IMG/VR virus record: IMGVR_UViG_3300034378_000175
Location: 1 to 45,999 of that record
Origin: a virus
Length of the DNA stretch: 45,999 nucleotides
Direction: 5' to 3' (one strand)
The notes below the pieces were generated by a model, which saw only the letters and a program-made list of their open reading frames with translations, was not told where the DNA came from and searched no databases. The position numbers and the translations under genes are program-made. This document shows, piece by piece, positions 1 to 45,999 of the stretch (position 1 is its first letter; every line of letters begins with the position of its first letter).

Positions 1-162
1 AATGTCGGTGAGATGTGGGAAAGTTCGAATGTCGGTGTGATGTGGGGAAGTTCGAAAGTCGGTGAGATGAGGGAAAGTTCGAATGTCGGTGTGATGAGGG
101 AAAGTTCGAATGTCGGTGTGATGAGGGAAAGTTCGAATGTCGGTGAGATGAGGGAAAGTTCG
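1..162 (+). repeat. Tandem 27-bp coding repeats, six units (left end)
   Basis: Six exact-length 27-bp units lie head to tail and in frame. Each codes for nine residues. They differ from each other by single substitutions (GTG/GAG, AGG/TGG, GAA/GGA, AAT/AAA codons). They continue the six units at 45836-45997, so the array was split by linearisation. Copy number in the real genome may differ because short-read assemblies collapse such arrays. Confidence 0.95.
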
Positions 163-294
163 AATATAAATATTTATTCTCCTGGTGTAAAATATAAAGT
201 TAATGAGAAAGGTATAGCTATAATTCGCTATAAGGATAATATAGAAATAGTTCATGCGAAAGGGAATGAGGTTAAATTAATTAAACAAAAATAA
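1..294 (+). CDS. Nonapeptide-repeat solenoid protein, C-terminal part (gene continues from the right end of the window)
   Basis: This is an open frame with no start of its own. Codons begin at base 1 and read six 9-residue repeats of the type NVGVMRESS, then a 43-residue non-repeat tail ending at the TAA at 292-294. The N-terminal part of the same protein is at 45461-45999. If the ends are joined with a 2-base overlap (the terminal aa), the frame is kept and the whole protein is about 276 aa with 12 repeats. Positions 1 (N/K), 4 (V/E), 6 (R/W) and 7 (E/G) of the repeat vary, and the other positions are nearly constant. A period of nine with alternating hydrophobic residues is what a beta-solenoid would show. 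Similar solenoid proteins with a conserved N-terminal domain occur in many phages, with unknown function. The tail may cap the solenoid. Confidence 0.85.
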   Translation, partial: NVGEMWESSNVGVMWGSSKVGEMRESSNVGVMRESSNVGVMRESSNVGEMRESSNINIYSPGVKYKVNEKGIAIIRYKDNIEIVHAKGNEVKLIKQK

Positions 295-307
295 GGTTAA
301 GGTGAAG

Positions 308-377
308 AAATGAACAAAACAAAGCAGGCAGGGGGTAATGGTTGGAGGAATGAAATATCCAGATGTATGGATTGTAA
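308..377 (+). repeat. 70-bp direct repeat, copy 1
   Basis: These 70 bases are identical to 7187-7256, with no mismatch. Copy 1 covers the start codon and first 22 codons of the intact 60-aa gene at 310. Copy 2 begins a truncated frame at 7189. The copies lie about 6.9 kb apart in the same orientation, so they could recombine and delete or duplicate the replication region. Confidence 0.95.
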
Positions 378-492
378 GGATTTTCCCTGTGCAAAGTTAG
401 AGAATGAAAAGATATGCGAACATTTTAAACCAGTTGAATCTGACACAGTAACAACAGTAAAAAAGGTGAAAAAGAATGGAGATGTATATTAA
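310..492 (+). CDS. Small cysteine-rich protein, probable zinc binder
   Basis: This is a 60-aa protein preceded by a GGTGAAG ribosome-binding sequence. It has a compact cysteine pattern, C-x2-C-x4-C followed by a fourth Cys nine residues later (RCMDCKDFPCAKL ... ICEHF). The CxxCxxFPC spacing resembles the end of DUF3795-type cysteine proteins, but the length is far too short to assign that family. It probably binds a metal ion and may be a small DNA- or protein-binding adaptor. It sits between the repeat protein and the replication genes in an apparent early operon. The first 22 codons are duplicated exactly at 7189. The function is not recognised. Confidence 0.75.
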   Translation: MNKTKQAGGNGWRNEISRCMDCKDFPCAKLENEKICEHFKPVESDTVTTVKKVKKNGDVY

Positions 493-507
493 GGAAAAGG
501 AGGATTT

Positions 508-894
508 ATGGAACTAAAGAAAACCACTCTCAGGATTGAGAGGGATGATTTTACAAAAGAGGAAATGGAAACCATGCAGAAAGAATTGGCTACCAAGACT
601 ATTGAGCTGAGGCATAAAGAGAATGAGAAGAAGGCTGTCAATTCTCAGTTTACTTCCTCGATAGATGCAATCAAGGCTTCGACTTGTAGTTTGGCGGATA
701 ATATAAGCGCCGGCTTTGAGCATCGAAATATGGAATGCGAGATTAAATTTCATTGGAAGAAAGGAACGAAGGATATTATCCATCCGGAGACTAAGAAAGT
801 TATCGATACTCAGGATATTACTGATGAGGATAGGCAAATGAAACTTGAAGTCGATGGTAAGAATAAAACAAATGAATCTGATAGAAAGGATTAA
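508..894 (+). CDS. Hypothetical early protein, 128 aa
   Basis: The gene starts with ATG behind the strong site AAAGGAGG at 494-501. The N-terminal half is rich in Lys and Glu and probably helical (about residues 14-45). The middle holds two cysteines, and the C-terminal half is charged and likely partly disordered. The 3' end overlaps the start of the primase-helicase in another frame, suggesting translational coupling. I recognise no domain. Its position directly upstream of the primase suggests an accessory replication role, but that is only inferred from context. Confidence 0.8.
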   Translation: MELKKTTLRIERDDFTKEEMETMQKELATKTIELRHKENEKKAVNSQFTSSIDAIKASTCSLADNISAGFEHRNMECEIKFHWKKGTKDIIHPETKKVIDTQDITDEDRQMKLEVDGKNKTNESDRKD

Positions 895-3592
895 GCAACA
901 TTATAACCTAGAGGAATATATAACTAAGCAGACTGGCTTGACTTGGAAATCAGTCGGAGCTTGGAAGGATCTACAGGAATGTCCTTTCTGTGGTGGGCAT
1001 GCGTGTTTTCGTCTTGCTCCAGATGGGCAATCAGCTCATTGCTTTCAGTGCCCTCGTCATTATGATATTTTAAAATTCCGAATGGCTTGGGAGAATATAA
1101 CTTATCAAGAGACCCTTTCTCGTTTTAAAAAGGATCTGGGAATCAAGGGAGAGGATGCCCGAAGTGTTGAGTGGCAGATCATCAAGGAATCGGCCTCGGC
1201 CCATTTGGTCGAGACTCTTTTCACGACTATGACAAAGTTCCAATTCCGAGGCGAGTTCCACACTCCGCTGGAATATCTGCTGAGCTTTCGGAAGCATTCC
1301 CTTGAGGCTATTCTTCACTTTCAGGTCGGATTCCATTCCGGGAGCCTTATGACTTATCTTGAGAGCAAAGGCTGGAAGCGGGATGTCCTCAAATCTATTG
1401 GCTTGGTAAATGATAAGGGGCTATGCTTTGTGCCGGAGAATTGCTTCACTTATCCGGCGATTATGAATGGCCAAATTGACCATTTTAGATTCAAGGACCC
1501 GAATAAGATCAAGAGATTCCAGATGCCTTCGAAATATCGGAGCAATAAATTGTATTTCTATAATCAGGATGCTATCTCTGGGTCCAAGGAAATCTTTTTA
1601 ACTGAGGGAGAGGACGATTGCATCTCGCTCTGGCAGGCCGGAGTCCATTCGATAGCCACAACCGGCGGGATGCAACTGAATCAGGTCCGGTATTTGAATA
1701 AATTCGATTTCGAGACTATCTTCTTAGTCTTTGATAATGATACCGCAGGGGAGCGGGATACCGAGGTCTTTGTCAAGATGACCTCGAGTAATAATGTATT
1801 TATAATACCTCTGCCCAGCAATAAATCCGATATAGATGAGGTTCTCCGGGAATCTGAGGATAAGAGAAAGAAAATCGAGGAGCTCAGAGAACAGGCCTCA
1901 TTCCCATCGATTGAGTTCAAGACAAATATTCGGCAGAAGTCGGACGGGTATTTTGCTATGAGGAAGGATTCTGAGAAGCGACTTACAAATTGGACTCTGA
2001 GCCTGCAGGCCATCTGCCAGTCCAAGGATGAGGATAAGATATACTGGCGGGTCCTCTTTAAGTCTGAGAAAGGGGAGACTAATATCGAGATCCCGGCTGA
2101 GGCTTTCTCGAATACCTCTTTATTAAGGAATTATTTGTTATCTAATATACCCGGGCAGATTCTTTATTTTAAGGGAAGCGACTCGGATTTGAGCGAGCTG
2201 ATCCATTTCCTTTCAGCTAACTCAAACCCGAAGAATATAATCGAAATGCACTGCGTTGGGGATACCGAATATGGATTTCTGGCCGAGAATCTTGTCCTGA
2301 CTCCGAATAATGAAATCAAGCCACTGAATAATACCTATCTGACTCTGGATGAGAACACTTCGATCAAGATTGTGCCTTTGGTTCGGAGAGGCGGAAATAA
2401 GTCTGAGATTCCTTACTATCACCTCAATGAACCGGTTGGCGGGATTTTCAAGTTCAAGAAAAAACTCTATGATTTGATGATCCAGAACCGGAATCTTAAG
2501 ATCGCTCTGGCTATTGGTTGGGCCAAGGCGACTCTCTGGTCATCTATGTTTTATGAACAAAAGAAATTCTTCCCCTTGCTTTGCCTACATGGGAAATATC
2601 AATGCGGAAAGACGGTTCTAAGTAACTGGCTCATGTCCATCCTTGGAATCGAAAATTGCAATCCCGAGATGCTTTCGGATAAGGGGACCACAGAGGTCGG
2701 CTTGGCAAGGAAGCTTTCTTTCTATTCTTCCCTGCCTGTCTTTGCAGATGATTACCGCTCAGATGACACTGGGCTTAAATTTCATACTTTCATGCGAGGA
2801 GTTTATGACCGGACCTCTCCAACTAAAGGATTAAGAAATGAGGACGGAGTCCGTAGGGTAATCATTCGGGGATGCCTGATGTTAACAGGCGAGCACTCCC
2901 CTACGGATCCTGCTCTTTTAAATAGGATGGTTTCCATTGAGCTCAGCAGAAAAGAAAGGAATGATATTTATTTCAAGGACATTGTGAGACTTCAGAAATA
3001 CTTTTCCTGCATCGGTCTGGATTGGCTTAAGAGCCGGCAGTCTGAGTTTCCGCACTTTTTCAAGAATTTCGAAAAGTTTGAGGACCAGTTTACTAAGGAT
3101 TTCGATGACCCGAGGCAGGCCTCGGTTTTTGCTGTAGTGGTAGCCTCAGCCATTTCCGAAGGCCTCTGGGAGCCTGAGGAGATTATCGATTTCGCCAAGC
3201 ATATATGCAAGTCAGATCTTGCCGAAAGGCGGTCAGAGGATACTATAAATACATTATGGGAAGCTGTGGAAATCCTTTTTGCCCGGAATGAGCTTGTAGA
3301 TCAGGAACTCTGCGTAGAAGCCCTAAATTCCCGCATTCTTGTGCATTTGCCGGGTCTTTTAGGCCGAATAAGGAGTTCTCCTGCCTGTAGACATTATACG
3401 CTCCCAAATAAGCGAGAAATCGTAAAATTGCTTAAACAAGAGCCTTATCTGGGAGGCTATGAAAGTATCCGAGTAAATGGGAAGGTCGGCTGGCGCTGGA
3501 TTATAAAGCTGGATAGCCCTGAGCTACCTGATGCCCTTAAGAATATTTCGGACCGATTCGATCCGGGGCTTGGAGGGTCTGATGCATTTTAA
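872..3592 (+). CDS. Fused DNA primase-helicase
   Basis: This is a 906-aa protein if started at ATG 872; ATG 854 or TTG 845 in the same frame are alternatives. The N-terminus has a CHC2-like zinc ribbon (CPFCGG at about residue 37 and CFQCP at about 58). A TOPRIM domain follows, with the acidic motif LTEGEDD near 243 and FDNDTAGE near 288. The C-terminal half is a P-loop ATPase with Walker A GKYQCGKT near 574 and an acidic Walker B-like strand VFADDYR near 624. After that comes a LTGEHSPTDPALLNR stretch near 672, typical of a sensor/arginine-finger region in phage D5-like or DUF927-like helicases. It should prime and unwind DNA at the phage fork. No phage DNA polymerase is visible, so it probably recruits the host enzyme. 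Confidence 0.92.
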   Translation: MNLIERIKQHYNLEEYITKQTGLTWKSVGAWKDLQECPFCGGHACFRLAPDGQSAHCFQCPRHYDILKFRMAWENITYQETLSRFKKDLGIKGEDARSVEWQIIKESASAHLVETLFTTMTKFQFRGEFHTPLEYLLSFRKHSLEAILHFQVGFHSGSLMTYLESKGWKRDVLKSIGLVNDKGLCFVPENCFTYPAIMNGQIDHFRFKDPNKIKRFQMPSKYRSNKLYFYNQDAISGSKEIFLTEGEDDCISLWQAGVHSIATTGGMQLNQVRYLNKFDFETIFLVFDNDTAGERDTEVFVKMTSSNNVFIIPLPSNKSDIDEVLRESEDKRKKIEELREQASFPSIEFKTNIRQKSDGYFAMRKDSEKRLTNWTLSLQAICQSKDEDKIYWRVLFKSEKGETNIEIPAEAFSNTSLLRNYLLSNIPGQILYFKGSDSDLSELIHFLSANSNPKNIIEMHCVGDTEYGFLAENLVLTPNNEIKPLNNTYLTLDENTSIKIVPLVRRGGNKSEIPYYHLNEPVGGIFKFKKKLYDLMIQNRNLKIALAIGWAKATLWSSMFYEQKKFFPLLCLHGKYQCGKTVLSNWLMSILGIENCNPEMLSDKGTTEVGLARKLSFYSSLPVFADDYRSDDTGLKFHTFMRGVYDRTSPTKGLRNEDGVRRVIIRGCLMLTGEHSPTDPALLNRMVSIELSRKERNDIYFKDIVRLQKYFSCIGLDWLKSRQSEFPHFFKNFEKFEDQFTKDFDDPRQASVFAVVVASAISEGLWEPEEIIDFAKHICKSDLAERRSEDTINTLWEAVEILFARNELVDQELCVEALNSRILVHLPGLLGRIRSSPACRHYTLPNKREIVKLLKQEPYLGGYESIRVNGKVGWRWIIKLDSPELPDALKNISDRFDPGLGGSDAF

Positions 3593-3634
3593 AGAGTTAT
3601 CCCCTTATCTTAATAATTTAGGAAATGCATTAAA

Positions 3635-4144
3635 ATGAACTATTTAACGCTAAAAAACAAAGAAATTCGAAGATTAAGAGCTTTTTATCAAGATTTAAAA
3701 GAAATGGGATTAGATCGCTATCCCACACTGGTTCGGACAACTTTAAAGCAATTAGAATACTGGGGAGTCGGCTTGGAAGATAAGGAAAAGCAATTTATTC
3801 CAACTCCGGATTTGCCAGTCCAAAGTTTTAAGAAATTGAAAATTCCAGATAGGTATCCCAGAAAATTTTTGAAGCGGGATAAGAATAAGTTTAAAATATA
3901 CAACAGATTTAAGAAAACTTGCCAAAATTGTCTTGAGCAATTTACCCGGATTAGGGATTTGAGGATTCATCATGTGATTCCTTTATTTCTTGGCGGACAG
4001 GATATAGAGGCAAATTTAACGCTTTTATGTAAATCCTGTCATTTTAAGAAACATAAAGAGATTTTGAGGCTCATCCGTGACAGCTCGATTGACGGAAAGT
4101 CACGCAGTAACTGTCACGACAGGAATATAAGGGCTCATAGATAA
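3635..4144 (+). CDS. HNH endonuclease
   Basis: This 169-aa protein has a classic HNH core near residues 88-135. It shows two CxxC pairs (CQNC and CKSC), the catalytic IHHVIPL with its His-His pair, the central Asn in ANLTLLC and the final HFKKH. The N-terminal 85 residues are basic and helical and may bind DNA. It lies between the primase-helicase and an AT-rich non-coding segment, a common place for a free-standing homing-type nuclease. The last 20 codons overlap inverted repeats that may belong to an origin. There is no strong ribosome-binding site before ATG 3635. Family membership is firm; a homing role is inferred. Confidence 0.9.
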   Translation: MNYLTLKNKEIRRLRAFYQDLKEMGLDRYPTLVRTTLKQLEYWGVGLEDKEKQFIPTPDLPVQSFKKLKIPDRYPRKFLKRDKNKFKIYNRFKKTCQNCLEQFTRIRDLRIHHVIPLFLGGQDIEANLTLLCKSCHFKKHKEILRLIRDSSIDGKSRSNCHDRNIRAHR

Positions 4145-4345
4145 GGAAGAGTGGAATAATTTGTTAGTCCGTATTTTAGTTCTCGCATGCGACCTTATGA
4201 TTCAGGCACTCGTGACTGTGACGCCGAACAAATACAAATAAATAAATAATTAAATAAATAAATATAAATAAATGAATCTATTCTGTAACATTAACTGTAA
4301 CGTAGTAACGATATATAATAAATATAAATTATAATAAAAAGATTT
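4070..4345. other. Candidate replication origin: iteron-like repeats plus AT-rich segment
   Basis: This is about 200 bases without a gene plus the end of the HNH gene. It contains GTGAC/GTCAC pentamers five times within about 150 bases, including the inverted pair CGTGACAG (4076-4083) and CTGTCACG (4111-4118). It contains GTAAC four times (4107, 4285, 4297, 4305). The perfect palindrome TCGCATGCGA is at 4183-4192. A run of aaataaataaat-type sequence fills about 4228-4275. Repeats next to an easily melted stretch, just after the primase-helicase, is the usual look of a phage or plasmid origin. This is an inference from layout only. Confidence 0.4.
4291..4319 (+). promoter_or_regulatory. Possible sigma70 promoter
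   Basis: TTAACT at 4291-4296 and TATAAT at 4314-4319 are separated by 17 bases. The -10 box is perfect and the -35 box matches 4 of 6. It would start transcription near 4326, just before the genes at 4349 and 4500. AT-richness makes chance matches likely here. Confidence 0.45.
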
Positions 4346-4348
4346 CAA

Positions 4349-4534
4349 ATGCATAGAATCTGTTATAAATGCTTGTATTCAATATCTTGCGCCATTCCGG
4401 GATGGTTTCGTTGTAGGAAACGAAAATACAAGGTTGTTTCTAAGGCTCAGGAAGAGGCTTGCCAAGCTTTTAAAGAAGCAAAGGACTGGAGGAAGGTTAA
4501 TGGACTGGAGATCAGCGAAGGTTATAGCGGATAA
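4349..4534 (+). CDS. Small Cys-rich protein of the C-x2-C-x-(Y/F)-S type
   Basis: This 61-aa protein has RICYKCLYS at the N-terminus, a third cysteine in ISCAIPGWFRC, and a later EACQAF. The same order of a CxxC pair, an aromatic-Ser step, a middle Cys and a final Ala-Cys-aromatic occurs in the genes at 10699 and 11874, so these form a small family within this genome. It is probably a zinc-stabilised mini-domain of unknown role. The 3' end overlaps the nucleotidyltransferase start at 4500. No clear ribosome-binding site is seen before ATG 4349, and the strongest support is the family resemblance. Confidence 0.65.
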   Translation: MHRICYKCLYSISCAIPGWFRCRKRKYKVVSKAQEEACQAFKEAKDWRKVNGLEISEGYSG

Positions 4535-5003
4535 GGTTGTTTCAGATCTGAGGCCTTATTGCAAGCGGATTGAGACTGCAGGAAGCATCCGGAGACTGAG
4601 GTCTGAGGTAAAGGATATCGAAATTGTTTATATTCCTAAGCTTGCTTGCCTTATAGATCTGGCCAATTGTTTTGCTGGATGGTCCAGACTGAAAGGCAAA
4701 CCGACTGGAAGGTATATGCAGTTCTTACTGCCTGAGGGAATTAAGCTAGATCTATTTCAGGCCAATGAAAAGAACTGGGGTCTCATATATGCTATCCGGA
4801 CTGGCTCAGCTAGATTCAGCCGAGATATCTTGGCTAAGGGCTGGGTCAAGAAAGGATATTCATCTGAGCATGGAATTTTATATCCGATAGAAATGGCCTG
4901 CGAAGGCGAGCTAGATTATAAGCATCCAGTTTATATAAAAGAGGAGAAGGATCTATTTGATTTTATAGGCTTGGCTTGGGTCGAGCCGAAAGAGAGGGAA
5001 TGA
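4500..5003 (+). CDS. Pol-beta-like nucleotidyltransferase
   Basis: This is a 167-aa protein. ATG 4500 was chosen because GGAGGAAGG lies at the right distance. The frame is open further upstream, but that part overlaps the preceding gene. AGSIRRLRSEVKDIEIV near residues 23-39 is the GS...D.E signature of the DNA polymerase beta superfamily: Gly-Ser followed by two acidic residues for metal binding. A third acidic residue is likely in IKLDLF near residue 79. The length fits a palm-and-thumb-only enzyme without the 8-kDa lyase domain of full Pol X. It could fill short gaps or add nucleotides to ends. The ATGA overlap with a RecB/Cas4-like nuclease suggests that the two act in one repair or end-processing step. 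Confidence 0.8.
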   Translation: MDWRSAKVIADKVVSDLRPYCKRIETAGSIRRLRSEVKDIEIVYIPKLACLIDLANCFAGWSRLKGKPTGRYMQFLLPEGIKLDLFQANEKNWGLIYAIRTGSARFSRDILAKGWVKKGYSSEHGILYPIEMACEGELDYKHPVYIKEEKDLFDFIGLAWVEPKERE

Positions 5004-5863
5004 TGAGAGTTCAAAGACTTAGTGTCACAACTTTAGCAATGGCCTTAAGATGCCCCTTACAACTTTTTCACTATCTTACGATAGGGCCAATGCCACCGGG
5101 AGCTGCTTTGCATTTGGGTTCTTGCTTTCATAAAAGTCAAGCGAGTAATTTTAAACAGAAAGCAACAACCAGAAAAAATTTGCCTACTGAGGCAATAGTA
5201 AATGAGTTCAAAGCTTCTTGGGACTTGGGAATTAATAGGATTAAATTTGAAAAAGACGAAAAACCTAAACAGATCCGAGATAAAGGAATAGATCTTACAG
5301 CTAAATACCACGAAGAGCTTTCAAAAAAATGGCAACCGACCTTGATTAAAGGGGTTGGAATAGTTGAATACCCTTTAAATTTTAAGGTCAAAGAAATGAA
5401 AAATGAAGATGAGGAGTCTGAGGAACTTGAGGTAACTGGGACTATTGACTTATTAAGAGAAGATATGCGAATAGTTGACCATAAATCTGCTGGAAGAAAA
5501 TGGCAAGAAGGTAGAGAAAAAAGCGAATTTCAGGCATATATGTACCCTTTTGGAATGATGCATCAGGGTTTTGATATTAAAGGGTTTGATTTTGGAATTG
5601 GAATCTCAAGAGTTTTAAAATCTGGTTTTAAGACCGAGACCGATGTTCGTCCTGTACCTTACGATGAGTTGATAGCAAGTTCTTATATTCGGATAGCTTT
5701 GCGAATAGCAGATATGATGAGAAAGGAATGCCCTTTACCAAATACCTCATCATTTTGGTGTAGTTGGAAGTACTGCGGATGGTTCAATCGATGTGAATTT
5801 GGTGGCAAGAAGAAAGTTTATTCATTGCCTCAAATAATAAAATCTACAGAGGTTGAATTATGA
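5000..5863 (+). CDS. PD-(D/E)XK nuclease, RecB/Cas4-like, likely with an iron-sulfur cluster
   Basis: This 287-aa protein starts at an ATGA overlap with the preceding gene (ATG 5003 is equally possible). The N-terminal SVTTLAMALRCPLQLFHYL is the typical opening of RecB/AddB/Cas4 nucleases, with one cysteine near residue 17. The catalytic region is GTIDLL near 147-152 followed by IVDHKSAG near 158-165, giving Asp...Asp-x-Lys. At the C-terminus, cysteines at about 244, 254, 258 and 264 complete the one-plus-three pattern of Fe-S-containing members. It probably resects DNA ends for recombination or packaging. It is followed by an HNH gene with another ATGA overlap. Confidence 0.85.
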   Translation: MMRVQRLSVTTLAMALRCPLQLFHYLTIGPMPPGAALHLGSCFHKSQASNFKQKATTRKNLPTEAIVNEFKASWDLGINRIKFEKDEKPKQIRDKGIDLTAKYHEELSKKWQPTLIKGVGIVEYPLNFKVKEMKNEDEESEELEVTGTIDLLREDMRIVDHKSAGRKWQEGREKSEFQAYMYPFGMMHQGFDIKGFDFGIGISRVLKSGFKTETDVRPVPYDELIASSYIRIALRIADMMRKECPLPNTSSFWCSWKYCGWFNRCEFGGKKKVYSLPQIIKSTEVEL

Positions 5864-6441
5864 GATTAAAGAGAATTTGTCTCCACTGCGGTAAAACATT
5901 TTCCGAAACCGAAAAGCGAATTCAAATCGGACGAGCTAAATTTTGTACTCAACAATGTTCTTGGGAATCTTTTAAGTATCGCTACTCGAAGGAACGGCAT
6001 CATGGATGGCAAGGTGGGGATATATTCAAGACCTGTGAAATCTGTGGCAAAGTATATTTAGCAAGACGGTATCATGTTAAAATTGGGAGATCTAAATATT
6101 GTAGTAAGAAATGTCGTTCCATTGCACTTTCAATAATGCTTCAGGGTAGAGGTAACTCGCAATGGAAAGGAGGAGTTACTCTACAAATTAGAGGCCTGAG
6201 ATTTTCTTGGGAATACAAAACTTGGAGAGATAAGGTTTTGATTCGAGATCATTATAAATGTTGGATTTGTCGACAGAGAGGTAATTTTGCCCATCATATT
6301 TTCTCATTCTCATTATTCCCGGAATTGAGATTTGAGATCGATAATGGGAGAACTCTTTGTCGAATATGCCATGACGAAACTCATCGATTGGCTAGAAAGG
6401 GCATTTTTCTAATTCCAATTGATACTGAGGTGGATCTGTGA
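5860..6441 (+). CDS. HNH endonuclease with two zinc-ribbon repeats
   Basis: This 193-aa protein starts at an ATGA overlap. The N-terminal half contains two similar modules: CLHCGKTF...FCTQQC near residues 8-35 and CEICGKVY...YCSKKC near 55-85. Each binds zinc and probably DNA. The C-terminal HNH core has CWIC near 138, AHHIFSF near 147, the Asn in IDNGRTLC near 165, and ICHDETH. This layout of duplicated zinc fingers feeding an HNH is common in phage free-standing homing endonucleases. It sits inside the replication operon between the RecB/Cas4-like nuclease and another nuclease. Confidence 0.9.
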   Translation: MRLKRICLHCGKTFSETEKRIQIGRAKFCTQQCSWESFKYRYSKERHHGWQGGDIFKTCEICGKVYLARRYHVKIGRSKYCSKKCRSIALSIMLQGRGNSQWKGGVTLQIRGLRFSWEYKTWRDKVLIRDHYKCWICRQRGNFAHHIFSFSLFPELRFEIDNGRTLCRICHDETHRLARKGIFLIPIDTEVDL

Positions 6442-6674
6442 ATAAACTTTTGCAGTTTAAATCTAAGATCCGAGAGCTTGAGCGGATCTATAATCGAAGT
6501 AAACCGCTTTGCGATTTTAAGAAATTCTTGAATTGTCAAGGCGACTGTTCGAGTAATCTGATGAGAGACCCCGAGCTCTGCACAAAAATGAAAAAAATCG
6601 TTCAGCTTGAAAAAGAAATAATGGATGAATATAAAAAAGCAAAAATTAAAAGAATGACAGAAATAGATCTTTAG
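6438..6674 (+). CDS. Hypothetical protein, 78 aa, GTG start
   Basis: It starts with GTG at 6438, overlapping the stop of the HNH gene (GTGA). The protein is mostly charged helix with a short cysteine-bearing middle (PLCDFKKFLNCQGDC, then PELC). Four cysteines could hold a metal, but the spacing matches no family I know. It lies between two endonuclease genes and its stop is followed by a good AGGAGG site for the next gene. Confidence 0.65.
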   Translation: MNKLLQFKSKIRELERIYNRSKPLCDFKKFLNCQGDCSSNLMRDPELCTKMKKIVQLEKEIMDEYKKAKIKRMTEIDL

Positions 6675-6682
6675 GAGGTCTA

Positions 6683-7192
6683 ATGCCAAGGAAAGGACAA
6701 CATCTGTCCGAATCTGCTAAAATAAAATTAAGCAAACTTCGGAATAAGCGGATAAGATTAATTTGTAAAATCTGTTCCAAAGAATTCTATGTGCCTCATA
6801 ATAAGGCAAAAATTCAAAGAGCATTTTGTTCCCGAAGATGTGTTGGAATATGGGCTTATTTAAATTGCTCGAGAACCAGAGAAACCTCGATAGAAATATT
6901 ATTAGCCAAAGCAATGGAACAAGAGAATCTGAAATTTAAAAAACAATTCCGAATCGGGACAATTGGGGTTGCTGATTTTTATTTACCTAAGTTTAATTTG
7001 ATAATAGAAGCTGATGGTGAGTATTGGCATCGAGCAGAGAGAAAAGAACGAGATGATAATAGAGATCTTCTTTTAAATTTCAGGGGATATAAAGTATTAA
7101 GATTTTCAGAAACCGAAATTAATAAATCTCCTGAAAAATGTGTAACTCGGATTAAAAAATTTTTGAATAAGGAGGGCAGGAGGAATAAATGA
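6683..7192 (+). CDS. Homing-type endonuclease: NUMOD3-like segment, zinc ribbon and Vsr/DUF559-like nuclease
   Basis: This 169-aa protein has AGGAGG 8 bases upstream. Residues 5-25 (GQHLSESAKIKLSKLRNKR) match the NUMOD3-type DNA-binding helix of homing nucleases. Residues 28-55 hold CKIC and CSRRC, a zinc ribbon. The C-terminal domain shows VADFYLPKFNLIIEADGEYWH near 92-112, a restriction-like Asp...Glu core with the downstream His, as in Vsr/DUF559 proteins. LRFSETEI near 140 supports the same fold. It is likely a free-standing homing endonuclease. Its 3' end overlaps the 70-bp repeat that carries the broken gene at 7189, so the insertion or duplication boundary may lie here. Confidence 0.85.
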   Translation: MPRKGQHLSESAKIKLSKLRNKRIRLICKICSKEFYVPHNKAKIQRAFCSRRCVGIWAYLNCSRTRETSIEILLAKAMEQENLKFKKQFRIGTIGVADFYLPKFNLIIEADGEYWHRAERKERDDNRDLLLNFRGYKVLRFSETEINKSPEKCVTRIKKFLNKEGRRNK

Positions 7193-7256
7193 ACAAAACA
7201 AAGCAGGCAGGGGGTAATGGTTGGAGGAATGAAATATCCAGATGTATGGATTGTAA
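7187..7256 (+). repeat. 70-bp direct repeat, copy 2
   Basis: Identical to 308-377. Beyond base 7256 the sequence is unrelated to copy 1. The left edge lies at the end of the endonuclease gene (stop at 7190-7192), so the copy looks like a recombination junction at this endonuclease. Confidence 0.95.
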
Positions 7257-7302
7257 TGTAGCGCATTTAATAGGAGTTATGATATGGATTATCAATGTTT
7301 AA
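7189..7302 (+). pseudogene. Truncated copy of the 310-492 gene
   Basis: The frame starts like the gene at 310 and is identical for 22 codons, up to the CMDC motif. It then runs into unrelated sequence for 15 codons and stops at 7300-7302. The fusion would be 37 aa and lacks the third and fourth cysteines of the parent. It overlaps the start of the next gene at 7284. It is probably a remnant left by recombination between phage copies, not a working gene. A short peptide could still be made because GGAGG lies upstream. Confidence 0.75.
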
Positions 7303-7622
7303 TATTAAAGTTAAAATGGTTTCTAAATGATATTTGTATTTGTTGTAAAGAATCTCCGTCTAAATGTATGCCTACTACTTGTAGTATAATGGCACATAAA
7401 TTAGTAAAATATATTGAGCAAAGAGATAAAAAAATATTAGCAGATGAGAGAAAGAAGATACTGGCAGAGGTCAAAGATATTTGCAAGTGGAAAGACGACG
7501 GTGAGGGGAATTATGAAACAGATTGCGGGGGATTGTTTACTATAACCAGAGGAACACCCAAAGAAAACAAGATGAAATATTGTTGTTATTGCGGTAAGAT
7601 ACTCAAGGAAATGGAGGGATAA
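7284..7622 (+). CDS. Zinc-ribbon protein, 112 aa
   Basis: The C-terminal part, about residues 68-110, has the form C-x2-W...D-C-G...K-Y-C-C-Y-C-G-K, a zinc ribbon often found at the end of small phage proteins. The N-terminal half has further cysteines (ICICCKES, KCMPTTC) and a basic helix. Its last codons read KILKEMEG, and the DNA under them also serves as the ribosome-binding site for the next gene. The same short DNA recurs at 7885 and 8546. The function is unknown; nucleic-acid binding is plausible. Confidence 0.7.
   Translation: MDYQCLILKLKWFLNDICICCKESPSKCMPTTCSIMAHKLVKYIEQRDKKILADERKKILAEVKDICKWKDDGEGNYETDCGGLFTITRGTPKENKMKYCCYCGKILKEMEG
7597..7617 (+). repeat. 21-bp direct repeat, copy 1
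   Basis: Identical to 7885-7905, and the last 16 bases recur at 8546-8561. It codes for the end of the zinc-ribbon protein and supplies GGAGG for the following gene. Confidence 0.85.
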
Positions 7623-7623
7623 G

Positions 7624-7881
7624 ATGGAAATTAACAGAATAACAAAAGTAGAACAAGAAAGAATTGAGGAATTTGTGAAGGGTTTACAAGTCGAAAGAAA
7701 CAAAGATTATGATGGGGTAAGCGATAGGATGGAAGATATACAGATAAAAAAATATAACATGGCAGAAAAACATCAATGGGATAGAATAGAGAAAAAGTTA
7801 GATACAATAATAGAAGTTTTAACTAAAGCAGGATTACAAGAGGAATTGGATAAGTTAGGAATAAAAGAGATAAAAATATAG
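7624..7881 (+). CDS. Hypothetical protein, 85 aa
   Basis: This is a small acidic-basic protein without cysteine, predicted almost fully helical (KVEQERIEEFVKGLQ, then a C-terminal LDTIIEVLTKAGL helix). The start codon follows the GGAGG carried by the 21-bp repeat. No domain is recognised. It belongs to a run of small, probably co-transcribed accessory genes between the replication genes and the packaging operon. Confidence 0.7.
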   Translation: MEINRITKVEQERIEEFVKGLQVERNKDYDGVSDRMEDIQIKKYNMAEKHQWDRIEKKLDTIIEVLTKAGLQEELDKLGIKEIKI

Positions 7882-7884
7882 ACC

Positions 7885-7905
7885 AGATACTCAAGGAAAT
7901 GGAGG
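7885..7905 (+). repeat. 21-bp direct repeat, copy 2
   Basis: Identical to 7597-7617, but here it is intergenic. It looks like the 3' tip of a lost copy of the KILKEMEG-type gene end, now acting as the ribosome-binding site of the gene at 7910. A 16-bp version is at 8546-8561. Confidence 0.85.
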
Positions 7906-7909
7906 AGTG

Positions 7910-8164
7910 ATGAAAGTAAAAATAAAAAACAATCTGTTTAATGCGTATCGGTGGAACGGGAACGGGAACGACGACGAATTGGAGAAAGTTTTTGGTTATG
8001 ATTGGACAATAGGATTTAACAAACAACTACGTGTCCATCGGGACGGCATTGATGAGGTAGTTGAAATCGGTAACTGGATTATAGACGATGTGCGTGGTAA
8101 TTTGCACGTATATACCAACGATGAATTTACAAGGTACTTTGAAATTGATGAGGATATGCTATAA
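7910..8164 (+). CDS. Small phage protein resembling the PGDYG-type family
   Basis: This is an 84-aa protein; GTG 7907 is an alternative start one codon earlier. The order of motifs is an N-terminal aromatic-Trp-Asn-Gly step (AYRWNGN), a central strand (LRVHRDGIDEVVEIGNWII) and a C-terminal VYTNDEFTRYFEI. This resembles a widespread small phage protein in which a G-D-W/Y-I-I core is followed by a Phe...Tyr end. The function of that family is not known to me. A 12-codon frame at 8180 begins in a very similar way and may be the stub of a second copy. Confidence 0.65.
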   Translation: MKVKIKNNLFNAYRWNGNGNDDELEKVFGYDWTIGFNKQLRVHRDGIDEVVEIGNWIIDDVRGNLHVYTNDEFTRYFEIDEDML

Positions 8165-8179
8165 GTAAATGGAGGAAAA

Positions 8180-8218
8180 ATGAGAGTAAAAAAGATTCGG
8201 TGGGAAGGAGGTTATTAA
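8180..8218 (+). other. 12-codon mini-frame, probable stub of a 7910-like gene
   Basis: Twelve codons (MRVKKIRWEGGY) follow AATGGAGG. Both the upstream DNA and the first codons resemble those of the gene at 7910 (MKVKIKNN...YRWNGN). It may be the remnant of a deleted second copy. Its internal GGAAGGAGG sits just before the gene at 8225, so it could also act as a short leader peptide. No function can be claimed. Confidence 0.4.
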
Positions 8219-8224
8219 AATAAT

Positions 8225-8569
8225 ATGAAAAACAAATTTGACATAGACATATCAGAAATACCGTCTGACCATAAGTTGTGGGATATATTCATGGATTATA
8301 TGTGTAATGGCTCTTGCAGAATGGGCGAACAATGCGAATTTCTGCATAGCGATGATAATGAATATCCCTGCCCTGATTTTGTTAATCTTATGGGAAAAGT
8401 TGATATATATTATCGTAGGTTTTATCGCAGGGGTATACTTGCAGAGGTAAGAGAAAAGTCAAAAATAGCATCGTGGGATTTATCTGATACTGGCTATTCT
8501 GTTATCAAGAAAGAAGTAATTGAATTAGATGACTTATATGAAATTCTCAAGGAAATGGAGGCAAAATGA
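8225..8569 (+). CDS. Hypothetical cysteine-containing protein, 114 aa
   Basis: ATG 8225 follows AAGGAGG. Residues 27-50 hold CNGSCRMGEQCEF and YPCPDF, four cysteines that may bind zinc. The rest looks helical with an aromatic DIYYRRFYRRG stretch. The C-terminus EILKEMEAK is encoded by the same short repeat that ends the 7284 gene, so the two genes may have exchanged ends. ATGA overlap with the next gene. Family unknown. Confidence 0.7.
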   Translation: MKNKFDIDISEIPSDHKLWDIFMDYMCNGSCRMGEQCEFLHSDDNEYPCPDFVNLMGKVDIYYRRFYRRGILAEVREKSKIASWDLSDTGYSVIKKEVIELDDLYEILKEMEAK

Positions 8570-8832
8570 AAAATCACATAACCAAAAAACAAATAGAATG
8601 TCCCCACGCTTTTATTAGTGGTTTATGTCGATTTCCAATCGTTGATGGTAAAATATGGGTATGTGCTAATTGTGGAATTCTTAAGATACAAGGAATTAAC
8701 TTCTATTATAATAATTTAGAAACATTAGAAAATGCTTTACCCTTATACAAAAAACGACATAAATCATTAATTAAATTAGTAGAACATCAAATTGAATTAT
8801 ACAGAAATAATTATCTTGATTGTAAGAGGTAA
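8566..8832 (+). CDS. Hypothetical zinc-finger-like protein, 88 aa
   Basis: It starts at an ATGA overlap. ECPHAFISGLC near residues 12-22 and WVCANCGIL near 32-40 give four cysteines in zinc-ribbon order (a His at position 14 is also near). A basic helical C-terminal half follows. It is probably a nucleic-acid-binding accessory protein, but the function is not recognised. Confidence 0.65.
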   Translation: MKNHITKKQIECPHAFISGLCRFPIVDGKIWVCANCGILKIQGINFYYNNLETLENALPLYKKRHKSLIKLVEHQIELYRNNYLDCKR

Positions 8833-8833
8833 A

Positions 8834-8899
8834 ATGAATAAATACAATTTGATTAACGGGGTTTATAACTTAGTTCCGTCAGAAGAAATAAAGAAATAG
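8834..8899 (+). CDS. Possible 21-aa peptide
   Basis: This is a short frame starting with ATG 8834 behind AAGAGGT and ending at TAG 8897. The product would be MNKYNLINGVYNLVPSEEI plus two lysines. It fills the gap between two genes, and AGGGGG for the next gene follows directly. Small phage peptides of this size exist, but there is no further support. Confidence 0.3.
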   Translation: MNKYNLINGVYNLVPSEEIKK

Positions 8900-8908
8900 G
8901 GGGATTCT

Positions 8909-9334
8909 ATGAAACTATTGTTTATATTGATTTTGTTTGTTTCGGTAGGGTTTGGAGAATTTAATGGAGATGTATTTTTTGGTGATATTATTTGTTCAAC
9001 TAAAACAATCCAATGTAGATTATGTAATGAAACAACAACCTTTACCAATATAACTGGTGCTTATATTATTGAATGCCCAAAGGATTGGTGTGCTTTTATG
9101 TACAGAGAACATTGGCATAGGAAATGCTACAAAGATTTTTTGGATTGGCTTATTGAACGTTATCAAAGAATGAAAGACCTTGAAATATTTATTTATCTTG
9201 AAACCCTAGATGATTGGAAGAAAACACCAAAAAGAACTGTTGACGGTAAAGATGTCTGGACTTTCGGAGCAGTAGAAAAATCATCAACAACAAAGGAGGT
9301 TAGTAATGGAAAAAAAAGATTTAACCACAATTGA
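8909..9334 (+). CDS. Exported cysteine-rich protein, 141 aa
   Basis: The N-terminus (MKLLFILILFVSVGFGEF) is a clean Sec signal peptide with a cut site near residue 16. The mature part has cysteines in pairs (IICSTKTIQCRLC, IIECPKDWC, HRKC), which outside the cytoplasm would form disulfides, or could bind metal if it stays inside. It lies among cytoplasmic early genes, so it may act on the host envelope, for example in superinfection exclusion. That role is inferred only from export and location. The last codons overlap the next gene by 29 bases. Confidence 0.7.
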   Translation: MKLLFILILFVSVGFGEFNGDVFFGDIICSTKTIQCRLCNETTTFTNITGAYIIECPKDWCAFMYREHWHRKCYKDFLDWLIERYQRMKDLEIFIYLETLDDWKKTPKRTVDGKDVWTFGAVEKSSTTKEVSNGKKRFNHN

Positions 9335-10244
9335 TGAGCAAGGTTTGTCTATTGGAGGGATCAAAGAACGTTTGGATATGCATTCTAAATTAATGGAATT
9401 AGTACCTGAGAGTCTGAAATATTATTCTGTTCAATATTTAGATCAGGGGAAAATTAAAAATCAATCTTGTTTTGATAGGACAGAAGCTGAAGCAATATGT
9501 AAAAGATTAGGTAAGGCAAATAGGCAATTCAAGTTAATTGAAGGAACCAAAGCAGCGGGAGTTAATATGTTTGCTCGCTCTGTGGGATGTGAAGAAGTAC
9601 CCGAATTAACAGTTTCTACCAATAATTTAGAGGAAGTTTCTCGAAGATTGGCAGAAGGCAAGCCAGCAGTTCTTTTTGTCTATGAAAAACGAGCAGTTAG
9701 AGGGAAGGATGGAAAGCCTATTTTTGGATCAGCTTGTGGCTCTTCTTATATCTCAGGACAATATCTAAATTCACTCGACAAAGTTTTCCATTCGGTTCTT
9801 GGTAAAGTTGAAACTAGAGCCCAAGCTCGAGCAGCCTCGAAATGGTTGGGAGTCCCTCTAGTTATTGCTGAAGATTTTGAAGCAGCAGAAACAACCAATG
9901 AGACTGAGCTTAAAACAGTGGTGGATGGGTCAGCTACCGTTAAAGTAGATAAGCCTACAACGACTTCTCCGGAGGAGAGGAATTCAAGCGCTCAGGCACT
10001 TTTGGACGAAATCCATGGCATTCCAGAGCTGGTGGAGCAGTTAAATTCGACCAAGGATGCTAAGGAGAAAAAGGAACTCAGCAAGCAGATCGAAAAAGCA
10101 AAGGATGATAAAAAGAAATTGGTAGCCAAAATGAAGAAAGACTTGGGATTAAAAGGCTCTCTAAAAGATGCAGCAGAGGAAATATATCAAAGATTCATGA
10201 AGGAATTAGAACAGATTAAGGCCGAGAAATCAGAAGAGATTTAA
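9306..10244 (+). CDS. Unknown 312-aa protein with an annealing-protein-like motif
   Basis: It is preceded by AAGGAGG. The N-terminal 200 residues are a globular, mostly helical domain. The stretch KVETRAQARAASKWLGVPL near residues 174-192 resembles the ETRAxxRAL...LG step of Rad52/RecT/DUF1071-type single-strand annealing proteins, usually found near the C-terminal end of their core. The last 90 residues are a Lys/Glu-rich coiled-coil-like tail. An annealing or recombination role would fit the RecB/Cas4-like and ERCC4 nucleases, but the match is short and I would not assign it firmly. It is the largest gene in the accessory region. Confidence 0.75.
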   Translation: MEKKDLTTIDEQGLSIGGIKERLDMHSKLMELVPESLKYYSVQYLDQGKIKNQSCFDRTEAEAICKRLGKANRQFKLIEGTKAAGVNMFARSVGCEEVPELTVSTNNLEEVSRRLAEGKPAVLFVYEKRAVRGKDGKPIFGSACGSSYISGQYLNSLDKVFHSVLGKVETRAQARAASKWLGVPLVIAEDFEAAETTNETELKTVVDGSATVKVDKPTTTSPEERNSSAQALLDEIHGIPELVEQLNSTKDAKEKKELSKQIEKAKDDKKKLVAKMKKDLGLKGSLKDAAEEIYQRFMKELEQIKAEKSEEI

Positions 10245-10250
10245 AAATAT

Positions 10251-10328
10251 GGCGGGTCGCACCCTGCAACCTCTGAGAACCACTTAACCGCTAAGCCTTT
10301 CAGAGCTTGCCGAATCATGCGACCTGCC
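10251..10328 (+). ncRNA. Long imperfect hairpin RNA element
   Basis: The 78-base element folds on itself. An outer stem pairs GGCGGGTCGCA (10251-10261) with TGCGACCTGCC (10318-10328): 11 pairs, one of them G-U. A middle stem pairs GCAACCTCTGA (10266-10276) with TCAGAGCTTGC (10300-10310): 10 of 11. An apical CTTA/TAAG (10283-10286 and 10292-10295) closes a 5-base loop. There is no U-tract, so it is not a standard terminator. It begins 6 bases after a stop codon and ends 28 bases before the next start. It may protect, process or regulate the mRNA. It uses GC-rich pairs in an AT-rich region, which suggests selection. Confidence 0.6.
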
Positions 10329-10355
10329 TTGAAATTATTTTCAGGAGGATTGAAT

Positions 10356-10553
10356 ATGGTAGTAGAACACAGATGCGATATTTGTAGGAAAAAAATTAAA
10401 AGAAATTTTGTAGGGGAAAGATGGAATCCCCATCTCGACAAATTTCAGATCGAGGTTATAGTTGCAAAAAATGATGTTTGGAATGAAGGGGATCTCTGTC
10501 TCACATGCTTGAAGCGAATTGTTAGGACTGGCAAAGAAATCGAGAAAAAATGA
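10356..10553 (+). CDS. Small zinc-ribbon protein, 65 aa
   Basis: ATG 10356 is chosen for its strong AGGAGG; the frame is open upstream only through the hairpin element. HRCDICRKKI near residues 5-14 and DLCLTCLKRI near 47-56 form two CxxC pairs, a typical treble-clef or ribbon arrangement. The middle is a beta-like segment. The last bases overlap the next gene by ATGA. The function is unknown. Confidence 0.75.
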   Translation: MVVEHRCDICRKKIKRNFVGERWNPHLDKFQIEVIVAKNDVWNEGDLCLTCLKRIVRTGKEIEKK

Positions 10554-10702
10554 AATGTCTCGGAAATTCAGAGAGCTTGGTTTTGAAATATCTATTCGGG
10601 ATAGTTGAAGCTCTGATCGGAATTTTTATGGGCTATGCTTGGATCCTCTGGATAATCATCATTATATGGGTCTTGTACAAAGTCATTAAGGAATCAACAT
10701 GA
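10550..10702 (+). CDS. Small membrane protein, 50 aa
   Basis: It starts at an ATGA overlap and stops at another. The protein has one long hydrophobic stretch (IFMGYAWILWIIIIIWVLY, about residues 25-43) followed by a short basic end, so it is a single-pass inner-membrane protein. Perfect overlaps on both sides support real translation. It may be an accessory lysis or exclusion peptide, with no direct evidence. Confidence 0.65.
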   Translation: MKCLGNSESLVLKYLFGIVEALIGIFMGYAWILWIIIIIWVLYKVIKEST

Positions 10703-10878
10703 AAAAGATTTGCAAGAATTGTTTGTTCTCAGTTTTTAGTCGATTATCGGGCAAGCTTATCTGCTTTCATCATAAATTGAATCGTATTCCCGACTCAGGG
10801 CACTATGTCTGGAAGAATAAAAAGGCCTGTAAATATTGGGAATGGGAAAGGAGCGAGGATCATGCAAAGTCTAAATAA
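10699..10878 (+). CDS. Small Cys-rich protein of the C-x2-C-x-F-S type
   Basis: This is a 59-aa product with ATGA start overlap. MKKICKNCLFS at the N-terminus, a middle cysteine (LICFHHK) and a KACKYWEW end give the same order as the proteins at 4349 and 11874. It is probably a zinc-stabilised mini-domain. Its last bases overlap the start of the next gene, which uses AAGGAGCGAGG inside this frame as its ribosome-binding site. Confidence 0.7.
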   Translation: MKKICKNCLFSVFSRLSGKLICFHHKLNRIPDSGHYVWKNKKACKYWEWERSEDHAKSK

Positions 10879-11221
10879 AGAGGAACTCATTCAGGCGCTT
10901 CAAGAGGAAGAGGGGCTTATCGATTCGATAGGAGTCTTTCATAACGAATCGCTTGTTCCGGGAGAGATGAGGCTTATCTGTGGGAGCAAAGCTCATAAGA
11001 TTTTTGGGGCTACAGTCGGAAAAGAAACTCCGGCTAAGCCCAAGATTGAAGCCCAATATCAAAAAGAAAAGTTTGAGACTCTTGAATTCAAATTTTTAAA
11101 ATCAGTATTGCGTTTCAGTAATAGAATGAAAGAGGCAAGTGAAGAATTGCAAGAAGCAACTCTAAAAATTAAAAATATCTTGGAGGGTAACAATGCAGAT
11201 AAAAAAGACGGCAAAAGTTAA
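10862..11221 (+). CDS. Hypothetical protein, 119 aa
   Basis: ATG 10862 is preferred because AAGGAGCGAGG lies in front; the frame is open upstream to 10805. The protein has an acidic helical start, a central segment with one cysteine, and a C-terminal coiled-coil-like helix (about residues 70-108). The 3' end overlaps the next gene by 29 bases. No family is recognised. Confidence 0.65.
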   Translation: MQSLNKEELIQALQEEEGLIDSIGVFHNESLVPGEMRLICGSKAHKIFGATVGKETPAKPKIEAQYQKEKFETLEFKFLKSVLRFSNRMKEASEELQEATLKIKNILEGNNADKKDGKS

Positions 11222-11420
11222 GCTATTTCACACAGAGCAAATCAGGGAAGGTCAGGTTGCAGGACATTATATTACTTTTGAAATCACAGACGGCACTCGG
11301 CCAATAGGCGAGCTCAAGAGCTTCTTCACGAAGCCTGAGGCCGACTGGCTGGCTAAGAACTGGACCCGGGAATTCAAAATTCTGATTCTTAGCGAGGGAA
11401 AGGATACGAAGGTTGATTAA
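11193..11420 (+). CDS. Hypothetical protein, 75 aa
   Basis: It is preceded by GGAGGGTAAC. It is a compact alpha/beta-looking protein with a basic start (MQIKKTAKVKLF) and a Trp-containing helix (KPEADWLAKNWTREF). No cysteine, signal or membrane segment. The overlap with the preceding gene suggests one operon. The function is unknown. Confidence 0.65.
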   Translation: MQIKKTAKVKLFHTEQIREGQVAGHYITFEITDGTRPIGELKSFFTKPEADWLAKNWTREFKILILSEGKDTKVD

Positions 11421-11421
11421 A

Positions 11422-11520
11422 TTGGCTCAGGTTCTTTTTGAATTAACAGTCAGGCTCAGGAAAATTATCAACCGAGCCTTTGATATTGTAATTATATTTC
11501 TCTTAAAGCATTCTAAATAG
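11422..11520 (+). CDS. Possible 32-aa peptide, TTG start
   Basis: The frame opens with TTG just after the preceding stop and ends at TAG 11518. The product would be a basic amphipathic and hydrophobic peptide (IINRAFDIVIIFLLKH in the second half), perhaps membrane-associated. The ribosome-binding site is weak. It would fill an otherwise empty 110-base gap. Low confidence. Confidence 0.3.
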   Translation: MAQVLFELTVRLRKIINRAFDIVIIFLLKHSK

Positions 11521-11532
11521 GGGGCAATTTCT

Positions 11533-11754
11533 ATGAATATCGATGAAATTCTTGGCAAGAATAAGGAACTAAATCAGATTTACCTGAGCAACACAGATGT
11601 CCAGTCGACTTTTATTGCGATCCGAAATAACCCGGATCAGGCGACTGAGCTCCTGATGGGCCTGATTATTATCTTGGGTAAGCAGAATCTTGAGCTCGAG
11701 AAAGCGCTCAGGAAGATACGAGAGAACATTCAGGATGTCAGATTTTATCTCTGA
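11533..11754 (+). CDS. Hypothetical protein, 73 aa
   Basis: AGGGGGC lies before the ATG. The protein looks fully helical (NIDEILGKNKELNQIYL, a hydrophobic LLMGLIIILG middle, then a charged helix). The hydrophobic middle is short, so a soluble helical hairpin is as likely as a membrane protein. No family is known to me. Confidence 0.65.
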   Translation: MNIDEILGKNKELNQIYLSNTDVQSTFIAIRNNPDQATELLMGLIIILGKQNLELEKALRKIRENIQDVRFYL

Positions 11755-11764
11755 GGAGTGCACA

Positions 11765-11893
11765 ATGTCTCTTATGGATAAACTTTGGCTTATTTTCGGA
11801 ATTTTTTTAATCTTAGGAATCTCTATCATTCTGGTTCTCTGTTATTGGCTAGATCAGGAAAGTAAAGACTTGCATGACAAAAAACTGCGGTAA
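11765..11893 (+). CDS. Small membrane protein, 42 aa
   Basis: ATG 11765 follows GAGGAG at a good distance. Residues 7-28 (LWLIFGIFLILGISIILVLCY) form one transmembrane helix, followed by a charged tail. Its 3' end overlaps the next gene by 20 bases. It could be a spanin-like or exclusion peptide, without evidence for either. Confidence 0.6.
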   Translation: MSLMDKLWLIFGIFLILGISIILVLCYWLDQESKDLHDKKLR

Positions 11894-12197
11894 TTGTATG
11901 TATTCGGAATGGATTTGGCTTAACAGCATGGCTTGGGAACAGCAGATCCAAGGCACTTGCTGGAAACGTGTCCGGGGTGTCATCCCGAGCCAAGAGGCTT
12001 GTTATCTTTGGGAAGAAACCGAACCTAAGGATCTGCCTACTGTTACCTCTACTATTTCGACCTCTCCAGAGACTTGCAAACATCAGAATGGCTGGTTCGT
12101 CTATGTGTGTTTCTGGATTTTTAAGCGGAAATTCCTTATGTGCGATGACTGTCATAGGCTGATTTCTAAGTCTAAGTGGAAATTGAATTTAATATAA
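11874..12197 (+). CDS. Cys-rich protein with two zinc-finger-like parts, 107 aa
   Basis: The N-terminal 50 residues follow the same order as the proteins at 4349 and 10699: NCGNCMYS, then GTCWKR, then EACYLWEE. The C-terminal half adds TCKHQNGWFVYVCFW and LMCDDCHRLI, a second CxxC set. It therefore looks like the small Cys family fused to another ribbon. Such proteins may bind nucleic acid or hold metal; the function is unknown. Confidence 0.7.
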   Translation: MTKNCGNCMYSEWIWLNSMAWEQQIQGTCWKRVRGVIPSQEACYLWEETEPKDLPTVTSTISTSPETCKHQNGWFVYVCFWIFKRKFLMCDDCHRLISKSKWKLNLI

Positions 12198-12198
12198 A

Positions 12199-12633
12199 AT
12201 GACTCGAAGAGAATTTTTATTAGGATTAATTAGCGGATTGGTATTTATTGTTTCCTGTGCTATTCGGAATCATCCGGTTGTTAAGATCTGGGAGCAGAAG
12301 GCTCTGGAAGACTTGGATATAACCGATCCAGAATGTTGGATGTGCGGATCCTGTTGCTATGCTAAGGGACATCCGCTTTATACCTTTATCGAGGTTGACG
12401 AGAAATATTTCGATAGGGTCCCGGCTGAGATGAAGGAGATCATAACTCGAGGTCGGAGGAAAATCTGGGCTATGAAGCTCAGAGAGGACGGCAGTTGCGT
12501 GGCTCTTAACCTGAGAACAAAGCTCTGCGAGATATATGAGGATCGGCCTCAGGGATGCCGAAACCTTCAGCCCGGTGGGAAAGAATGCAGGTATTTCAGA
12601 CAGCTTTTACTGGGGAGAAAAAAAAGGAGGTAG
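12199..12633 (+). CDS. YkgJ-like cysteine-cluster protein with a Tat/lipoprotein-like leader
   Basis: This 144-aa protein opens with MTRREFLLGLISGLVFIVSC. The twin Arg, hydrophobic stretch and Cys after Val-Ser look like a Tat signal with a lipobox. The rest carries the pattern of the YkgJ/UPF0153 metal-binding family: CWMCGSCC near residues 47-54, a DGSC near 98, then LCEIYEDRPQGCRNL near 109-123 and KEC near 128. The family is thought to bind iron or zinc. In a phage, a folded metallo-protein sent to the envelope is unexpected; it could be a captured host gene. The stop is followed closely by the next gene. Confidence 0.8.
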   Translation: MTRREFLLGLISGLVFIVSCAIRNHPVVKIWEQKALEDLDITDPECWMCGSCCYAKGHPLYTFIEVDEKYFDRVPAEMKEIITRGRRKIWAMKLREDGSCVALNLRTKLCEIYEDRPQGCRNLQPGGKECRYFRQLLLGRKKRR

Positions 12634-12634
12634 G

Positions 12635-12877
12635 ATGCAAACAAACTCCGTAACAGATGTTAGGAGCTTAACAATCGAAGACTTGAAACAAATCAGCTTA
12701 ACCTGCTATAAAGAACCTTCTCTTCCCGAAGCTAGAAAAAAGGGTTGCATTGAAAAATTTATGAATAGACTGGGCTGGTTCAGACAATATGAGGTTATTG
12801 TTCTTGATTTAAAGCGCATAGAAGAAGCGACTCTTCCGAAGAAGATTCCCTTTGTTTGTCGATTCTTTTATTTATAA
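12635..12877 (+). CDS. Hypothetical protein, 80 aa
   Basis: ATG 12635 has the near-perfect site AAAGGAGGT in front. The frame is open upstream, but that part is out of frame inside the YkgJ-like gene. It has two cysteines in the first half, a central amphipathic helix and a C-terminal VCRFFYL. It is the last gene before the strong promoter at 12892. No domain is recognised. Confidence 0.65.
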   Translation: MQTNSVTDVRSLTIEDLKQISLTCYKEPSLPEARKKGCIEKFMNRLGWFRQYEVIVLDLKRIEEATLPKKIPFVCRFFYL

Positions 12878-12891
12878 ATTCTTCAAACCTC

Positions 12892-12921
12892 TTGACAAAC
12901 CTAGCGCCTCTGTGGTATAAT
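12892..12921 (+). promoter_or_regulatory. Strong sigma70-type promoter for the packaging and head operon
   Basis: TTGACA (12892-12897) and TATAAT (12916-12921) match the consensus fully, with an 18-base spacer. It lies 15 bases after a stop codon and points at the terminase operon. A consensus host-type promoter means the phage can transcribe this block with host RNA polymerase alone. Confidence 0.85.
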
Positions 12922-12927
12922 AGTCTA

Positions 12928-13195
12928 TGCTACTCTACTATTTTTTATTATTTCTTTCCTCCTCTACGCTCAGGCAAAAAACGTTAAGAATAAATTTTTT
13001 TTTATTTGCACTGATTAGTCATTCATCGTCGGAATATATCTCTAAAGAGGGGAGATCGTCGGAAGCCCCTTGAATTAAGTTAACATAATGTCTGTTATCG
13101 GAACCATATCGACAGAAAAAGTTACTTTTTATTTTTGTAAAAGCTAGAGTTACTTATTCTCCCGAGGGAGTCGCATAAAAGTTATTGAGGGTAAA
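12928..13195 (+). promoter_or_regulatory. Long untranslated leader, about 270 bases
   Basis: No gene is seen here. The RNA would contain two copies of ATCGTCGGAA flanking a small hairpin (about 13024-13064) and several T-runs (for example about 13000-13010). A late CCCGAGGGAG hairpin-like stretch lies near 13162, and a GAGGG ribosome-binding sequence stands before ATG 13196. A leader this long after a consensus promoter suggests regulation at the RNA level, but no known riboswitch is recognised. Confidence 0.45.
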
Positions 13196-13501
13196 ATGAA
13201 ATCGAAACTGAAAAATTCCCGCTCCATCCTAAGGCGCATCGAGACGCTTTTGGAATTTTTGAAATCGAATGATTTGATTCGACAGGGAGAGCTGTGCGGG
13301 ATGGCGAATGGCCTGAGGCTCCTGAAAGCAGAGATCACAGGAGAGGAGCCGTTGTTCGAGAGAGGTGAGACACTGAGAAAAATTGAAGGCGAAGTATTCT
13401 TTCACTGGACAGAGGAGCGGTTCACGATAATGAAATCCCAGCCAAGAAAAATCCGACAAGTCATCAAGGAGGAAATAAAGAAGTATTCTTTTAAAAAATG
13501 A
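13196..13501 (+). CDS. Hypothetical protein before the terminase; small-terminase candidate by position
   Basis: This is a 101-aa basic protein with helical N- and C-terminal parts (SRSILRRIETLLEFL; RKIRQVIKEEIKKY). It overlaps the large terminase by ATGA. Position and basic helices fit a small terminase subunit, but no helix-turn-helix is obvious, and the large subunit carries one itself at its N-terminus. Confidence 0.6.
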   Translation: MKSKLKNSRSILRRIETLLEFLKSNDLIRQGELCGMANGLRLLKAEITGEEPLFERGETLRKIEGEVFFHWTEERFTIMKSQPRKIRQVIKEEIKKYSFKK

Positions 13502-15300
13502 ACACAGGCTTTCGAAGGACCAAGAGACAGATCAAACATCTTGCTGGCCGGATCCATGAGATGCGGAGAGCCAAGATATCGAATGAAGCGATTCGGAAAA
13601 CTCTGAAACTTTCCAAGGATCAACTTTTCAGATATATAAATGCATACCCGGAACAAGATAAAAATTTTCACTTGGATAAGCAACTTATTAAGACCGAAGC
13701 CCTCAAGGAAATCAATCGGAATCTTAATCCTATTGAGTTCTGCGATGCATATTTGCCAATCAAATTGAAGCCGATGCAGAGGCTTATCTTGAAGGCCTTC
13801 TATAATTTAAAATTGTCTGCGGATGATAAGAAGCGACTTTTGAAATTAAAGAACCAAGGCAAGACAACATGGGAAGAGGGAGGCACCTATCAAGAGCTAG
13901 TTTTATTGATAGGTATGAAGGGTGGGAAAACAACCTTGGCTGCAGTCATCGCTCAGATCGAAGAATATGAGCTTTATAAGATCGGGGACATTTGCGGGAA
14001 ATATGGATTCGTTCCCGGCGAGGAAATCTATATCAAGAATGTAGCCACGAATGAGAAGCAGGCCTTCAAGACAATCTTTGCCAAGATAAAAGCTTCGATA
14101 GAAAGGTCGCCATATTTCAAGGCTCGCTACCCGAAGGAAAAGGAGAACATCTTCCATTTCCAAGACACGAATGTTTTCATCGAATCCGGCCATTCAAACT
14201 CGAGCTCGCTTGTCGGTGATAACTGCAAGCTAGTCCTTCTCGATGAGCTCGATAGATTCCGGTCTACAAATGGGAAATACTCTGCCGAGGAAGTTTATTC
14301 TGCTCTCGATAAGTCGACAGATCCCTTTGGCAGAGATGGGAAGAAGGTTTCGATATCCTCTCTGGTCCATGATAAAGGATTCATGGTCGAGCTTTACAAT
14401 AAATGCAGGACGATAAAATCGATGCTTGGATTCTGGATGCCTGAGTGGGAGATGCAACCGGACCGGTATTCCGGGAAGGTTTTCCTTCATGGCAATGTAA
14501 AGATTCCAATCGAGCATCATGACTCTTATCGAAAGAATCCAGAAAAGTTCCTTCGAGATAAGGCCTGCATGCTCGGATATACCAAAGGAGCATATTATAA
14601 GGAACCACATAGGGTGAGGCATTGTCTCGAGCAAAGCTATAATATAGGCATGAGAGATCCCATCGATCAGTTCGGTAGATTTGCCGAGAATTTCAGAGGA
14701 AAAAATTTCAAATATTTCGAACATCATGATCCCTCGGTCAGTCATGATGCTTATGCAGTTTGCCTTGGCCACATGGAGAAAGATTTTGTCATTATAGATA
14801 TGGTTCATAGATTTCTTCCGCCTGCAGAAGGTGGGGAGATCGACATCGAGAAAGTGAAGGAATTCTGTGATACTCTACATGAGCGCTTTCCCAGCCTCGA
14901 GCTGATAACCTATGATACATGGGCAGCCTCAGCCTTGATGCAGAGCTTTTCAAAGAAGGGATTCAAAGTTGAGAATCTCTATATTAAGAAACCTCAGCAT
15001 GATTTATTGAAGGAAAAAATATACAGCGATAAATTCCGTTGCCATAAGCATCGAATATTTTCAAAGGAATTGACTGAGCTCGAATTGAATGGAGATAAAG
15101 TCGACCATCCACAGGATGGAAGCAAAGATACGGCGGACTCAGTGGCCGGGGTTGTCTGGAATTGTGTGAAGGCTTATGGGACCGGAGTCACTGCGAATAT
15201 AGCTGTAAAATCGAAAGAAGATAAGGAGCCAGTCCGAGCTGGCTTTAAAAAATTAAATGGTAGGAGGAGAAAGATATGGGAATCAAGTCTCGTTTATTAA
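13498..15300 (+). CDS. Terminase large subunit
   Basis: This 600-aa protein packages DNA with ATP and cuts it. The ATPase has a Walker A variant GMKGGKTT near residue 139 and Walker B LVLLDELD near 245. The nuclease half shows the three acidic sites of the RNase H-like fold: HHDPSVSHD near 410, ITYDTW near 470 and DGSKDTADS near 540. Before the motor, residues about 20-48 contain a helix-turn-helix-like sequence (ISNEAIRKTLKLSKDQLFRY) like those used by small terminases to read DNA, which hints at a fused recognition domain. It overlaps the genes before and after, as usual in a packaging operon. Confidence 0.93.
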   Translation: MNTGFRRTKRQIKHLAGRIHEMRRAKISNEAIRKTLKLSKDQLFRYINAYPEQDKNFHLDKQLIKTEALKEINRNLNPIEFCDAYLPIKLKPMQRLILKAFYNLKLSADDKKRLLKLKNQGKTTWEEGGTYQELVLLIGMKGGKTTLAAVIAQIEEYELYKIGDICGKYGFVPGEEIYIKNVATNEKQAFKTIFAKIKASIERSPYFKARYPKEKENIFHFQDTNVFIESGHSNSSSLVGDNCKLVLLDELDRFRSTNGKYSAEEVYSALDKSTDPFGRDGKKVSISSLVHDKGFMVELYNKCRTIKSMLGFWMPEWEMQPDRYSGKVFLHGNVKIPIEHHDSYRKNPEKFLRDKACMLGYTKGAYYKEPHRVRHCLEQSYNIGMRDPIDQFGRFAENFRGKNFKYFEHHDPSVSHDAYAVCLGHMEKDFVIIDMVHRFLPPAEGGEIDIEKVKEFCDTLHERFPSLELITYDTWAASALMQSFSKKGFKVENLYIKKPQHDLLKEKIYSDKFRCHKHRIFSKELTELELNGDKVDHPQDGSKDTADSVAGVVWNCVKAYGTGVTANIAVKSKEDKEPVRAGFKKLNGRRRKIWESSLVY

Positions 15301-16712
15301 ATGTAATTGCAGGGAGTGAAATCGAAAAAATCGTCGGAGAGAAATTCGAAGCGAAATTGAAAGAGGCGAGTATCTCGAAACTTGAGAGGGAGCGACAGGA
15401 TCGAGACTGGAGACCTCTTACTGCTGCCCCAGTCAAGGCATTCAATCCAATCGAGCAATCTAAGATGTTCAAGATCGCTTACTATTTATATGACAAAAAT
15501 GGGATCGGCCATGCCTATGTCGAAATGCTGAAGGATTTCGTGATCGGGGATGGGATAACTTGGTCATGCGATGACGAGAAGGTTTCTGAGGTCATTGAGA
15601 CTCATTGGGAGTCGCCGATCAATCTATGGGAATATAAGCAGGATCAGAAAGTAAAAGAGATAGGGCTTTATGGTGAGCAATACTACCCTGTTTTTGTAAA
15701 TGATCAAACTGGGGAAGTTAATCTCGGCTATATCGATCCTGAGGCAATTGATGAGGTTAAAACTGATAAGAATAATGTCGAGAAACGAATCCTGTATACT
15801 TTAAAATCAATGCTCGAGGAAAAAGGAAAGAAAATGAGCTATAAAATTATTAATGTAGATGAGAATCCCCTCTCAGAAACTTATGGATATCTCATGGGCG
15901 AATCGTTTTTCTTTTCTATAAACAATGTAACTAATCAGCCTCGAGGCCGGAGCGATCTATTCCCTTCGGCAGATGCCATTGATGCTTATGAAAATTTCCT
16001 TTTTAACCGGGCAGAGCGTGCAGATCTGATGAATAGGATTATATACGATCTCAAAATGGAAGGACTCTCCGAGGACGAGATAAAAACCAAATTGAAAGAC
16101 TTCGACGTTCCTCGAGCCAATGAGGTCTATGGGCACAATGAAAAAACCGAGCTAGAAATCAAGGTCCCTGAGCTTGGATCTCAGGATGCCTCGAATGAAG
16201 CCAGATTATTAATGAATCATTTCTTAGGCGGACTGAGGGTTCCGCCGACTTGGTTTGCTATGGGGGAAGGTCTGACTAAAGGGACCGCAATGGTTATGGA
16301 TCTGCCGACTAAAAAAATGATTCGATCTCGGCAGAAGATTTTCAGATGGATGATACAGACGATCTTCAGATTTGTGATTCATCAGGCGATTATTCATGGC
16401 AAGCTCACAAAAGATAAAAAGAATACGAAGGTGAAATTAACCTTCCCGAGAATCGATGAGAAGGAAATCGAAGTCATTGCAACGGCCCTCGTTAATATTA
16501 CCAATGCTCTGACAGTAGCTCAGGAGAATGGATGGATATCAGAGGAAGATGCAGCCAAGAAATTTGCTTGGGTTATCTCTCGGATCGGAGAAGAAATGAA
16601 AGCACGGAATAAGGCTGAGACTAAAGAAGAGATAGACCGGAAACTTAAAGAATTATATATGAGACGGAAGCAAGCCGAGAAAATTGAAAATCCAAATGAT
16701 GAGGAAGAATAA
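15276..16712 (+). CDS. Portal protein
   Basis: This 478-aa protein starts behind AGGAGGAGAAAG inside the end of the terminase gene. Order, length and features fit a phage portal. There is an N-terminal helical region, a central part with IGDGITW and GYIDPEAID typical of portal wing strands, and a long helix near residues 330-380 (THMV-type crown region: LTKGTAMVMDLPTKKMI). The C-terminus is a charged tail. It forms the dodecamer through which DNA enters. No lysozyme or other fusion is seen. The identification rests mainly on position between terminase and a MuF-like protein. Confidence 0.85.
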   Translation: MGIKSRLLNVIAGSEIEKIVGEKFEAKLKEASISKLERERQDRDWRPLTAAPVKAFNPIEQSKMFKIAYYLYDKNGIGHAYVEMLKDFVIGDGITWSCDDEKVSEVIETHWESPINLWEYKQDQKVKEIGLYGEQYYPVFVNDQTGEVNLGYIDPEAIDEVKTDKNNVEKRILYTLKSMLEEKGKKMSYKIINVDENPLSETYGYLMGESFFFSINNVTNQPRGRSDLFPSADAIDAYENFLFNRAERADLMNRIIYDLKMEGLSEDEIKTKLKDFDVPRANEVYGHNEKTELEIKVPELGSQDASNEARLLMNHFLGGLRVPPTWFAMGEGLTKGTAMVMDLPTKKMIRSRQKIFRWMIQTIFRFVIHQAIIHGKLTKDKKNTKVKLTFPRIDEKEIEVIATALVNITNALTVAQENGWISEEDAAKKFAWVISRIGEEMKARNKAETKEEIDRKLKELYMRRKQAEKIENPNDEEE

Positions 16713-17572
16713 TGGTATTAACTCCGGGACAAAGGCGCAGGGTTTTGGATTCGAAAGTAAAAGGGACGCTGAGAGATCTCCGTCGACTCAATAAATCTGC
16801 AGTCAAAGGAATCCTTGGAGATCTGAGACGGACCAAGATTGAAATAACAAATATTTTAAAAGAAGTCGATAGATTTGAAATGCCTTATTATCGAGCCTTG
16901 CTTTCTGAGATCGATGGTAGAATAGCAGATTTCACGGGGCGGATGACTGGCTCGGTAGTCGGGGCGCAGAATATTTCTTTCGAGGCAGGGGATCTCTTAA
17001 GCGATGATATTCTTAAGGTTGCCGAAGTCGGCTATGGATTTCCAAAGGTTTCAGAGGCACTTCTGGCGACGACTCATGATCTTTCAGCAGATTTGGTTAC
17101 AGATATGAGCGATGAGATGCGACGAGATATATCAAGAAGTATCCGGCGAAGCATGTTAGTCGGAGAGAATCAATTTCAAGCAGCTCGGAAGATTGATAAG
17201 ATAATTGGAGTAAATAAGAAGGTTGGATATATGAATCGCTCAGATAAGATTGCAAGGACCGAGATCGGCAGAGCTTTCTCAGTAGCACGACAGGCCAAGG
17301 ATGAAATGGTCGCCGAGCAGATCCCTGAGATGAAGAAGCAGTGGATAACTGCTCAGGATGAACGGGTCAGACCATCGCCTTTATACCCTCAGCAGATGAA
17401 ACAAACTCGACGATGGAATCACAGAGCAGCTCATGGGCAGATCCGTAAAGTCGATGAACCCTTCGATGTGGCCGGGGAGAAGCTGATGTATCCCCGAGAT
17501 GAAACTGGATCACCTGAGAATGTTATCGGATGCCGATGTCAATCAGTCCCATATATGGAGGGCTGGGAATAA
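16712..17572 (+). CDS. MuF/SPP1 gp7-like minor head protein
   Basis: This 286-aa protein starts at a TAATG overlap with the portal. The C-terminal third has the classic MuF sequence order: ARTEIGRAFSVARQ near residues 181-194, KQWITAQDERVRP near 210-222, the H-rich part WNHRAAHG near 231-238, and GCRCQSVPY at the end. The N-terminal two thirds are helical. The family sits inside the head near the portal and may be ejected with DNA. The length is normal and no toxin extension is seen. Confidence 0.9.
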   Translation: MVLTPGQRRRVLDSKVKGTLRDLRRLNKSAVKGILGDLRRTKIEITNILKEVDRFEMPYYRALLSEIDGRIADFTGRMTGSVVGAQNISFEAGDLLSDDILKVAEVGYGFPKVSEALLATTHDLSADLVTDMSDEMRRDISRSIRRSMLVGENQFQAARKIDKIIGVNKKVGYMNRSDKIARTEIGRAFSVARQAKDEMVAEQIPEMKKQWITAQDERVRPSPLYPQQMKQTRRWNHRAAHGQIRKVDEPFDVAGEKLMYPRDETGSPENVIGCRCQSVPYMEGWE

Positions 17573-17591
17573 TTTTAACAGGGAGGTTTTT

Positions 17592-17984
17592 ATGAAAGGA
17601 TTTATTTTATTAGTTTGTTTCTTAGTACCAGTATTATGTTTCGGTGAGAATCCGCCATTGAAGTCCGAGATAACAGAAGGTTTGACGACAGCAACCTTCT
17701 TTGATTGCAAGACTTCAGATGTTTATTTTGGCGGTATTACTTCGGTTGTATCTTACAAGAAAACCGTTTCAATCGACACGGGCTTGATAACCTCGGGCCA
17801 GAGAGTCGCTATTCTCGGCGGGCTTGGAATAAACATTGGCCGGATTATGAAGAAGTTTCCCGGATGGGACATCAATAAGATTTTGGAATCGGCAAGGCTC
17901 GGAGGGTATGTTGCCAAATATATGGAACAGAGTCTCCAGATTGATATGTATGGACTGTATATTGGGACATATATTAAATTCTAA
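17592..17984 (+). CDS. Exported hypothetical protein, 130 aa
   Basis: ATG 17592 follows AGGGAGG; the frame is open upstream but lies inside the MuF gene. MKGFILLVCFLVPVLCFGEN is a Sec signal peptide with a cut near residue 19. The mature protein is a mixture of beta strands and Gly-rich stretches, ending in a predicted helix and MYGLYIGTYIKF, perhaps a membrane-contacting end. An exported protein inside a head operon is odd. It could be an outer-membrane or periplasmic modifier. Confidence 0.7.
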   Translation: MKGFILLVCFLVPVLCFGENPPLKSEITEGLTTATFFDCKTSDVYFGGITSVVSYKKTVSIDTGLITSGQRVAILGGLGINIGRIMKKFPGWDINKILESARLGGYVAKYMEQSLQIDMYGLYIGTYIKF

Positions 17985-18322
17985 TGTATGAATATAAAGT
18001 AAAGGTTTTAAAAGTAGTTGACGGAGATACTATAGATTTCGATATTGATTTGGGATTTTCTATTTCGATAGTGGTCCGGATCCGATTGTCCCGGATCAAT
18101 GCCTATGAAGTCAAAGGCAAAGAGAAACCAAAAGGGCTCAAGGCAAAGCGATATGTGAAATGGATCCTGAGCAGAGCCAAGCGGATAGAAATTGCGACCA
18201 AGAAGACTGGCAAATATAATCGATATGTCGCCGAGGTTGCGGTTCTTTTATATAAGGAATGGATGAATCTGAGCGATAGGTTGGTTGAAAAGAAGCATGC
18301 CAAATATAAGGCGTATCGTTAA
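17984..18322 (+). CDS. Staphylococcal-nuclease-like (SNase) protein
   Basis: This 112-aa protein starts at a TAATG overlap. VVDGDTIDFDIDLGF near residues 11-25 holds the metal-binding Asp. RIRLSRINAYEVKG near 32-45 holds the first catalytic Arg and the Glu. TGKYNRYVAEV near 72-82 holds the second Arg. The usual Asp before PE in the family (IDTPE) is Asn here (INAYE), so activity may be altered. No signal peptide, so it acts in the cell, perhaps on host DNA or as part of head maturation. It sits directly before the DNA-repair fusion. Confidence 0.85.
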   Translation: MYEYKVKVLKVVDGDTIDFDIDLGFSISIVVRIRLSRINAYEVKGKEKPKGLKAKRYVKWILSRAKRIEIATKKTGKYNRYVAEVAVLLYKEWMNLSDRLVEKKHAKYKAYR

Positions 18323-18506
18323 AAGACAAAAATCAGCGAATCATCTGCTGATTTCCTTGATATATAAAGGCAAGACTTTTGGAAAGTCCTTTGCTTTTAA
18401 AGACTTGAAGAAGGATCAAAAGAAAATTCTGAGATTCTACAAGCTCATGGGATTTGCTCTCAGAATGAAAATCAATGATTTAATAGAACAAGGCGGAGGC
18501 TTATGA
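18297..18506 (+). CDS. Small basic protein, 69 aa
   Basis: Start taken at ATG 18297; TTG 18285 is possible. The protein is strongly basic (Arg/Lys-rich first 15 residues, KDLKKDQKKILRFYKLMG in the middle). It overlaps the nuclease before and the giant fusion after (ATGA). It may bind DNA or belong to the SNase-fusion unit. No family is recognised. Confidence 0.6.
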   Translation: MPNIRRIVKRQKSANHLLISLIYKGKTFGKSFAFKDLKKDQKKILRFYKLMGFALRMKINDLIEQGGGL

Positions 18507-21500
18507 TGGGTAAGATATTAGAAAGAACAATTCAACTTTTGGAAGCAGTTCTTCCATATAAGCCCGAGGAAGCTCGGGATGACCAGCTCGCAGATGACTG
18601 GCGAATTTTTGGAGGCTGGTATTCAACTCTGAAAACTGCAGGTCAATTTAAGTATACCCAAGAGGAGATACTGTATAAATTTACAGTACCTGCCCTTATA
18701 GAAATTCTTAAACGAGGCAAGCAAGAATTCCATCCTGAAAACTGGAAGGATCATCCGAGAGAGCTATATCTTAAAGCTTTTAGAAAAATAAAGGATCAAG
18801 GAATTAAGATCCCTGAGAATATTGAGAAAGTTTTAAAAGAAGCCCTCGAGTTTCAGCCCGCTGATTGGGATGCCGAGCTTATGGCAAAAGAAAGTAATGA
18901 TGAGTTACTCGGAAGGCTTGGTGTGATTGCGGATATATTCAAAGCCCGAGGCTCAAATCCACAGGACGAGGAAGTTATAAATGCCTATATACTTCTTGGG
19001 GCAGAATTGGACAAACGTGGACTTGAATGGACTCAAGTGCCAGAATTAGAGGAGCATGCTAAGAAACTTCGGGAAGGCATTCGGCCAGCTTTCGGAAGTC
19101 CCGGTGGAAAGAAACTTCTATCAAAAATAATTGTTTCATATATTCCCGAACATAAAATCTATGTTGAACCATTTATTGGTGGTGGCGCAGTATATTTTGC
19201 AAAGAAACCTAGCGAAAGCGAAATCCTCAATGATAAAGATTCCGAGATTGCTTTTGCTTATAAATTTATTAAAGCAGGGAAATTTGAGAATCTGAAAAAA
19301 TTTAAGATGGATGGAGAACGAGAATATTTTGAAAAACTCAAAGAAAAGAAGCCTTCTAGTGATATAGAACGATTTCATAAATTTATCTATCTGCTCCATT
19401 TCTCTTATGGAAATGCCAGAGGAAATTTTGCTCCTTCTATTATACAAAGAAGGGATAGAGGGGATGGCACTTGCACTATTGCTTCCAGAGTGAATCATCT
19501 TCCCAAAGTTTCAGAGCGACTTAAGAATACCAAAGTTTATAATCAGGATTTCAGAGATATGATTAAGCAATTTGATTCGCCCAATGCCTTTTTTTATTTC
19601 GATCCTCCTTATCCTGAGCAACAGGGCAAATTAAAAACCGATCTGACCAATGAAGACTTGCTTGAAGCGCTTCGAAAAATAAAGGGTAAATGGATCCTCT
19701 CAATCTCTTCCAAGGGAAATATAAAAGAGCTTTTCAAAAATTATCATATAAAAAGCTTGACGCTCACGAGAACATTTGATAATCTGCATAGGCATGAAGA
19801 TAAGGAGTTCATTATTGCTAATTTTCCATTCAAAAAATCTCAGACATGGCTTGCAGAAGGTTTCCTCGATAGTTTTATCCTCGATGCCAAAGAAGAAATT
19901 GATGAGATTGGCCCAATTATCTGGAAGCCAAATTATATCAGCCTCTCAGGTTCAACATTATATGCCAAGGATCGAATGCCGAATGATCCTGATGTTATCT
20001 TTAGAGACAGCCAACTTGATGCAGGAATTACTATTAAACTTCAAAGATTATTCAAACGGATCCTAGGTGATGAACCACATTTTGTCCCTTCTCCATCTGG
20101 CCCCAACTGGAGACATTTTCCGCTTTATCATCTGGCCTTAATTCCAGTTAAGGATGCTCAGTTTATCGAGATCGGGGATGAAGAGCCGGGGTTTGCTAAG
20201 AAATTTTACGAACAAGAACCTCGAGCTGCAAGCCCCGAGGTCAAGAAAGAAATCGAAGACTCGGCAAAACAGGACAGGATTAAGATGTTCCGGATGTTCC
20301 AAGGGATGAAGCCAACCCGAGCGGCCAAGCCGAATCATAGAATGTCGATTGATTATTTTATTTCGTTATTCAAGCCTGAGGATTTCAAGGCTGGGATCCT
20401 GAGTTCAAAAAAATACGATGGCATGAGAGTTTTAATTTTCCGAGATGGCAAGCGGATTGAAATCTGGAGCGAGGACGGAGAAAATGTTACAAACCGTCTA
20501 CCCAAGACGATTGATGCCTTGAGTAAAATCAATGGAGACGAATATATAATCGATGCCGAGATCGAACTTTGGAAGGAAGGCAAACATCAACCTCGGGAGG
20601 CGATAGCTGGATATATCCACGCTAAGACTGAGCCAGATGACTCAGGGGTTGTAGCAAATATTTTCACAGTCCTTTATCATAACGGAGAGGATCTACATAA
20701 GAAGCCTGAAATTGAAAGACAGAGAATTCTTGAAAAATTCGGCATTCCTCAATCGACTTGGAGCATCCCTCGAGTAGATTTTCATCTCAATCGAGTTCCG
20801 AATTTACTCTCGCATACTCCAGAAAAATTAAGAAAGGATACTATTTTTGTCTCGAAGCAAATTGGAAGCGAAGGCAATGTTGCCAAGAAAACCAATTCAG
20901 TCTATTATCTCGACGGTAGGTCGAGGGGAGGATGGATCAAGTGGCATTCCAATGCTTTGATCTACGGAATCGTAATTAAGCGAAACCCGACGAAAGTTGA
21001 GACAGTTTTCAATTATGATTATGGAATCTTTCCGGGAAAATATAAGATCCGAGAAGAAGATTTAATTGAAGTCGAAGGCAAGAAATATGTAAAAGTCGGA
21101 ACTACTTTCAATACAGATGAAAAGAAAAACCGAGGCGACTTAATAGCAGTAGAATGCGAAACTCTCAATTTGATTGATAATAAAAAGAGAGATACTTTTG
21201 AAGTTACGGCTTGGGCTCCCCGGTATATTTATCTCGATAAGACTGAGGAACCTATTCCAGAGAAAGCAGATACTATCGAAGCAGTTGTGGAGAAGGCTCG
21301 AAAGAATCGAGTGCTTCAAAAGAAAACTATCACCGAGGAAGGAGTAACGCTTTATGAATCCACTCATCCCACTTGGGAAGATCTTATTGATTGTCAAAAC
21401 TTGGAAGACTTTAGCAAACTTGCAGAAGTTCTATCGCTTCCTCAAGAAGAATTTCCAGAAGGCCTCGAAGAAGAAAGCCGATTCGAATCTGAGCGACCAA

Positions 21501-23119
21501 GTATAAAATTTAAAGAATTCATTCGAGAAGAAAAAAGACCTCTGAAGGAATACCCGAAGGATTATGGGGTTATCCTGAATCATTTCCGAGGCAAATCTGT
21601 GCATATAGATTTTAGGCGGAAGCAGAATGGATACCTCGAAGGCGAAACTATCATGAATGCCCCTGCTGGCTTGGTAACCGAGGATGTTGACACTCTTGCC
21701 AAAGCGAGGAAATGGAATAAAGTATTATTAGAAAAAGGCAAATTCAGACCAGATATGGATCCGACTAAGAAAGCGGTCCTCGTAGGCAAGGCCAGACAGC
21801 CTCTCGAATGGTTGAATGTCAGAGAAGTCGTTTACCCGCCGGGATCGGTAGGAGCGACAAGATATGAATGGGGAGCCTTTGTGACTATGGATGAGGGCAT
21901 GGCTTATCCCGGAGTCCAGAGACCTTATTTCAAAGAGTTCTTTCTGGATATGAAGCATTTTAAAGAGAAGCGAATGGTCGAGAGAGCAATCGGAGTCAGC
22001 CCGGAATGGGAGAAACCCCCGAAAGCTCCGATCCAATGGCAGACTTGGACAAACATGGCAGATGAGACTCCCTATATCTTATCGAAGCGACAGAGGAAAG
22101 ATAAGCGAGACTATATCCCTGAGGAAGGGGAGAAGGCCATTCCGCCTTGGTGGGAGGAAAAGATAAAACCAGAACATCGATGGTGGGTCAAGGGCCTGAA
22201 ACCTAAAGAGAGAATGAAGCGACTGGATTTGGCCTTCAATGATTTGATAGAACAGGGTTTCCTGAAGCATATTCCAATAGAGATTAAAGAAGAGACTCTA
22301 CAGGAAAAAAAGGCAGAGTTTACCCTGAGATTCAGATGGTGGATGGGACCAAAAGTTGTCCGAGAGCTTCCTGCGACAGACTCACAATTTGAATTGCTTA
22401 TCGATTCGGGAAAGAATTATTTAGATAGGTGGGATTTCAAGGGCAAGTTCTATGGAGATCCGACGAAGCAACCTGAAGTCATTGCTCGGCGAAAGACTAT
22501 GAATATCGGGACTCCGAATACTGAGCCTTTTAAGAAATGGATGGACTGGGAAGGTTCGATTCCCGCAAAAGATTCCAAATTAGAGAAGGTTGTAGTAATC
22601 TCAAAAGAGAATAATATTTATCAAGTAAGAGTTCAAGAGGAAGATGGTCAAAGTAGTCCATTCCCTACTAAACCAACTTTTGCAAAATTTAAACCGGGAC
22701 AAGAAGTTTGGATTGATCAATGGAAGAATATTTATACTGGACCAAAAGGCGGGATTGCCTATGGGAATCCGAATGAGCGCCTGCCAGTTTATATTGATAT
22801 CAAAGACTTTGGAGATGTCGAGCTTATAGAAGAAACCGATCAATTCATCTCCTTTAAATTCGATGGCAAACTTCTTAAGGGTTATTATGTAATAAGACGA
22901 GAGGATCCAAAATCTGATATCTGGATATTCTCTAAGGGTAAGCTCCCGGGTGAAAAGATAGAGAAAGAAGCTCTCTTCGAATCTGAGACCTCTACCATAA
23001 GCACTCAAAGTTTTGATTTTACAAACTCAGATGGATTTCCAGTTGAAATAAAATATCAAAATAATACATATAATCTTATATTGACGAAGAATGACAAGCT
23101 TTTGTTAAATAAAAAGTAA
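18503..23119 (+). CDS. Giant multidomain DNA-modification and repair protein (Dam-like methylase, nucleotidyltransferase-like, ATP-dependent DNA ligase, LigD-phosphoesterase-like)
   Basis: This is a 1538-aa single frame with no internal stop. Residues 1-190 are an unknown helical region. About 195-445 is a Dam-type adenine methylase: GSPGGKK, YVEPFIGGGAVYF, and DPPYPEQQG near 367. About 470-560 has LSGSTLYAKD...DPDVIFRD, the GS...D.D order of a nucleotidyltransferase. About 610-940 is an ATP-dependent ligase: the nucleotide-binding lysine in KKYDGMR near 636, IDAEIEL near 683, EGNVAKK near 789, WIKW near 811, and an OB-like part. About 1010-1130 contains HFRGKSVHIDFRRKQNGYL, like the H...H-x-D-x-R core of the LigD 3'-phosphoesterase. 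The last 350 residues are unknown. It may seal or mark DNA during packaging, or be cut into units by the phage protease. A long gene like this inside a head operon is unusual. Confidence 0.85.
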   Translation: MMGKILERTIQLLEAVLPYKPEEARDDQLADDWRIFGGWYSTLKTAGQFKYTQEEILYKFTVPALIEILKRGKQEFHPENWKDHPRELYLKAFRKIKDQGIKIPENIEKVLKEALEFQPADWDAELMAKESNDELLGRLGVIADIFKARGSNPQDEEVINAYILLGAELDKRGLEWTQVPELEEHAKKLREGIRPAFGSPGGKKLLSKIIVSYIPEHKIYVEPFIGGGAVYFAKKPSESEILNDKDSEIAFAYKFIKAGKFENLKKFKMDGEREYFEKLKEKKPSSDIERFHKFIYLLHFSYGNARGNFAPSIIQRRDRGDGTCTIASRVNHLPKVSERLKNTKVYNQDFRDMIKQFDSPNAFFYFDPPYPEQQGKLKTDLTNEDLLEALRKIKGKWILSISSKGNIKELFKNYHIKSLTLTRTFDNLHRHEDKEFIIANFPFKKSQTWLAEGFLDSFILDAKEEIDEIGPIIWKPNYISLSGSTLYAKDRMPNDPDVIFRDSQLDAGITIKLQRLFKRILGDEPHFVPSPSGPNWRHFPLYHLALIPVKDAQFIEIGDEEPGFAKKFYEQEPRAASPEVKKEIEDSAKQDRIKMFRMFQGMKPTRAAKPNHRMSIDYFISLFKPEDFKAGILSSKKYDGMRVLIFRDGKRIEIWSEDGENVTNRLPKTIDALSKINGDEYIIDAEIELWKEGKHQPREAIAGYIHAKTEPDDSGVVANIFTVLYHNGEDLHKKPEIERQRILEKFGIPQSTWSIPRVDFHLNRVPNLLSHTPEKLRKDTIFVSKQIGSEGNVAKKTNSVYYLDGRSRGGWIKWHSNALIYGIVIKRNPTKVETVFNYDYGIFPGKYKIREEDLIEVEGKKYVKVGTTFNTDEKKNRGDLIAVECETLNLIDNKKRDTFEVTAWAPRYIYLDKTEEPIPEKADTIEAVVEKARKNRVLQKKTITEEGVTLYESTHPTWEDLIDCQNLEDFSKLAEVLSLPQEEFPEGLEEESRFESERPSIKFKEFIREEKRPLKEYPKDYGVILNHFRGKSVHIDFRRKQNGYLEGETIMNAPAGLVTEDVDTLAKARKWNKVLLEKGKFRPDMDPTKKAVLVGKARQPLEWLNVREVVYPPGSVGATRYEWGAFVTMDEGMAYPGVQRPYFKEFFLDMKHFKEKRMVERAIGVSPEWEKPPKAPIQWQTWTNMADETPYILSKRQRKDKRDYIPEEGEKAIPPWWEEKIKPEHRWWVKGLKPKERMKRLDLAFNDLIEQGFLKHIPIEIKEETLQEKKAEFTLRFRWWMGPKVVRELPATDSQFELLIDSGKNYLDRWDFKGKFYGDPTKQPEVIARRKTMNIGTPNTEPFKKWMDWEGSIPAKDSKLEKVVVISKENNIYQVRVQEEDGQSSPFPTKPTFAKFKPGQEVWIDQWKNIYTGPKGGIAYGNPNERLPVYIDIKDFGDVELIEETDQFISFKFDGKLLKGYYVIRREDPKSDIWIFSKGKLPGEKIEKEALFESETSTISTQSFDFTNSDGFPVEIKYQNNTYNLILTKNDKLLLNKK

Positions 23120-23127
23120 AGAAATAC

Positions 23128-23156
23128 TTGATAAAGTCCTCCGAATTTAATATAAT
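23128..23156 (+). promoter_or_regulatory. Promoter of the HNH gene, possibly leaderless
   Basis: TTGATA (23128-23133) and TATAAT (23151-23156) have a 17-base spacer. The expected start of transcription, about 7 bases after the -10 box, is the A of ATG 23163. No ribosome-binding site stands before that ATG. The HNH gene thus seems to carry its own promoter and to be translated from a leaderless message. Confidence 0.7.
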
Positions 23157-23162
23157 GGTTAT

Positions 23163-23744
23163 ATGAAACGATGCCACCAATGCAATAAAATCCTACCTGA
23201 TTTTCTATTCAGTAAAAACCGATGGAGAAAAGATGGAAAACAGAATGAATGTAAAGAATGCCAAAGGCAATACGGCGAAATTAATAGAGAAAGAATAAGA
23301 AAATATGGTCGACGACACTATCGGAAAAATAAAGAATATGTTTTGGCGCATTGTAAGGAATACCGTCTCAAGAATAGGAAACTTCGTACCCAATGGGTTA
23401 AAAATAAATACCATAGCGATACATCTTTTAGGCTTAGCTTTAATATGGCAGCAGTGATTCGACATTCTTTAAAGGGCAGGAAAAATGGCTGCAAATGGGA
23501 ATCTTTAGTAGGTTATTCTGTCTCAGATTTAAGAGAACATTTGGAAAAAAAATTTAGAAATGGGATGACTTGGGAGAATTATGGAAAATTTTGGCATATC
23601 GACCATATTATCCCCATTTCTCTTTTTTCATATTCTGATTTTAGAGACCGAGAATTCAAGCAATGTTGGGCTTTAGCAAATTTACAACCACTTTTATCGT
23701 CAGAAAATTTGAGTAAAGGCAATAGAATTCCAAATTTTAATTAA
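23163..23744 (+). CDS. HNH endonuclease with N-terminal zinc finger
   Basis: This 193-aa protein begins with two CxxC pairs (RCHQCNK, ECKECQR, residues 4-37), followed by a long basic helical region. The C-terminal HNH has WHIDHIIPISLF near 142-153, the central Asn of ALANLQPLL near 170, and ENLSKGN at the end. The third element lacks a second zinc CxxC, like HNH members without a structural zinc. It interrupts the head operon between the giant fusion and the capsid gene and has its own promoter, typical of a mobile free-standing endonuclease. Confidence 0.9.
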   Translation: MKRCHQCNKILPDFLFSKNRWRKDGKQNECKECQRQYGEINRERIRKYGRRHYRKNKEYVLAHCKEYRLKNRKLRTQWVKNKYHSDTSFRLSFNMAAVIRHSLKGRKNGCKWESLVGYSVSDLREHLEKKFRNGMTWENYGKFWHIDHIIPISLFSYSDFRDREFKQCWALANLQPLLSSENLSKGNRIPNFN

Positions 23745-23762
23745 AAATATTTCCTGAAACAC

Positions 23763-23791
23763 TTGACAAATCTTTAAAATTATGTTATAAA
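23763..23791 (+). promoter_or_regulatory. Strong promoter of the capsid gene
   Basis: TTGACA (23763-23768) and TATAAA (23786-23791) have a 17-base spacer, plus a TGT extended element right before the -10. The 110-base leader that follows contains the perfect hairpin GTTTCA-TTTC-TGAAAC (23829-23844). A separate promoter gives the capsid gene more RNA than the operon before it. Confidence 0.8.
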
Positions 23792-23910
23792 TAAGACAGC
23801 AAATCAATTCAAAGAAGAATTAGTCAAAGTTTCATTTCTGAAACGAAAGTAACCAAACTTCTGGAAAAATGAATTGAATTTATTTTATTCAGAGGTTTTT
23901 TTATTTTCAA

Positions 23911-26514
23911 ATGAAGTTTTTTTTCCATTCCGCAAGACTTATAGAGGCAAAAGATAAATCAGGAAAAGACTGGGAAGTTGTCTTGATACAGGCTGGGAAG
24001 TCTTTAAATAATAAGATCTACCCAGCCGAGGTTCTTAAGAAGGCTGTCAAGCTTTTTAATAATGTCAAGGCATTTGCCTACGAGTTTCCGGGAAAGATAT
24101 TCAACCATTTTCCTGAGAATGCTCGGAAAGTTGTCCCTGAAGGTTGCGCTCGAAATGTTGTTGGTTGGTATGATAATCCAAGATATGCAAGCTTTAAGGA
24201 TAGCGAAGGGAAAACCCATCAGGGAATCGTAGCCAGATTCCATGTATCCGAAGGAGCTCAGTGGCTTAGGAAACTTCTTAAAGATGCATGGCAATATGGT
24301 AAACATTCTTTGCTGGGTTTTTCCATTGATGGCAGTGGTGATGTAAGCGAGACCACTGTGAATGGGAAAAGAACTTTAATGGTAAATTCAATTAATAGTA
24401 TCGATGAAGTGACACTGGTCACTCATCCAGCAGCAGGCGGACAGTTTAAGAGACTGCTCGCATCTAAAAATTTCATAGAGGAGGAAGAAGCGATGAATTT
24501 TTTAAAAGAGTTGTATAATTGGGTAAAGAATTTGAAGGAAGGACTAATCGAAGGAGTGGACCCAGAGCATATTACTGAGGAACAGGAATTTTCATTCATA
24601 AAGTTTTTAGTAGAGAATGAGAAATTTCCACCGAAAGAGAAACTCGAGGAAGCTGGTCCATTTGTCTCAGCAACGATTGATCGTTTAATCGAAATGCTGA
24701 AAGGGAATAAACAGGCAGAGGCACTGAAGCTCCTGACGGCACTAAAAGAGAAATTGACAAAATATGGGTATCCGAGTGTGGCAAAATACTATGGCTATCC
24801 GACTCAAGCTCAGCAGGAAGAAGAGAAAAAGAGACAGGCCGAAGCCGAAGCGAAAAAAACGAAGGATGAAGAGGCAAAGAAAGTAAAAGAGGAAGAGGAA
24901 AGAAGGAAACAGCTTAGCGAGATTGAGAAAGTGAAAGAAGATGTTAAAAAGATGCAGGAAGACACACTGAGAGCAAATTGCAGAGCACTCTTGGCCGAAT
25001 CTCTCGCATCAAGTGATCTACCTCAGCCCGTTAAAGATAAGGTTTCAAAACTATTTGAAGGCAAAATATTCACGAAGGAAGAACTCGAAAAAGCAATTGA
25101 TCTGGAAAAAGAAGTTCTTGGAAAGCTTTCTGAGAGCGGAGATATAAAAGGACTCGGACAGAGAAAAGAAAGCATCGAAGTGATAAAGGATTCAGCCGAT
25201 AAGATTCAGGTTGCTATGGATAAACTGATTGATGACGAGGCCGAAGTACCAGAGAAAATGAAAGATATCCCGGCATTTACAAGTCTAAAAGAAGCCTACA
25301 GAACCTACCATCCGGATGATCCGACAATTTCAGGTAATATTGATAGAAGGAAACACGCTCAGAGACTGACCGAAGCAATAACTACTGGTGACTTCACTTA
25401 TGCACTGGGAACCTCGATGACACGAAAACTCGTCAAAGCATTTAAGAAAGTAGCATTTGACTTTGCTAATATAGTCACAGAGACAGGGATAGATAATTTC
25501 AAACAGCAAGAGAGAGTGAAATGGGGCGGGTATTCAACACTTCCGACAATAACTGAGGACGCAGCCTATACCGATCTATACGAACCGAGAGACGAGGAAG
25601 CTACCTATACAGCAGGGACCAAAGGCGGTTATGTATCAGTCTCCCGAAGAGCGATCAAAAATGACGACCTCGGACTATTAAAGAGAATCCCGACATTAGT
25701 TGGAACAGCAGCAAAAAGAACCCTTTCCAGAGATGTCTCAGGTTTACTGACAGCGAATGGAACCTATACCCCTACGAATTCGACAGTCTTCTCAACCCTG
25801 TTTGGAAACTATTCAACCAGAGCGCTCAACTATGATAATTTCGTTTGGGCAGATATTGCATTAAGAGGAATGAAGGAAAGAGGCTCAGCACAGGATGCAG
25901 GAACTGCAACAGCCGCAAGCTCAACGACCTTGACCGATAGCTCAAAATCATGGACAGTCGATGCGTTTATTGGATACTATGTCAGGATAGTTTATGGAAC
26001 GGGAGCAGGACAAGTTGTAGCAATCACAGATAATGATGCGACTTCAGTGACTGTAGCTGCTTGGACCACGACACCAGATACGACTTCAAGATATGAAATT
26101 TCAACAGCTCAGAATGACGATGAAGTCATCGGATTTGCACCTCGCTATTTAGTTTATGGTTTACAGTTACAGAGAATTATTAATGCATTACAGAGAAGCG
26201 ATAGAAGATATGATAATGCCGAGAACGAAGACAACTTCTTTAAGAGACAGAATGTGACCCCGATATTCAATCCTTACTTAACTGGAAGCACGACCCAATA
26301 TTACTGGTACCTCATTGCGGGCAAGGATCAGACAGATATAATCGAGATCGGATATGTCGACAATCAGAGAACCCCTACACTCGTGATTCAAGACCAACCA
26401 GCACTCGGCGAAGTATTCACAAATGACAAACTGAGATGGAAGATCCGATATGAATACGGCTTGGCAATAATCGAGAACAAAGCGATCATAGCAAACGAAG
26501 CGACAACTGTATAA
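23911..26514 (+). CDS. Prohead protease - scaffold - major capsid protein fusion
   Basis: This is an 867-aa protein. Residues 1-195 are a prohead protease (herpesvirus-assemblin-like fold): DWEVVLIQAGKSLNNKIYP at the start, KHSLLGFSIDGSG near 130-142 with the likely Ser, and VTLVTHPAAGGQF near 169-181. Residues about 200-445 are a scaffold, with a Lys/Glu/Ala-rich coiled coil near 290-355. From about 455 to the end is an HK97-type capsid subunit (LTEAITTGDF, ERVKWGGYSTLP, YVSVSRRAIKNDD). A 69-residue module at 662-730 is shared with tail proteins. The protease should cut the chain during head assembly. Such triple fusions are known but uncommon. Confidence 0.88.
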   Translation: MKFFFHSARLIEAKDKSGKDWEVVLIQAGKSLNNKIYPAEVLKKAVKLFNNVKAFAYEFPGKIFNHFPENARKVVPEGCARNVVGWYDNPRYASFKDSEGKTHQGIVARFHVSEGAQWLRKLLKDAWQYGKHSLLGFSIDGSGDVSETTVNGKRTLMVNSINSIDEVTLVTHPAAGGQFKRLLASKNFIEEEEAMNFLKELYNWVKNLKEGLIEGVDPEHITEEQEFSFIKFLVENEKFPPKEKLEEAGPFVSATIDRLIEMLKGNKQAEALKLLTALKEKLTKYGYPSVAKYYGYPTQAQQEEEKKRQAEAEAKKTKDEEAKKVKEEEERRKQLSEIEKVKEDVKKMQEDTLRANCRALLAESLASSDLPQPVKDKVSKLFEGKIFTKEELEKAIDLEKEVLGKLSESGDIKGLGQRKESIEVIKDSADKIQVAMDKLIDDEAEVPEKMKDIPAFTSLKEAYRTYHPDDPTISGNIDRRKHAQRLTEAITTGDFTYALGTSMTRKLVKAFKKVAFDFANIVTETGIDNFKQQERVKWGGYSTLPTITEDAAYTDLYEPRDEEATYTAGTKGGYVSVSRRAIKNDDLGLLKRIPTLVGTAAKRTLSRDVSGLLTANGTYTPTNSTVFSTLFGNYSTRALNYDNFVWADIALRGMKERGSAQDAGTATAASSTTLTDSSKSWTVDAFIGYYVRIVYGTGAGQVVAITDNDATSVTVAAWTTTPDTTSRYEISTAQNDDEVIGFAPRYLVYGLQLQRIINALQRSDRRYDNAENEDNFFKRQNVTPIFNPYLTGSTTQYYWYLIAGKDQTDIIEIGYVDNQRTPTLVIQDQPALGEVFTNDKLRWKIRYEYGLAIIENKAIIANEATTV
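25894..26100 (+). repeat. Shared 70-residue module, copy in the capsid protein
   Basis: Residues 662-730 begin DAGTATAASSTTLTDSSKSW, contain IVYGTGAGQVVAI, and end TTSRYEI. Clearly related modules occur in the tail tube protein (two) and in a tail-tip protein. Placed within the capsid domain, it looks like an inserted surface-exposed beta domain. Confidence 0.85.
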
Positions 26515-26548
26515 ATCTTTGATATATAACTAAAGAAAATAAACCTTA

Positions 26549-26643
26549 ACGAGAGCCGGTGAAAAAATCCGGTCTCGTCTCTGGTTTGAAATTTTGGGTG
26601 AAGGGCGGTTCGATTCCGCTCACGAGCTCCGTGGGATTCGGAG
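26549..26643 (+). other. Three consecutive hairpins with a tRNA T-arm look-alike
   Basis: There is no gene between 26515 and 26668. Hairpin 1 pairs ACGAGAGCCGG (26549-26559) with CCGGTCTCGT (26569-26578), with one bulged G. Hairpin 2, GGCGG-TTCGATT-CCGCT (26604-26620), is a perfect tRNA T-arm with the conserved loop. Hairpin 3 pairs CTCCG (26627-26631) with CGGAG (26639-26643). No D-arm or anticodon arm is present, so it is not a tRNA gene. It may be a remnant of a tRNA or attachment site, or a structured leader of the beta-helix gene. Confidence 0.5.
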
Positions 26644-26668
26644 ATCGTCCTAAGAAAGGAGCAGTAAT

Positions 26669-27619
26669 ATGACGACAGATTTCCCTCATGGGATAAGAAG
26701 TCAGGGAGTGCCTGTCCTTGGAGGCGGAGGAATGATGACCCAAGGAAACTCTTACTTTGTCGATCCGACAAATGGGAGTGACTCAAACGATGGAAAGACT
26801 GCAGCAACAGCTAAGGCGACTATTGCAGCTGGCGAAGAACTATTGACTGCTAACCAGAATGATGTCCTCTATGTTATGGGCGGGAGTACTGCCAATACAT
26901 TGACAGCATCATTGACTTGGGATAAGAGCTACACCCATTTAATTGGAGTTGGAGCGCCGTGCCACGATTCACAAAGAACGAGAATTTTCCACAACGCAAA
27001 TTTCAGCCCGATGATAACAGTGAGCGCATCTGGATGTAGTTTCCAAAATCTTTATTTTTCTTATGGCCGAGGCGGAGCAGATAATCATATTCTGATGACA
27101 GTTACAGGAAGTCGAAACTATTTTGAGAATGTTCATTTTTCAGGAATGTCCAATCAGACCGAGGCGGATGACGCAGAAAGTGTAATTCTATTCCTAAATG
27201 GCTGTGAATCTAATTATTTTAATGGTTGTAATTTCGGGAATCAGAATGTCCAGAGAGGCGCAGCAAATACGATAATCAGTGTTGATGGTTCAACTAAAAG
27301 AAATAAATTTAAGGAATGCCTTTTCCAATGCCAAGCAGATGCAGCGACTCCGACATTTGTAACGACAGTAGATGCTACCGCAGTCGATCAGATTGGATTA
27401 TGGTTTCACGATTGTATATTTAATGCTCAAGGGACAGCTTTAACTCAGGCAATGAATCTTCATAATATGGGTGGAAACAGACAGATAGTTTGCTCGGGAA
27501 CCACGATGTTTATCGGCGTCACAGATGTAGCAGATGCCACTGGTGATCAGCAAATAAAGTGTCTTTCACATACAGCAACAGCTACAGCGGTTATGTTGGC
27601 AATAAGTCCAACTGCCTAA
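26669..27619 (+). CDS. Right-handed beta-helix virion-type protein, 316 aa
   Basis: ATG 26669 follows AAAGGAGCAG. After a Gly-rich start, residues 25-45 (YFVDPTNGSDSNDGKTAATA) have the form seen at the opening of many pectate-lyase-like phage proteins. The body is repeated short strands with Asn/Phe/Cys ladders (CSFQNLYFSYG, NYFENVHFSG, NYFNGCNFG, NKFKECLFQC, IGLWFHDCIF), that is, a right-handed beta-helix of about seven turns. There is no catalytic signature. It directly follows the capsid gene, so it may be a head decoration or fibre protein. Confidence 0.8.
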   Translation: MTTDFPHGIRSQGVPVLGGGGMMTQGNSYFVDPTNGSDSNDGKTAATAKATIAAGEELLTANQNDVLYVMGGSTANTLTASLTWDKSYTHLIGVGAPCHDSQRTRIFHNANFSPMITVSASGCSFQNLYFSYGRGGADNHILMTVTGSRNYFENVHFSGMSNQTEADDAESVILFLNGCESNYFNGCNFGNQNVQRGAANTIISVDGSTKRNKFKECLFQCQADAATPTFVTTVDATAVDQIGLWFHDCIFNAQGTALTQAMNLHNMGGNRQIVCSGTTMFIGVTDVADATGDQQIKCLSHTATATAVMLAISPTA

Positions 27620-27656
27620 TTGGTTGGTAACCGACTTAATCAATAAGGGAGGAAGT

Positions 27657-27785
27657 ATGCCTCGAAAGAAAAAAGAAGATAAGAAGGACAAAAAGTCCGT
27701 CGAGGCGAAAGGACCGGGAGCTTCGAAAGAGAAAGAAGAAAAGAAACCTTTTGAGTCCGGCGATCCTTCGACAGACCAAGGATAA
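27657..27785 (+). CDS. Small highly charged protein, 42 aa
   Basis: ATG 27657 follows AAGGGAGGAAG, one of the best ribosome-binding sites in the window. The product is almost half Lys and Glu (RKKKEDKKDKK at the start), with a Gly-Pro middle and a Pro/Ser/Asp end, so it is unlikely to fold alone. A terminator follows the stop codon. It may be a packaged DNA-binding peptide or an assembly chaperone tail. The function is unknown. Confidence 0.65.
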   Translation: MPRKKKEDKKDKKSVEAKGPGASKEKEEKKPFESGDPSTDQG

Positions 27786-27792
27786 TCTTGAA

Positions 27793-27835
27793 GACAAAGG
27801 GAGTGAATCAAATTACTCCCTTTCTTGTCATTATA
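27793..27835 (+). terminator. Rho-independent terminator, moderate
   Basis: GACAAAGGGAGTGA pairs with TTACTCCCTTTCTTGTC around the loop ATCAAA, giving at least 11 continuous pairs plus an outer GACAA/TTGTC extension. The following sequence is T-rich (CATTATATT) but lacks a long T-run. It ends the capsid transcript before the gene at 27869. Confidence 0.7.
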
Positions 27836-27868
27836 TTAAATTCATTATTCTTCAGGGAGGATTATTCT

Positions 27869-28243
27869 ATGTCTAAACATTCATCAGATAATCAAGTCTT
27901 AGCCTCAGCTCAAAGAGGCGCAGGAGCAGGATCCACAACATCAATCCCGTCTCATACCTATGAATACGCAATGATAGCCCTTTATATTACAGCTAAGTCT
28001 GGAGCGCCATATATAGATATTTCGCTCCAGTGTTCTCCAGTCGATCCAGCTATCGATAATACAAAATGGAGAACTGTTTATCTTGAACCGAGAATAACAA
28101 ATGCGAATATTGGGACAATATTCCCCAAGATTTTCGGAGGCCATCGGCAGGTAGATTTCTCAGGATGGCTGAGAGCCGTCTATACCATCGGCGGAACAAG
28201 TACGCCAAAACTAACTTTCAGTATGAATATAGAATTGAAATAA
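27869..28243 (+). CDS. Hypothetical virion-type protein, 124 aa
   Basis: ATG 27869 follows CAGGGAGG. The sequence is Ser/Thr/Gly-rich and strand-like (YEYAMIALYITAKS, YIDISLQCSP, WRTVYLEPRI, FSGWLRAVYTIGG, LTFSMNIELK), consistent with a beta-sandwich decoration or fibre-head protein. It is not exported. It lies between the capsid gene and two exported proteins. The family is not recognised. Confidence 0.7.
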   Translation: MSKHSSDNQVLASAQRGAGAGSTTSIPSHTYEYAMIALYITAKSGAPYIDISLQCSPVDPAIDNTKWRTVYLEPRITNANIGTIFPKIFGGHRQVDFSGWLRAVYTIGGTSTPKLTFSMNIELK

Positions 28244-28255
28244 CGGAGGAATAAA

Positions 28256-29281
28256 ATGAAAAAATTTTTTATTGCAATTTTTCTTTTAATATCTTTGCCC
28301 TTAGTGGCTTTGTCTTGGATAGACACTGGAGGCTCGACTTGGGCAACCACGACAGGGGACTATGATCCAAAAGATATAATTAATATGGTTTTCGATAAAG
28401 GACCTCTCGCCATTCGAGTAGTGGTGGATTCTGGAACTATTACAACTATACTTTCTATTTATGAAACGGTCGATACTTCAGATACTCCAACGCATACCCG
28501 CTTAGATAAATTATATGTTCTAAACTCAACTGGAACAGATTCCACATTGGCCCAATTAATAAATGTCGTCAGTCAAATAAATGAATTCAAAACTATCAGC
28601 TCTACAGGCACCGATGCATTATTGGATAAACTATTTAGTATTCTAAATACCTCCGATACGAGCACTCACACTAAATTGGACCAATTTAAGACTCTCAGCT
28701 CCACAGGAACAGATGCTTTATTAACCCAAGTAATAAATATCTTGCAGGGACAATATGGCCTGATGAGGAGCACTCATGGAGACACGATGGAAGACAAACT
28801 TGACTGGATTATTGCAGGCTTGAAAGCGGTTGTAATAAGTTCAGGGACTTTGCAAACAATGACCACTGGCTCAGTCGAAGTGACAAACTTCCCGGCGGAC
28901 TACCCAGATGCTACGGCTCAAAGTAGCCTCGCTTCAATCGATGGGAATCTGGAGCATTGCGATACTAATGATGTAAAGATAACATCGGGGACAATCTTTA
29001 CCAAGGCTTTCGATGCAGTTAATTCTACAGGAACAGTCCTGAGCGTGGGAAGTGGCTCTTCAACAAGCTATACTCCTCAGTCTGATGTTGTCGAAATTTT
29101 CCTTACACCTCATGAAGATAATACAGATGAAATCAGGTTGCGTTTTTTTGATGAGAATGTTGATACAGGAGGAACTCCGCTTCCTTCTTCGACGATGATC
29201 ATTGATACTTGGAATAAAACAATATATTTTCAATCTGAATCGGGAACACAAAAGGTTATAATAAATGAAATAGATGAATAA
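28256..29281 (+). CDS. Exported Ser/Thr-rich protein with internal repeats, 341 aa
   Basis: This starts with a Sec signal peptide (KKFFIAIFLLISLPLVALS, cut near residue 20). The middle, about 80-165, has three related units around STGTD-A/S-LL (STGTDSTLAQLINVV, STGTDALLDKLFSIL, STGTDALLTQVINIL). Each unit is followed by a helix, so the region may form a trimeric coiled-coil or helical stalk. The C-terminal 90 residues are beta-rich (DVVEIFLTPHEDNTDEIRL). The layout of a stalk plus beta head resembles a fibre, but virion fibres are normally not exported. See also 29296. Confidence 0.75.
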   Translation: MKKFFIAIFLLISLPLVALSWIDTGGSTWATTTGDYDPKDIINMVFDKGPLAIRVVVDSGTITTILSIYETVDTSDTPTHTRLDKLYVLNSTGTDSTLAQLINVVSQINEFKTISSTGTDALLDKLFSILNTSDTSTHTKLDQFKTLSSTGTDALLTQVINILQGQYGLMRSTHGDTMEDKLDWIIAGLKAVVISSGTLQTMTTGSVEVTNFPADYPDATAQSSLASIDGNLEHCDTNDVKITSGTIFTKAFDAVNSTGTVLSVGSGSSTSYTPQSDVVEIFLTPHEDNTDEIRLRFFDENVDTGGTPLPSSTMIIDTWNKTIYFQSESGTQKVIINEIDE

Positions 29282-29295
29282 TTAGGAGAAAATTT

Positions 29296-32200
29296 ATGAA
29301 AAAAATATTTCTATTTTTTATATTAATTTTATTCGCAGGCCGATTATTCGCCTCAGAATTAAAGCCTGATAACTTAGGAAATCATCATGCCACCAAAGAT
29401 TTGAATATGAATTCAAAGAATATCACTGGATGTACGACTGGCTATTTCACAAATATAGCAGGCAGCACTTATACTGCAAATCTTGCTTTACAAAATAATA
29501 TATGGCTTCAAGTTATGGGGACGACAGGTACAGTTTATGATGCGGTGGGAATGACTACGGGGAATGATTTGATTTTTGGGAATTATAATAATAATACTTA
29601 TATCCGAGGCGCTACTCGGATTTATATGCAGAAAAATACTACTATCTTGGATGGGAATAAGTTAGGATTGGATACCTCTTTTACGAAAACTCTGGAATGG
29701 GATTCAGGAGATGGCCGGTTTGAATTCACAGGTGGCCCAGTCCAGAATCCAGATGATTTTATTTCGGATACTACAGTGTATGCTGAGGTTGGAAACTTTG
29801 CTCAGATTGTCGGTCATAGTGCCATAAACATTGGCTCGGCTATTGTCGGAAAATCCAGCGCATCTTGGGATGGCTATGATTTTGAAGCCGATAATTTACG
29901 AGCTGATGCTGTTGTTAGTAATAATATTGACGGCAGAGATGTTTCAGCTGATTATGCTCGAATAGTGCAGTCAACTGGGGATGCCGAAGCTAATATCACA
30001 ACTAATGAAACCAATATAAATACTAATATAAACGATATAACTACTCTTGAAATTTCAACAGGCGATGCCGAAGCCAACATTGATAATCTTTTGGAATCAA
30101 CTGGAAGTATCAAGATTTTTTTCACCAAAGTAGTTGGATTTACTGCAGATTGCGATTATATATGTGATGGAACAGCGGATGAAGTTCAATTACAGGCAGC
30201 TCATGATGTATTATCTGCAGGTGGTTCTATTATGGTAAGAGAAGGAAATTATGATATTACAACCGATTTCATCATATCCAAGCCAAGCATTACAATTCAA
30301 GGGCAAGGCTACGATACTATCTTTCATCATAATACAACAGGCGGAGGCGAAACTATAGAATTTACTGCGACTGCTGATAACTGTATTTTGAGAGACCTCG
30401 TTCTTGAGCCTGTAAGCGTAACGGGAGGAAAGGGAGGATTCAACGAAGAAATCAGAGTGGATGGAGATAATTGTAAAGTTTTAAATATATGGGTTCGAAA
30501 TGATGTTTCTAATAATCAGGCTTTAATTATCGACGGTAACGATTGTGTAGTGGATGATTGTCGATTTGATTTGGGCTCAGGTATTACTTATAGACAGATT
30601 GAGTTTGGAGGAGTGAGGAATACGGTTCAAAATTCATTTATGAAAGCTGTTACCATGCTTGACGGAATAGGAGTAAGTGCAAGTGGACATTATTCTAAGA
30701 TACGGAATAATAATTTCTTAGGTTGTGGGATAAATACTGCTGGTCCCGATTATAACCAGATTACAAACAACTATATAAATGATAATGGGCTTGGAACAAG
30801 CAAGGGAATTATCCTTGCTTCTGATTCGGATTATAATATAGTTACTTCGAATAGAATTATAGGTTTCGATAAGGGAATCGAAGTACAGGGTGATGAGAAT
30901 TATGTCTCGGACAATAAAATATCGGGAGCCATCTCGGAAGGAATCGAGATAATTTCTCCTAAAACTGATAATGTTATAGTTTCAAATGACCTTACAGGAA
31001 GCTCTGCCGATATTAATGACCAAGGTATAAATACGAAGATAAGAGGAAATATTGACCAAAATGGAAACTGGCTGGAAGGGGATATTGCGATTTCAACTGC
31101 GGCAATTCAAAGTCAGGTAACGACGAATACATCTAATATCGGAACAAATACCTCAGATGTCGGTCAGTTAAAACTTTCTTCCTATACAGTTGGAGTCATA
31201 GATAATGGGCTTGGTGCTTCAACCGGGGATGTTTATAAATGGTTCGGGACTACTTCAAGCTGGGGAGCAGATAATACGGGAGCGGCAGCTGCTGTTGCAG
31301 GAATAAGTAGTGGAACCGTAAGCTTGTTAGTTGCAGCATCAAATGCCTCGGCTCACGTCAGGAGTTTCGCTGACTATGTATGTGACGGAACACAGGACGA
31401 AGCTGAAATTCAGACTGCAATCCTAGAGGTTGAAGGTAACGGCGGAGGGGCTGTGGTACTCTCAGAAGGGATTTTCAACATTGATAACTCCGTTTTTATA
31501 AGGCAATCGAGTGTAACTTTAAAAGGACAAGGGTTCTGCACAATTCTTAGAGCGATAGATAGCTGTAGTATAGGCAATAATGCTGACGGTTGGGGAATAA
31601 TAATCGCTACAAGAACAGGCGGAATAAATAATTTAATAATATCTGATATGACTTTAGATGGTAATGGCGCAAACAATACTAGCAGATATGCCGGAGTATG
31701 TTGCGATACTTATGATGCCTCACTTATATATGGCGAATATATAACTTTAAGAAATCTTAAATGTATAGATTTCAGTGTGACTAATACTAGAGGTCTAACG
31801 CTCCAGTGGTGTAGAAACTTTTCTATGACAAACTGCTATTTTGAGAACTGCTATCATGGAAACTACATCAGATATAATGGGACAGGGACAGTCGCAAACT
31901 GCATCTATACAGATATTGGCGCAGGGAATGCGCTCAATCTAACTTTAAATAGTTATTGCACCTTAATAAATAATGTCGTAAGAAATACCAACGCACGAGG
32001 ATTTTATCTTCATACCAATAATAGACTTGTCTTAATGGGAAATGTTGTAACCAACTGTGGGACGACGGGCATCGATTTTGCAGTCGCAAATACATATTGC
32101 AAGGTCAGTGAAAATGTTATAATGGATAATACTACCGGAATAAATCTTGCTGCCGGTAATAACTACAATATGATAACGGGTAATTATTTATACAATAATT

Positions 32201-32703
32201 CAACTAACCTTAATGACGCTGGAACAGATAATCGATATAGCATGTCCGAGCTTTCGACTATGAAGGAGACCATCTGGAATGGATTCCCTGATGGATATAT
32301 TTTATGGATTGATACGGTTTCAGCAAAGGAATTAGTTGACAGGTCACCTATCTTTTCAGGTAATGCAAGAGAAAAGATAAATAAAATAACAGCTCTGGGC
32401 TTACCTGATGCAAATGGTTGGGCTGAAGTAGACCATAGTAGATTACCGAACGAGTTAAAACATACTTTTATTGATAAAAAATATCGTCATAAGACCTCTA
32501 AAATTGTGTATAAAACTTTACCAAAAGTAGAAATTAGTTCGGGTATCTTTAAAACTGATGGTATTCAAAATTACGATGTGATAGAAGAAAAAACGGAAGG
32601 CAGAAATGTCGGTAGACAAATTCAAATAAATACAAAAGCTTTAAAGGAACTCTTCGATTTATTAGATACTTTAGATTCGAGAATAAAAGCTTTGGAGCCT
32701 TAA
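29296..32703 (+). CDS. Exported beta-helix fibre or spike protein, 1135 aa
   Basis: This is the second largest gene. A Sec signal peptide (KKIFLFFILILFAGRLFASE, cut near residue 20) is followed by a strand-rich start and a short coiled coil with Asn/Thr periodicity (about 220-265). Two similar beta-helix blocks follow. Each opens with the same sequence, DYICDGTADEVQLQAA near 290 and DYVCDGTQDEAEIQTA near 692, as in many phage tailspikes, and continues with ladders of short strands. The C-terminal 100 residues are charged and end in a coiled coil (LKELFDLLDTLDSRIKAL), likely a trimerisation end. It would be the receptor-binding or polysaccharide-degrading spike, except that the signal peptide suggests export. 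Confidence 0.8.
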   Translation: MKKIFLFFILILFAGRLFASELKPDNLGNHHATKDLNMNSKNITGCTTGYFTNIAGSTYTANLALQNNIWLQVMGTTGTVYDAVGMTTGNDLIFGNYNNNTYIRGATRIYMQKNTTILDGNKLGLDTSFTKTLEWDSGDGRFEFTGGPVQNPDDFISDTTVYAEVGNFAQIVGHSAINIGSAIVGKSSASWDGYDFEADNLRADAVVSNNIDGRDVSADYARIVQSTGDAEANITTNETNINTNINDITTLEISTGDAEANIDNLLESTGSIKIFFTKVVGFTADCDYICDGTADEVQLQAAHDVLSAGGSIMVREGNYDITTDFIISKPSITIQGQGYDTIFHHNTTGGGETIEFTATADNCILRDLVLEPVSVTGGKGGFNEEIRVDGDNCKVLNIWVRNDVSNNQALIIDGNDCVVDDCRFDLGSGITYRQIEFGGVRNTVQNSFMKAVTMLDGIGVSASGHYSKIRNNNFLGCGINTAGPDYNQITNNYINDNGLGTSKGIILASDSDYNIVTSNRIIGFDKGIEVQGDENYVSDNKISGAISEGIEIISPKTDNVIVSNDLTGSSADINDQGINTKIRGNIDQNGNWLEGDIAISTAAIQSQVTTNTSNIGTNTSDVGQLKLSSYTVGVIDNGLGASTGDVYKWFGTTSSWGADNTGAAAAVAGISSGTVSLLVAASNASAHVRSFADYVCDGTQDEAEIQTAILEVEGNGGGAVVLSEGIFNIDNSVFIRQSSVTLKGQGFCTILRAIDSCSIGNNADGWGIIIATRTGGINNLIISDMTLDGNGANNTSRYAGVCCDTYDASLIYGEYITLRNLKCIDFSVTNTRGLTLQWCRNFSMTNCYFENCYHGNYIRYNGTGTVANCIYTDIGAGNALNLTLNSYCTLINNVVRNTNARGFYLHTNNRLVLMGNVVTNCGTTGIDFAVANTYCKVSENVIMDNTTGINLAAGNNYNMITGNYLYNNSTNLNDAGTDNRYSMSELSTMKETIWNGFPDGYILWIDTVSAKELVDRSPIFSGNAREKINKITALGLPDANGWAEVDHSRLPNELKHTFIDKKYRHKTSKIVYKTLPKVEISSGIFKTDGIQNYDVIEEKTEGRNVGRQIQINTKALKELFDLLDTLDSRIKALEP

Positions 32704-32858
32704 TGGATATTGCCTTAACACCTAAAGAAACAATTTTGATTATTGTCTCAGTTGCCGTGGGTTTTGGTCTCGGCGCTGGAGCTAAATTTGTCTTTAATTT
32801 AATTTGGAAAATAATAGAAAGAGCTATCTTTGGCAAAGAGGAGGAAGAAAAGAAATGA
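32703..32858 (+). CDS. Small membrane protein, 51 aa
   Basis: It starts at a TAATG overlap and ends at an ATGA overlap with the next gene. Residues 11-38 are hydrophobic with a Gly-rich core (ILIIVSVAVGFGLGAGAKF), a single membrane segment, followed by an amphipathic helix and a Glu/Lys tail. It could be holin-like, but the lysis genes lie elsewhere. The function is unknown. Confidence 0.65.
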   Translation: MDIALTPKETILIIVSVAVGFGLGAGAKFVFNLIWKIIERAIFGKEEEEKK

Positions 32859-33106
32859 AAAAACTTTTGATGATCTTAATAGTTATCAACATTATTCTTT
32901 TGGCTATCTCTCATATTCATACTGGGGTTCAGGTCCGGACTCAGACAATAACGCAATATAAATTCGATGTGACTGCGGGGCAGAGAATTCTTGTGATAGA
33001 TAAAGGAGCGAAGACTTATATCCGAATTACCCCTTCGGAAGCGAGATTATTTGATCTTAAGGTAGGCGAAGGAAAATCTCTTTCAGGGATTTTAATTAGA
33101 AAATGA
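32855..33106 (+). CDS. Membrane-anchored or exported small protein, 83 aa
   Basis: ATG 32855 overlaps the stop before it. MKKLLMILIVINIILLAIS is a signal anchor or signal peptide. The rest is a small beta-rich domain (TQTITQYKFDVTAGQRILVI, TYIRITPSEARLF). The next gene starts at an ATGA overlap. It belongs to a group of three consecutive exported or membrane genes before the connector genes. No family is recognised. Confidence 0.65.
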   Translation: MKKLLMILIVINIILLAISHIHTGVQVRTQTITQYKFDVTAGQRILVIDKGAKTYIRITPSEARLFDLKVGEGKSLSGILIRK

Positions 33107-33810
33107 CAACTTTAGCAGAATTTAACACAATGGTAGATCGAGTATTGCAGGACGATGATGGAAAGCTAACTTCTGATGAAATTGATGGATTCATTCAGAC
33201 TGAGGCAACTCAGCTTTACTCGAGGCATCGGCCTTATAGCCGGATCACGGATATGTCTGCCTCCGGGGTTTACAGTTATGAAATCAATACTACAACTTTC
33301 CCGGGATGGACCGTGGGTTTCTCAGCAATAAAGAAAGTTCGCTATCCCGCAGATCAATATCAGAATCCTAAAGAGGAAGAGGTTCCCTTTGAGGAATGGG
33401 CGATTTATGAGAATACTACAAAGACATATCTCAGGTTTTTATACGTTACTCCGACTGCAGGGTATACTATCCGGGCTTTTTATATAACCCCCCACTCGGT
33501 TCCTGATGCTGGAACTGCAACTATTTATTCAACTGATGAAGGAGCCTTCGTGAATCTAGCTGCTTCCTTTTGTGCTCATGCGATTGCCAAATATTATGGC
33601 CAGACCTCAGACTCAACTATCGGGGCAGATGCGGTAGCCTACAGAGATAAGAGTGATATCTGGGCATCTCGGGCAAAGGATCTTTATAAGCTATATATCG
33701 ATTATATGTTCCCGAATCATGTCGAAGCCTCGATGGCAATGAGGGAATTTGACACAATATATGGGGAATTAGGCCTTTCAAGACTTACTCATAAGGAATG
33801 GGCCAGATGA
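33103..33810 (+). CDS. Head-tail connector (adaptor-like) protein, 235 aa
   Basis: The opening TLAEFNTMVDRVLQDDDGKLTSDEIDGFIQTEATQLYSRHRP is a helical segment as in phage neck adaptor proteins. The middle is beta-rich (FPGWTVGFSAIKKVRYP), and the C-terminal half is helical (FVNLAASFCAHAIAKYYG). The position before a gp10-like protein and a tail-completion gene supports a connector at the portal exit. It overlaps neighbours at both ends. Confidence 0.7.
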   Translation: MTTLAEFNTMVDRVLQDDDGKLTSDEIDGFIQTEATQLYSRHRPYSRITDMSASGVYSYEINTTTFPGWTVGFSAIKKVRYPADQYQNPKEEEVPFEEWAIYENTTKTYLRFLYVTPTAGYTIRAFYITPHSVPDAGTATIYSTDEGAFVNLAASFCAHAIAKYYGQTSDSTIGADAVAYRDKSDIWASRAKDLYKLYIDYMFPNHVEASMAMREFDTIYGELGLSRLTHKEWAR

Positions 33811-34145
33811 GGAAGAAAAGCCAGAATAATCAAATCTTCAAGGCTGTAATGGGCATGCAGAGGATCATTGGCAAAATAGATAAGAATACTGATTATGTTA
33901 AAAACAAGGTACAACATATTGAAGCCACAGTGATTAAACATGAACAAATTATTTATGGGAATCCGGAGAAGATGGGAGCCGGAGGACTTCTGCACACAAC
34001 CCAAGAGCAGGAGTCTAAAATTACGGGACTCGGATCCCGGATGGACTATCTTCGCTCAACCTTTGTAATGATTTGGACAGGGATCTTTGCACTTATTCAA
34101 CTGGCATTCTCAGCTATAAAGCATTTTTTTTCTGGGAGCAAATAA
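33807..34145 (+). CDS. Coiled-coil protein with C-terminal membrane segment, 112 aa
   Basis: ATG 33807 overlaps the preceding stop (ATGA). A basic start is followed by a coiled-coil-like region (about 15-50) and one hydrophobic segment near the end (FVMIWTGIFALIQLAFSAI, about 86-104). This order resembles XhlA-type haemolysin or lysis-accessory proteins. Its place among connector genes is unusual for that role. The assignment is tentative. Confidence 0.6.
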   Translation: MRKKSQNNQIFKAVMGMQRIIGKIDKNTDYVKNKVQHIEATVIKHEQIIYGNPEKMGAGGLLHTTQEQESKITGLGSRMDYLRSTFVMIWTGIFALIQLAFSAIKHFFSGSK

Positions 34146-34639
34146 TGGCTAAGATGGAAATGGGAGCTGAGTTAAAACTCCAAGGGCTGTTCTTAAGAGA
34201 TCCGGACAAAGCAATCAAGATCTTTGAAGAAGAGTTCGGCAAAGCCTTAGACGAATCGACTTCATTTTTAATGAGAACAGTTATTCGAGGGACTCCAGTT
34301 CATTCGGGAGCTTTGAGAGGTTCAGTGTTTAGAGAAATTCGAGGCCGTGGCTTAGCAATGCATGGAGTCGTTGCAACGAATTGGCCATATGCAGAATTTA
34401 TTGAAACCGGACAGCCAGCTCATACTCCGAACTATGCAAACTTGGCCGATTGGATTCGATTGAAGCTTGGACTTTCTGGGGATCATTTGTATGCAGTTCT
34501 TCAGGTAATTGCAAAGCAGATCCGAACTCGGGGAATCCGGCCTCATTTTATGTTTAAGAAGGCTTTTGAAGCTGGGAGGATGAGAGTCCAAGGAATTCTT
34601 AATGAAGCAGCCTCTAGAATAATCGAAAGATGGAAATAA
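34145..34639 (+). CDS. HK97 gp10-like head-tail protein
   Basis: This 164-aa protein starts at a TAATG overlap. FLMRTVIRGTPVHSGALRGSV near residues 41-61 is the hallmark T-P-x-x-S-G-x-L-R motif of the gp10 family. It continues with VVATNWPYAEFIETGQPAH near 75-93 and ends with RPHFMFKKAFEAG. The family joins head and tail or caps the tail. The length is normal. Confidence 0.9.
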   Translation: MAKMEMGAELKLQGLFLRDPDKAIKIFEEEFGKALDESTSFLMRTVIRGTPVHSGALRGSVFREIRGRGLAMHGVVATNWPYAEFIETGQPAHTPNYANLADWIRLKLGLSGDHLYAVLQVIAKQIRTRGIRPHFMFKKAFEAGRMRVQGILNEAASRIIERWK

Positions 34640-35089
34640 ATGAGCTATTCAACAGTCATTGCAGAGATAGATACTATCTTAAAGACAGCGACGGATGTCG
34701 GGACTAAAGTTTATAAGTATGATCGACTCGAGACCACAGAAGTTGGATTCAAGAATGCTTTTAAAGTTGGCTCTGTTATTAAAGCTTGGACGATTACCCG
34801 GGCCAGAGTCGAATCGCTCCCAGAAGCAAGCCGAGTCAACCATGTGATGACGACTTGGATTATCCGAGGTTATTATTCCCTCGGGAGCTCAGGAGCAACA
34901 GAGGATACTTTTCAGGGACTCATAGATAATATTCGGCAAGTATTTAGGGATGATCCAAGACTCAATAATTCAGTTTTAACATCATCCCCTTTACAGATAG
35001 ATATAATCGAGCCTCGGATGTGGGGCTCAATTCTTTGTCATTATGCTGAGATGAGATTGGTCACAGAGGAAGAAGAATCATTTACATAG
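34640..35089 (+). CDS. Tail terminator/completion-like protein, 149 aa
   Basis: This starts directly after the preceding stop. The sequence has alternating strands and one helix, with the order YSTVIAEIDTIL, AWTITRARVESLP, VMTTWIIRGYYSLG, TFQGLIDNIRQVF. That agrees with the small ring-forming tail-completion proteins that follow gp10-like genes in siphoviruses. The identification is by order and size, not by a strong motif. Confidence 0.65.
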   Translation: MSYSTVIAEIDTILKTATDVGTKVYKYDRLETTEVGFKNAFKVGSVIKAWTITRARVESLPEASRVNHVMTTWIIRGYYSLGSSGATEDTFQGLIDNIRQVFRDDPRLNNSVLTSSPLQIDIIEPRMWGSILCHYAEMRLVTEEEESFT

Positions 35090-35098
35090 GGAGGCTTT

Positions 35099-35272
35099 AT
35101 GGAAAGAGTCGAATGGATAAACGAAGAATCAAGGGAAATAGTCGGTTATGGAGTTTTTAAAAAGGGAGACCGATTCGATGCCCCTTCTAAATTAGCCAAA
35201 CAATTAATTTCTCAGGGCTTAGTGAAGGACGCCTACAAAGAGAAAAAATCTAAAACTAAGAAGGATAAATAG
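35099..35272 (+). CDS. Small protein, 57 aa
   Basis: ATG 35099 follows AGGGAGG. The first 45 residues form a small domain (MERVEWINEESREIVGYGVF, then KKGDRFDAPSKLAKQLISQG), similar in order to small phage proteins that carry a GD.. step before a final helix. The tail is Lys-rich. It lies just before the tail tube gene. The function is unknown. Confidence 0.65.
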   Translation: MERVEWINEESREIVGYGVFKKGDRFDAPSKLAKQLISQGLVKDAYKEKKSKTKKDK

Positions 35273-35284
35273 GGAGGTATTATT

Positions 35285-36700
35285 ATGGGCGGAACTACAG
35301 GAAAACTTACTCATTTTGGAATTGCCAGAGAGGTAACTTTTGGGACGGCAGTTGGAGCAACCGCTTATCTCAAATATAATTCAGAAACTCTGACAACGGC
35401 CATTGAGGAATTGATTGAAGCATCTTTAAATAATCGAAGCGATGAAGGGGCTTCTTATGAGGGACTGAATACTCATGCGGGGGATTCGGTTCACGAAGTC
35501 CATCCTGCAGGGATCGGGTACTTATTGAGAAGCGCACTGGGATCTCCTCTCACTGTGGATAATACTGGTTCGTATACTCACACATATACCCCGATTGCAG
35601 GAAGGAATGCTGATTCGGGAACTGCGACTGCAGGGACCTCTACGACATTGACAGATTCAGGAGCGACTTGGACAATCGATGACCATATTGGCGATTGGCT
35701 ACATATTACTGCAGGAACAAATTCTGGGGAATATAGAATCATTTCGGATAATACCGCAACTGTAATTACTGTTGCCTCAGCTTTTACTTCCCCGATAGAT
35801 GCGACCTCAGTATATGAAATTACTCCCGGACCGGAGCATTGTGCCTTGCCACCTTATACTATTGAAGTTCATAGAGATTTGACAGGATCTACCCCAGCCT
35901 TTCAATATGCTGGTGGTGTTATAAATACTTTATCTTTAACCCTTGGAGTCGGAGCGAAGATCTTAACAGCGACTAGTTCATGGTTAGCAAAGTCTGTGGC
36001 TAATATAGCAGCGACAACTCCTTCACTTCCAACTACTGATCCTTTCATGTGGGACGATGCCATCCTTGGAGTTGGCTTAGCCGTGGGAGATACAGCAACT
36101 GGAGGATCCTCGACTACAATAGTTAAAACTGCGGCAGGATGGACTGCTAATGCCTATCAGAATATGATTGTCTTAACAACTGGTGGAACTGGGCCGAATC
36201 AATGCAGGAAGATAAGCTCGAATACAACTGATACTCTGACTTGTACTCCTGCTTTTACGGTAGCTCCTGCATCCGGAACAACTTTCAAGGTATTCAATGC
36301 CCATAATTTAACCGAGACAATTACTTTCAATTGGACAAACGGATTGATAGCTGTACCTCTTTTAAATAATACAAATACAATTGCCCAGATTGATAGAGAT
36401 GCTTTTAGAAGTGGAACGATTTCCCGGACAGTTATTCCTCAACAGATAACTGATTTTGGGACTTATTATACAGGTTGGACGACTCGGGAATGGTGTTTAT
36501 ATTTCCATGGGGCTCAGATCACAGGGAATCATTACTATGATCTGGTATTCTATTTCCCGAAAGTTTTATTCACGGCATATCCGGTCAATGTCGGCGGTGG
36601 AGGAAGGATAACCGTCGCAGATGGTCTGAAAATAAAATACGATAGCACGGCAGGATATTTTATGAAATGTATCCTTCAGAACAATACCAGCTCTTACTAA
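35285..36700 (+). CDS. Major tail (tube) protein with two inserted repeat modules
   Basis: This 471-aa protein follows AGGGAGG. The start, LTHFGIAREVTFGTAVGATAYL, is typical of siphovirus tail tube proteins, as is LIEASLNNRSDEGASYEG with its domain turn. Without the inserts the core is about 330 residues. Two copies of the shared 70-residue module lie at residues 110-179 and 269-337. They would decorate the outside of the tail tube. A terminator follows at 36767, as expected for the most strongly expressed tail gene. Confidence 0.85.
   Translation: MGGTTGKLTHFGIAREVTFGTAVGATAYLKYNSETLTTAIEELIEASLNNRSDEGASYEGLNTHAGDSVHEVHPAGIGYLLRSALGSPLTVDNTGSYTHTYTPIAGRNADSGTATAGTSTTLTDSGATWTIDDHIGDWLHITAGTNSGEYRIISDNTATVITVASAFTSPIDATSVYEITPGPEHCALPPYTIEVHRDLTGSTPAFQYAGGVINTLSLTLGVGAKILTATSSWLAKSVANIAATTPSLPTTDPFMWDDAILGVGLAVGDTATGGSSTTIVKTAAGWTANAYQNMIVLTTGGTGPNQCRKISSNTTDTLTCTPAFTVAPASGTTFKVFNAHNLTETITFNWTNGLIAVPLLNNTNTIAQIDRDAFRSGTISRTVIPQQITDFGTYYTGWTTREWCLYFHGAQITGNHYYDLVFYFPKVLFTAYPVNVGGGGRITVADGLKIKYDSTAGYFMKCILQNNTSSY
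35612..35821 (+). repeat. Shared 70-residue module, tail tube copy 1
   Basis: Residues 110-179: DSGTATAGTSTTLTDSGATW at the start, a central ITAGTNSGEYRII, and DATSVYEI at the end. It aligns through its whole length with the capsid and tail-tip copies. Confidence 0.85.
36089..36295 (+). repeat. Shared 70-residue module, tail tube copy 2 (diverged)
   Basis: Residues 269-337: DTATGGSSTTIVKTAAGW at the start, LTTGGTGPNQCRKI in the middle, and SGTTFKVF at the end. It is the most diverged of the four copies, but the order and length are kept. Confidence 0.75.
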
Positions 36701-36766
36701 TTTAGCAAGAATTAGCAGAAATTAGCAATTCCTTTGATAAGGGAGCGTTAGTTAAGAAGCCATTGA

Positions 36767-36806
36767 AGGGATAATCTTTGGATAGGAAGGTTATCCCTAT
36801 TTTTAT
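36767..36806 (+). terminator. Rho-independent terminator after the tail tube gene
   Basis: AGGGATAATC (36767-36776) pairs with GGTTATCCCT (36789-36798), 10 pairs with one wobble, followed by ATTTTTATT. Just upstream, TTAGCA occurs three times in 25 bases (36710-36735). The next gene starts only 12 bases after it, so read-through must supply the chaperone and tape measure. It is likely a dosage attenuator. Confidence 0.85.
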
Positions 36807-36817
36807 TGGGAGATATT

Positions 36818-37252
36818 ATGGGAGTAAAAGAACAATTTTTAGAAGCAGTCAAAACCGAACAAAAAACAGTCTATTATACGGTTTCGAAATCAGGGCTTTT
36901 GAAAAAAAATGCTAAGATAAAATTCATAATTAAATCATTATTTCCCAAAGATTTTCTTGATAAAGGAGTCCGAGAGGAGATTATGAAAGAAGTTAGTCGA
37001 GGGCAGACTCTCGAAGAAGCGGGTCGAGTTGTCAGTGAAAAATTAAAAAAAGATTTCGTAAGTTATAAGAACGATGAGATCGCAAAAATGATGATTCAGA
37101 AGGGAGTTTTATTTCCTAAGATAGTCGATAAGGAAGAGAATTTAGCAGAGGACGAACTCCCTTATAAAATGCTTCAGATCTATTGGGAAATTAAATTATT
37201 TTTGATTAAGGAAATCGCAGCGATTTCTCCGATGTTTCAAGGAGTTATATAA
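36818..37252 (+). CDS. Tail assembly chaperone candidate, 144 aa
   Basis: ATG 36818 follows TTGGGAG. It is a fully helical, charged protein between the tail tube and the tape measure, where siphoviruses keep their tail chaperone. Members usually occur as two frames joined by a slip; here a single frame runs up to the tape measure start (TAATGG at 37250) with no second frame. So either the longer product does not exist, or the family member is a single-form one. Identification by position. Confidence 0.65.
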   Translation: MGVKEQFLEAVKTEQKTVYYTVSKSGLLKKNAKIKFIIKSLFPKDFLDKGVREEIMKEVSRGQTLEEAGRVVSEKLKKDFVSYKNDEIAKMMIQKGVLFPKIVDKEENLAEDELPYKMLQIYWEIKLFLIKEIAAISPMFQGVI

Positions 37253-39063
37253 TGGCCAATGTTTTAGAGATATTACTAAGAGGTAAGGGCGGAGATCAGG
37301 TTAAAGCTGAGCTTGGGAAAACAAATACAGCCGTAAATAAAACCAAAGAGTTAATGAAAACTCTTGGCGGAATAATGTCTGTGGGAATTCTTGCTAAAGG
37401 TTTCGCAGATGCATTGAAGGCTTATGAGGTTCAAGAGCTTGCGGTTACAAAACTGAATGCAGCTTTGAAGGCACAGGGAATATTTACAGACGAGGCATCT
37501 AAGGCATTACAAGATCAGGCTAGTGCTCTACAACAAGTCACAACCTTTGGGGATGAGGCAATAATATCCGCTCAGGCTTTACTTCTGAATTATGGACTGC
37601 AAAAGAAAGAAGTCGAAGCAGCGATTCCGACAATTCTTGATTTCGCAGCAGCTACTGGAAAGGATGTTCGAGCAGCAGCTGATTATGTTGGTCGAGCTTT
37701 AACAGGACAAGTATCTGTTCTTAGGACTTATGGAATAACAGTAGATGAGGCCACTCTTAAAAATAAAGGCATGGCGGGAATTCTCGAGACTGTTCAAGAT
37801 CGAATGGGTGGAACTGCAGAAGCTCTTGCAAAATCTGGAATCGGACCAATGAAACAATTCGATTTAACTATTGGCGATGTTAAAGAACGAGTCGCAGCTA
37901 CGCTTCTGCCCGCTTTAGTCGATCTCATACGATCCATTGAGAAATGGTTACCTTTCATAGAAAAAGTTGCCTTGGGAATTACTGCTGTGGTTTCAACTGC
38001 AATCGAAGGGATTACAACCTTAGTGAATGTTGTTCAAGCAGTTACCAAATTAAGATTCAAGGAAATCCCCAAAATTGTAAAAGAGGGCGGAGAAGCGGTT
38101 GGTAAAATTTGGGCTGATACAACAGAAAGAATGGTTAAAATTGAGGAGAAAGCGAAAGAAAAACGGGTCGAAATAGTCAAAGATGAGACTAAGAAAAAGG
38201 TTGGAATGGGAGAATTTTGGTTAAAGAAAAAAGAAAAGGACGAGGAAGACGCAAGGAAGAAAGAGAAAGAAGAATTTGAAAAAGCAGTTGGAGAAAGGGA
38301 AGGAATAATAAGGGGCGAGTATGATCTCAGGCGAGAGCTTCGGGAATTAGATTTAGAAGATGTTATCAGAAATATAGAGGAACGAATTGCAAGAGAAGAA
38401 GAAGGTTCAGCAGATAGGAAGGCTCTAGAGAAAGCCCTATCTGATTATAAGAAAGCTTTGCAAATCGAATCTGCTGCAGACATAGCGAAAATCCAAGATG
38501 ATATCCAAGGCAATCTAGAGTCTAATTTAACAGATATGTTAATGCTTGAAAAAGATTTTGGCGAAGGCATCCAAGATGTATGGAGAAATATAGAACGAGT
38601 TGTCCTTCAAACGATTGTAAAGCAAGTCGTCGAGGAAAAAGCAGCAGCAACCATAAGGATAGCGGCAGAGCAGGCTGTCGGAGCAGCCAAGGCAATCGCT
38701 GCTCATGCCGGGCTCCCTTTTGTCGGAATCGCTCTTGGGGTAGCAGCAGCAGCGGCTCTGATAAGTCATATAGGAAGAATGTCCACATTCCAAGGAGGAG
38801 GAGTTGTTCCCGGACCTGAGGGAAGGCCTCGAGCAATTCTGGCTCATGGAGGAGAAGAGATACTGACTCCTCAGGAAAGACGCAGAGGCCGTGGAGTTTA
38901 TATTGGGACGATTGAGATTCAGTTTCCGAATGTAACAACTTTCCAAGATTGGATAGAAGCTCCTCCGGGACGAGTTAAGGAAGTTACAGAAAGAAAAATC
39001 CTTCAGGCTATGTCGACACTCGAGGATGAAGGCAAAATTAAAGAAGGGACGGTCTTGATATAA
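37252..39063 (+). CDS. Tail tape measure protein
   Basis: This 603-aa protein has an N-terminal phage tape-measure domain (ALQQVTTFGDEAIISAQALL near 90-110, then AATGKDVRAAADYVGRALTGQ near 138-158). It continues with a hydrophobic segment near 220-260 (VALGITAVVSTAIEGITTLV), a long charged coiled coil (about 280-440), and a Gly/Ala-rich C-terminal part with VVPGPEGRPRAILAHGGEE near 518-536. The last is a frequent C-terminal motif of such proteins. The length suggests a short tail. Virion location: inside the tail tube. Confidence 0.9.
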   Translation: MANVLEILLRGKGGDQVKAELGKTNTAVNKTKELMKTLGGIMSVGILAKGFADALKAYEVQELAVTKLNAALKAQGIFTDEASKALQDQASALQQVTTFGDEAIISAQALLLNYGLQKKEVEAAIPTILDFAAATGKDVRAAADYVGRALTGQVSVLRTYGITVDEATLKNKGMAGILETVQDRMGGTAEALAKSGIGPMKQFDLTIGDVKERVAATLLPALVDLIRSIEKWLPFIEKVALGITAVVSTAIEGITTLVNVVQAVTKLRFKEIPKIVKEGGEAVGKIWADTTERMVKIEEKAKEKRVEIVKDETKKKVGMGEFWLKKKEKDEEDARKKEKEEFEKAVGEREGIIRGEYDLRRELRELDLEDVIRNIEERIAREEEGSADRKALEKALSDYKKALQIESAADIAKIQDDIQGNLESNLTDMLMLEKDFGEGIQDVWRNIERVVLQTIVKQVVEEKAAATIRIAAEQAVGAAKAIAAHAGLPFVGIALGVAAAAALISHIGRMSTFQGGGVVPGPEGRPRAILAHGGEEILTPQERRRGRGVYIGTIEIQFPNVTTFQDWIEAPPGRVKEVTERKILQAMSTLEDEGKIKEGTVLI

Positions 39064-39431
39064 TGGCTGATACAATGAGGATTTCTTATGGCGGAACGAA
39101 TATAGATTTCAGTCCGGGATTCGGTTATGATGTTCCGGATGATTTAGGTATTATTCGATTTAGAACTCCGAATGGAACTCTTTATTCATATAAATTTTTC
39201 TATAAGTATCGATGGGAAGTTCCAGTCTCATGGTTTAATTCTAGCGATACAACGAATATAAACTCTTGGTGGAGTAATAACTATGATGTTACTTTCTACC
39301 CAGACCGGATTAATTCCCCGGGGACCTCATTTACTTGTAAGATTGTTAACGGCACTCGGCCGATAAGTCGGTTCAATGGTCCCTATTGGGAGACCTATTA
39401 CGAAGGAACTTTAATTCTGGAGCAAACATAA
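39063..39431 (+). CDS. Distal tail protein candidate, 122 aa
   Basis: This starts at a TAATGG overlap with the tape measure. It is a beta-rich protein with many aromatic residues (YSYKFFYKYRWEVPVSWF, INSWWSNNYDVTFYP) and no helix. Position directly after the tape measure and before a large tail-tip gene fits a short distal tail or baseplate ring protein. No named family is recognised. Confidence 0.65.
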   Translation: MADTMRISYGGTNIDFSPGFGYDVPDDLGIIRFRTPNGTLYSYKFFYKYRWEVPVSWFNSSDTTNINSWWSNNYDVTFYPDRINSPGTSFTCKIVNGTRPISRFNGPYWETYYEGTLILEQT

Positions 39432-40897
39432 TGCAATCTATTGCCACTCTCTTACAGCAAGAATTTGAAAAGACATCTTCCAGTCCTGAAAGAGTTTTTT
39501 ATTATCGAGGCGGAGCAGATAAAGCTTCTTATGTCACTTCTTGGTCTCCAATTACTAGAAGAGCCGATTCCATTACCTCGGGTAATGTCTCCCTTGAAAT
39601 CTCAAATACCGACCAGTCTTGGAATGATATTTTAGTCAGCCCCGGTACTCATATTAATCCGGGAGCGACCAATACCACGATCCAAGTGGGATATACAGGA
39701 ATTGGATTCATGTCAGTATTCCAAGGCAAGTTATTATCTGCCAATTTTTCCAGTGTAGACTCATTATCCTTGACCTTCAGGGATAAGATTTCCTATTTCA
39801 CACAAGTACCCATTGGATCAGATGAAAGCCCAGCGGATTATTATTCATCCTCGAGTTATACTGTTTTCACAGATTCTGATTGGTCTACAGGAAGAAATCC
39901 AGCCCATCTTATTTGGCATTTACTTACCAATTGGGGAGGACTCGATAATACCGAGGGAGCGGGCAATACAGATATCGATTGGAGTAAATTCACAGAGTTT
40001 AGGGATATACTAGATTCTCTTGGATTAAAAATTCAGGCCAAATTTCAAGGAGAAACTCTGACAAATGCTTTAAAAGAGATTGCTGATATCACTTTATCTA
40101 CCGTATTTTCTGAAGCAGATGGAAAGATTATCTGCAGATATTGGTTGGGGCAGGATAATACATCGGTCCAATCTTATAATTCGACAAAATGGAAGAATTT
40201 ACCCTCGGTCATAATGGATCGTTTTGACATTATTAATCGCTATTTAGTTTACTATGGCCTTTCCTTTCCTGTTCAAGATTCAGGAACTGCGACTTCTGGG
40301 GCCGATACAACTCTCACGGATACTGGAAAGGCTTGGTCTACCAATGCTTATAAAAATATGTACTTACATATAACAGGAGGAACAGGGGCAGGACAGACTC
40401 GCTCAATAGTGAGTAATACTGCAACTGTCATCACTGTTAGTTTAGACTGGGACACGAATCCCGATAATACTTCGACCTATGAAATCTTAGATTATACTGC
40501 AGGGGCCTTTCTGGGCTCGATCTTAAGAGAGGATGCAACATCGAAAAGTGTTTATGGGACACTGGAGAGAATATACGATGGCACTATAATTTGGTATTAT
40601 CGATCCCCTTCAGCAATTGAGTTTGCTGAGAGAATGCTTATAGATACCAAGGATCCTATTCAGTATGCCGAGATTGAATGTGGGCTTCTGGCTTATCGTC
40701 AACAGCTCTGGGATGCATTAAAATTGACAGAGAGTTTTTATAGCTGGGTAGACCAAGGTTTCAGAATAGAGGAATTATCTTTTAATACAAACGAAGGCAC
40801 GGTCCGGATTAATGGAAGGCTGACGACTTTATACCCCTTCCTTATTCTGGATGATGCCACCTTCGGAAAAATAGACAGCACAAATGTTTTGGCTTAG
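39431..40897 (+). CDS. Tail-tip/baseplate hub-like protein, 488 aa
   Basis: ATG 39431 overlaps the preceding stop (TAATG); a longer in-frame start at 39386 is less likely. The first 280 residues are strand-rich with several helices. The domain at residues 283-352 is the shared module also found in capsid and tail tube. After it, the protein resumes (FLGSILREDATSKSVYG, AEIECGLLAYRQQLW). The position fits a hub or tail-associated protein. The identity of the core family is not clear to me. Confidence 0.65.
   Translation: MQSIATLLQQEFEKTSSSPERVFYYRGGADKASYVTSWSPITRRADSITSGNVSLEISNTDQSWNDILVSPGTHINPGATNTTIQVGYTGIGFMSVFQGKLLSANFSSVDSLSLTFRDKISYFTQVPIGSDESPADYYSSSSYTVFTDSDWSTGRNPAHLIWHLLTNWGGLDNTEGAGNTDIDWSKFTEFRDILDSLGLKIQAKFQGETLTNALKEIADITLSTVFSEADGKIICRYWLGQDNTSVQSYNSTKWKNLPSVIMDRFDIINRYLVYYGLSFPVQDSGTATSGADTTLTDTGKAWSTNAYKNMYLHITGGTGAGQTRSIVSNTATVITVSLDWDTNPDNTSTYEILDYTAGAFLGSILREDATSKSVYGTLERIYDGTIIWYYRSPSAIEFAERMLIDTKDPIQYAEIECGLLAYRQQLWDALKLTESFYSWVDQGFRIEELSFNTNEGTVRINGRLTTLYPFLILDDATFGKIDSTNVLA
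40277..40486 (+). repeat. Shared 70-residue module, tail-tip copy
   Basis: Residues 283-352: DSGTATSGADTTLTDTGKAW at the start, ITGGTGAGQTRSI in the middle, and DNTSTYEI at the end. It is closest to the first tail tube copy by eye. Confidence 0.85.
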
Positions 40898-40905
40898 GAG
40901 GAAAT

Positions 40906-41118
40906 ATGTGGAAAAATCAAGATCTTAAACCCCGAACTGTGAATTGTGGCCGATGCGGTAAACCACAGACAGAGAAAGTCTACGGAGAGGGTTTTTTGGG
41001 ATGGATTCGTTTGCCTGAATATTTAAATGAAAAAGGGAGTGCTTTGATCCTGTGTCCCAATTGCAATGCTATTCTTAAAAAATGGTTGAATGGAGGTAAA
41101 GATGGCAACTTGGACTGA
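40906..41118 (+). CDS. Small zinc-ribbon protein, 70 aa
   Basis: ATG 40906 follows GGAGG. NCGRCGKPQ near residues 14-22 and ILCPNCNAI near 48-56 form a clear rubredoxin-like or zinc-ribbon pair. It lies between tail-tip and fibre genes. A metal-stabilised tail component or a small chaperone is possible. Its last bases overlap the next gene. Confidence 0.75.
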   Translation: MWKNQDLKPRTVNCGRCGKPQTEKVYGEGFLGWIRLPEYLNEKGSALILCPNCNAILKKWLNGGKDGNLD

Positions 41119-41692
41119 TCTAACTTTTGCAGCTCTCGAAGTTTTGGCTGCTTCGAAACTTAATCAAATGGATGCTAATTTCGATGCCTTAGCTGAAGGA
41201 GCAAGTGGCGCTCCGGATATCACAAAAATAGATGATACTTGTCAGTTCAATGCTGCGGTCACTCTATACTATTCCATGGGATCAAGGGATTTCAGAGGAC
41301 AGGCTGGAGATACTAATTACAATGATGCTATCGGGTCGGTAAGATGCGGGGATACCAGCTCAGTTATTCTATGCGCTCCGGTTCACTTGCCCAACGGGGC
41401 TATTATCACAAGTTTCAAAGCTTGGTGGTATAGAGATGATGCTGCTGCTTCTGGAACAATATATCTAGGAAGAGGGGATGGGACTGGAGGAAGTAGTACA
41501 ATGGCTGACGCATCTAGCGACTCGACTGCAGGCAACCATAGTGTCGAAGATACGACAATCAGCACTGCCACGGTGGACAATACAGCTTATCATTACAGTA
41601 TTACTTGCACGCTGAATCCAAATGATAATACTGCTGATGTTTATCTTTACATGGTAGTCATTACTTACACTACCACTTATCCAAGGCCTTAG
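41102..41692 (+). CDS. Virion-type fibre or tip protein, 196 aa
   Basis: ATG 41102 follows GGAGGTAAAG. The start, LTFAALEVLAASKLNQMDANFDAL, is the helical opening found in many phage tail-fibre proteins. The C-terminal 150 residues are beta-rich with Ser/Thr/Asp and end in VVITYTTTYP. A short tail fibre or tip head domain is likely. No catalytic motif is seen. Confidence 0.7.
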   Translation: MATWTDLTFAALEVLAASKLNQMDANFDALAEGASGAPDITKIDDTCQFNAAVTLYYSMGSRDFRGQAGDTNYNDAIGSVRCGDTSSVILCAPVHLPNGAIITSFKAWWYRDDAAASGTIYLGRGDGTGGSSTMADASSDSTAGNHSVEDTTISTATVDNTAYHYSITCTLNPNDNTADVYLYMVVITYTTTYPRP

Positions 41693-41700
41693 GAGTTCAA

Positions 41701-41829
41701 ATGTCAGATAAAAATCAAATTCCCTTAGATCCGAAATTCAAAGGACTCTTTGATTTTTTTAACTCGCAAATAGTAGCATTTGTTAGATATATTCTGGAGA
41801 AGATGAGAAAGATCTTCAAATGGTTTTAA
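41701..41829 (+). CDS. Small protein, 42 aa
   Basis: The frame begins 8 bases after the preceding stop, with GGAG in front, and ends at TAA 41827. The product has a hydrophilic start and an amphipathic-hydrophobic C-terminal half (FFNSQIVAFVRYILEKMRK). It lies directly before the amidase, so it may belong to the lysis group. Function unknown. Confidence 0.5.
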   Translation: MSDKNQIPLDPKFKGLFDFFNSQIVAFVRYILEKMRKIFKWF

Positions 41830-41844
41830 TTTATTGGAGGGAGA

Positions 41845-42402
41845 ATGAGCTTAATCAAAATTGTGATAGATCCCGGGCACGGCGGAGAAGACTGGGGATT
41901 GAAGACTGGAACGAAATGTAATAAGGGGTATGATGGTTGCCTTGAGAAGAATATCAACCTCGAGGTCGCTAACCGATTCGCTTGGTTCTGTGCTAAGCAT
42001 GATATTTCATATATAATGACTCGATACGGGGATAGATATATCTCTTTAAAGGAACGATGTTACCGAGCCAATCCGACTCGGGCCTTCTTGTTTATTTCGA
42101 TACATTGTAATTATTCTATTAGTTCCAAAGTCCGAGGGCTCGAAACTTGGTATTATCGAGGTTCATATTCTGGAGGAGCATGGGCTTCTAAATGCCAGTT
42201 TCTACTCAAGGGACTTGAATATACTTGGAATCGAGGCAAGAAAGCTGGCAGGAATTTCTATGTTTTAAAGCATACTCGAATGCCTGCAATTCTGGTCGAG
42301 TTGGGTTTTCTTTCTAACCCCGAGGATTGCAAGTTTCTTAATAGTGAAAACAATCAGGATCTTATCGCTGAAAAACTTTTTGAACTCGTGAGGACATTAT
42401 GA
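41845..42402 (+). CDS. N-acetylmuramoyl-L-alanine amidase (endolysin, Amidase_3)
   Basis: This 185-aa protein follows TTGGAGGGAG. VIDPGHGGED near residues 7-16 holds the first zinc His. The Glu in LEKNINLEVA near 34-43 is the second ligand. FISIHCNYS near 83-91 is the third ligand. ILVELGFLSN near 150-159 holds the catalytic Glu. It cuts the amide bond between MurNAc and the stem peptide. No signal peptide or binding domain is seen, so it needs a holin for release. It overlaps the holin-like gene by ATGA. Confidence 0.92.
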   Translation: MSLIKIVIDPGHGGEDWGLKTGTKCNKGYDGCLEKNINLEVANRFAWFCAKHDISYIMTRYGDRYISLKERCYRANPTRAFLFISIHCNYSISSKVRGLETWYYRGSYSGGAWASKCQFLLKGLEYTWNRGKKAGRNFYVLKHTRMPAILVELGFLSNPEDCKFLNSENNQDLIAEKLFELVRTL

Positions 42403-42662
42403 ATATTGCTAAGATATGGAAACTATACTGGGCTTGGAAGAAAATAAAACGAGCCCTGAAAGGAGTAGTTATGTCAGATAAATTGAAATCAAGAAAACTC
42501 TGGGTAACGGTAGGGACCGCCATAGGCATCGTTCTGATCCGAGCCTTAGAGCTTCCGGTTGATGATGCTACGATCACGAAACTTATTGCTCTGGTCTTAG
42601 GCTATGATGTCGTTCAGGGGATTGATGACTTAGTTGGTAAAGGGAAAAAGAACAGCAAATAA
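42399..42662 (+). CDS. Holin-like protein with possible dual start
   Basis: The long form (87 aa) starts at ATG 42399. A second in-frame ATG at 42471 has AAAGGAG in front and would give 63 aa. The core has a hydrophobic VTVGTAIGIVLIRAL segment and a second one (LIALVLGYDVV), with a Lys-rich tail. The extra 24 residues of the long form are a basic amphipathic helix (KIWKLYWAWKKIKRALKG). Two forms of one holin with opposite effects are known in phage lambda. It lies directly after the amidase, and a terminator follows. Confidence 0.75.
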   Translation: MNIAKIWKLYWAWKKIKRALKGVVMSDKLKSRKLWVTVGTAIGIVLIRALELPVDDATITKLIALVLGYDVVQGIDDLVGKGKKNSK

Positions 42663-42684
42663 GAGTACCGTTTTATTTGCATTT

Positions 42685-42734
42685 AGAGGCTATCAATTAC
42701 TCTTTGCTTTCTCAGTTGGTAGCCTCTTTTTTTT
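42685..42734 (+). terminator. Strong rho-independent terminator ending the late operon
   Basis: AGAGGCTATCAA (42685-42696) pairs with TTGGTAGCCTCT (42716-42727), 12 pairs with one wobble, directly followed by seven T. It closes the tail and lysis transcript. Confidence 0.95.
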
Positions 42735-42781
42735 ATATCCCCCGACGGAAAAGCCTCTCCTCGGATTTCTTTCCCAAGCCC

Positions 42782-42810
42782 TTGATTTTGCCCGGAATCC
42801 AAGGTAAAAT
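42782..42810 (+). promoter_or_regulatory. Probable sigma70 promoter
   Basis: TTGATT (42782-42787) and TAAAAT (42805-42810) have a 17-base spacer. Start would be near 42817. It lies between the strong terminator and the gene at 42853, so a promoter is expected here. Confidence 0.6.
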
Positions 42811-42852
42811 GTTGGTAGATCTTTAATAGCAGACCCAGGGGAGGTGATAAAA

Positions 42853-43032
42853 ATGCAGACTCAGAAAACCTCGAAAATCGAATCCACCTTCATCCTAAAC
42901 AATTTATGCGTATGTTGCGGAAGAGAACTTGCGCATCCCAATAAAGGAAAGCCAGTCTACTGTTTGGATTGCGCTATAAGAATGAAGCCTGTGAAATTGA
43001 TTCGAGTAGATAATTTAAAGAAAGAATTCTAA
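42853..43032 (+). CDS. Small zinc-ribbon protein, 59 aa
   Basis: ATG 42853 follows GGGGAGGTGATAA. LCVCCGRELAHP near residues 18-29 and VYCLDCAIR near 37-45 form two CxxC pairs, a zinc ribbon. It is basic at the C-terminus. Position right after a promoter suggests a regulatory protein, but this is inferred. A hairpin element follows its stop codon directly. Confidence 0.75.
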   Translation: MQTQKTSKIESTFILNNLCVCCGRELAHPNKGKPVYCLDCAIRMKPVKLIRVDNLKKEF

Positions 43033-43082
43033 GGCTTTCACTCCGCTTCTGGATCGGGAGCGGAGATGAGCGCCTAAGCTCA
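43033..43082 (+). ncRNA. Structured RNA element A
   Basis: Directly after the stop codon. GGCTTTCACTC is followed by the hairpin CTCCGCT/AGCGGAG (43041-43047 and 43059-43065), then GAGATGAG, then the hairpin TGAGC/GCTCA (43067-43071 and 43078-43082). Elements B and C have related parts. No U-tract, so not a terminator. Confidence 0.6.
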
Positions 43083-43099
43083 GGAAGGTGGTGATTATT

Positions 43100-43549
43100 A
43101 TGAGTAAGAATCCTGAAACTAATCTTATAATCAATCAGAAGTATTTAACTAAGGCAGGCGATCCCGTGATATTCTTAGGGGAGATCCCAGACGGCTTTAA
43201 AATCAAGGTAGTAGCCACAGGACACGAGGTTGAAGTGAAGAAGGATTACAAATTCTACCCTTGGAATGGCGAGAAAGTAAATGGGACAGCCAAGAATCTC
43301 ATGAAATCCTCGAAAAGTGGCCGTAAAAAGACGGAGAAGAAACCCAAGCTGGCTCACAAGATCGATAAATATTTATTCCTCGGGAAATATACCGTGAAAG
43401 AGATCGCTGAAAAGATCAAAAGCGAGCCTGAGGCCAAAGGAAAGGATCTGGAGGCTAATGTTCATGCTCGGCTTGTCGGATATCGAAGGAAGGGAATCCC
43501 GATCCAGAAAAGTGACAGCGGTAAGATAAAAGTAGTTCTTAAAGCCTAA
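43100..43549 (+). CDS. Possible DNA-binding regulator, 149 aa
   Basis: ATG 43100 follows AGGAAGGTGGTGAT. The N-terminal half is a small beta domain (LTKAGDPVIFLGEIPDGFKI, VVATGHEVEVK). After a Lys/Ser linker, the C-terminal 65 residues look like a winged helix (KIDKYLFLGKYTVKEIAEKI, then a basic recognition-like helix ARLVGYRRKG). It could be a transcription or antitermination regulator of the neighbouring promoters. Both this gene and the one before it are followed by related hairpins. The role is inferred. Confidence 0.65.
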   Translation: MSKNPETNLIINQKYLTKAGDPVIFLGEIPDGFKIKVVATGHEVEVKKDYKFYPWNGEKVNGTAKNLMKSSKSGRKKTEKKPKLAHKIDKYLFLGKYTVKEIAEKIKSEPEAKGKDLEANVHARLVGYRRKGIPIQKSDSGKIKVVLKA

Positions 43550-43550
43550 G

Positions 43551-43760
43551 GGCTTTCACTCGGCGCTTCTCCATGGAGTGCCGAGATGAGATTCCGGGAG
43601 CAGGCAAGGAAACTCTTTTCAAGGATCCCAGATCCTCTGAGTCTGCGCCTTGCCTCTCCCTCACAACTATAAGGATTTGGTCCTGTCTGCTCCGGCATGA
43701 AAGCCGTCGGGCAGACAGAGATGAAATTCTCGACGGAGATTATGATGTTCAAAATTTTTT
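43551..43760 (+). ncRNA. Structured RNA elements B and C
   Basis: Non-coding. Element B begins 2 bases after a stop codon with the same GGCTTTCACTC as element A. It has the stem CTCGGC/GCCGAG (43559-43564 and 43580-43585) and then GAGATGAGATTC. Element C has the stem CTGTCTGC/GCAGACAG (43683-43690 and 43711-43718) with an inner CGGC/GCCG hairpin, then GAGATGAAATTC. The 66-codon frame at 43573 overlaps both and is not believed. Confidence 0.6.
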
Positions 43761-43769
43761 CTTGGATAC

Positions 43770-43798
43770 TTGACAAGGATATTTTTAAGATGTAAAAT
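43770..43798 (+). promoter_or_regulatory. Strong sigma70-type promoter of the early region
   Basis: TTGACA (43770-43775, perfect) and TAAAAT (43793-43798) have a 17-base spacer. Transcription would start near 43805 and run into the leader RNA and the early genes. Confidence 0.85.
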
Positions 43799-43863
43799 AT
43801 GTTATAGAATTTTGAATTAATAAGAGGTTTCATGAAATCCCAAGATATAAAACAATCCATAAC

Positions 43864-43903
43864 AGACAGAAATGCTTGCAAGCGATTCTGTCTATTTTTA
43901 TTT
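43864..43903 (+). terminator. Terminator-like hairpin 1
   Basis: AGACAGAA (43864-43871) pairs with TTCTGTCT (43886-43893), with an inner GCTTGCAAGC hairpin in the loop, followed by ATTTTTATTT. Confidence 0.8.
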
Positions 43904-43912
43904 ATGGGATTC

Positions 43913-43971
43913 AAAGGCGGTAGAGGGATTGTCCCGAAAGGGTTGTCTTGGGCTACCGCCTTTAATTTTTC
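43913..43971 (+). terminator. Terminator-like hairpin 2
   Basis: AAAGGCGGTAG (43913-43923) pairs perfectly with CTACCGCCTTT (43953-43963), 11 pairs, with an inner CCC-GAAA-GGG hairpin, followed by AATTTTTC. Confidence 0.88.
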
Positions 43972-43986
43972 TATTGGGAGGCGTCT

Positions 43987-44181
43987 ATGTTTCTTGGGAA
44001 TAGCTATGAAGAATTAAGGGAGCTTGTCGATCAATGGAATAAGGTTCTTTATACAGTATTCACGGGCAGATCTTGGCAGAAAGATAAGCAGGAATACGAT
44101 AAGAAGCGCAGAGACGAATCCCTGCATGCCGATTTTATCGCAGACACAGAAATGGAATTAAAGAAGGAGAATGGAGAATGA
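43987..44181 (+). CDS. Hypothetical early protein, 64 aa
   Basis: ATG 43987 follows TTGGGAGGCGT. It is a charged helical protein (SYEELRELVDQWNKVL, then a Lys/Glu end) without cysteines or membrane segments. It is the first gene after the double-terminator leader. The next gene starts at an ATGA overlap. Confidence 0.65.
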   Translation: MFLGNSYEELRELVDQWNKVLYTVFTGRSWQKDKQEYDKKRRDESLHADFIADTEMELKKENGE

Positions 44182-44384
44182 AGCAGTTTTTCAAAGAATG
44201 GTGGCCCAATATTATTTTATTCCTTTGGGTTGTGGGCCTGTTAATTTATAATGCTCTGAGGTGGTATGTGGAATTATTTCGATGCACTTACCTTTATAGC
44301 CGGCATGTTAGTCGGCTGTGGCATCTCGTATTTTTGGTTCAAGGTAGGCCTTGGCATCACCATTCAGGATCATCGAGGAATTAA
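44178..44384 (+). CDS. Small membrane protein, up to 68 aa
   Basis: Starts at an ATGA overlap. FFKEWWPNIILFLWVVGLLIYNALRWY is a clear membrane segment (about residues 4-30). The second half lies in the frame shadow of the next gene and may not be useful sequence. A shorter functional product or a decaying end is possible. It overlaps the gene at 44266 by 119 bases. Confidence 0.5.
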   Translation: MKQFFKEWWPNIILFLWVVGLLIYNALRWYVELFRCTYLYSRHVSRLWHLVFLVQGRPWHHHSGSSRN

Positions 44385-44451
44385 AATAACCGATAAAAAT
44401 ATAAGGGACGCTCTTAAAGATTTTAAAGATAAGGAGAAGAACAATGGCTAA
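44266..44451 (+). CDS. Small membrane protein, 61 aa
   Basis: ATG 44266 follows CTGAGGTGG. Residues 6-27 (DALTFIAGMLVGCGISYFWFKV) form one membrane segment, followed by a normal charged cytoplasmic tail ending in KDFKDKEKNNG. Composition supports this frame more than that of the overlapping gene. The stop lies 8 bases inside the next gene. Confidence 0.65.
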   Translation: MWNYFDALTFIAGMLVGCGISYFWFKVGLGITIQDHRGIKITDKNIRDALKDFKDKEKNNG

Positions 44452-44950
44452 TGTACCTACTTATTCAGATACAGACCAACCCGGGACGAATATTCTCGAG
44501 GCAGGCCGGTATGAATTTGAAACAATAGAGATGAATCCATTTACCTCAAGGAAGGGCAATGCCTGTGTTTATAATGTAATGAAGATCCAGTCTGCCCGGA
44601 AAGTCGACCCGATTTGCACGGCTCCGGGGTTCGACTGGAGATGGAAGCAATATCTTCATGCCATCGGGATCCGCCGGAAACTCAAGAAAGGCGAAAAGGT
44701 TTTCAATGTAAATACTGACGATTGCCTGCATAAGAAAGGCTTGGTCGATATTATAGTCAATAAGGACGATCCCGAGAATTGGAGAAATGAGATCCAGAGG
44801 TATATGCCGCTCGATGATAAGAAAGCTCCGCTCTCAGGAATTGAAGACGAACCATCTGAATCCAAGCCTGAGATCAAGCCTGAAAAAGAAACCAAGGAAG
44901 AATCACAAAAGGAAGAGGCGACTGAAACAAATACAGATGTAGATTTATAA
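44444..44950 (+). CDS. DUF669-like / SSB-like protein, 168 aa
   Basis: ATG 44444 follows AAGGAGAAG. The beginning TNILEAGRYEFETIEMNPFTSRKG and a central KKGLVDIIVNKDDPENWRNEI resemble DUF669-type phage proteins, which bind single-stranded DNA. The last 45 residues are acidic and disordered (Glu/Lys/Pro-rich) and end in TNTDVDL, a tail like that of SSB proteins which recruits partners. It lies before the ERCC4 nuclease. The fold assignment is moderate. Confidence 0.7.
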   Translation: MANVPTYSDTDQPGTNILEAGRYEFETIEMNPFTSRKGNACVYNVMKIQSARKVDPICTAPGFDWRWKQYLHAIGIRRKLKKGEKVFNVNTDDCLHKKGLVDIIVNKDDPENWRNEIQRYMPLDDKKAPLSGIEDEPSESKPEIKPEKETKEESQKEEATETNTDVDL

Positions 44951-44961
44951 AAGGAAAGAAT

Positions 44962-45450
44962 ATGCCCCGTCAGAAAGGAATAGACAAACTTAAGCTCGAT
45001 TACCAAATCTTAATCGATTCGAGGGAGCAGCATCCTTGGAGATTTTCTCGGTCCATTGAGAAGGCCCTACCCGCAGGGGATTATTCGATTGCCTATCAAA
45101 TCCCTGAGAGACTCTTAACCTATGAAAATATTATCGCAGTCGAAAGGAAGTCTGATGTCGGAGAGCTCTATTCGGCCACAGGCTCAGAGCGAGAGCGCTT
45201 TGAGAACGAACTCCAGAAGCTCTCAAGACTGCAGTATTCTTTTGTTATTTGCGAGTTTACTTTGATTGATATACTAAATGATGCCCCGCCGGGAAAACTC
45301 GAGCCTCAGGCAGTTTTTGGCAGTATCCATTCTTGGATTATTCGATATGGAGTACAGTTTATATTCGCAGGGAATAGGCAGAATGCTCGAGGCTCGGCTT
45401 TGAAGCTTTTTGAATTTTATTTTAAGTATAAGATTTTAGGAGTAAAATAA
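44962..45450 (+). CDS. ERCC4/XPF-type nuclease
   Basis: This 162-aa protein follows AAAGGAAAG. ILIDSREQHPW near residues 16-26, LPAGDYSIAY near 36-45 and IIAVERKSDVGEL near 57-69 are the three ordered signature parts of the ERCC4 nuclease domain (Asp, Asp, then the ERKxxD core). The second half (LQYSFVICEFTLID, GSIHSWIIRYGVQFIF) matches the rest of the fold. It cuts branched or flapped DNA, probably for recombination or replication-fork processing. Confidence 0.9.
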   Translation: MPRQKGIDKLKLDYQILIDSREQHPWRFSRSIEKALPAGDYSIAYQIPERLLTYENIIAVERKSDVGELYSATGSERERFENELQKLSRLQYSFVICEFTLIDILNDAPPGKLEPQAVFGSIHSWIIRYGVQFIFAGNRQNARGSALKLFEFYFKYKILGVK

Positions 45451-45460
45451 GGAGGATAAT

Positions 45461-45999
45461 ATGTGTCAGTTTTTTAGTTGCATAGCGACAAAAGATGGTA
45501 GAGTATTTTGGTCTAGCAAAAGTCAATCACATGAAGATATTAAAAAAGAGTTTAATATCAAAGATTGTGTAACAAGTCATTTTAAAGAGAATATTGTTCC
45601 TATTGAAATTTTGTCACCAGGTGATATTTTTAGTAAAGATTTCTCAAAATGGAAACTTAATTTTGATGGAGCAGAAAGACCTAGTTGGTGGAACAAAAAA
45701 ATAGAAAAGAAATGTTTTGACGCTCTTGCTGAATGTTATGAAATGGCTATTCTAGATGGCGTAGAAATAGAAGAATTAAAAGATAGAAATATTCATTTAA
45801 TGCGAAATACAAAAATAAAAAGAATGATTAACTGTAATGTCGGTGTGATGAGGGGAAGTTCGAATGTCGGTGTGATGAGGGAAAGTTCGAAAGTCGGTGA
45901 GATGAGGGGAAGTTCGAAAGTCGGTGTGATGAGGGGAAGTTCGAATGTCGGTGTGATGAGGGAAAGTTCGAATGTCGGTGTGATGTGGGGAAGTTCGAA
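45461..45999 (+). CDS. Nonapeptide-repeat solenoid protein, N-terminal part (continues at position 1)
   Basis: ATG 45461 follows AAGGAGG. Residues 1-125 are a conserved-looking domain: MCQFFSCIATKDGRVFWSS, SHEDIKKEFNIKD near residues 23-35, VPIEILSPGDIF near 46-57 and RPSWWNKKIEK near 72-82. The same opening and order occur in a phage protein family with period-nine beta-solenoids. Six repeats follow, and the frame then leaves the window with two leftover bases (aa). The rest is at 1-294. The function is unknown. Confidence 0.85.
   Translation, partial: MCQFFSCIATKDGRVFWSSKSQSHEDIKKEFNIKDCVTSHFKENIVPIEILSPGDIFSKDFSKWKLNFDGAERPSWWNKKIEKKCFDALAECYEMAILDGVEIEELKDRNIHLMRNTKIKRMINCNVGVMRGSSNVGVMRESSKVGEMRGSSKVGVMRGSSNVGVMRESSNVGVMWGSS
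45836..45999 (+). repeat. Tandem 27-bp coding repeats, six units (right end)
   Basis: Six in-frame units at 45836-45997, then two bases of the next. The units differ by single bases from each other and from those at 1-162. Confidence 0.95.

Follow-up and report, generated by a model that had tools for sequence, protein, structure and literature searches.

A long fusion gene in the head operon

The window analyzed here is a stretch of 45,999 bases from a virus record (IMG/VR IMGVR_UViG_3300034378_000175). Pfam and PHROG profiles revealed that one long gene is preceded by genes for the terminase large subunit, portal protein, MuF-type minor head protein and a staphylococcal-nuclease-like (SNase) protein, and followed by genes for an endonuclease VII (EndoVII)-like protein and a head maturation protease fused to the major capsid protein (Table 1). 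The placement of this gene inside the head operon and the nearby SNase, both put forward in an original prediction made from the sequence alone, were thus borne out by the flanking genes. A short ORF with a signal-peptide-like start was also observed between the MuF and SNase genes.

The gene starts with ATG and runs through 1538 codons with zero internal stops, in agreement with the unbroken single frame that had been claimed. All of the motifs quoted in support of that claim were found in its product: GGGAVYF and DPPYP in the adenine methyltransferase (Dam) domain, KKYDGMR, IDAEIEL, SEGNVAKK and WIKW, as well as GSTLYAKDRMPNDPD and HFRGKSVHIDFR. In the Pfam analysis of this protein, Dam and ligase were the only domains above the cut-off. 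A search for the same fusion elsewhere revealed the combination of Dam, nucleotidyltransferase-like (NTase), ligase and phosphoesterase (PE) parts in four further contigs, which come from metagenomes other than that of the window. Close pairs among the relatives showed purifying selection, with dN/dS of 0.05–0.21; dS was saturated for the window versus the relative L001, and the ratio was therefore taken from other close pairs. Mis-assembly of several genes, which the original prediction had named as its own possible undoing, and a chance frame were ruled out by the presence of the fusion in independent contigs together with purifying selection.

Table 1 Features of the fusion gene and the surrounding head operon.
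Feature	Position	Strand	Residues	Basis
Terminase large subunit	13498..15300	+		phrog_9, 1.1e-17
Portal protein	15276..16712	+		phrog_10963, 1.7e-33
MuF-type minor head protein	16712..17572	+		Pfam Phage_Mu_F 1.2e-10
SNase-like protein	17984..18322	+		Pfam SNase 3.3e-6; phrog_452 5.9e-25
Fusion protein, ModA-ModB-Dam-(NTase-like)-ligase-OB-like-PE1-PE2	18503..23119	+	1538 aa	Single open frame; domain profiles
ModA, N-terminal module, probably helical	18503..18820	+	1-106	Common to L001 and L004 (68-73%); distantly L011, L059, L104, L105, L107 (archaeal viral loci)
ModB, second module	18830..19084	+	110-194	Comparison with relatives
D12-class (Dam) adenine methyltransferase domain	19070..19837	+	about 190-445	Pfam 1.9e-20; PHROG 2.3e-48; placement
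Putative minimal NTase, ISLSGSTLYAKDRMPNDPDVIFRD	19910..20182	+	470-560	Motif in most relatives; hhalign to archaeal MNT
ATP-dependent DNA ligase adenylation domain, candidate nucleophile Lys637	20300..20956	+	600-818	Pfam 7.6e-20; solved ligases 4.9e-10; motifs I, III, IV kept, V altered
OB-fold-like region of ligase	20960..21277	+	820-925	Alignment with archaeal ligases; OB assigned by inspection only
PE1, LigD-type 3'-phosphoesterase domain (H1027, H1034, D1036, R1038)	21566..22102	+	1022-1200	Profile to 3p43; Foldseek top seven; H-x6-H-x-D
PE2, probable second PE-like domain without catalytic histidines	22304..23011	+	about 1268-1503	C-terminal profile segment also matching LigD-PE chains; model strand pattern
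EndoVII-like protein	23163..23744	+		phrog_1035 endonuclease VII 2.4e-15
Head maturation protease fused to major capsid protein	23911..26514	+		Pfam Phage_capsid_4 8.6e-25; phrog_133, phrog_4523

Enzymatic domains and their catalytic positions

The methylase, ligase and phosphoesterase identities claimed for the protein all held. Pfam MethyltransfD12 matched residues 200–424 and a PHROG DNA methyltransferase profile matched as well; the solved Dam/DpnM structures aligned with this region by sequence, and the FxGGG and DPPY motifs that mark the D12 (Dam) class along with the profile match were present. Pfam DNA_ligase_A_M matched residues 631–813, and ligase motifs I (KKYDG), III (IDAE) and IV (SEGNVAKK) were intact in the window protein; motifs I and IV are kept across most of the viral family. 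In motif IIIa, Thr replaces Asp in the window protein. Motif V of the window clade reads KWH (IKWH) instead of KxK, the second lysine being changed to His, and motif VI (RxDK) was unrecognizable in this clade when aligned with archaeal ligases. The virus ANMV-1 and relatives of the L012 type have KYK (motif V) and RKDR or RKDK (motif VI), at one or both motifs. The altered motifs may lower or change self-adenylation, and the ligase may fall short of full canonical activity.

Pfam LigD_N gave no match to the window protein itself; it matched the relatives L012 (4.4e-7), L013 (4.1e-4) and L015 (2.8e-3). When eleven viral sequences, headed by that of the window, were combined into a profile, it matched the archaeal LigD-type phosphoesterases 3p43 (6e-6) and 3p4h (1.1e-3), and weakly matched the PE of Pseudomonas LigD. 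In hhalign, the viral set reached 94% probability (E 1.3e-7) in a single comparison with the Pseudomonas LigD PE alignment, versus 3% for the window clade alone, the alignment of which is too shallow. The AlphaFold model covering residues 1013–1538 had a mean pLDDT of 53.6, a moderate to low confidence. Despite this, hits 1–7 of a Foldseek search of the model against 350,542 PDB chains were all LigD-PE, six of them at probability 1.00, and for this reason we take the LigD-type PE fold, predicted by profile and model, as established in the viral fusion.

The Mn ligands His42, His48 and Asp50 of LigD, together with Arg52 (numbering of PMC8656161), correspond to H1027, H1034, D1036 and R1038 in the window, with one extra residue between the metal-ligand histidines in the viral PE1; the H-x6-H-x-D motif is kept in most to nearly all relatives. 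LigD His84 and Tyr88, which are phosphate contacts and essential in Pseudomonas LigD (PMC8656161), are replaced by Gln/Glu and Trp in the viral family, and by Gln and Trp in the window clade. Given these replacements, full canonical activity of the viral PE may not be retained. The region is probably a tandem PE with a degenerate second copy lacking the catalytic histidines, because the N-terminal H-x6-H-x-D-x-R segment and a far-downstream C-terminal segment matched the same region pair of PE chains, and the model contained two similar strand runs. Direct hhalign of the PE1 and PE2 halves gave no match, so it is the profile and the model that argue for the tandem. The probable second copy was missed in the original prediction.

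The nucleotidyltransferase proposed between methylase and ligase fared less evenly. Its G-S...D-x-D motif is shared by the window with most relatives, L004, L093 and L097 reading D-I-W (second Asp lost), and hhalign of the segment to archaeal MNT gave a weak alignment in register (P 0.0013 versus 0.4–0.6 for unrelated controls). The segment had no Pfam or PDB-profile hit, its AlphaFold model was poor (pLDDT 42.7), and Foldseek returned nothing significant. We regard it as a putative minimal NTase of the Pol-beta superfamily, identified at the motif level.

The joining of a ligase and a LigD-type PE on one chain, as in LigD, with a possible end-adding NTase between the modules, would suit a viral form of NHEJ, in which a self-contained LigD-like enzyme repairs double-strand breaks or circularizes the genome and the NTase-like domain replaces the LigD polymerase. 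However, Ku (PF02735) was found in none of 18 records (the window and 17 relatives; a host Ku is possible), and the LigD AEP/Prim-Pol polymerase (PF21686) had no match in the window and none over the cut-off in the 17 related records. The catalytic positions of both PE and ligase are altered, and the NTase is assigned at the motif level. We consider viral NHEJ improbable, and membership in the bacterial type of NHEJ unlikely on the sequence evidence; for the one-protein unit of the original prediction, such membership is not supported, because neither Ku nor the LigD polymerase turned up in these records, PE positions His84 and Tyr88 are replaced, and, in the window clade, ligase motif V is altered and motif VI unrecognizable.

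Reshuffled relatives in other viral loci

About two dozen viral loci carry reshuffled versions of the fusion, and these lie beside head genes wherever checked; every distant locus whose neighbors were run against PHROGs has a portal protein, a major head protein or a head maturation protease among at least one of these neighbors. A distant branch of the family includes ANMV-1 and contigs of Methanophagales and Methanosarcinales MAGs. Among the four closest loci (60–67% best-segment identity), L001, L002 and L003 are without Dam, and the L004 gene is split between ligase and PE. The full Dam, NTase, ligase and PE fusion occurs in L009 (1593 aa, metagenome 3300032046), L095 (1645 aa, 3300009528) and L093 (1607 aa, 3300035688), and in truncated form in L097 (3300032118). 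The position of Dam in the full fusions varies, being before, between or after ModA, the ASCH-like module and ModB. Dam is missing from the nearest relatives L001–L003 and found in L009, L093, L095, L097 and L098; it is a mobile insert in the viral family, a point overlooked in the original prediction.

Other loci differ further in the order and company of the parts. L099 has an N-terminal metallo-beta-lactamase domain plus Dam, NTase, ligase, ModA, ASCH and PE, and L098 has ModA-Dam-PE, in which a ligase was not found. Ligase precedes PE in L110/L111 and L114, and the parts are on separate genes in L012 and L015. One polypeptide of L108 carries NTase, PE, ligase and an XkdF head protease in this order (XkdF Pfam 1.2e-29), and L055 joins its PE to a DUF2213 or head-maturation-protease-like domain. 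Note that these two protease fusions belong to distant relatives and not to the window. In L059 and L011, portal-type proteins also carry the ASCH-like module at their C-terminal end; the ASCH-like module of one relative gave a sub-threshold LPD28 match (0.18). Duplication as the origin of ModA and ModB from each other was not supported.

A tblastn search of four family members against 50,697 phage records found the ligase/PE part in ANMV-1 only; every other match was to an ordinary methylase or ligase standing alone or to a head gene. Foldseek against viral models gave one high-probability match, A0A516LT18 (827 aa). The same parts occur in shuffled order throughout a large family of viruses, archaeal and probably also bacterial, which had likewise gone unnoticed.

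The relatives also bear on whether the protein is an enzyme at all. It might be a largely non-catalytic scaffold or decoy whose domains are kept as DNA-binding or structural head modules, as the degenerate PE2, the altered ligase motifs V and VI and the loss of the second NTase Asp in L004, L093 and L097 would allow. This seems to us very unlikely, however: nearly all relatives, which are under purifying selection, retain Lys-x-Asp-Gly, the SEG of motif IV, the PE H/H/D and DPPY, and independent re-fusions of Dam suggest selection for activity.

Proposed role and relation to known systems

We propose, at a probability of roughly 0.5, that the fusion is a head-module multi-enzyme ("polyvalent"-type) protein that finishes viral DNA, most likely at genome entry. 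The protein would be assembled with the prohead, perhaps be cut into pieces by the maturation protease, and stay with the DNA in the head. PE1 would clean 3' ends, the ligase would seal nicks or join genome ends, and Dam would methylate viral DNA against restriction; the NTase-like domain might extend ends by adding nucleotides, or it might modify a protein. Damaged or branched DNA would, within this programme, be dealt with by the SNase and EndoVII-like neighbors. The most likely time of action would be entry of the genome into the next cell, ahead of any viral gene expression. Throughout the family, a pair for end healing and end sealing, often with a methylase, is co-expressed or fused with head proteins. 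The most economical reading is an enzyme for finishing DNA that remains with the genome in the head. It had already been suggested that the prohead protease may cut the protein or that the virion may carry it, and this gains weight from the XkdF and DUF2213 fusions. Injection along with the DNA is predicted for phage polyvalent proteins, whose genes lie near late genes (PMC5512222). In T4, internal protein I is taken into the head, undergoes processing and is injected, its task being to block restriction (PMC3012670).

The same activities could serve in the producing cell at the time of packaging, with EndoVII trimming branches, PE and ligase repairing nicks or gaps that stall the terminase, and Dam marking the packaged DNA; the protein would not need to enter the virion. 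Loss of T4 ligase or endonuclease VII leads to fewer DNA-filled heads (PMC10893049), and in vitro T4 packaging of short DNA is blocked by nicks (PMC3012670). The EndoVII-like gene lies directly downstream and the SNase gene upstream, and the order of co-transcription with terminase and portal also fits. However, a role with the motor alone leaves the prohead-protease fusions of L108 and L055 unexplained, and a profile search of the relatives scanned found no SNase or EndoVII-like neighbors. T4 ligase, moreover, is an early replication gene and not a head gene. We lean toward the head-borne protein because of the XkdF fusion in L108, and hold packaging-time action to be a possible but lesser alternative.

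More tentatively, the family may represent a widespread, as yet undescribed class of virion-borne DNA-finishing machines of archaeal and bacterial tailed viruses, in which end healing, ligation and adenine methylation are made in advance on a single chain together with head proteins, go into the particle, are set free by the maturation protease and act at entry as a Ku-free form of end joining or nick repair. DNA repair chemistry, in the form of a ligase and LigD-type end healing, is linked here directly to virion assembly, and its parts have been repeatedly fused, split and reordered by evolution at the same genomic place. If packaged, the protein would be a virion-borne kit for repair and marking, and would open to experiment the old question of how a linear phage genome that has just entered a cell gets through its first minutes there despite nicks, frayed ends and restriction. 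An ANMV-1 protein annotated only as "ATP-dependent DNA ligase" would gain a function, and biochemists are offered a Ku-free ligase–PE enzyme.

As in bacterial LigD, an ATP-dependent ligase and a LigD-type 3'-phosphoesterase share one chain. Unlike LigD, the viral fusion is without AEP polymerase or Ku, has Dam, NTase-like parts and a probable tandem PE, is altered at the His84/Tyr88 positions and at ligase motifs V and VI, and is set in a head operon; two of its domains resemble LigD, but the protein as a whole is not one. The archaeal stand-alone 3'-phosphoesterases (PDB 3p43, 3p4h, 5dmp) are the best profile and fold matches of the PE region, but are small, single-domain proteins, in contrast to the tandem PE inside the viral fusion. 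The ANMV-1 ligase (KP703175, AJP62006) shares the NTase-like, ligase and PE parts in the same order, with 27% identity over the core, and its gene directly follows a portal-type gene; unlike the window protein, it is 866 aa long and has no Dam, ModA or ModB. ANMV-1 has been described as infecting an anaerobic archaeon that probably oxidizes methane, and the ANMV-1 papers found do not discuss the ligase. T4 internal proteins, ligase and endonuclease VII are possible functional analogues, the first as injected head proteins and the other two as enzymes that seal nicks and remove branches for packaging (PMC3012670, PMC10893049); they are encoded by separate genes, and homology is not claimed.

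The closest known class is that of polyvalent proteins (Iyer et al. 2017, PMC5512222), which likewise combine several disparate enzymatic domains in one polypeptide and adjoin virion late genes, with relatives fused to head components and domains in shuffled order. The known polyvalent parts include Dam-type methylases and Pol-beta NTases; the ligases named in the main text of that paper are RNA ligases only, and LigD is unmentioned there (PMC5512222). The hallmark partners (zincin peptidase, ART and LPD) are absent from the window fusion by Pfam, and these are not obligatory in the published set (PMC5512222). The literature search found no paper joining LigD with polyvalent proteins in phages, and within the sequence collections and literature searched, a head-linked modular DNA-finishing fusion looks undescribed. 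Because the hallmark partners are absent, the LigD combination is unreported in the literature searched, including that main text, and the contextual features are those of the class, we count the fusion as a variant of the polyvalent proteins: by context it would work like one of them, with injection alongside the DNA as a predicted step.

Repeats at the window ends and the viral host

At both contig ends (window 1-165 and 45836-45999), a 27-bp repeat formed arrays of about six copies; these possibly represent an iteron-like region and the site where a circular or terminally redundant genome had been opened. A 108-nt direct repeat (window 270-377 and 7149-7256) had copies that were 84% identical and spaced 6.9 kb apart.

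The window encodes a DnaG-type primase (845-3592) and, with MuF on one side and SNase on the other, a short ORF (17499-17984) with the signal-peptide-like start MKGFILLVCFLVPVLCFGE; additional ORFs in the related viruses L004 and L009 also exhibited signal-peptide-like starts. Taken together, these starts and the primase suggest a bacterial host for the window virus.

Interrupted ligases and additional fused domains in related loci

Analysis of the related loci carrying the parts of the fusion protein revealed five in which the ligase was broken directly ahead of motif IV, the conserved SEG-type motif of the ATP-dependent DNA ligase domain. Recoding, a genuine two-subunit ligase and gene decay are all possible explanations of these breaks.

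Interruptions of the ligase ahead of motif IV in related loci
Locus	Position	Interruption
L055	7491-7493	single in-frame TAG
L101	5065-5067	single in-frame TAG
L102	5065-5067	single in-frame TAG
L109	4150-4152	single in-frame TAG
L103	3739-3849	111-nt spacer splitting the ligase

An N-terminal metallo-beta-lactamase-fold domain, possibly a nuclease, was fused to the same domain set in L099 (1639-7233) and L100 (2-4684), and the ligase domain of the latter contained a LAGLIDADG-containing intein (residues about 1031-1349). At L058, in a genome from the phylum of the Methanophagales MAG, a NUDIX domain was fused in front of the NTase-ligase (3-2000), and the PE was encoded by an ORF overlapping this one.

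An ASCH/PUA-like module of ~110 residues (L001 residues 105-216; also L009, L095 and others) was attached either to proteins of the L001/L009/L095 type or to the C-terminus of portal-type proteins, and gave weak matches (PDB 2dp9 and 1wk2, about 5e-3; Pfam ASCH, 0.019).

Head and tail proteins

At L056 9949-10842 and L057 8321-10288, Dam was a gene of its own near a terminase-like ORF on one archaeal-genome contig, and an ASCH-like and PE protein had a terminal segment that resembled a prohead protease by eye only, with 0 PHROG or Pfam matches. Two tail-region proteins of the window (35273-36697 and 39350-40894) contained segments resembling part of the protease-capsid protein, and all three perhaps share a decoration-type domain. 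In the archaeal virus ANMV-1 (L006), the product of 1913-3193 is annotated as 'MutT-like phage hydrolase'; since it matches its relative in locus L013, labelled portal by PHROG, at 7e-109, it is probably a misannotated portal.

Follow-up and report, generated by a model that had tools for sequence, protein, structure and literature searches.

A candidate conditional terminator pair behind a strong promoter at the late/early junction of a phage genome

In the window, the whole 45,999-base stretch of viral DNA analysed here, a strong promoter (P43770) is followed by two terminators (T1 and T2) at the junction of the late and early regions, and the RNA just upstream is more structured than any other in the window. 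We read this arrangement as a conditional terminator pair, a proposal that we regard as evenly balanced between right and wrong: RNAs of ~97 and ~166 nt would be made by default, and read-through would be needed for the genes downstream. The promoter, the terminators, the gene order, the stability of T1 and the structured upstream RNA are established from the DNA sequence. Overall, gene switches of this kind are familiar from viruses; what is unusual here is how heavily the RNA upstream is folded.

Gene order and relatives

Every gene identified in the window lies on the plus strand. From the window start, the order runs from a primase and HNH nucleases through terminase, portal, head and tail genes to an amidase and a holin-like gene near 42.6 kb. 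The late (lysis) operon is closed by terminator T0 (42685-42735, plus strand), which has the top plus-strand stem score, 28. Beyond it, a weak candidate promoter, P42782 (42782-42810, plus strand; TTGATT-17-TAAAAT, 9/12), may serve a two-gene unit composed of zf62 (42853-43032, plus strand), which encodes a small CxxC zinc-finger-like protein, and p153 (43100-43549, plus strand; the "43100 protein"), which lies just upstream of P43770 and has no family match. The first gene downstream of T1 and T2 is orf64 (43987-44181, plus strand; Shine-Dalgarno GGGAGG at 43976-43981), and an ERCC4-type nuclease gene begins at 44962, on the same strand.

A tandem repeat of one kind occupies both ends of the window (1-165 and 45835-45999), so that the record probably represents a circular or permuted genome that was opened within the repeat; on that reading, the genes past 43987 run on into the primase region at the window start. 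GC skew, used to look for a replication origin, was positive along the whole window and gave no signal.

No close relative of the phage turned up in the collections searched. Among its named relatives, the Microcystis phage Mae-JY22 comes closest by capsid and portal (~31-32%). Capsid alignment reached 19 loci, with best segments 27-35% identical, and neither the terminase nor the capsid alignment found any in the genome-contig collection. Scanning the viral-contig collection with the ERCC4 protein returned only L003 and L004 (33-34%), and nothing in that collection matched the 44444 protein, p153 or the primase. Three proteins compared with 24 whole records (L001-L004 and L006-L025) likewise found none, and p153 and orf64 yielded no relative in the collections searched.

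With the leader as query, blastn for near matches among phage records gave nothing useful; with 11-base words, a search of 50,697 phage records returned one weak match (E 0.1) and no lambdoid one; plasmids gave one weak match (E 0.4); and the same 24 whole records held only short terminator-like matches (3/24). Two viral contigs (L001 and L002) matched a pattern of the T2 arms and were rejected as ordinary short-loop terminators in other contexts.

The promoter and the two terminators

P43770 (43770-43798, plus strand) consists of TTGACA at 43770-43775, a 17-base spacer and TAAAAT at 43793-43798, with a predicted start near 43805. It scores 11/12 and is rare in the window, which bears out the promoter proposed in an earlier note on this DNA. 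Plus-strand sites of at least 11/12 number 3 (12892, 23128 and 43770), as compared with 0.53 expected under a first-order random model, by a score that assumes the sigma70 consensus and may not suit the phage's host. The best evidence that P43770 is real is positional. Three of the 13 plus-strand TTGACA sequences have a -10 box matching at 5 or 6 of 6 bases at a spacing of 16-18 (12892, 23763 and 43770), and all three occur in non-coding gaps, which total 3,318 of the 45,999 bases when gaps are taken as the spaces between ORFs accepted as genes in a hand-picked list. By that hand-picked list, too, none of the 18 gaps of at least 60 bases is longer than that at 43550-43986 (437 bases). A -10-like TAGAAT at 43805-43810, among the first transcribed bases, where a pause element would be expected under control of the lambda pR' type, was spotted by eye, in a region that is A/T-rich. 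On the minus strand, a 122-codon frame (43546-43914) covers most of the gap; its codon score is near wrong-frame values, and we discarded it as probably due to chance.

The same note had placed two strong hairpins with T-tracts after the promoter, and positions, stem scores and U-tracts agree with this. T1 (43865-43903, plus strand) is formed by a stem-loop at 43865-43892 (-11.7 kcal/mol) and the U-tract TATTTTTATTT, and T2 (43913-43974, plus strand) by a stem-loop at 43913-43963, with 11 perfect outer pairs, and the U-tract TTTAATTTTTC. The two occupy the leader ahead of orf64, whose start codon follows the T2 tract by only about 15 bases. T2 has a stem score of 26, the third on the plus strand, and T1 a score of 20. 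Run alike on the window and on random sequence, and counting stems within genes too, the score gave 4 plus-strand matches of at least 24 in the window vs 0.45 expected, and 13 of at least 20 vs 2.6 expected. In a folding scan, the 46-nt core of T2 (-22.2 kcal/mol) was the lowest in energy among 41 plus-strand matches. Both terminators are missing from a simple consensus terminator listing, because the loop and stem rules of that tool are narrow.

Folding was modelled with RNAfold, in which pseudoknots, proteins and ligands lie outside the model. The RNA from 43805 to 43985 had a z-score of -3.47 (0/200 shuffles folded as well), and that from 43805 to 43910 a z-score of -2.55 (3/200). Pairing of T1 was 0.999 in all seven modelled transcripts, with starts at 43805, 43545 or 43080, and pairing of T2 was 0.925-0.948 in the three that reach it. 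The earlier note had also pointed to a 7-bp pairing that encloses the first hairpin and might compete with it. This helix exists in the model (5' arm 43836-43842, 3' arm 43905-43911, plus strand), with pairing of 0.86-0.93 in four modelled RNAs extending past T1. The idea of competition finds no support, since the helix is nested around T1 and forms together with it, using bases beyond the T1 end point; the best energy was -49.4 with the helix, T1 or both forced. Nor does the model support an attenuator or riboswitch built on mutually exclusive hairpins, T1 pairing being constant, the enclosing helix nested and no simple alternative fold seen.

The note's two broader options, a short RNA or controlled read-through, both fit the anatomy. 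If the product were the RNA itself, P43770 would yield large amounts of a small regulatory RNA, about 97-166 nt long, and promoter and terminators do bracket a short RNA devoid of a convincing gene. We consider this distinctly improbable: an RNA of T1 length would be mostly weakly folded A/U-rich leader plus terminator, the next gene follows directly, and Rfam 15 returned nothing at or above the gathering score across the whole window. Between 42660 and 44460, it gave only rli60 (27.8 bits, where 60 are needed) and SurA (21.1 bits, where 100 are needed).

An open frame across the terminators

One frame of 61 codons (43832-44017, plus strand), preceded by a GAGG Shine-Dalgarno sequence, spans both T1 and T2 and ends inside orf64. 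Its codon usage is unlike that of the phage's genes: of 144 true gene windows, 141 have a higher score and 3 a lower one, and its score is mid-range among wrong-frame windows (371/720 higher). The measure is weak for short genes, since zf62, an accepted small gene, scores no better (-0.091 vs -0.065 for the frame). No match to the frame was found in PHROGs, Pfam or phage proteins. It is a doubtful gene, probably not encoding a protein and possibly a translated leader, so that the earlier description of the region as holding no believable gene stands for the most part, with this one GAGG-led frame as its exception.

Such a frame invites the explanation that ribosomes translating it open T1 and T2, as in the pyrBI leader; a translation-coupled attenuator of the pyrBI type is named in PMC4824070. 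As in that type, an open frame crosses a terminator, and here it spans both and overlaps the orf64 start; a frame at 43832 would stay open by chance in just 2.6% of randomised sequences. Unlike that type, however, the frame lacks gene-like codon usage. In addition, T1 starts 33 nt past the start codon, a distance at which, according to PMC4824070, a terminator retains most of its efficiency unless there is a pause, and the enclosing helix covers the bases just past the start codon. Translation-coupled attenuation is thus, in our assessment, very improbable.

Conditional termination at the junction

In the conditional reading that we favour, P43770, as a sigma70-type promoter, would start an RNA near 43805 that meets T1 and T2 before orf64. 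Most transcripts would by default stop at T1, with a length of about 97 nt, or at T2, with one of about 166 nt, and the downstream genes, including those for the ERCC4-type nuclease (44962) and the primase, would be transcribed only on read-through; if P43770 serves orf64 onward, polymerases must pass two strong terminators. We infer that termination is efficient and that read-through is regulated, not merely leaky, either through an antitermination factor of the phage, for which p153 (also suggested in the earlier note) and the folded RNA at 43545-43745 are the candidates, or through a host factor. Lying at the boundary of the late and early regions, the pair would also act as an insulator, as T1 of Tn916 does, shielding the early genes from the late and zf62-p153 transcripts.

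Plain insulation with leak would dispense with a regulator: T1 and T2 would stop the upstream transcripts, and P43770 transcripts that leak through would feed the early genes. The pair does follow the zf62-p153 unit where late genes give way to early ones, and neither an alternative fold nor an antiterminator family was found. A pure insulator, however, should stand ahead of the promoter that drives the protected genes rather than behind it, and the output of P43770 should drop strongly across two consecutive terminators, which leads us to think this explanation unlikely, if a serious competitor. The early genes could also be transcribed from weaker promoter candidates after T2, at 44073 and 44188, in which case read-through would be unnecessary; this counts against conditional termination. 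A promoter scan from T2 to 45999 listed no site scoring above 9/12, which, like the short distance between the T2 tract and orf64, counts in favour of conditional termination.

Phage lambda controls its late genes through the promoter pR', which makes a short leader RNA, 6S, ending at the terminator tR' unless the antiterminator Q acts, and the Q gene sits just upstream of its promoter. The present arrangement resembles pR'-tR' in its strong promoter, its short gene-free RNA with a terminator within about 200 bases and its apparent need for read-through downstream, and the uncharacterised p153 gene, just upstream of P43770, is placed like Q. It differs in that the genes downstream here include replication genes, not late ones, and that there are two terminators. 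PMC4604602 describes the pR' pause elements and tR'. A Q-family protein was likewise not found: p153 and zf62 had no antiterminator match in Pfam, PHROGs or NCBIfam, a scan that covered part of the remaining window. The C-terminal half of p153 was modelled as winged-helix-like, in a single-sequence prediction of mean pLDDT 60, and the model had no match in the PDB at E below 0.001.

If termination at T1 and T2 is regulated, early expression would be controlled mainly at this pair, and a search for a new antitermination factor could well start here; if neither regulated termination nor an RNA factor holds, it is a routine terminator pair.

The folded RNA upstream

No other RNA in the window is as structured as the segment 43545-43745, which the earlier note had passed over. 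On the plus strand it folds to -95.4 kcal/mol (z = -7.3; 0/200 shuffles as low), and on the opposite strand its z-score is -3.3, a strand bias that points to function as RNA. When 1,528 windows of 160 bases, taken from both strands, were compared with a correction for composition, 43561-43720 (plus strand) ranked first, and nine more of the top 30 structured windows fell between 42961 and 44020.

Three long hairpins make up the segment: element B (43549-43594, plus strand), directly after the p153 stop codon; a middle hairpin (43596-43660, plus strand) that adjoins it; and hairpin C (43672-43730, plus strand), just upstream of P43770. B is a diverged copy of element A (43031-43076, plus strand), which directly follows the zf62 stop codon and precedes p153, so that A and B flank the p153 gene, each after a stop codon. 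They have in common CTTTCACTC ... GAG-A-TGAG with a bulged A, and their inner stems differ by paired changes (CTCCGC/GCGGAG against CTCGGC/GCCGAG). The A/B pattern occurs twice in the window vs 0.05 times expected. From their sequence and folding, these structures may be processing sites, 3' stabilisers, protein-binding sites or a cis antiterminator.

The last of these is one form of the conditional reading: 43545-43745 would belong to a new family of cis-acting RNA antiterminators of the put/canT type, such that transcripts from upstream pass T1 and T2 and those from P43770 stop as short RNA, the outputs being split by start site. PMC9378689 describes the HK022 put RNA, two adjoining stem-loops in about 70 nt of nascent RNA that make RNA polymerase resist terminators in cis, and here, too, adjoining long hairpins (B and the middle one) stand ahead of terminators before early genes. 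For Tn916, a conjugative element, PMC11658703 reports an insulating terminator T1 and an antiterminator, canT, an orientation-specific RNA that overrides terminators in cis and whose function was shown by experiment; the likeness is that structured RNA precedes an insulating terminator at a junction from which a downstream operon is entered. The location directly upstream of the terminators and the strand difference in z-score agree with such a role. Compared with put, however, our phage has three longer hairpins over about 200 nt, upstream of P43770, whereas put itself is located after the early promoter on which it acts; and no useful sequence match was found in any phage record, including a nucleotide search of 50,697 records in a set that may lack HK022 itself. 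Compared with canT, the element here is known from strand-specific structure and position alone, and the same picture would be expected from sites of RNase processing or from stabilisers of mRNA 3' ends. We therefore hold this form to be improbable. Should the folded RNA turn out to be the factor, the short list of antiterminators that consist of RNA alone would grow by one; PMC11658703 names put, EAR and canT.

Outside this phage, the strict A/B pattern was found nowhere (0). A looser one matched at 9 places, and 1/9, in contig L039, folds into a like hairpin (0/1000 shuffles of the variable part do as well). When the model was based on only A and B, L039 scored 15.8 bits (E 0.3) and ranked below three other pattern matches, so that its kinship to A and B is not established; an E of 3e-10 from another model was discounted as circular, L039 itself having been part of that one. 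The L039 hairpin (2247-2295, minus strand) has the A/B shape and stands between a gene that looks capsid-like by eye and the next gene. L039 is an otherwise unrelated phage contig, with a GroEL-like gene at 8624-11140 that seems, by eye, to carry an intein-like insertion.

Other strong promoters in the window

A promoter-hairpin-U-tract layout like that at 43770, also missed by the earlier note, occurs at 23763-23910 (plus strand), where TTGACA-17-TATAAA precedes the capsid gene at 23911. The leader of P23763 has a z-score of -4.56, and a long hairpin leads into a U-tract immediately ahead of that gene; being A/T-rich, with its U-tract partly paired in the model, this hairpin is a weaker terminator candidate. 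The third promoter, at 12892, has an unstructured leader (z = +1.07) and lacks the layout, which is thus found at two of the three best promoters (43770 and 23763). Its recurrence before the capsid gene counts for conditional termination at 43770, and its absence at 12892 counts against it.

The region around 12892 has features of its own (12878-13195): a 12/12 promoter, TTGACA-18-TATAAT, and a 270-base leader with ATCGTCGGAA repeats that, lying just before the terminase region, are possibly a packaging or operator site. Another long A/T-rich gap, at 4145-4433, holds AAATAAATA-like repeats and a promoter-like site, TTAACT-17-TATAAT.
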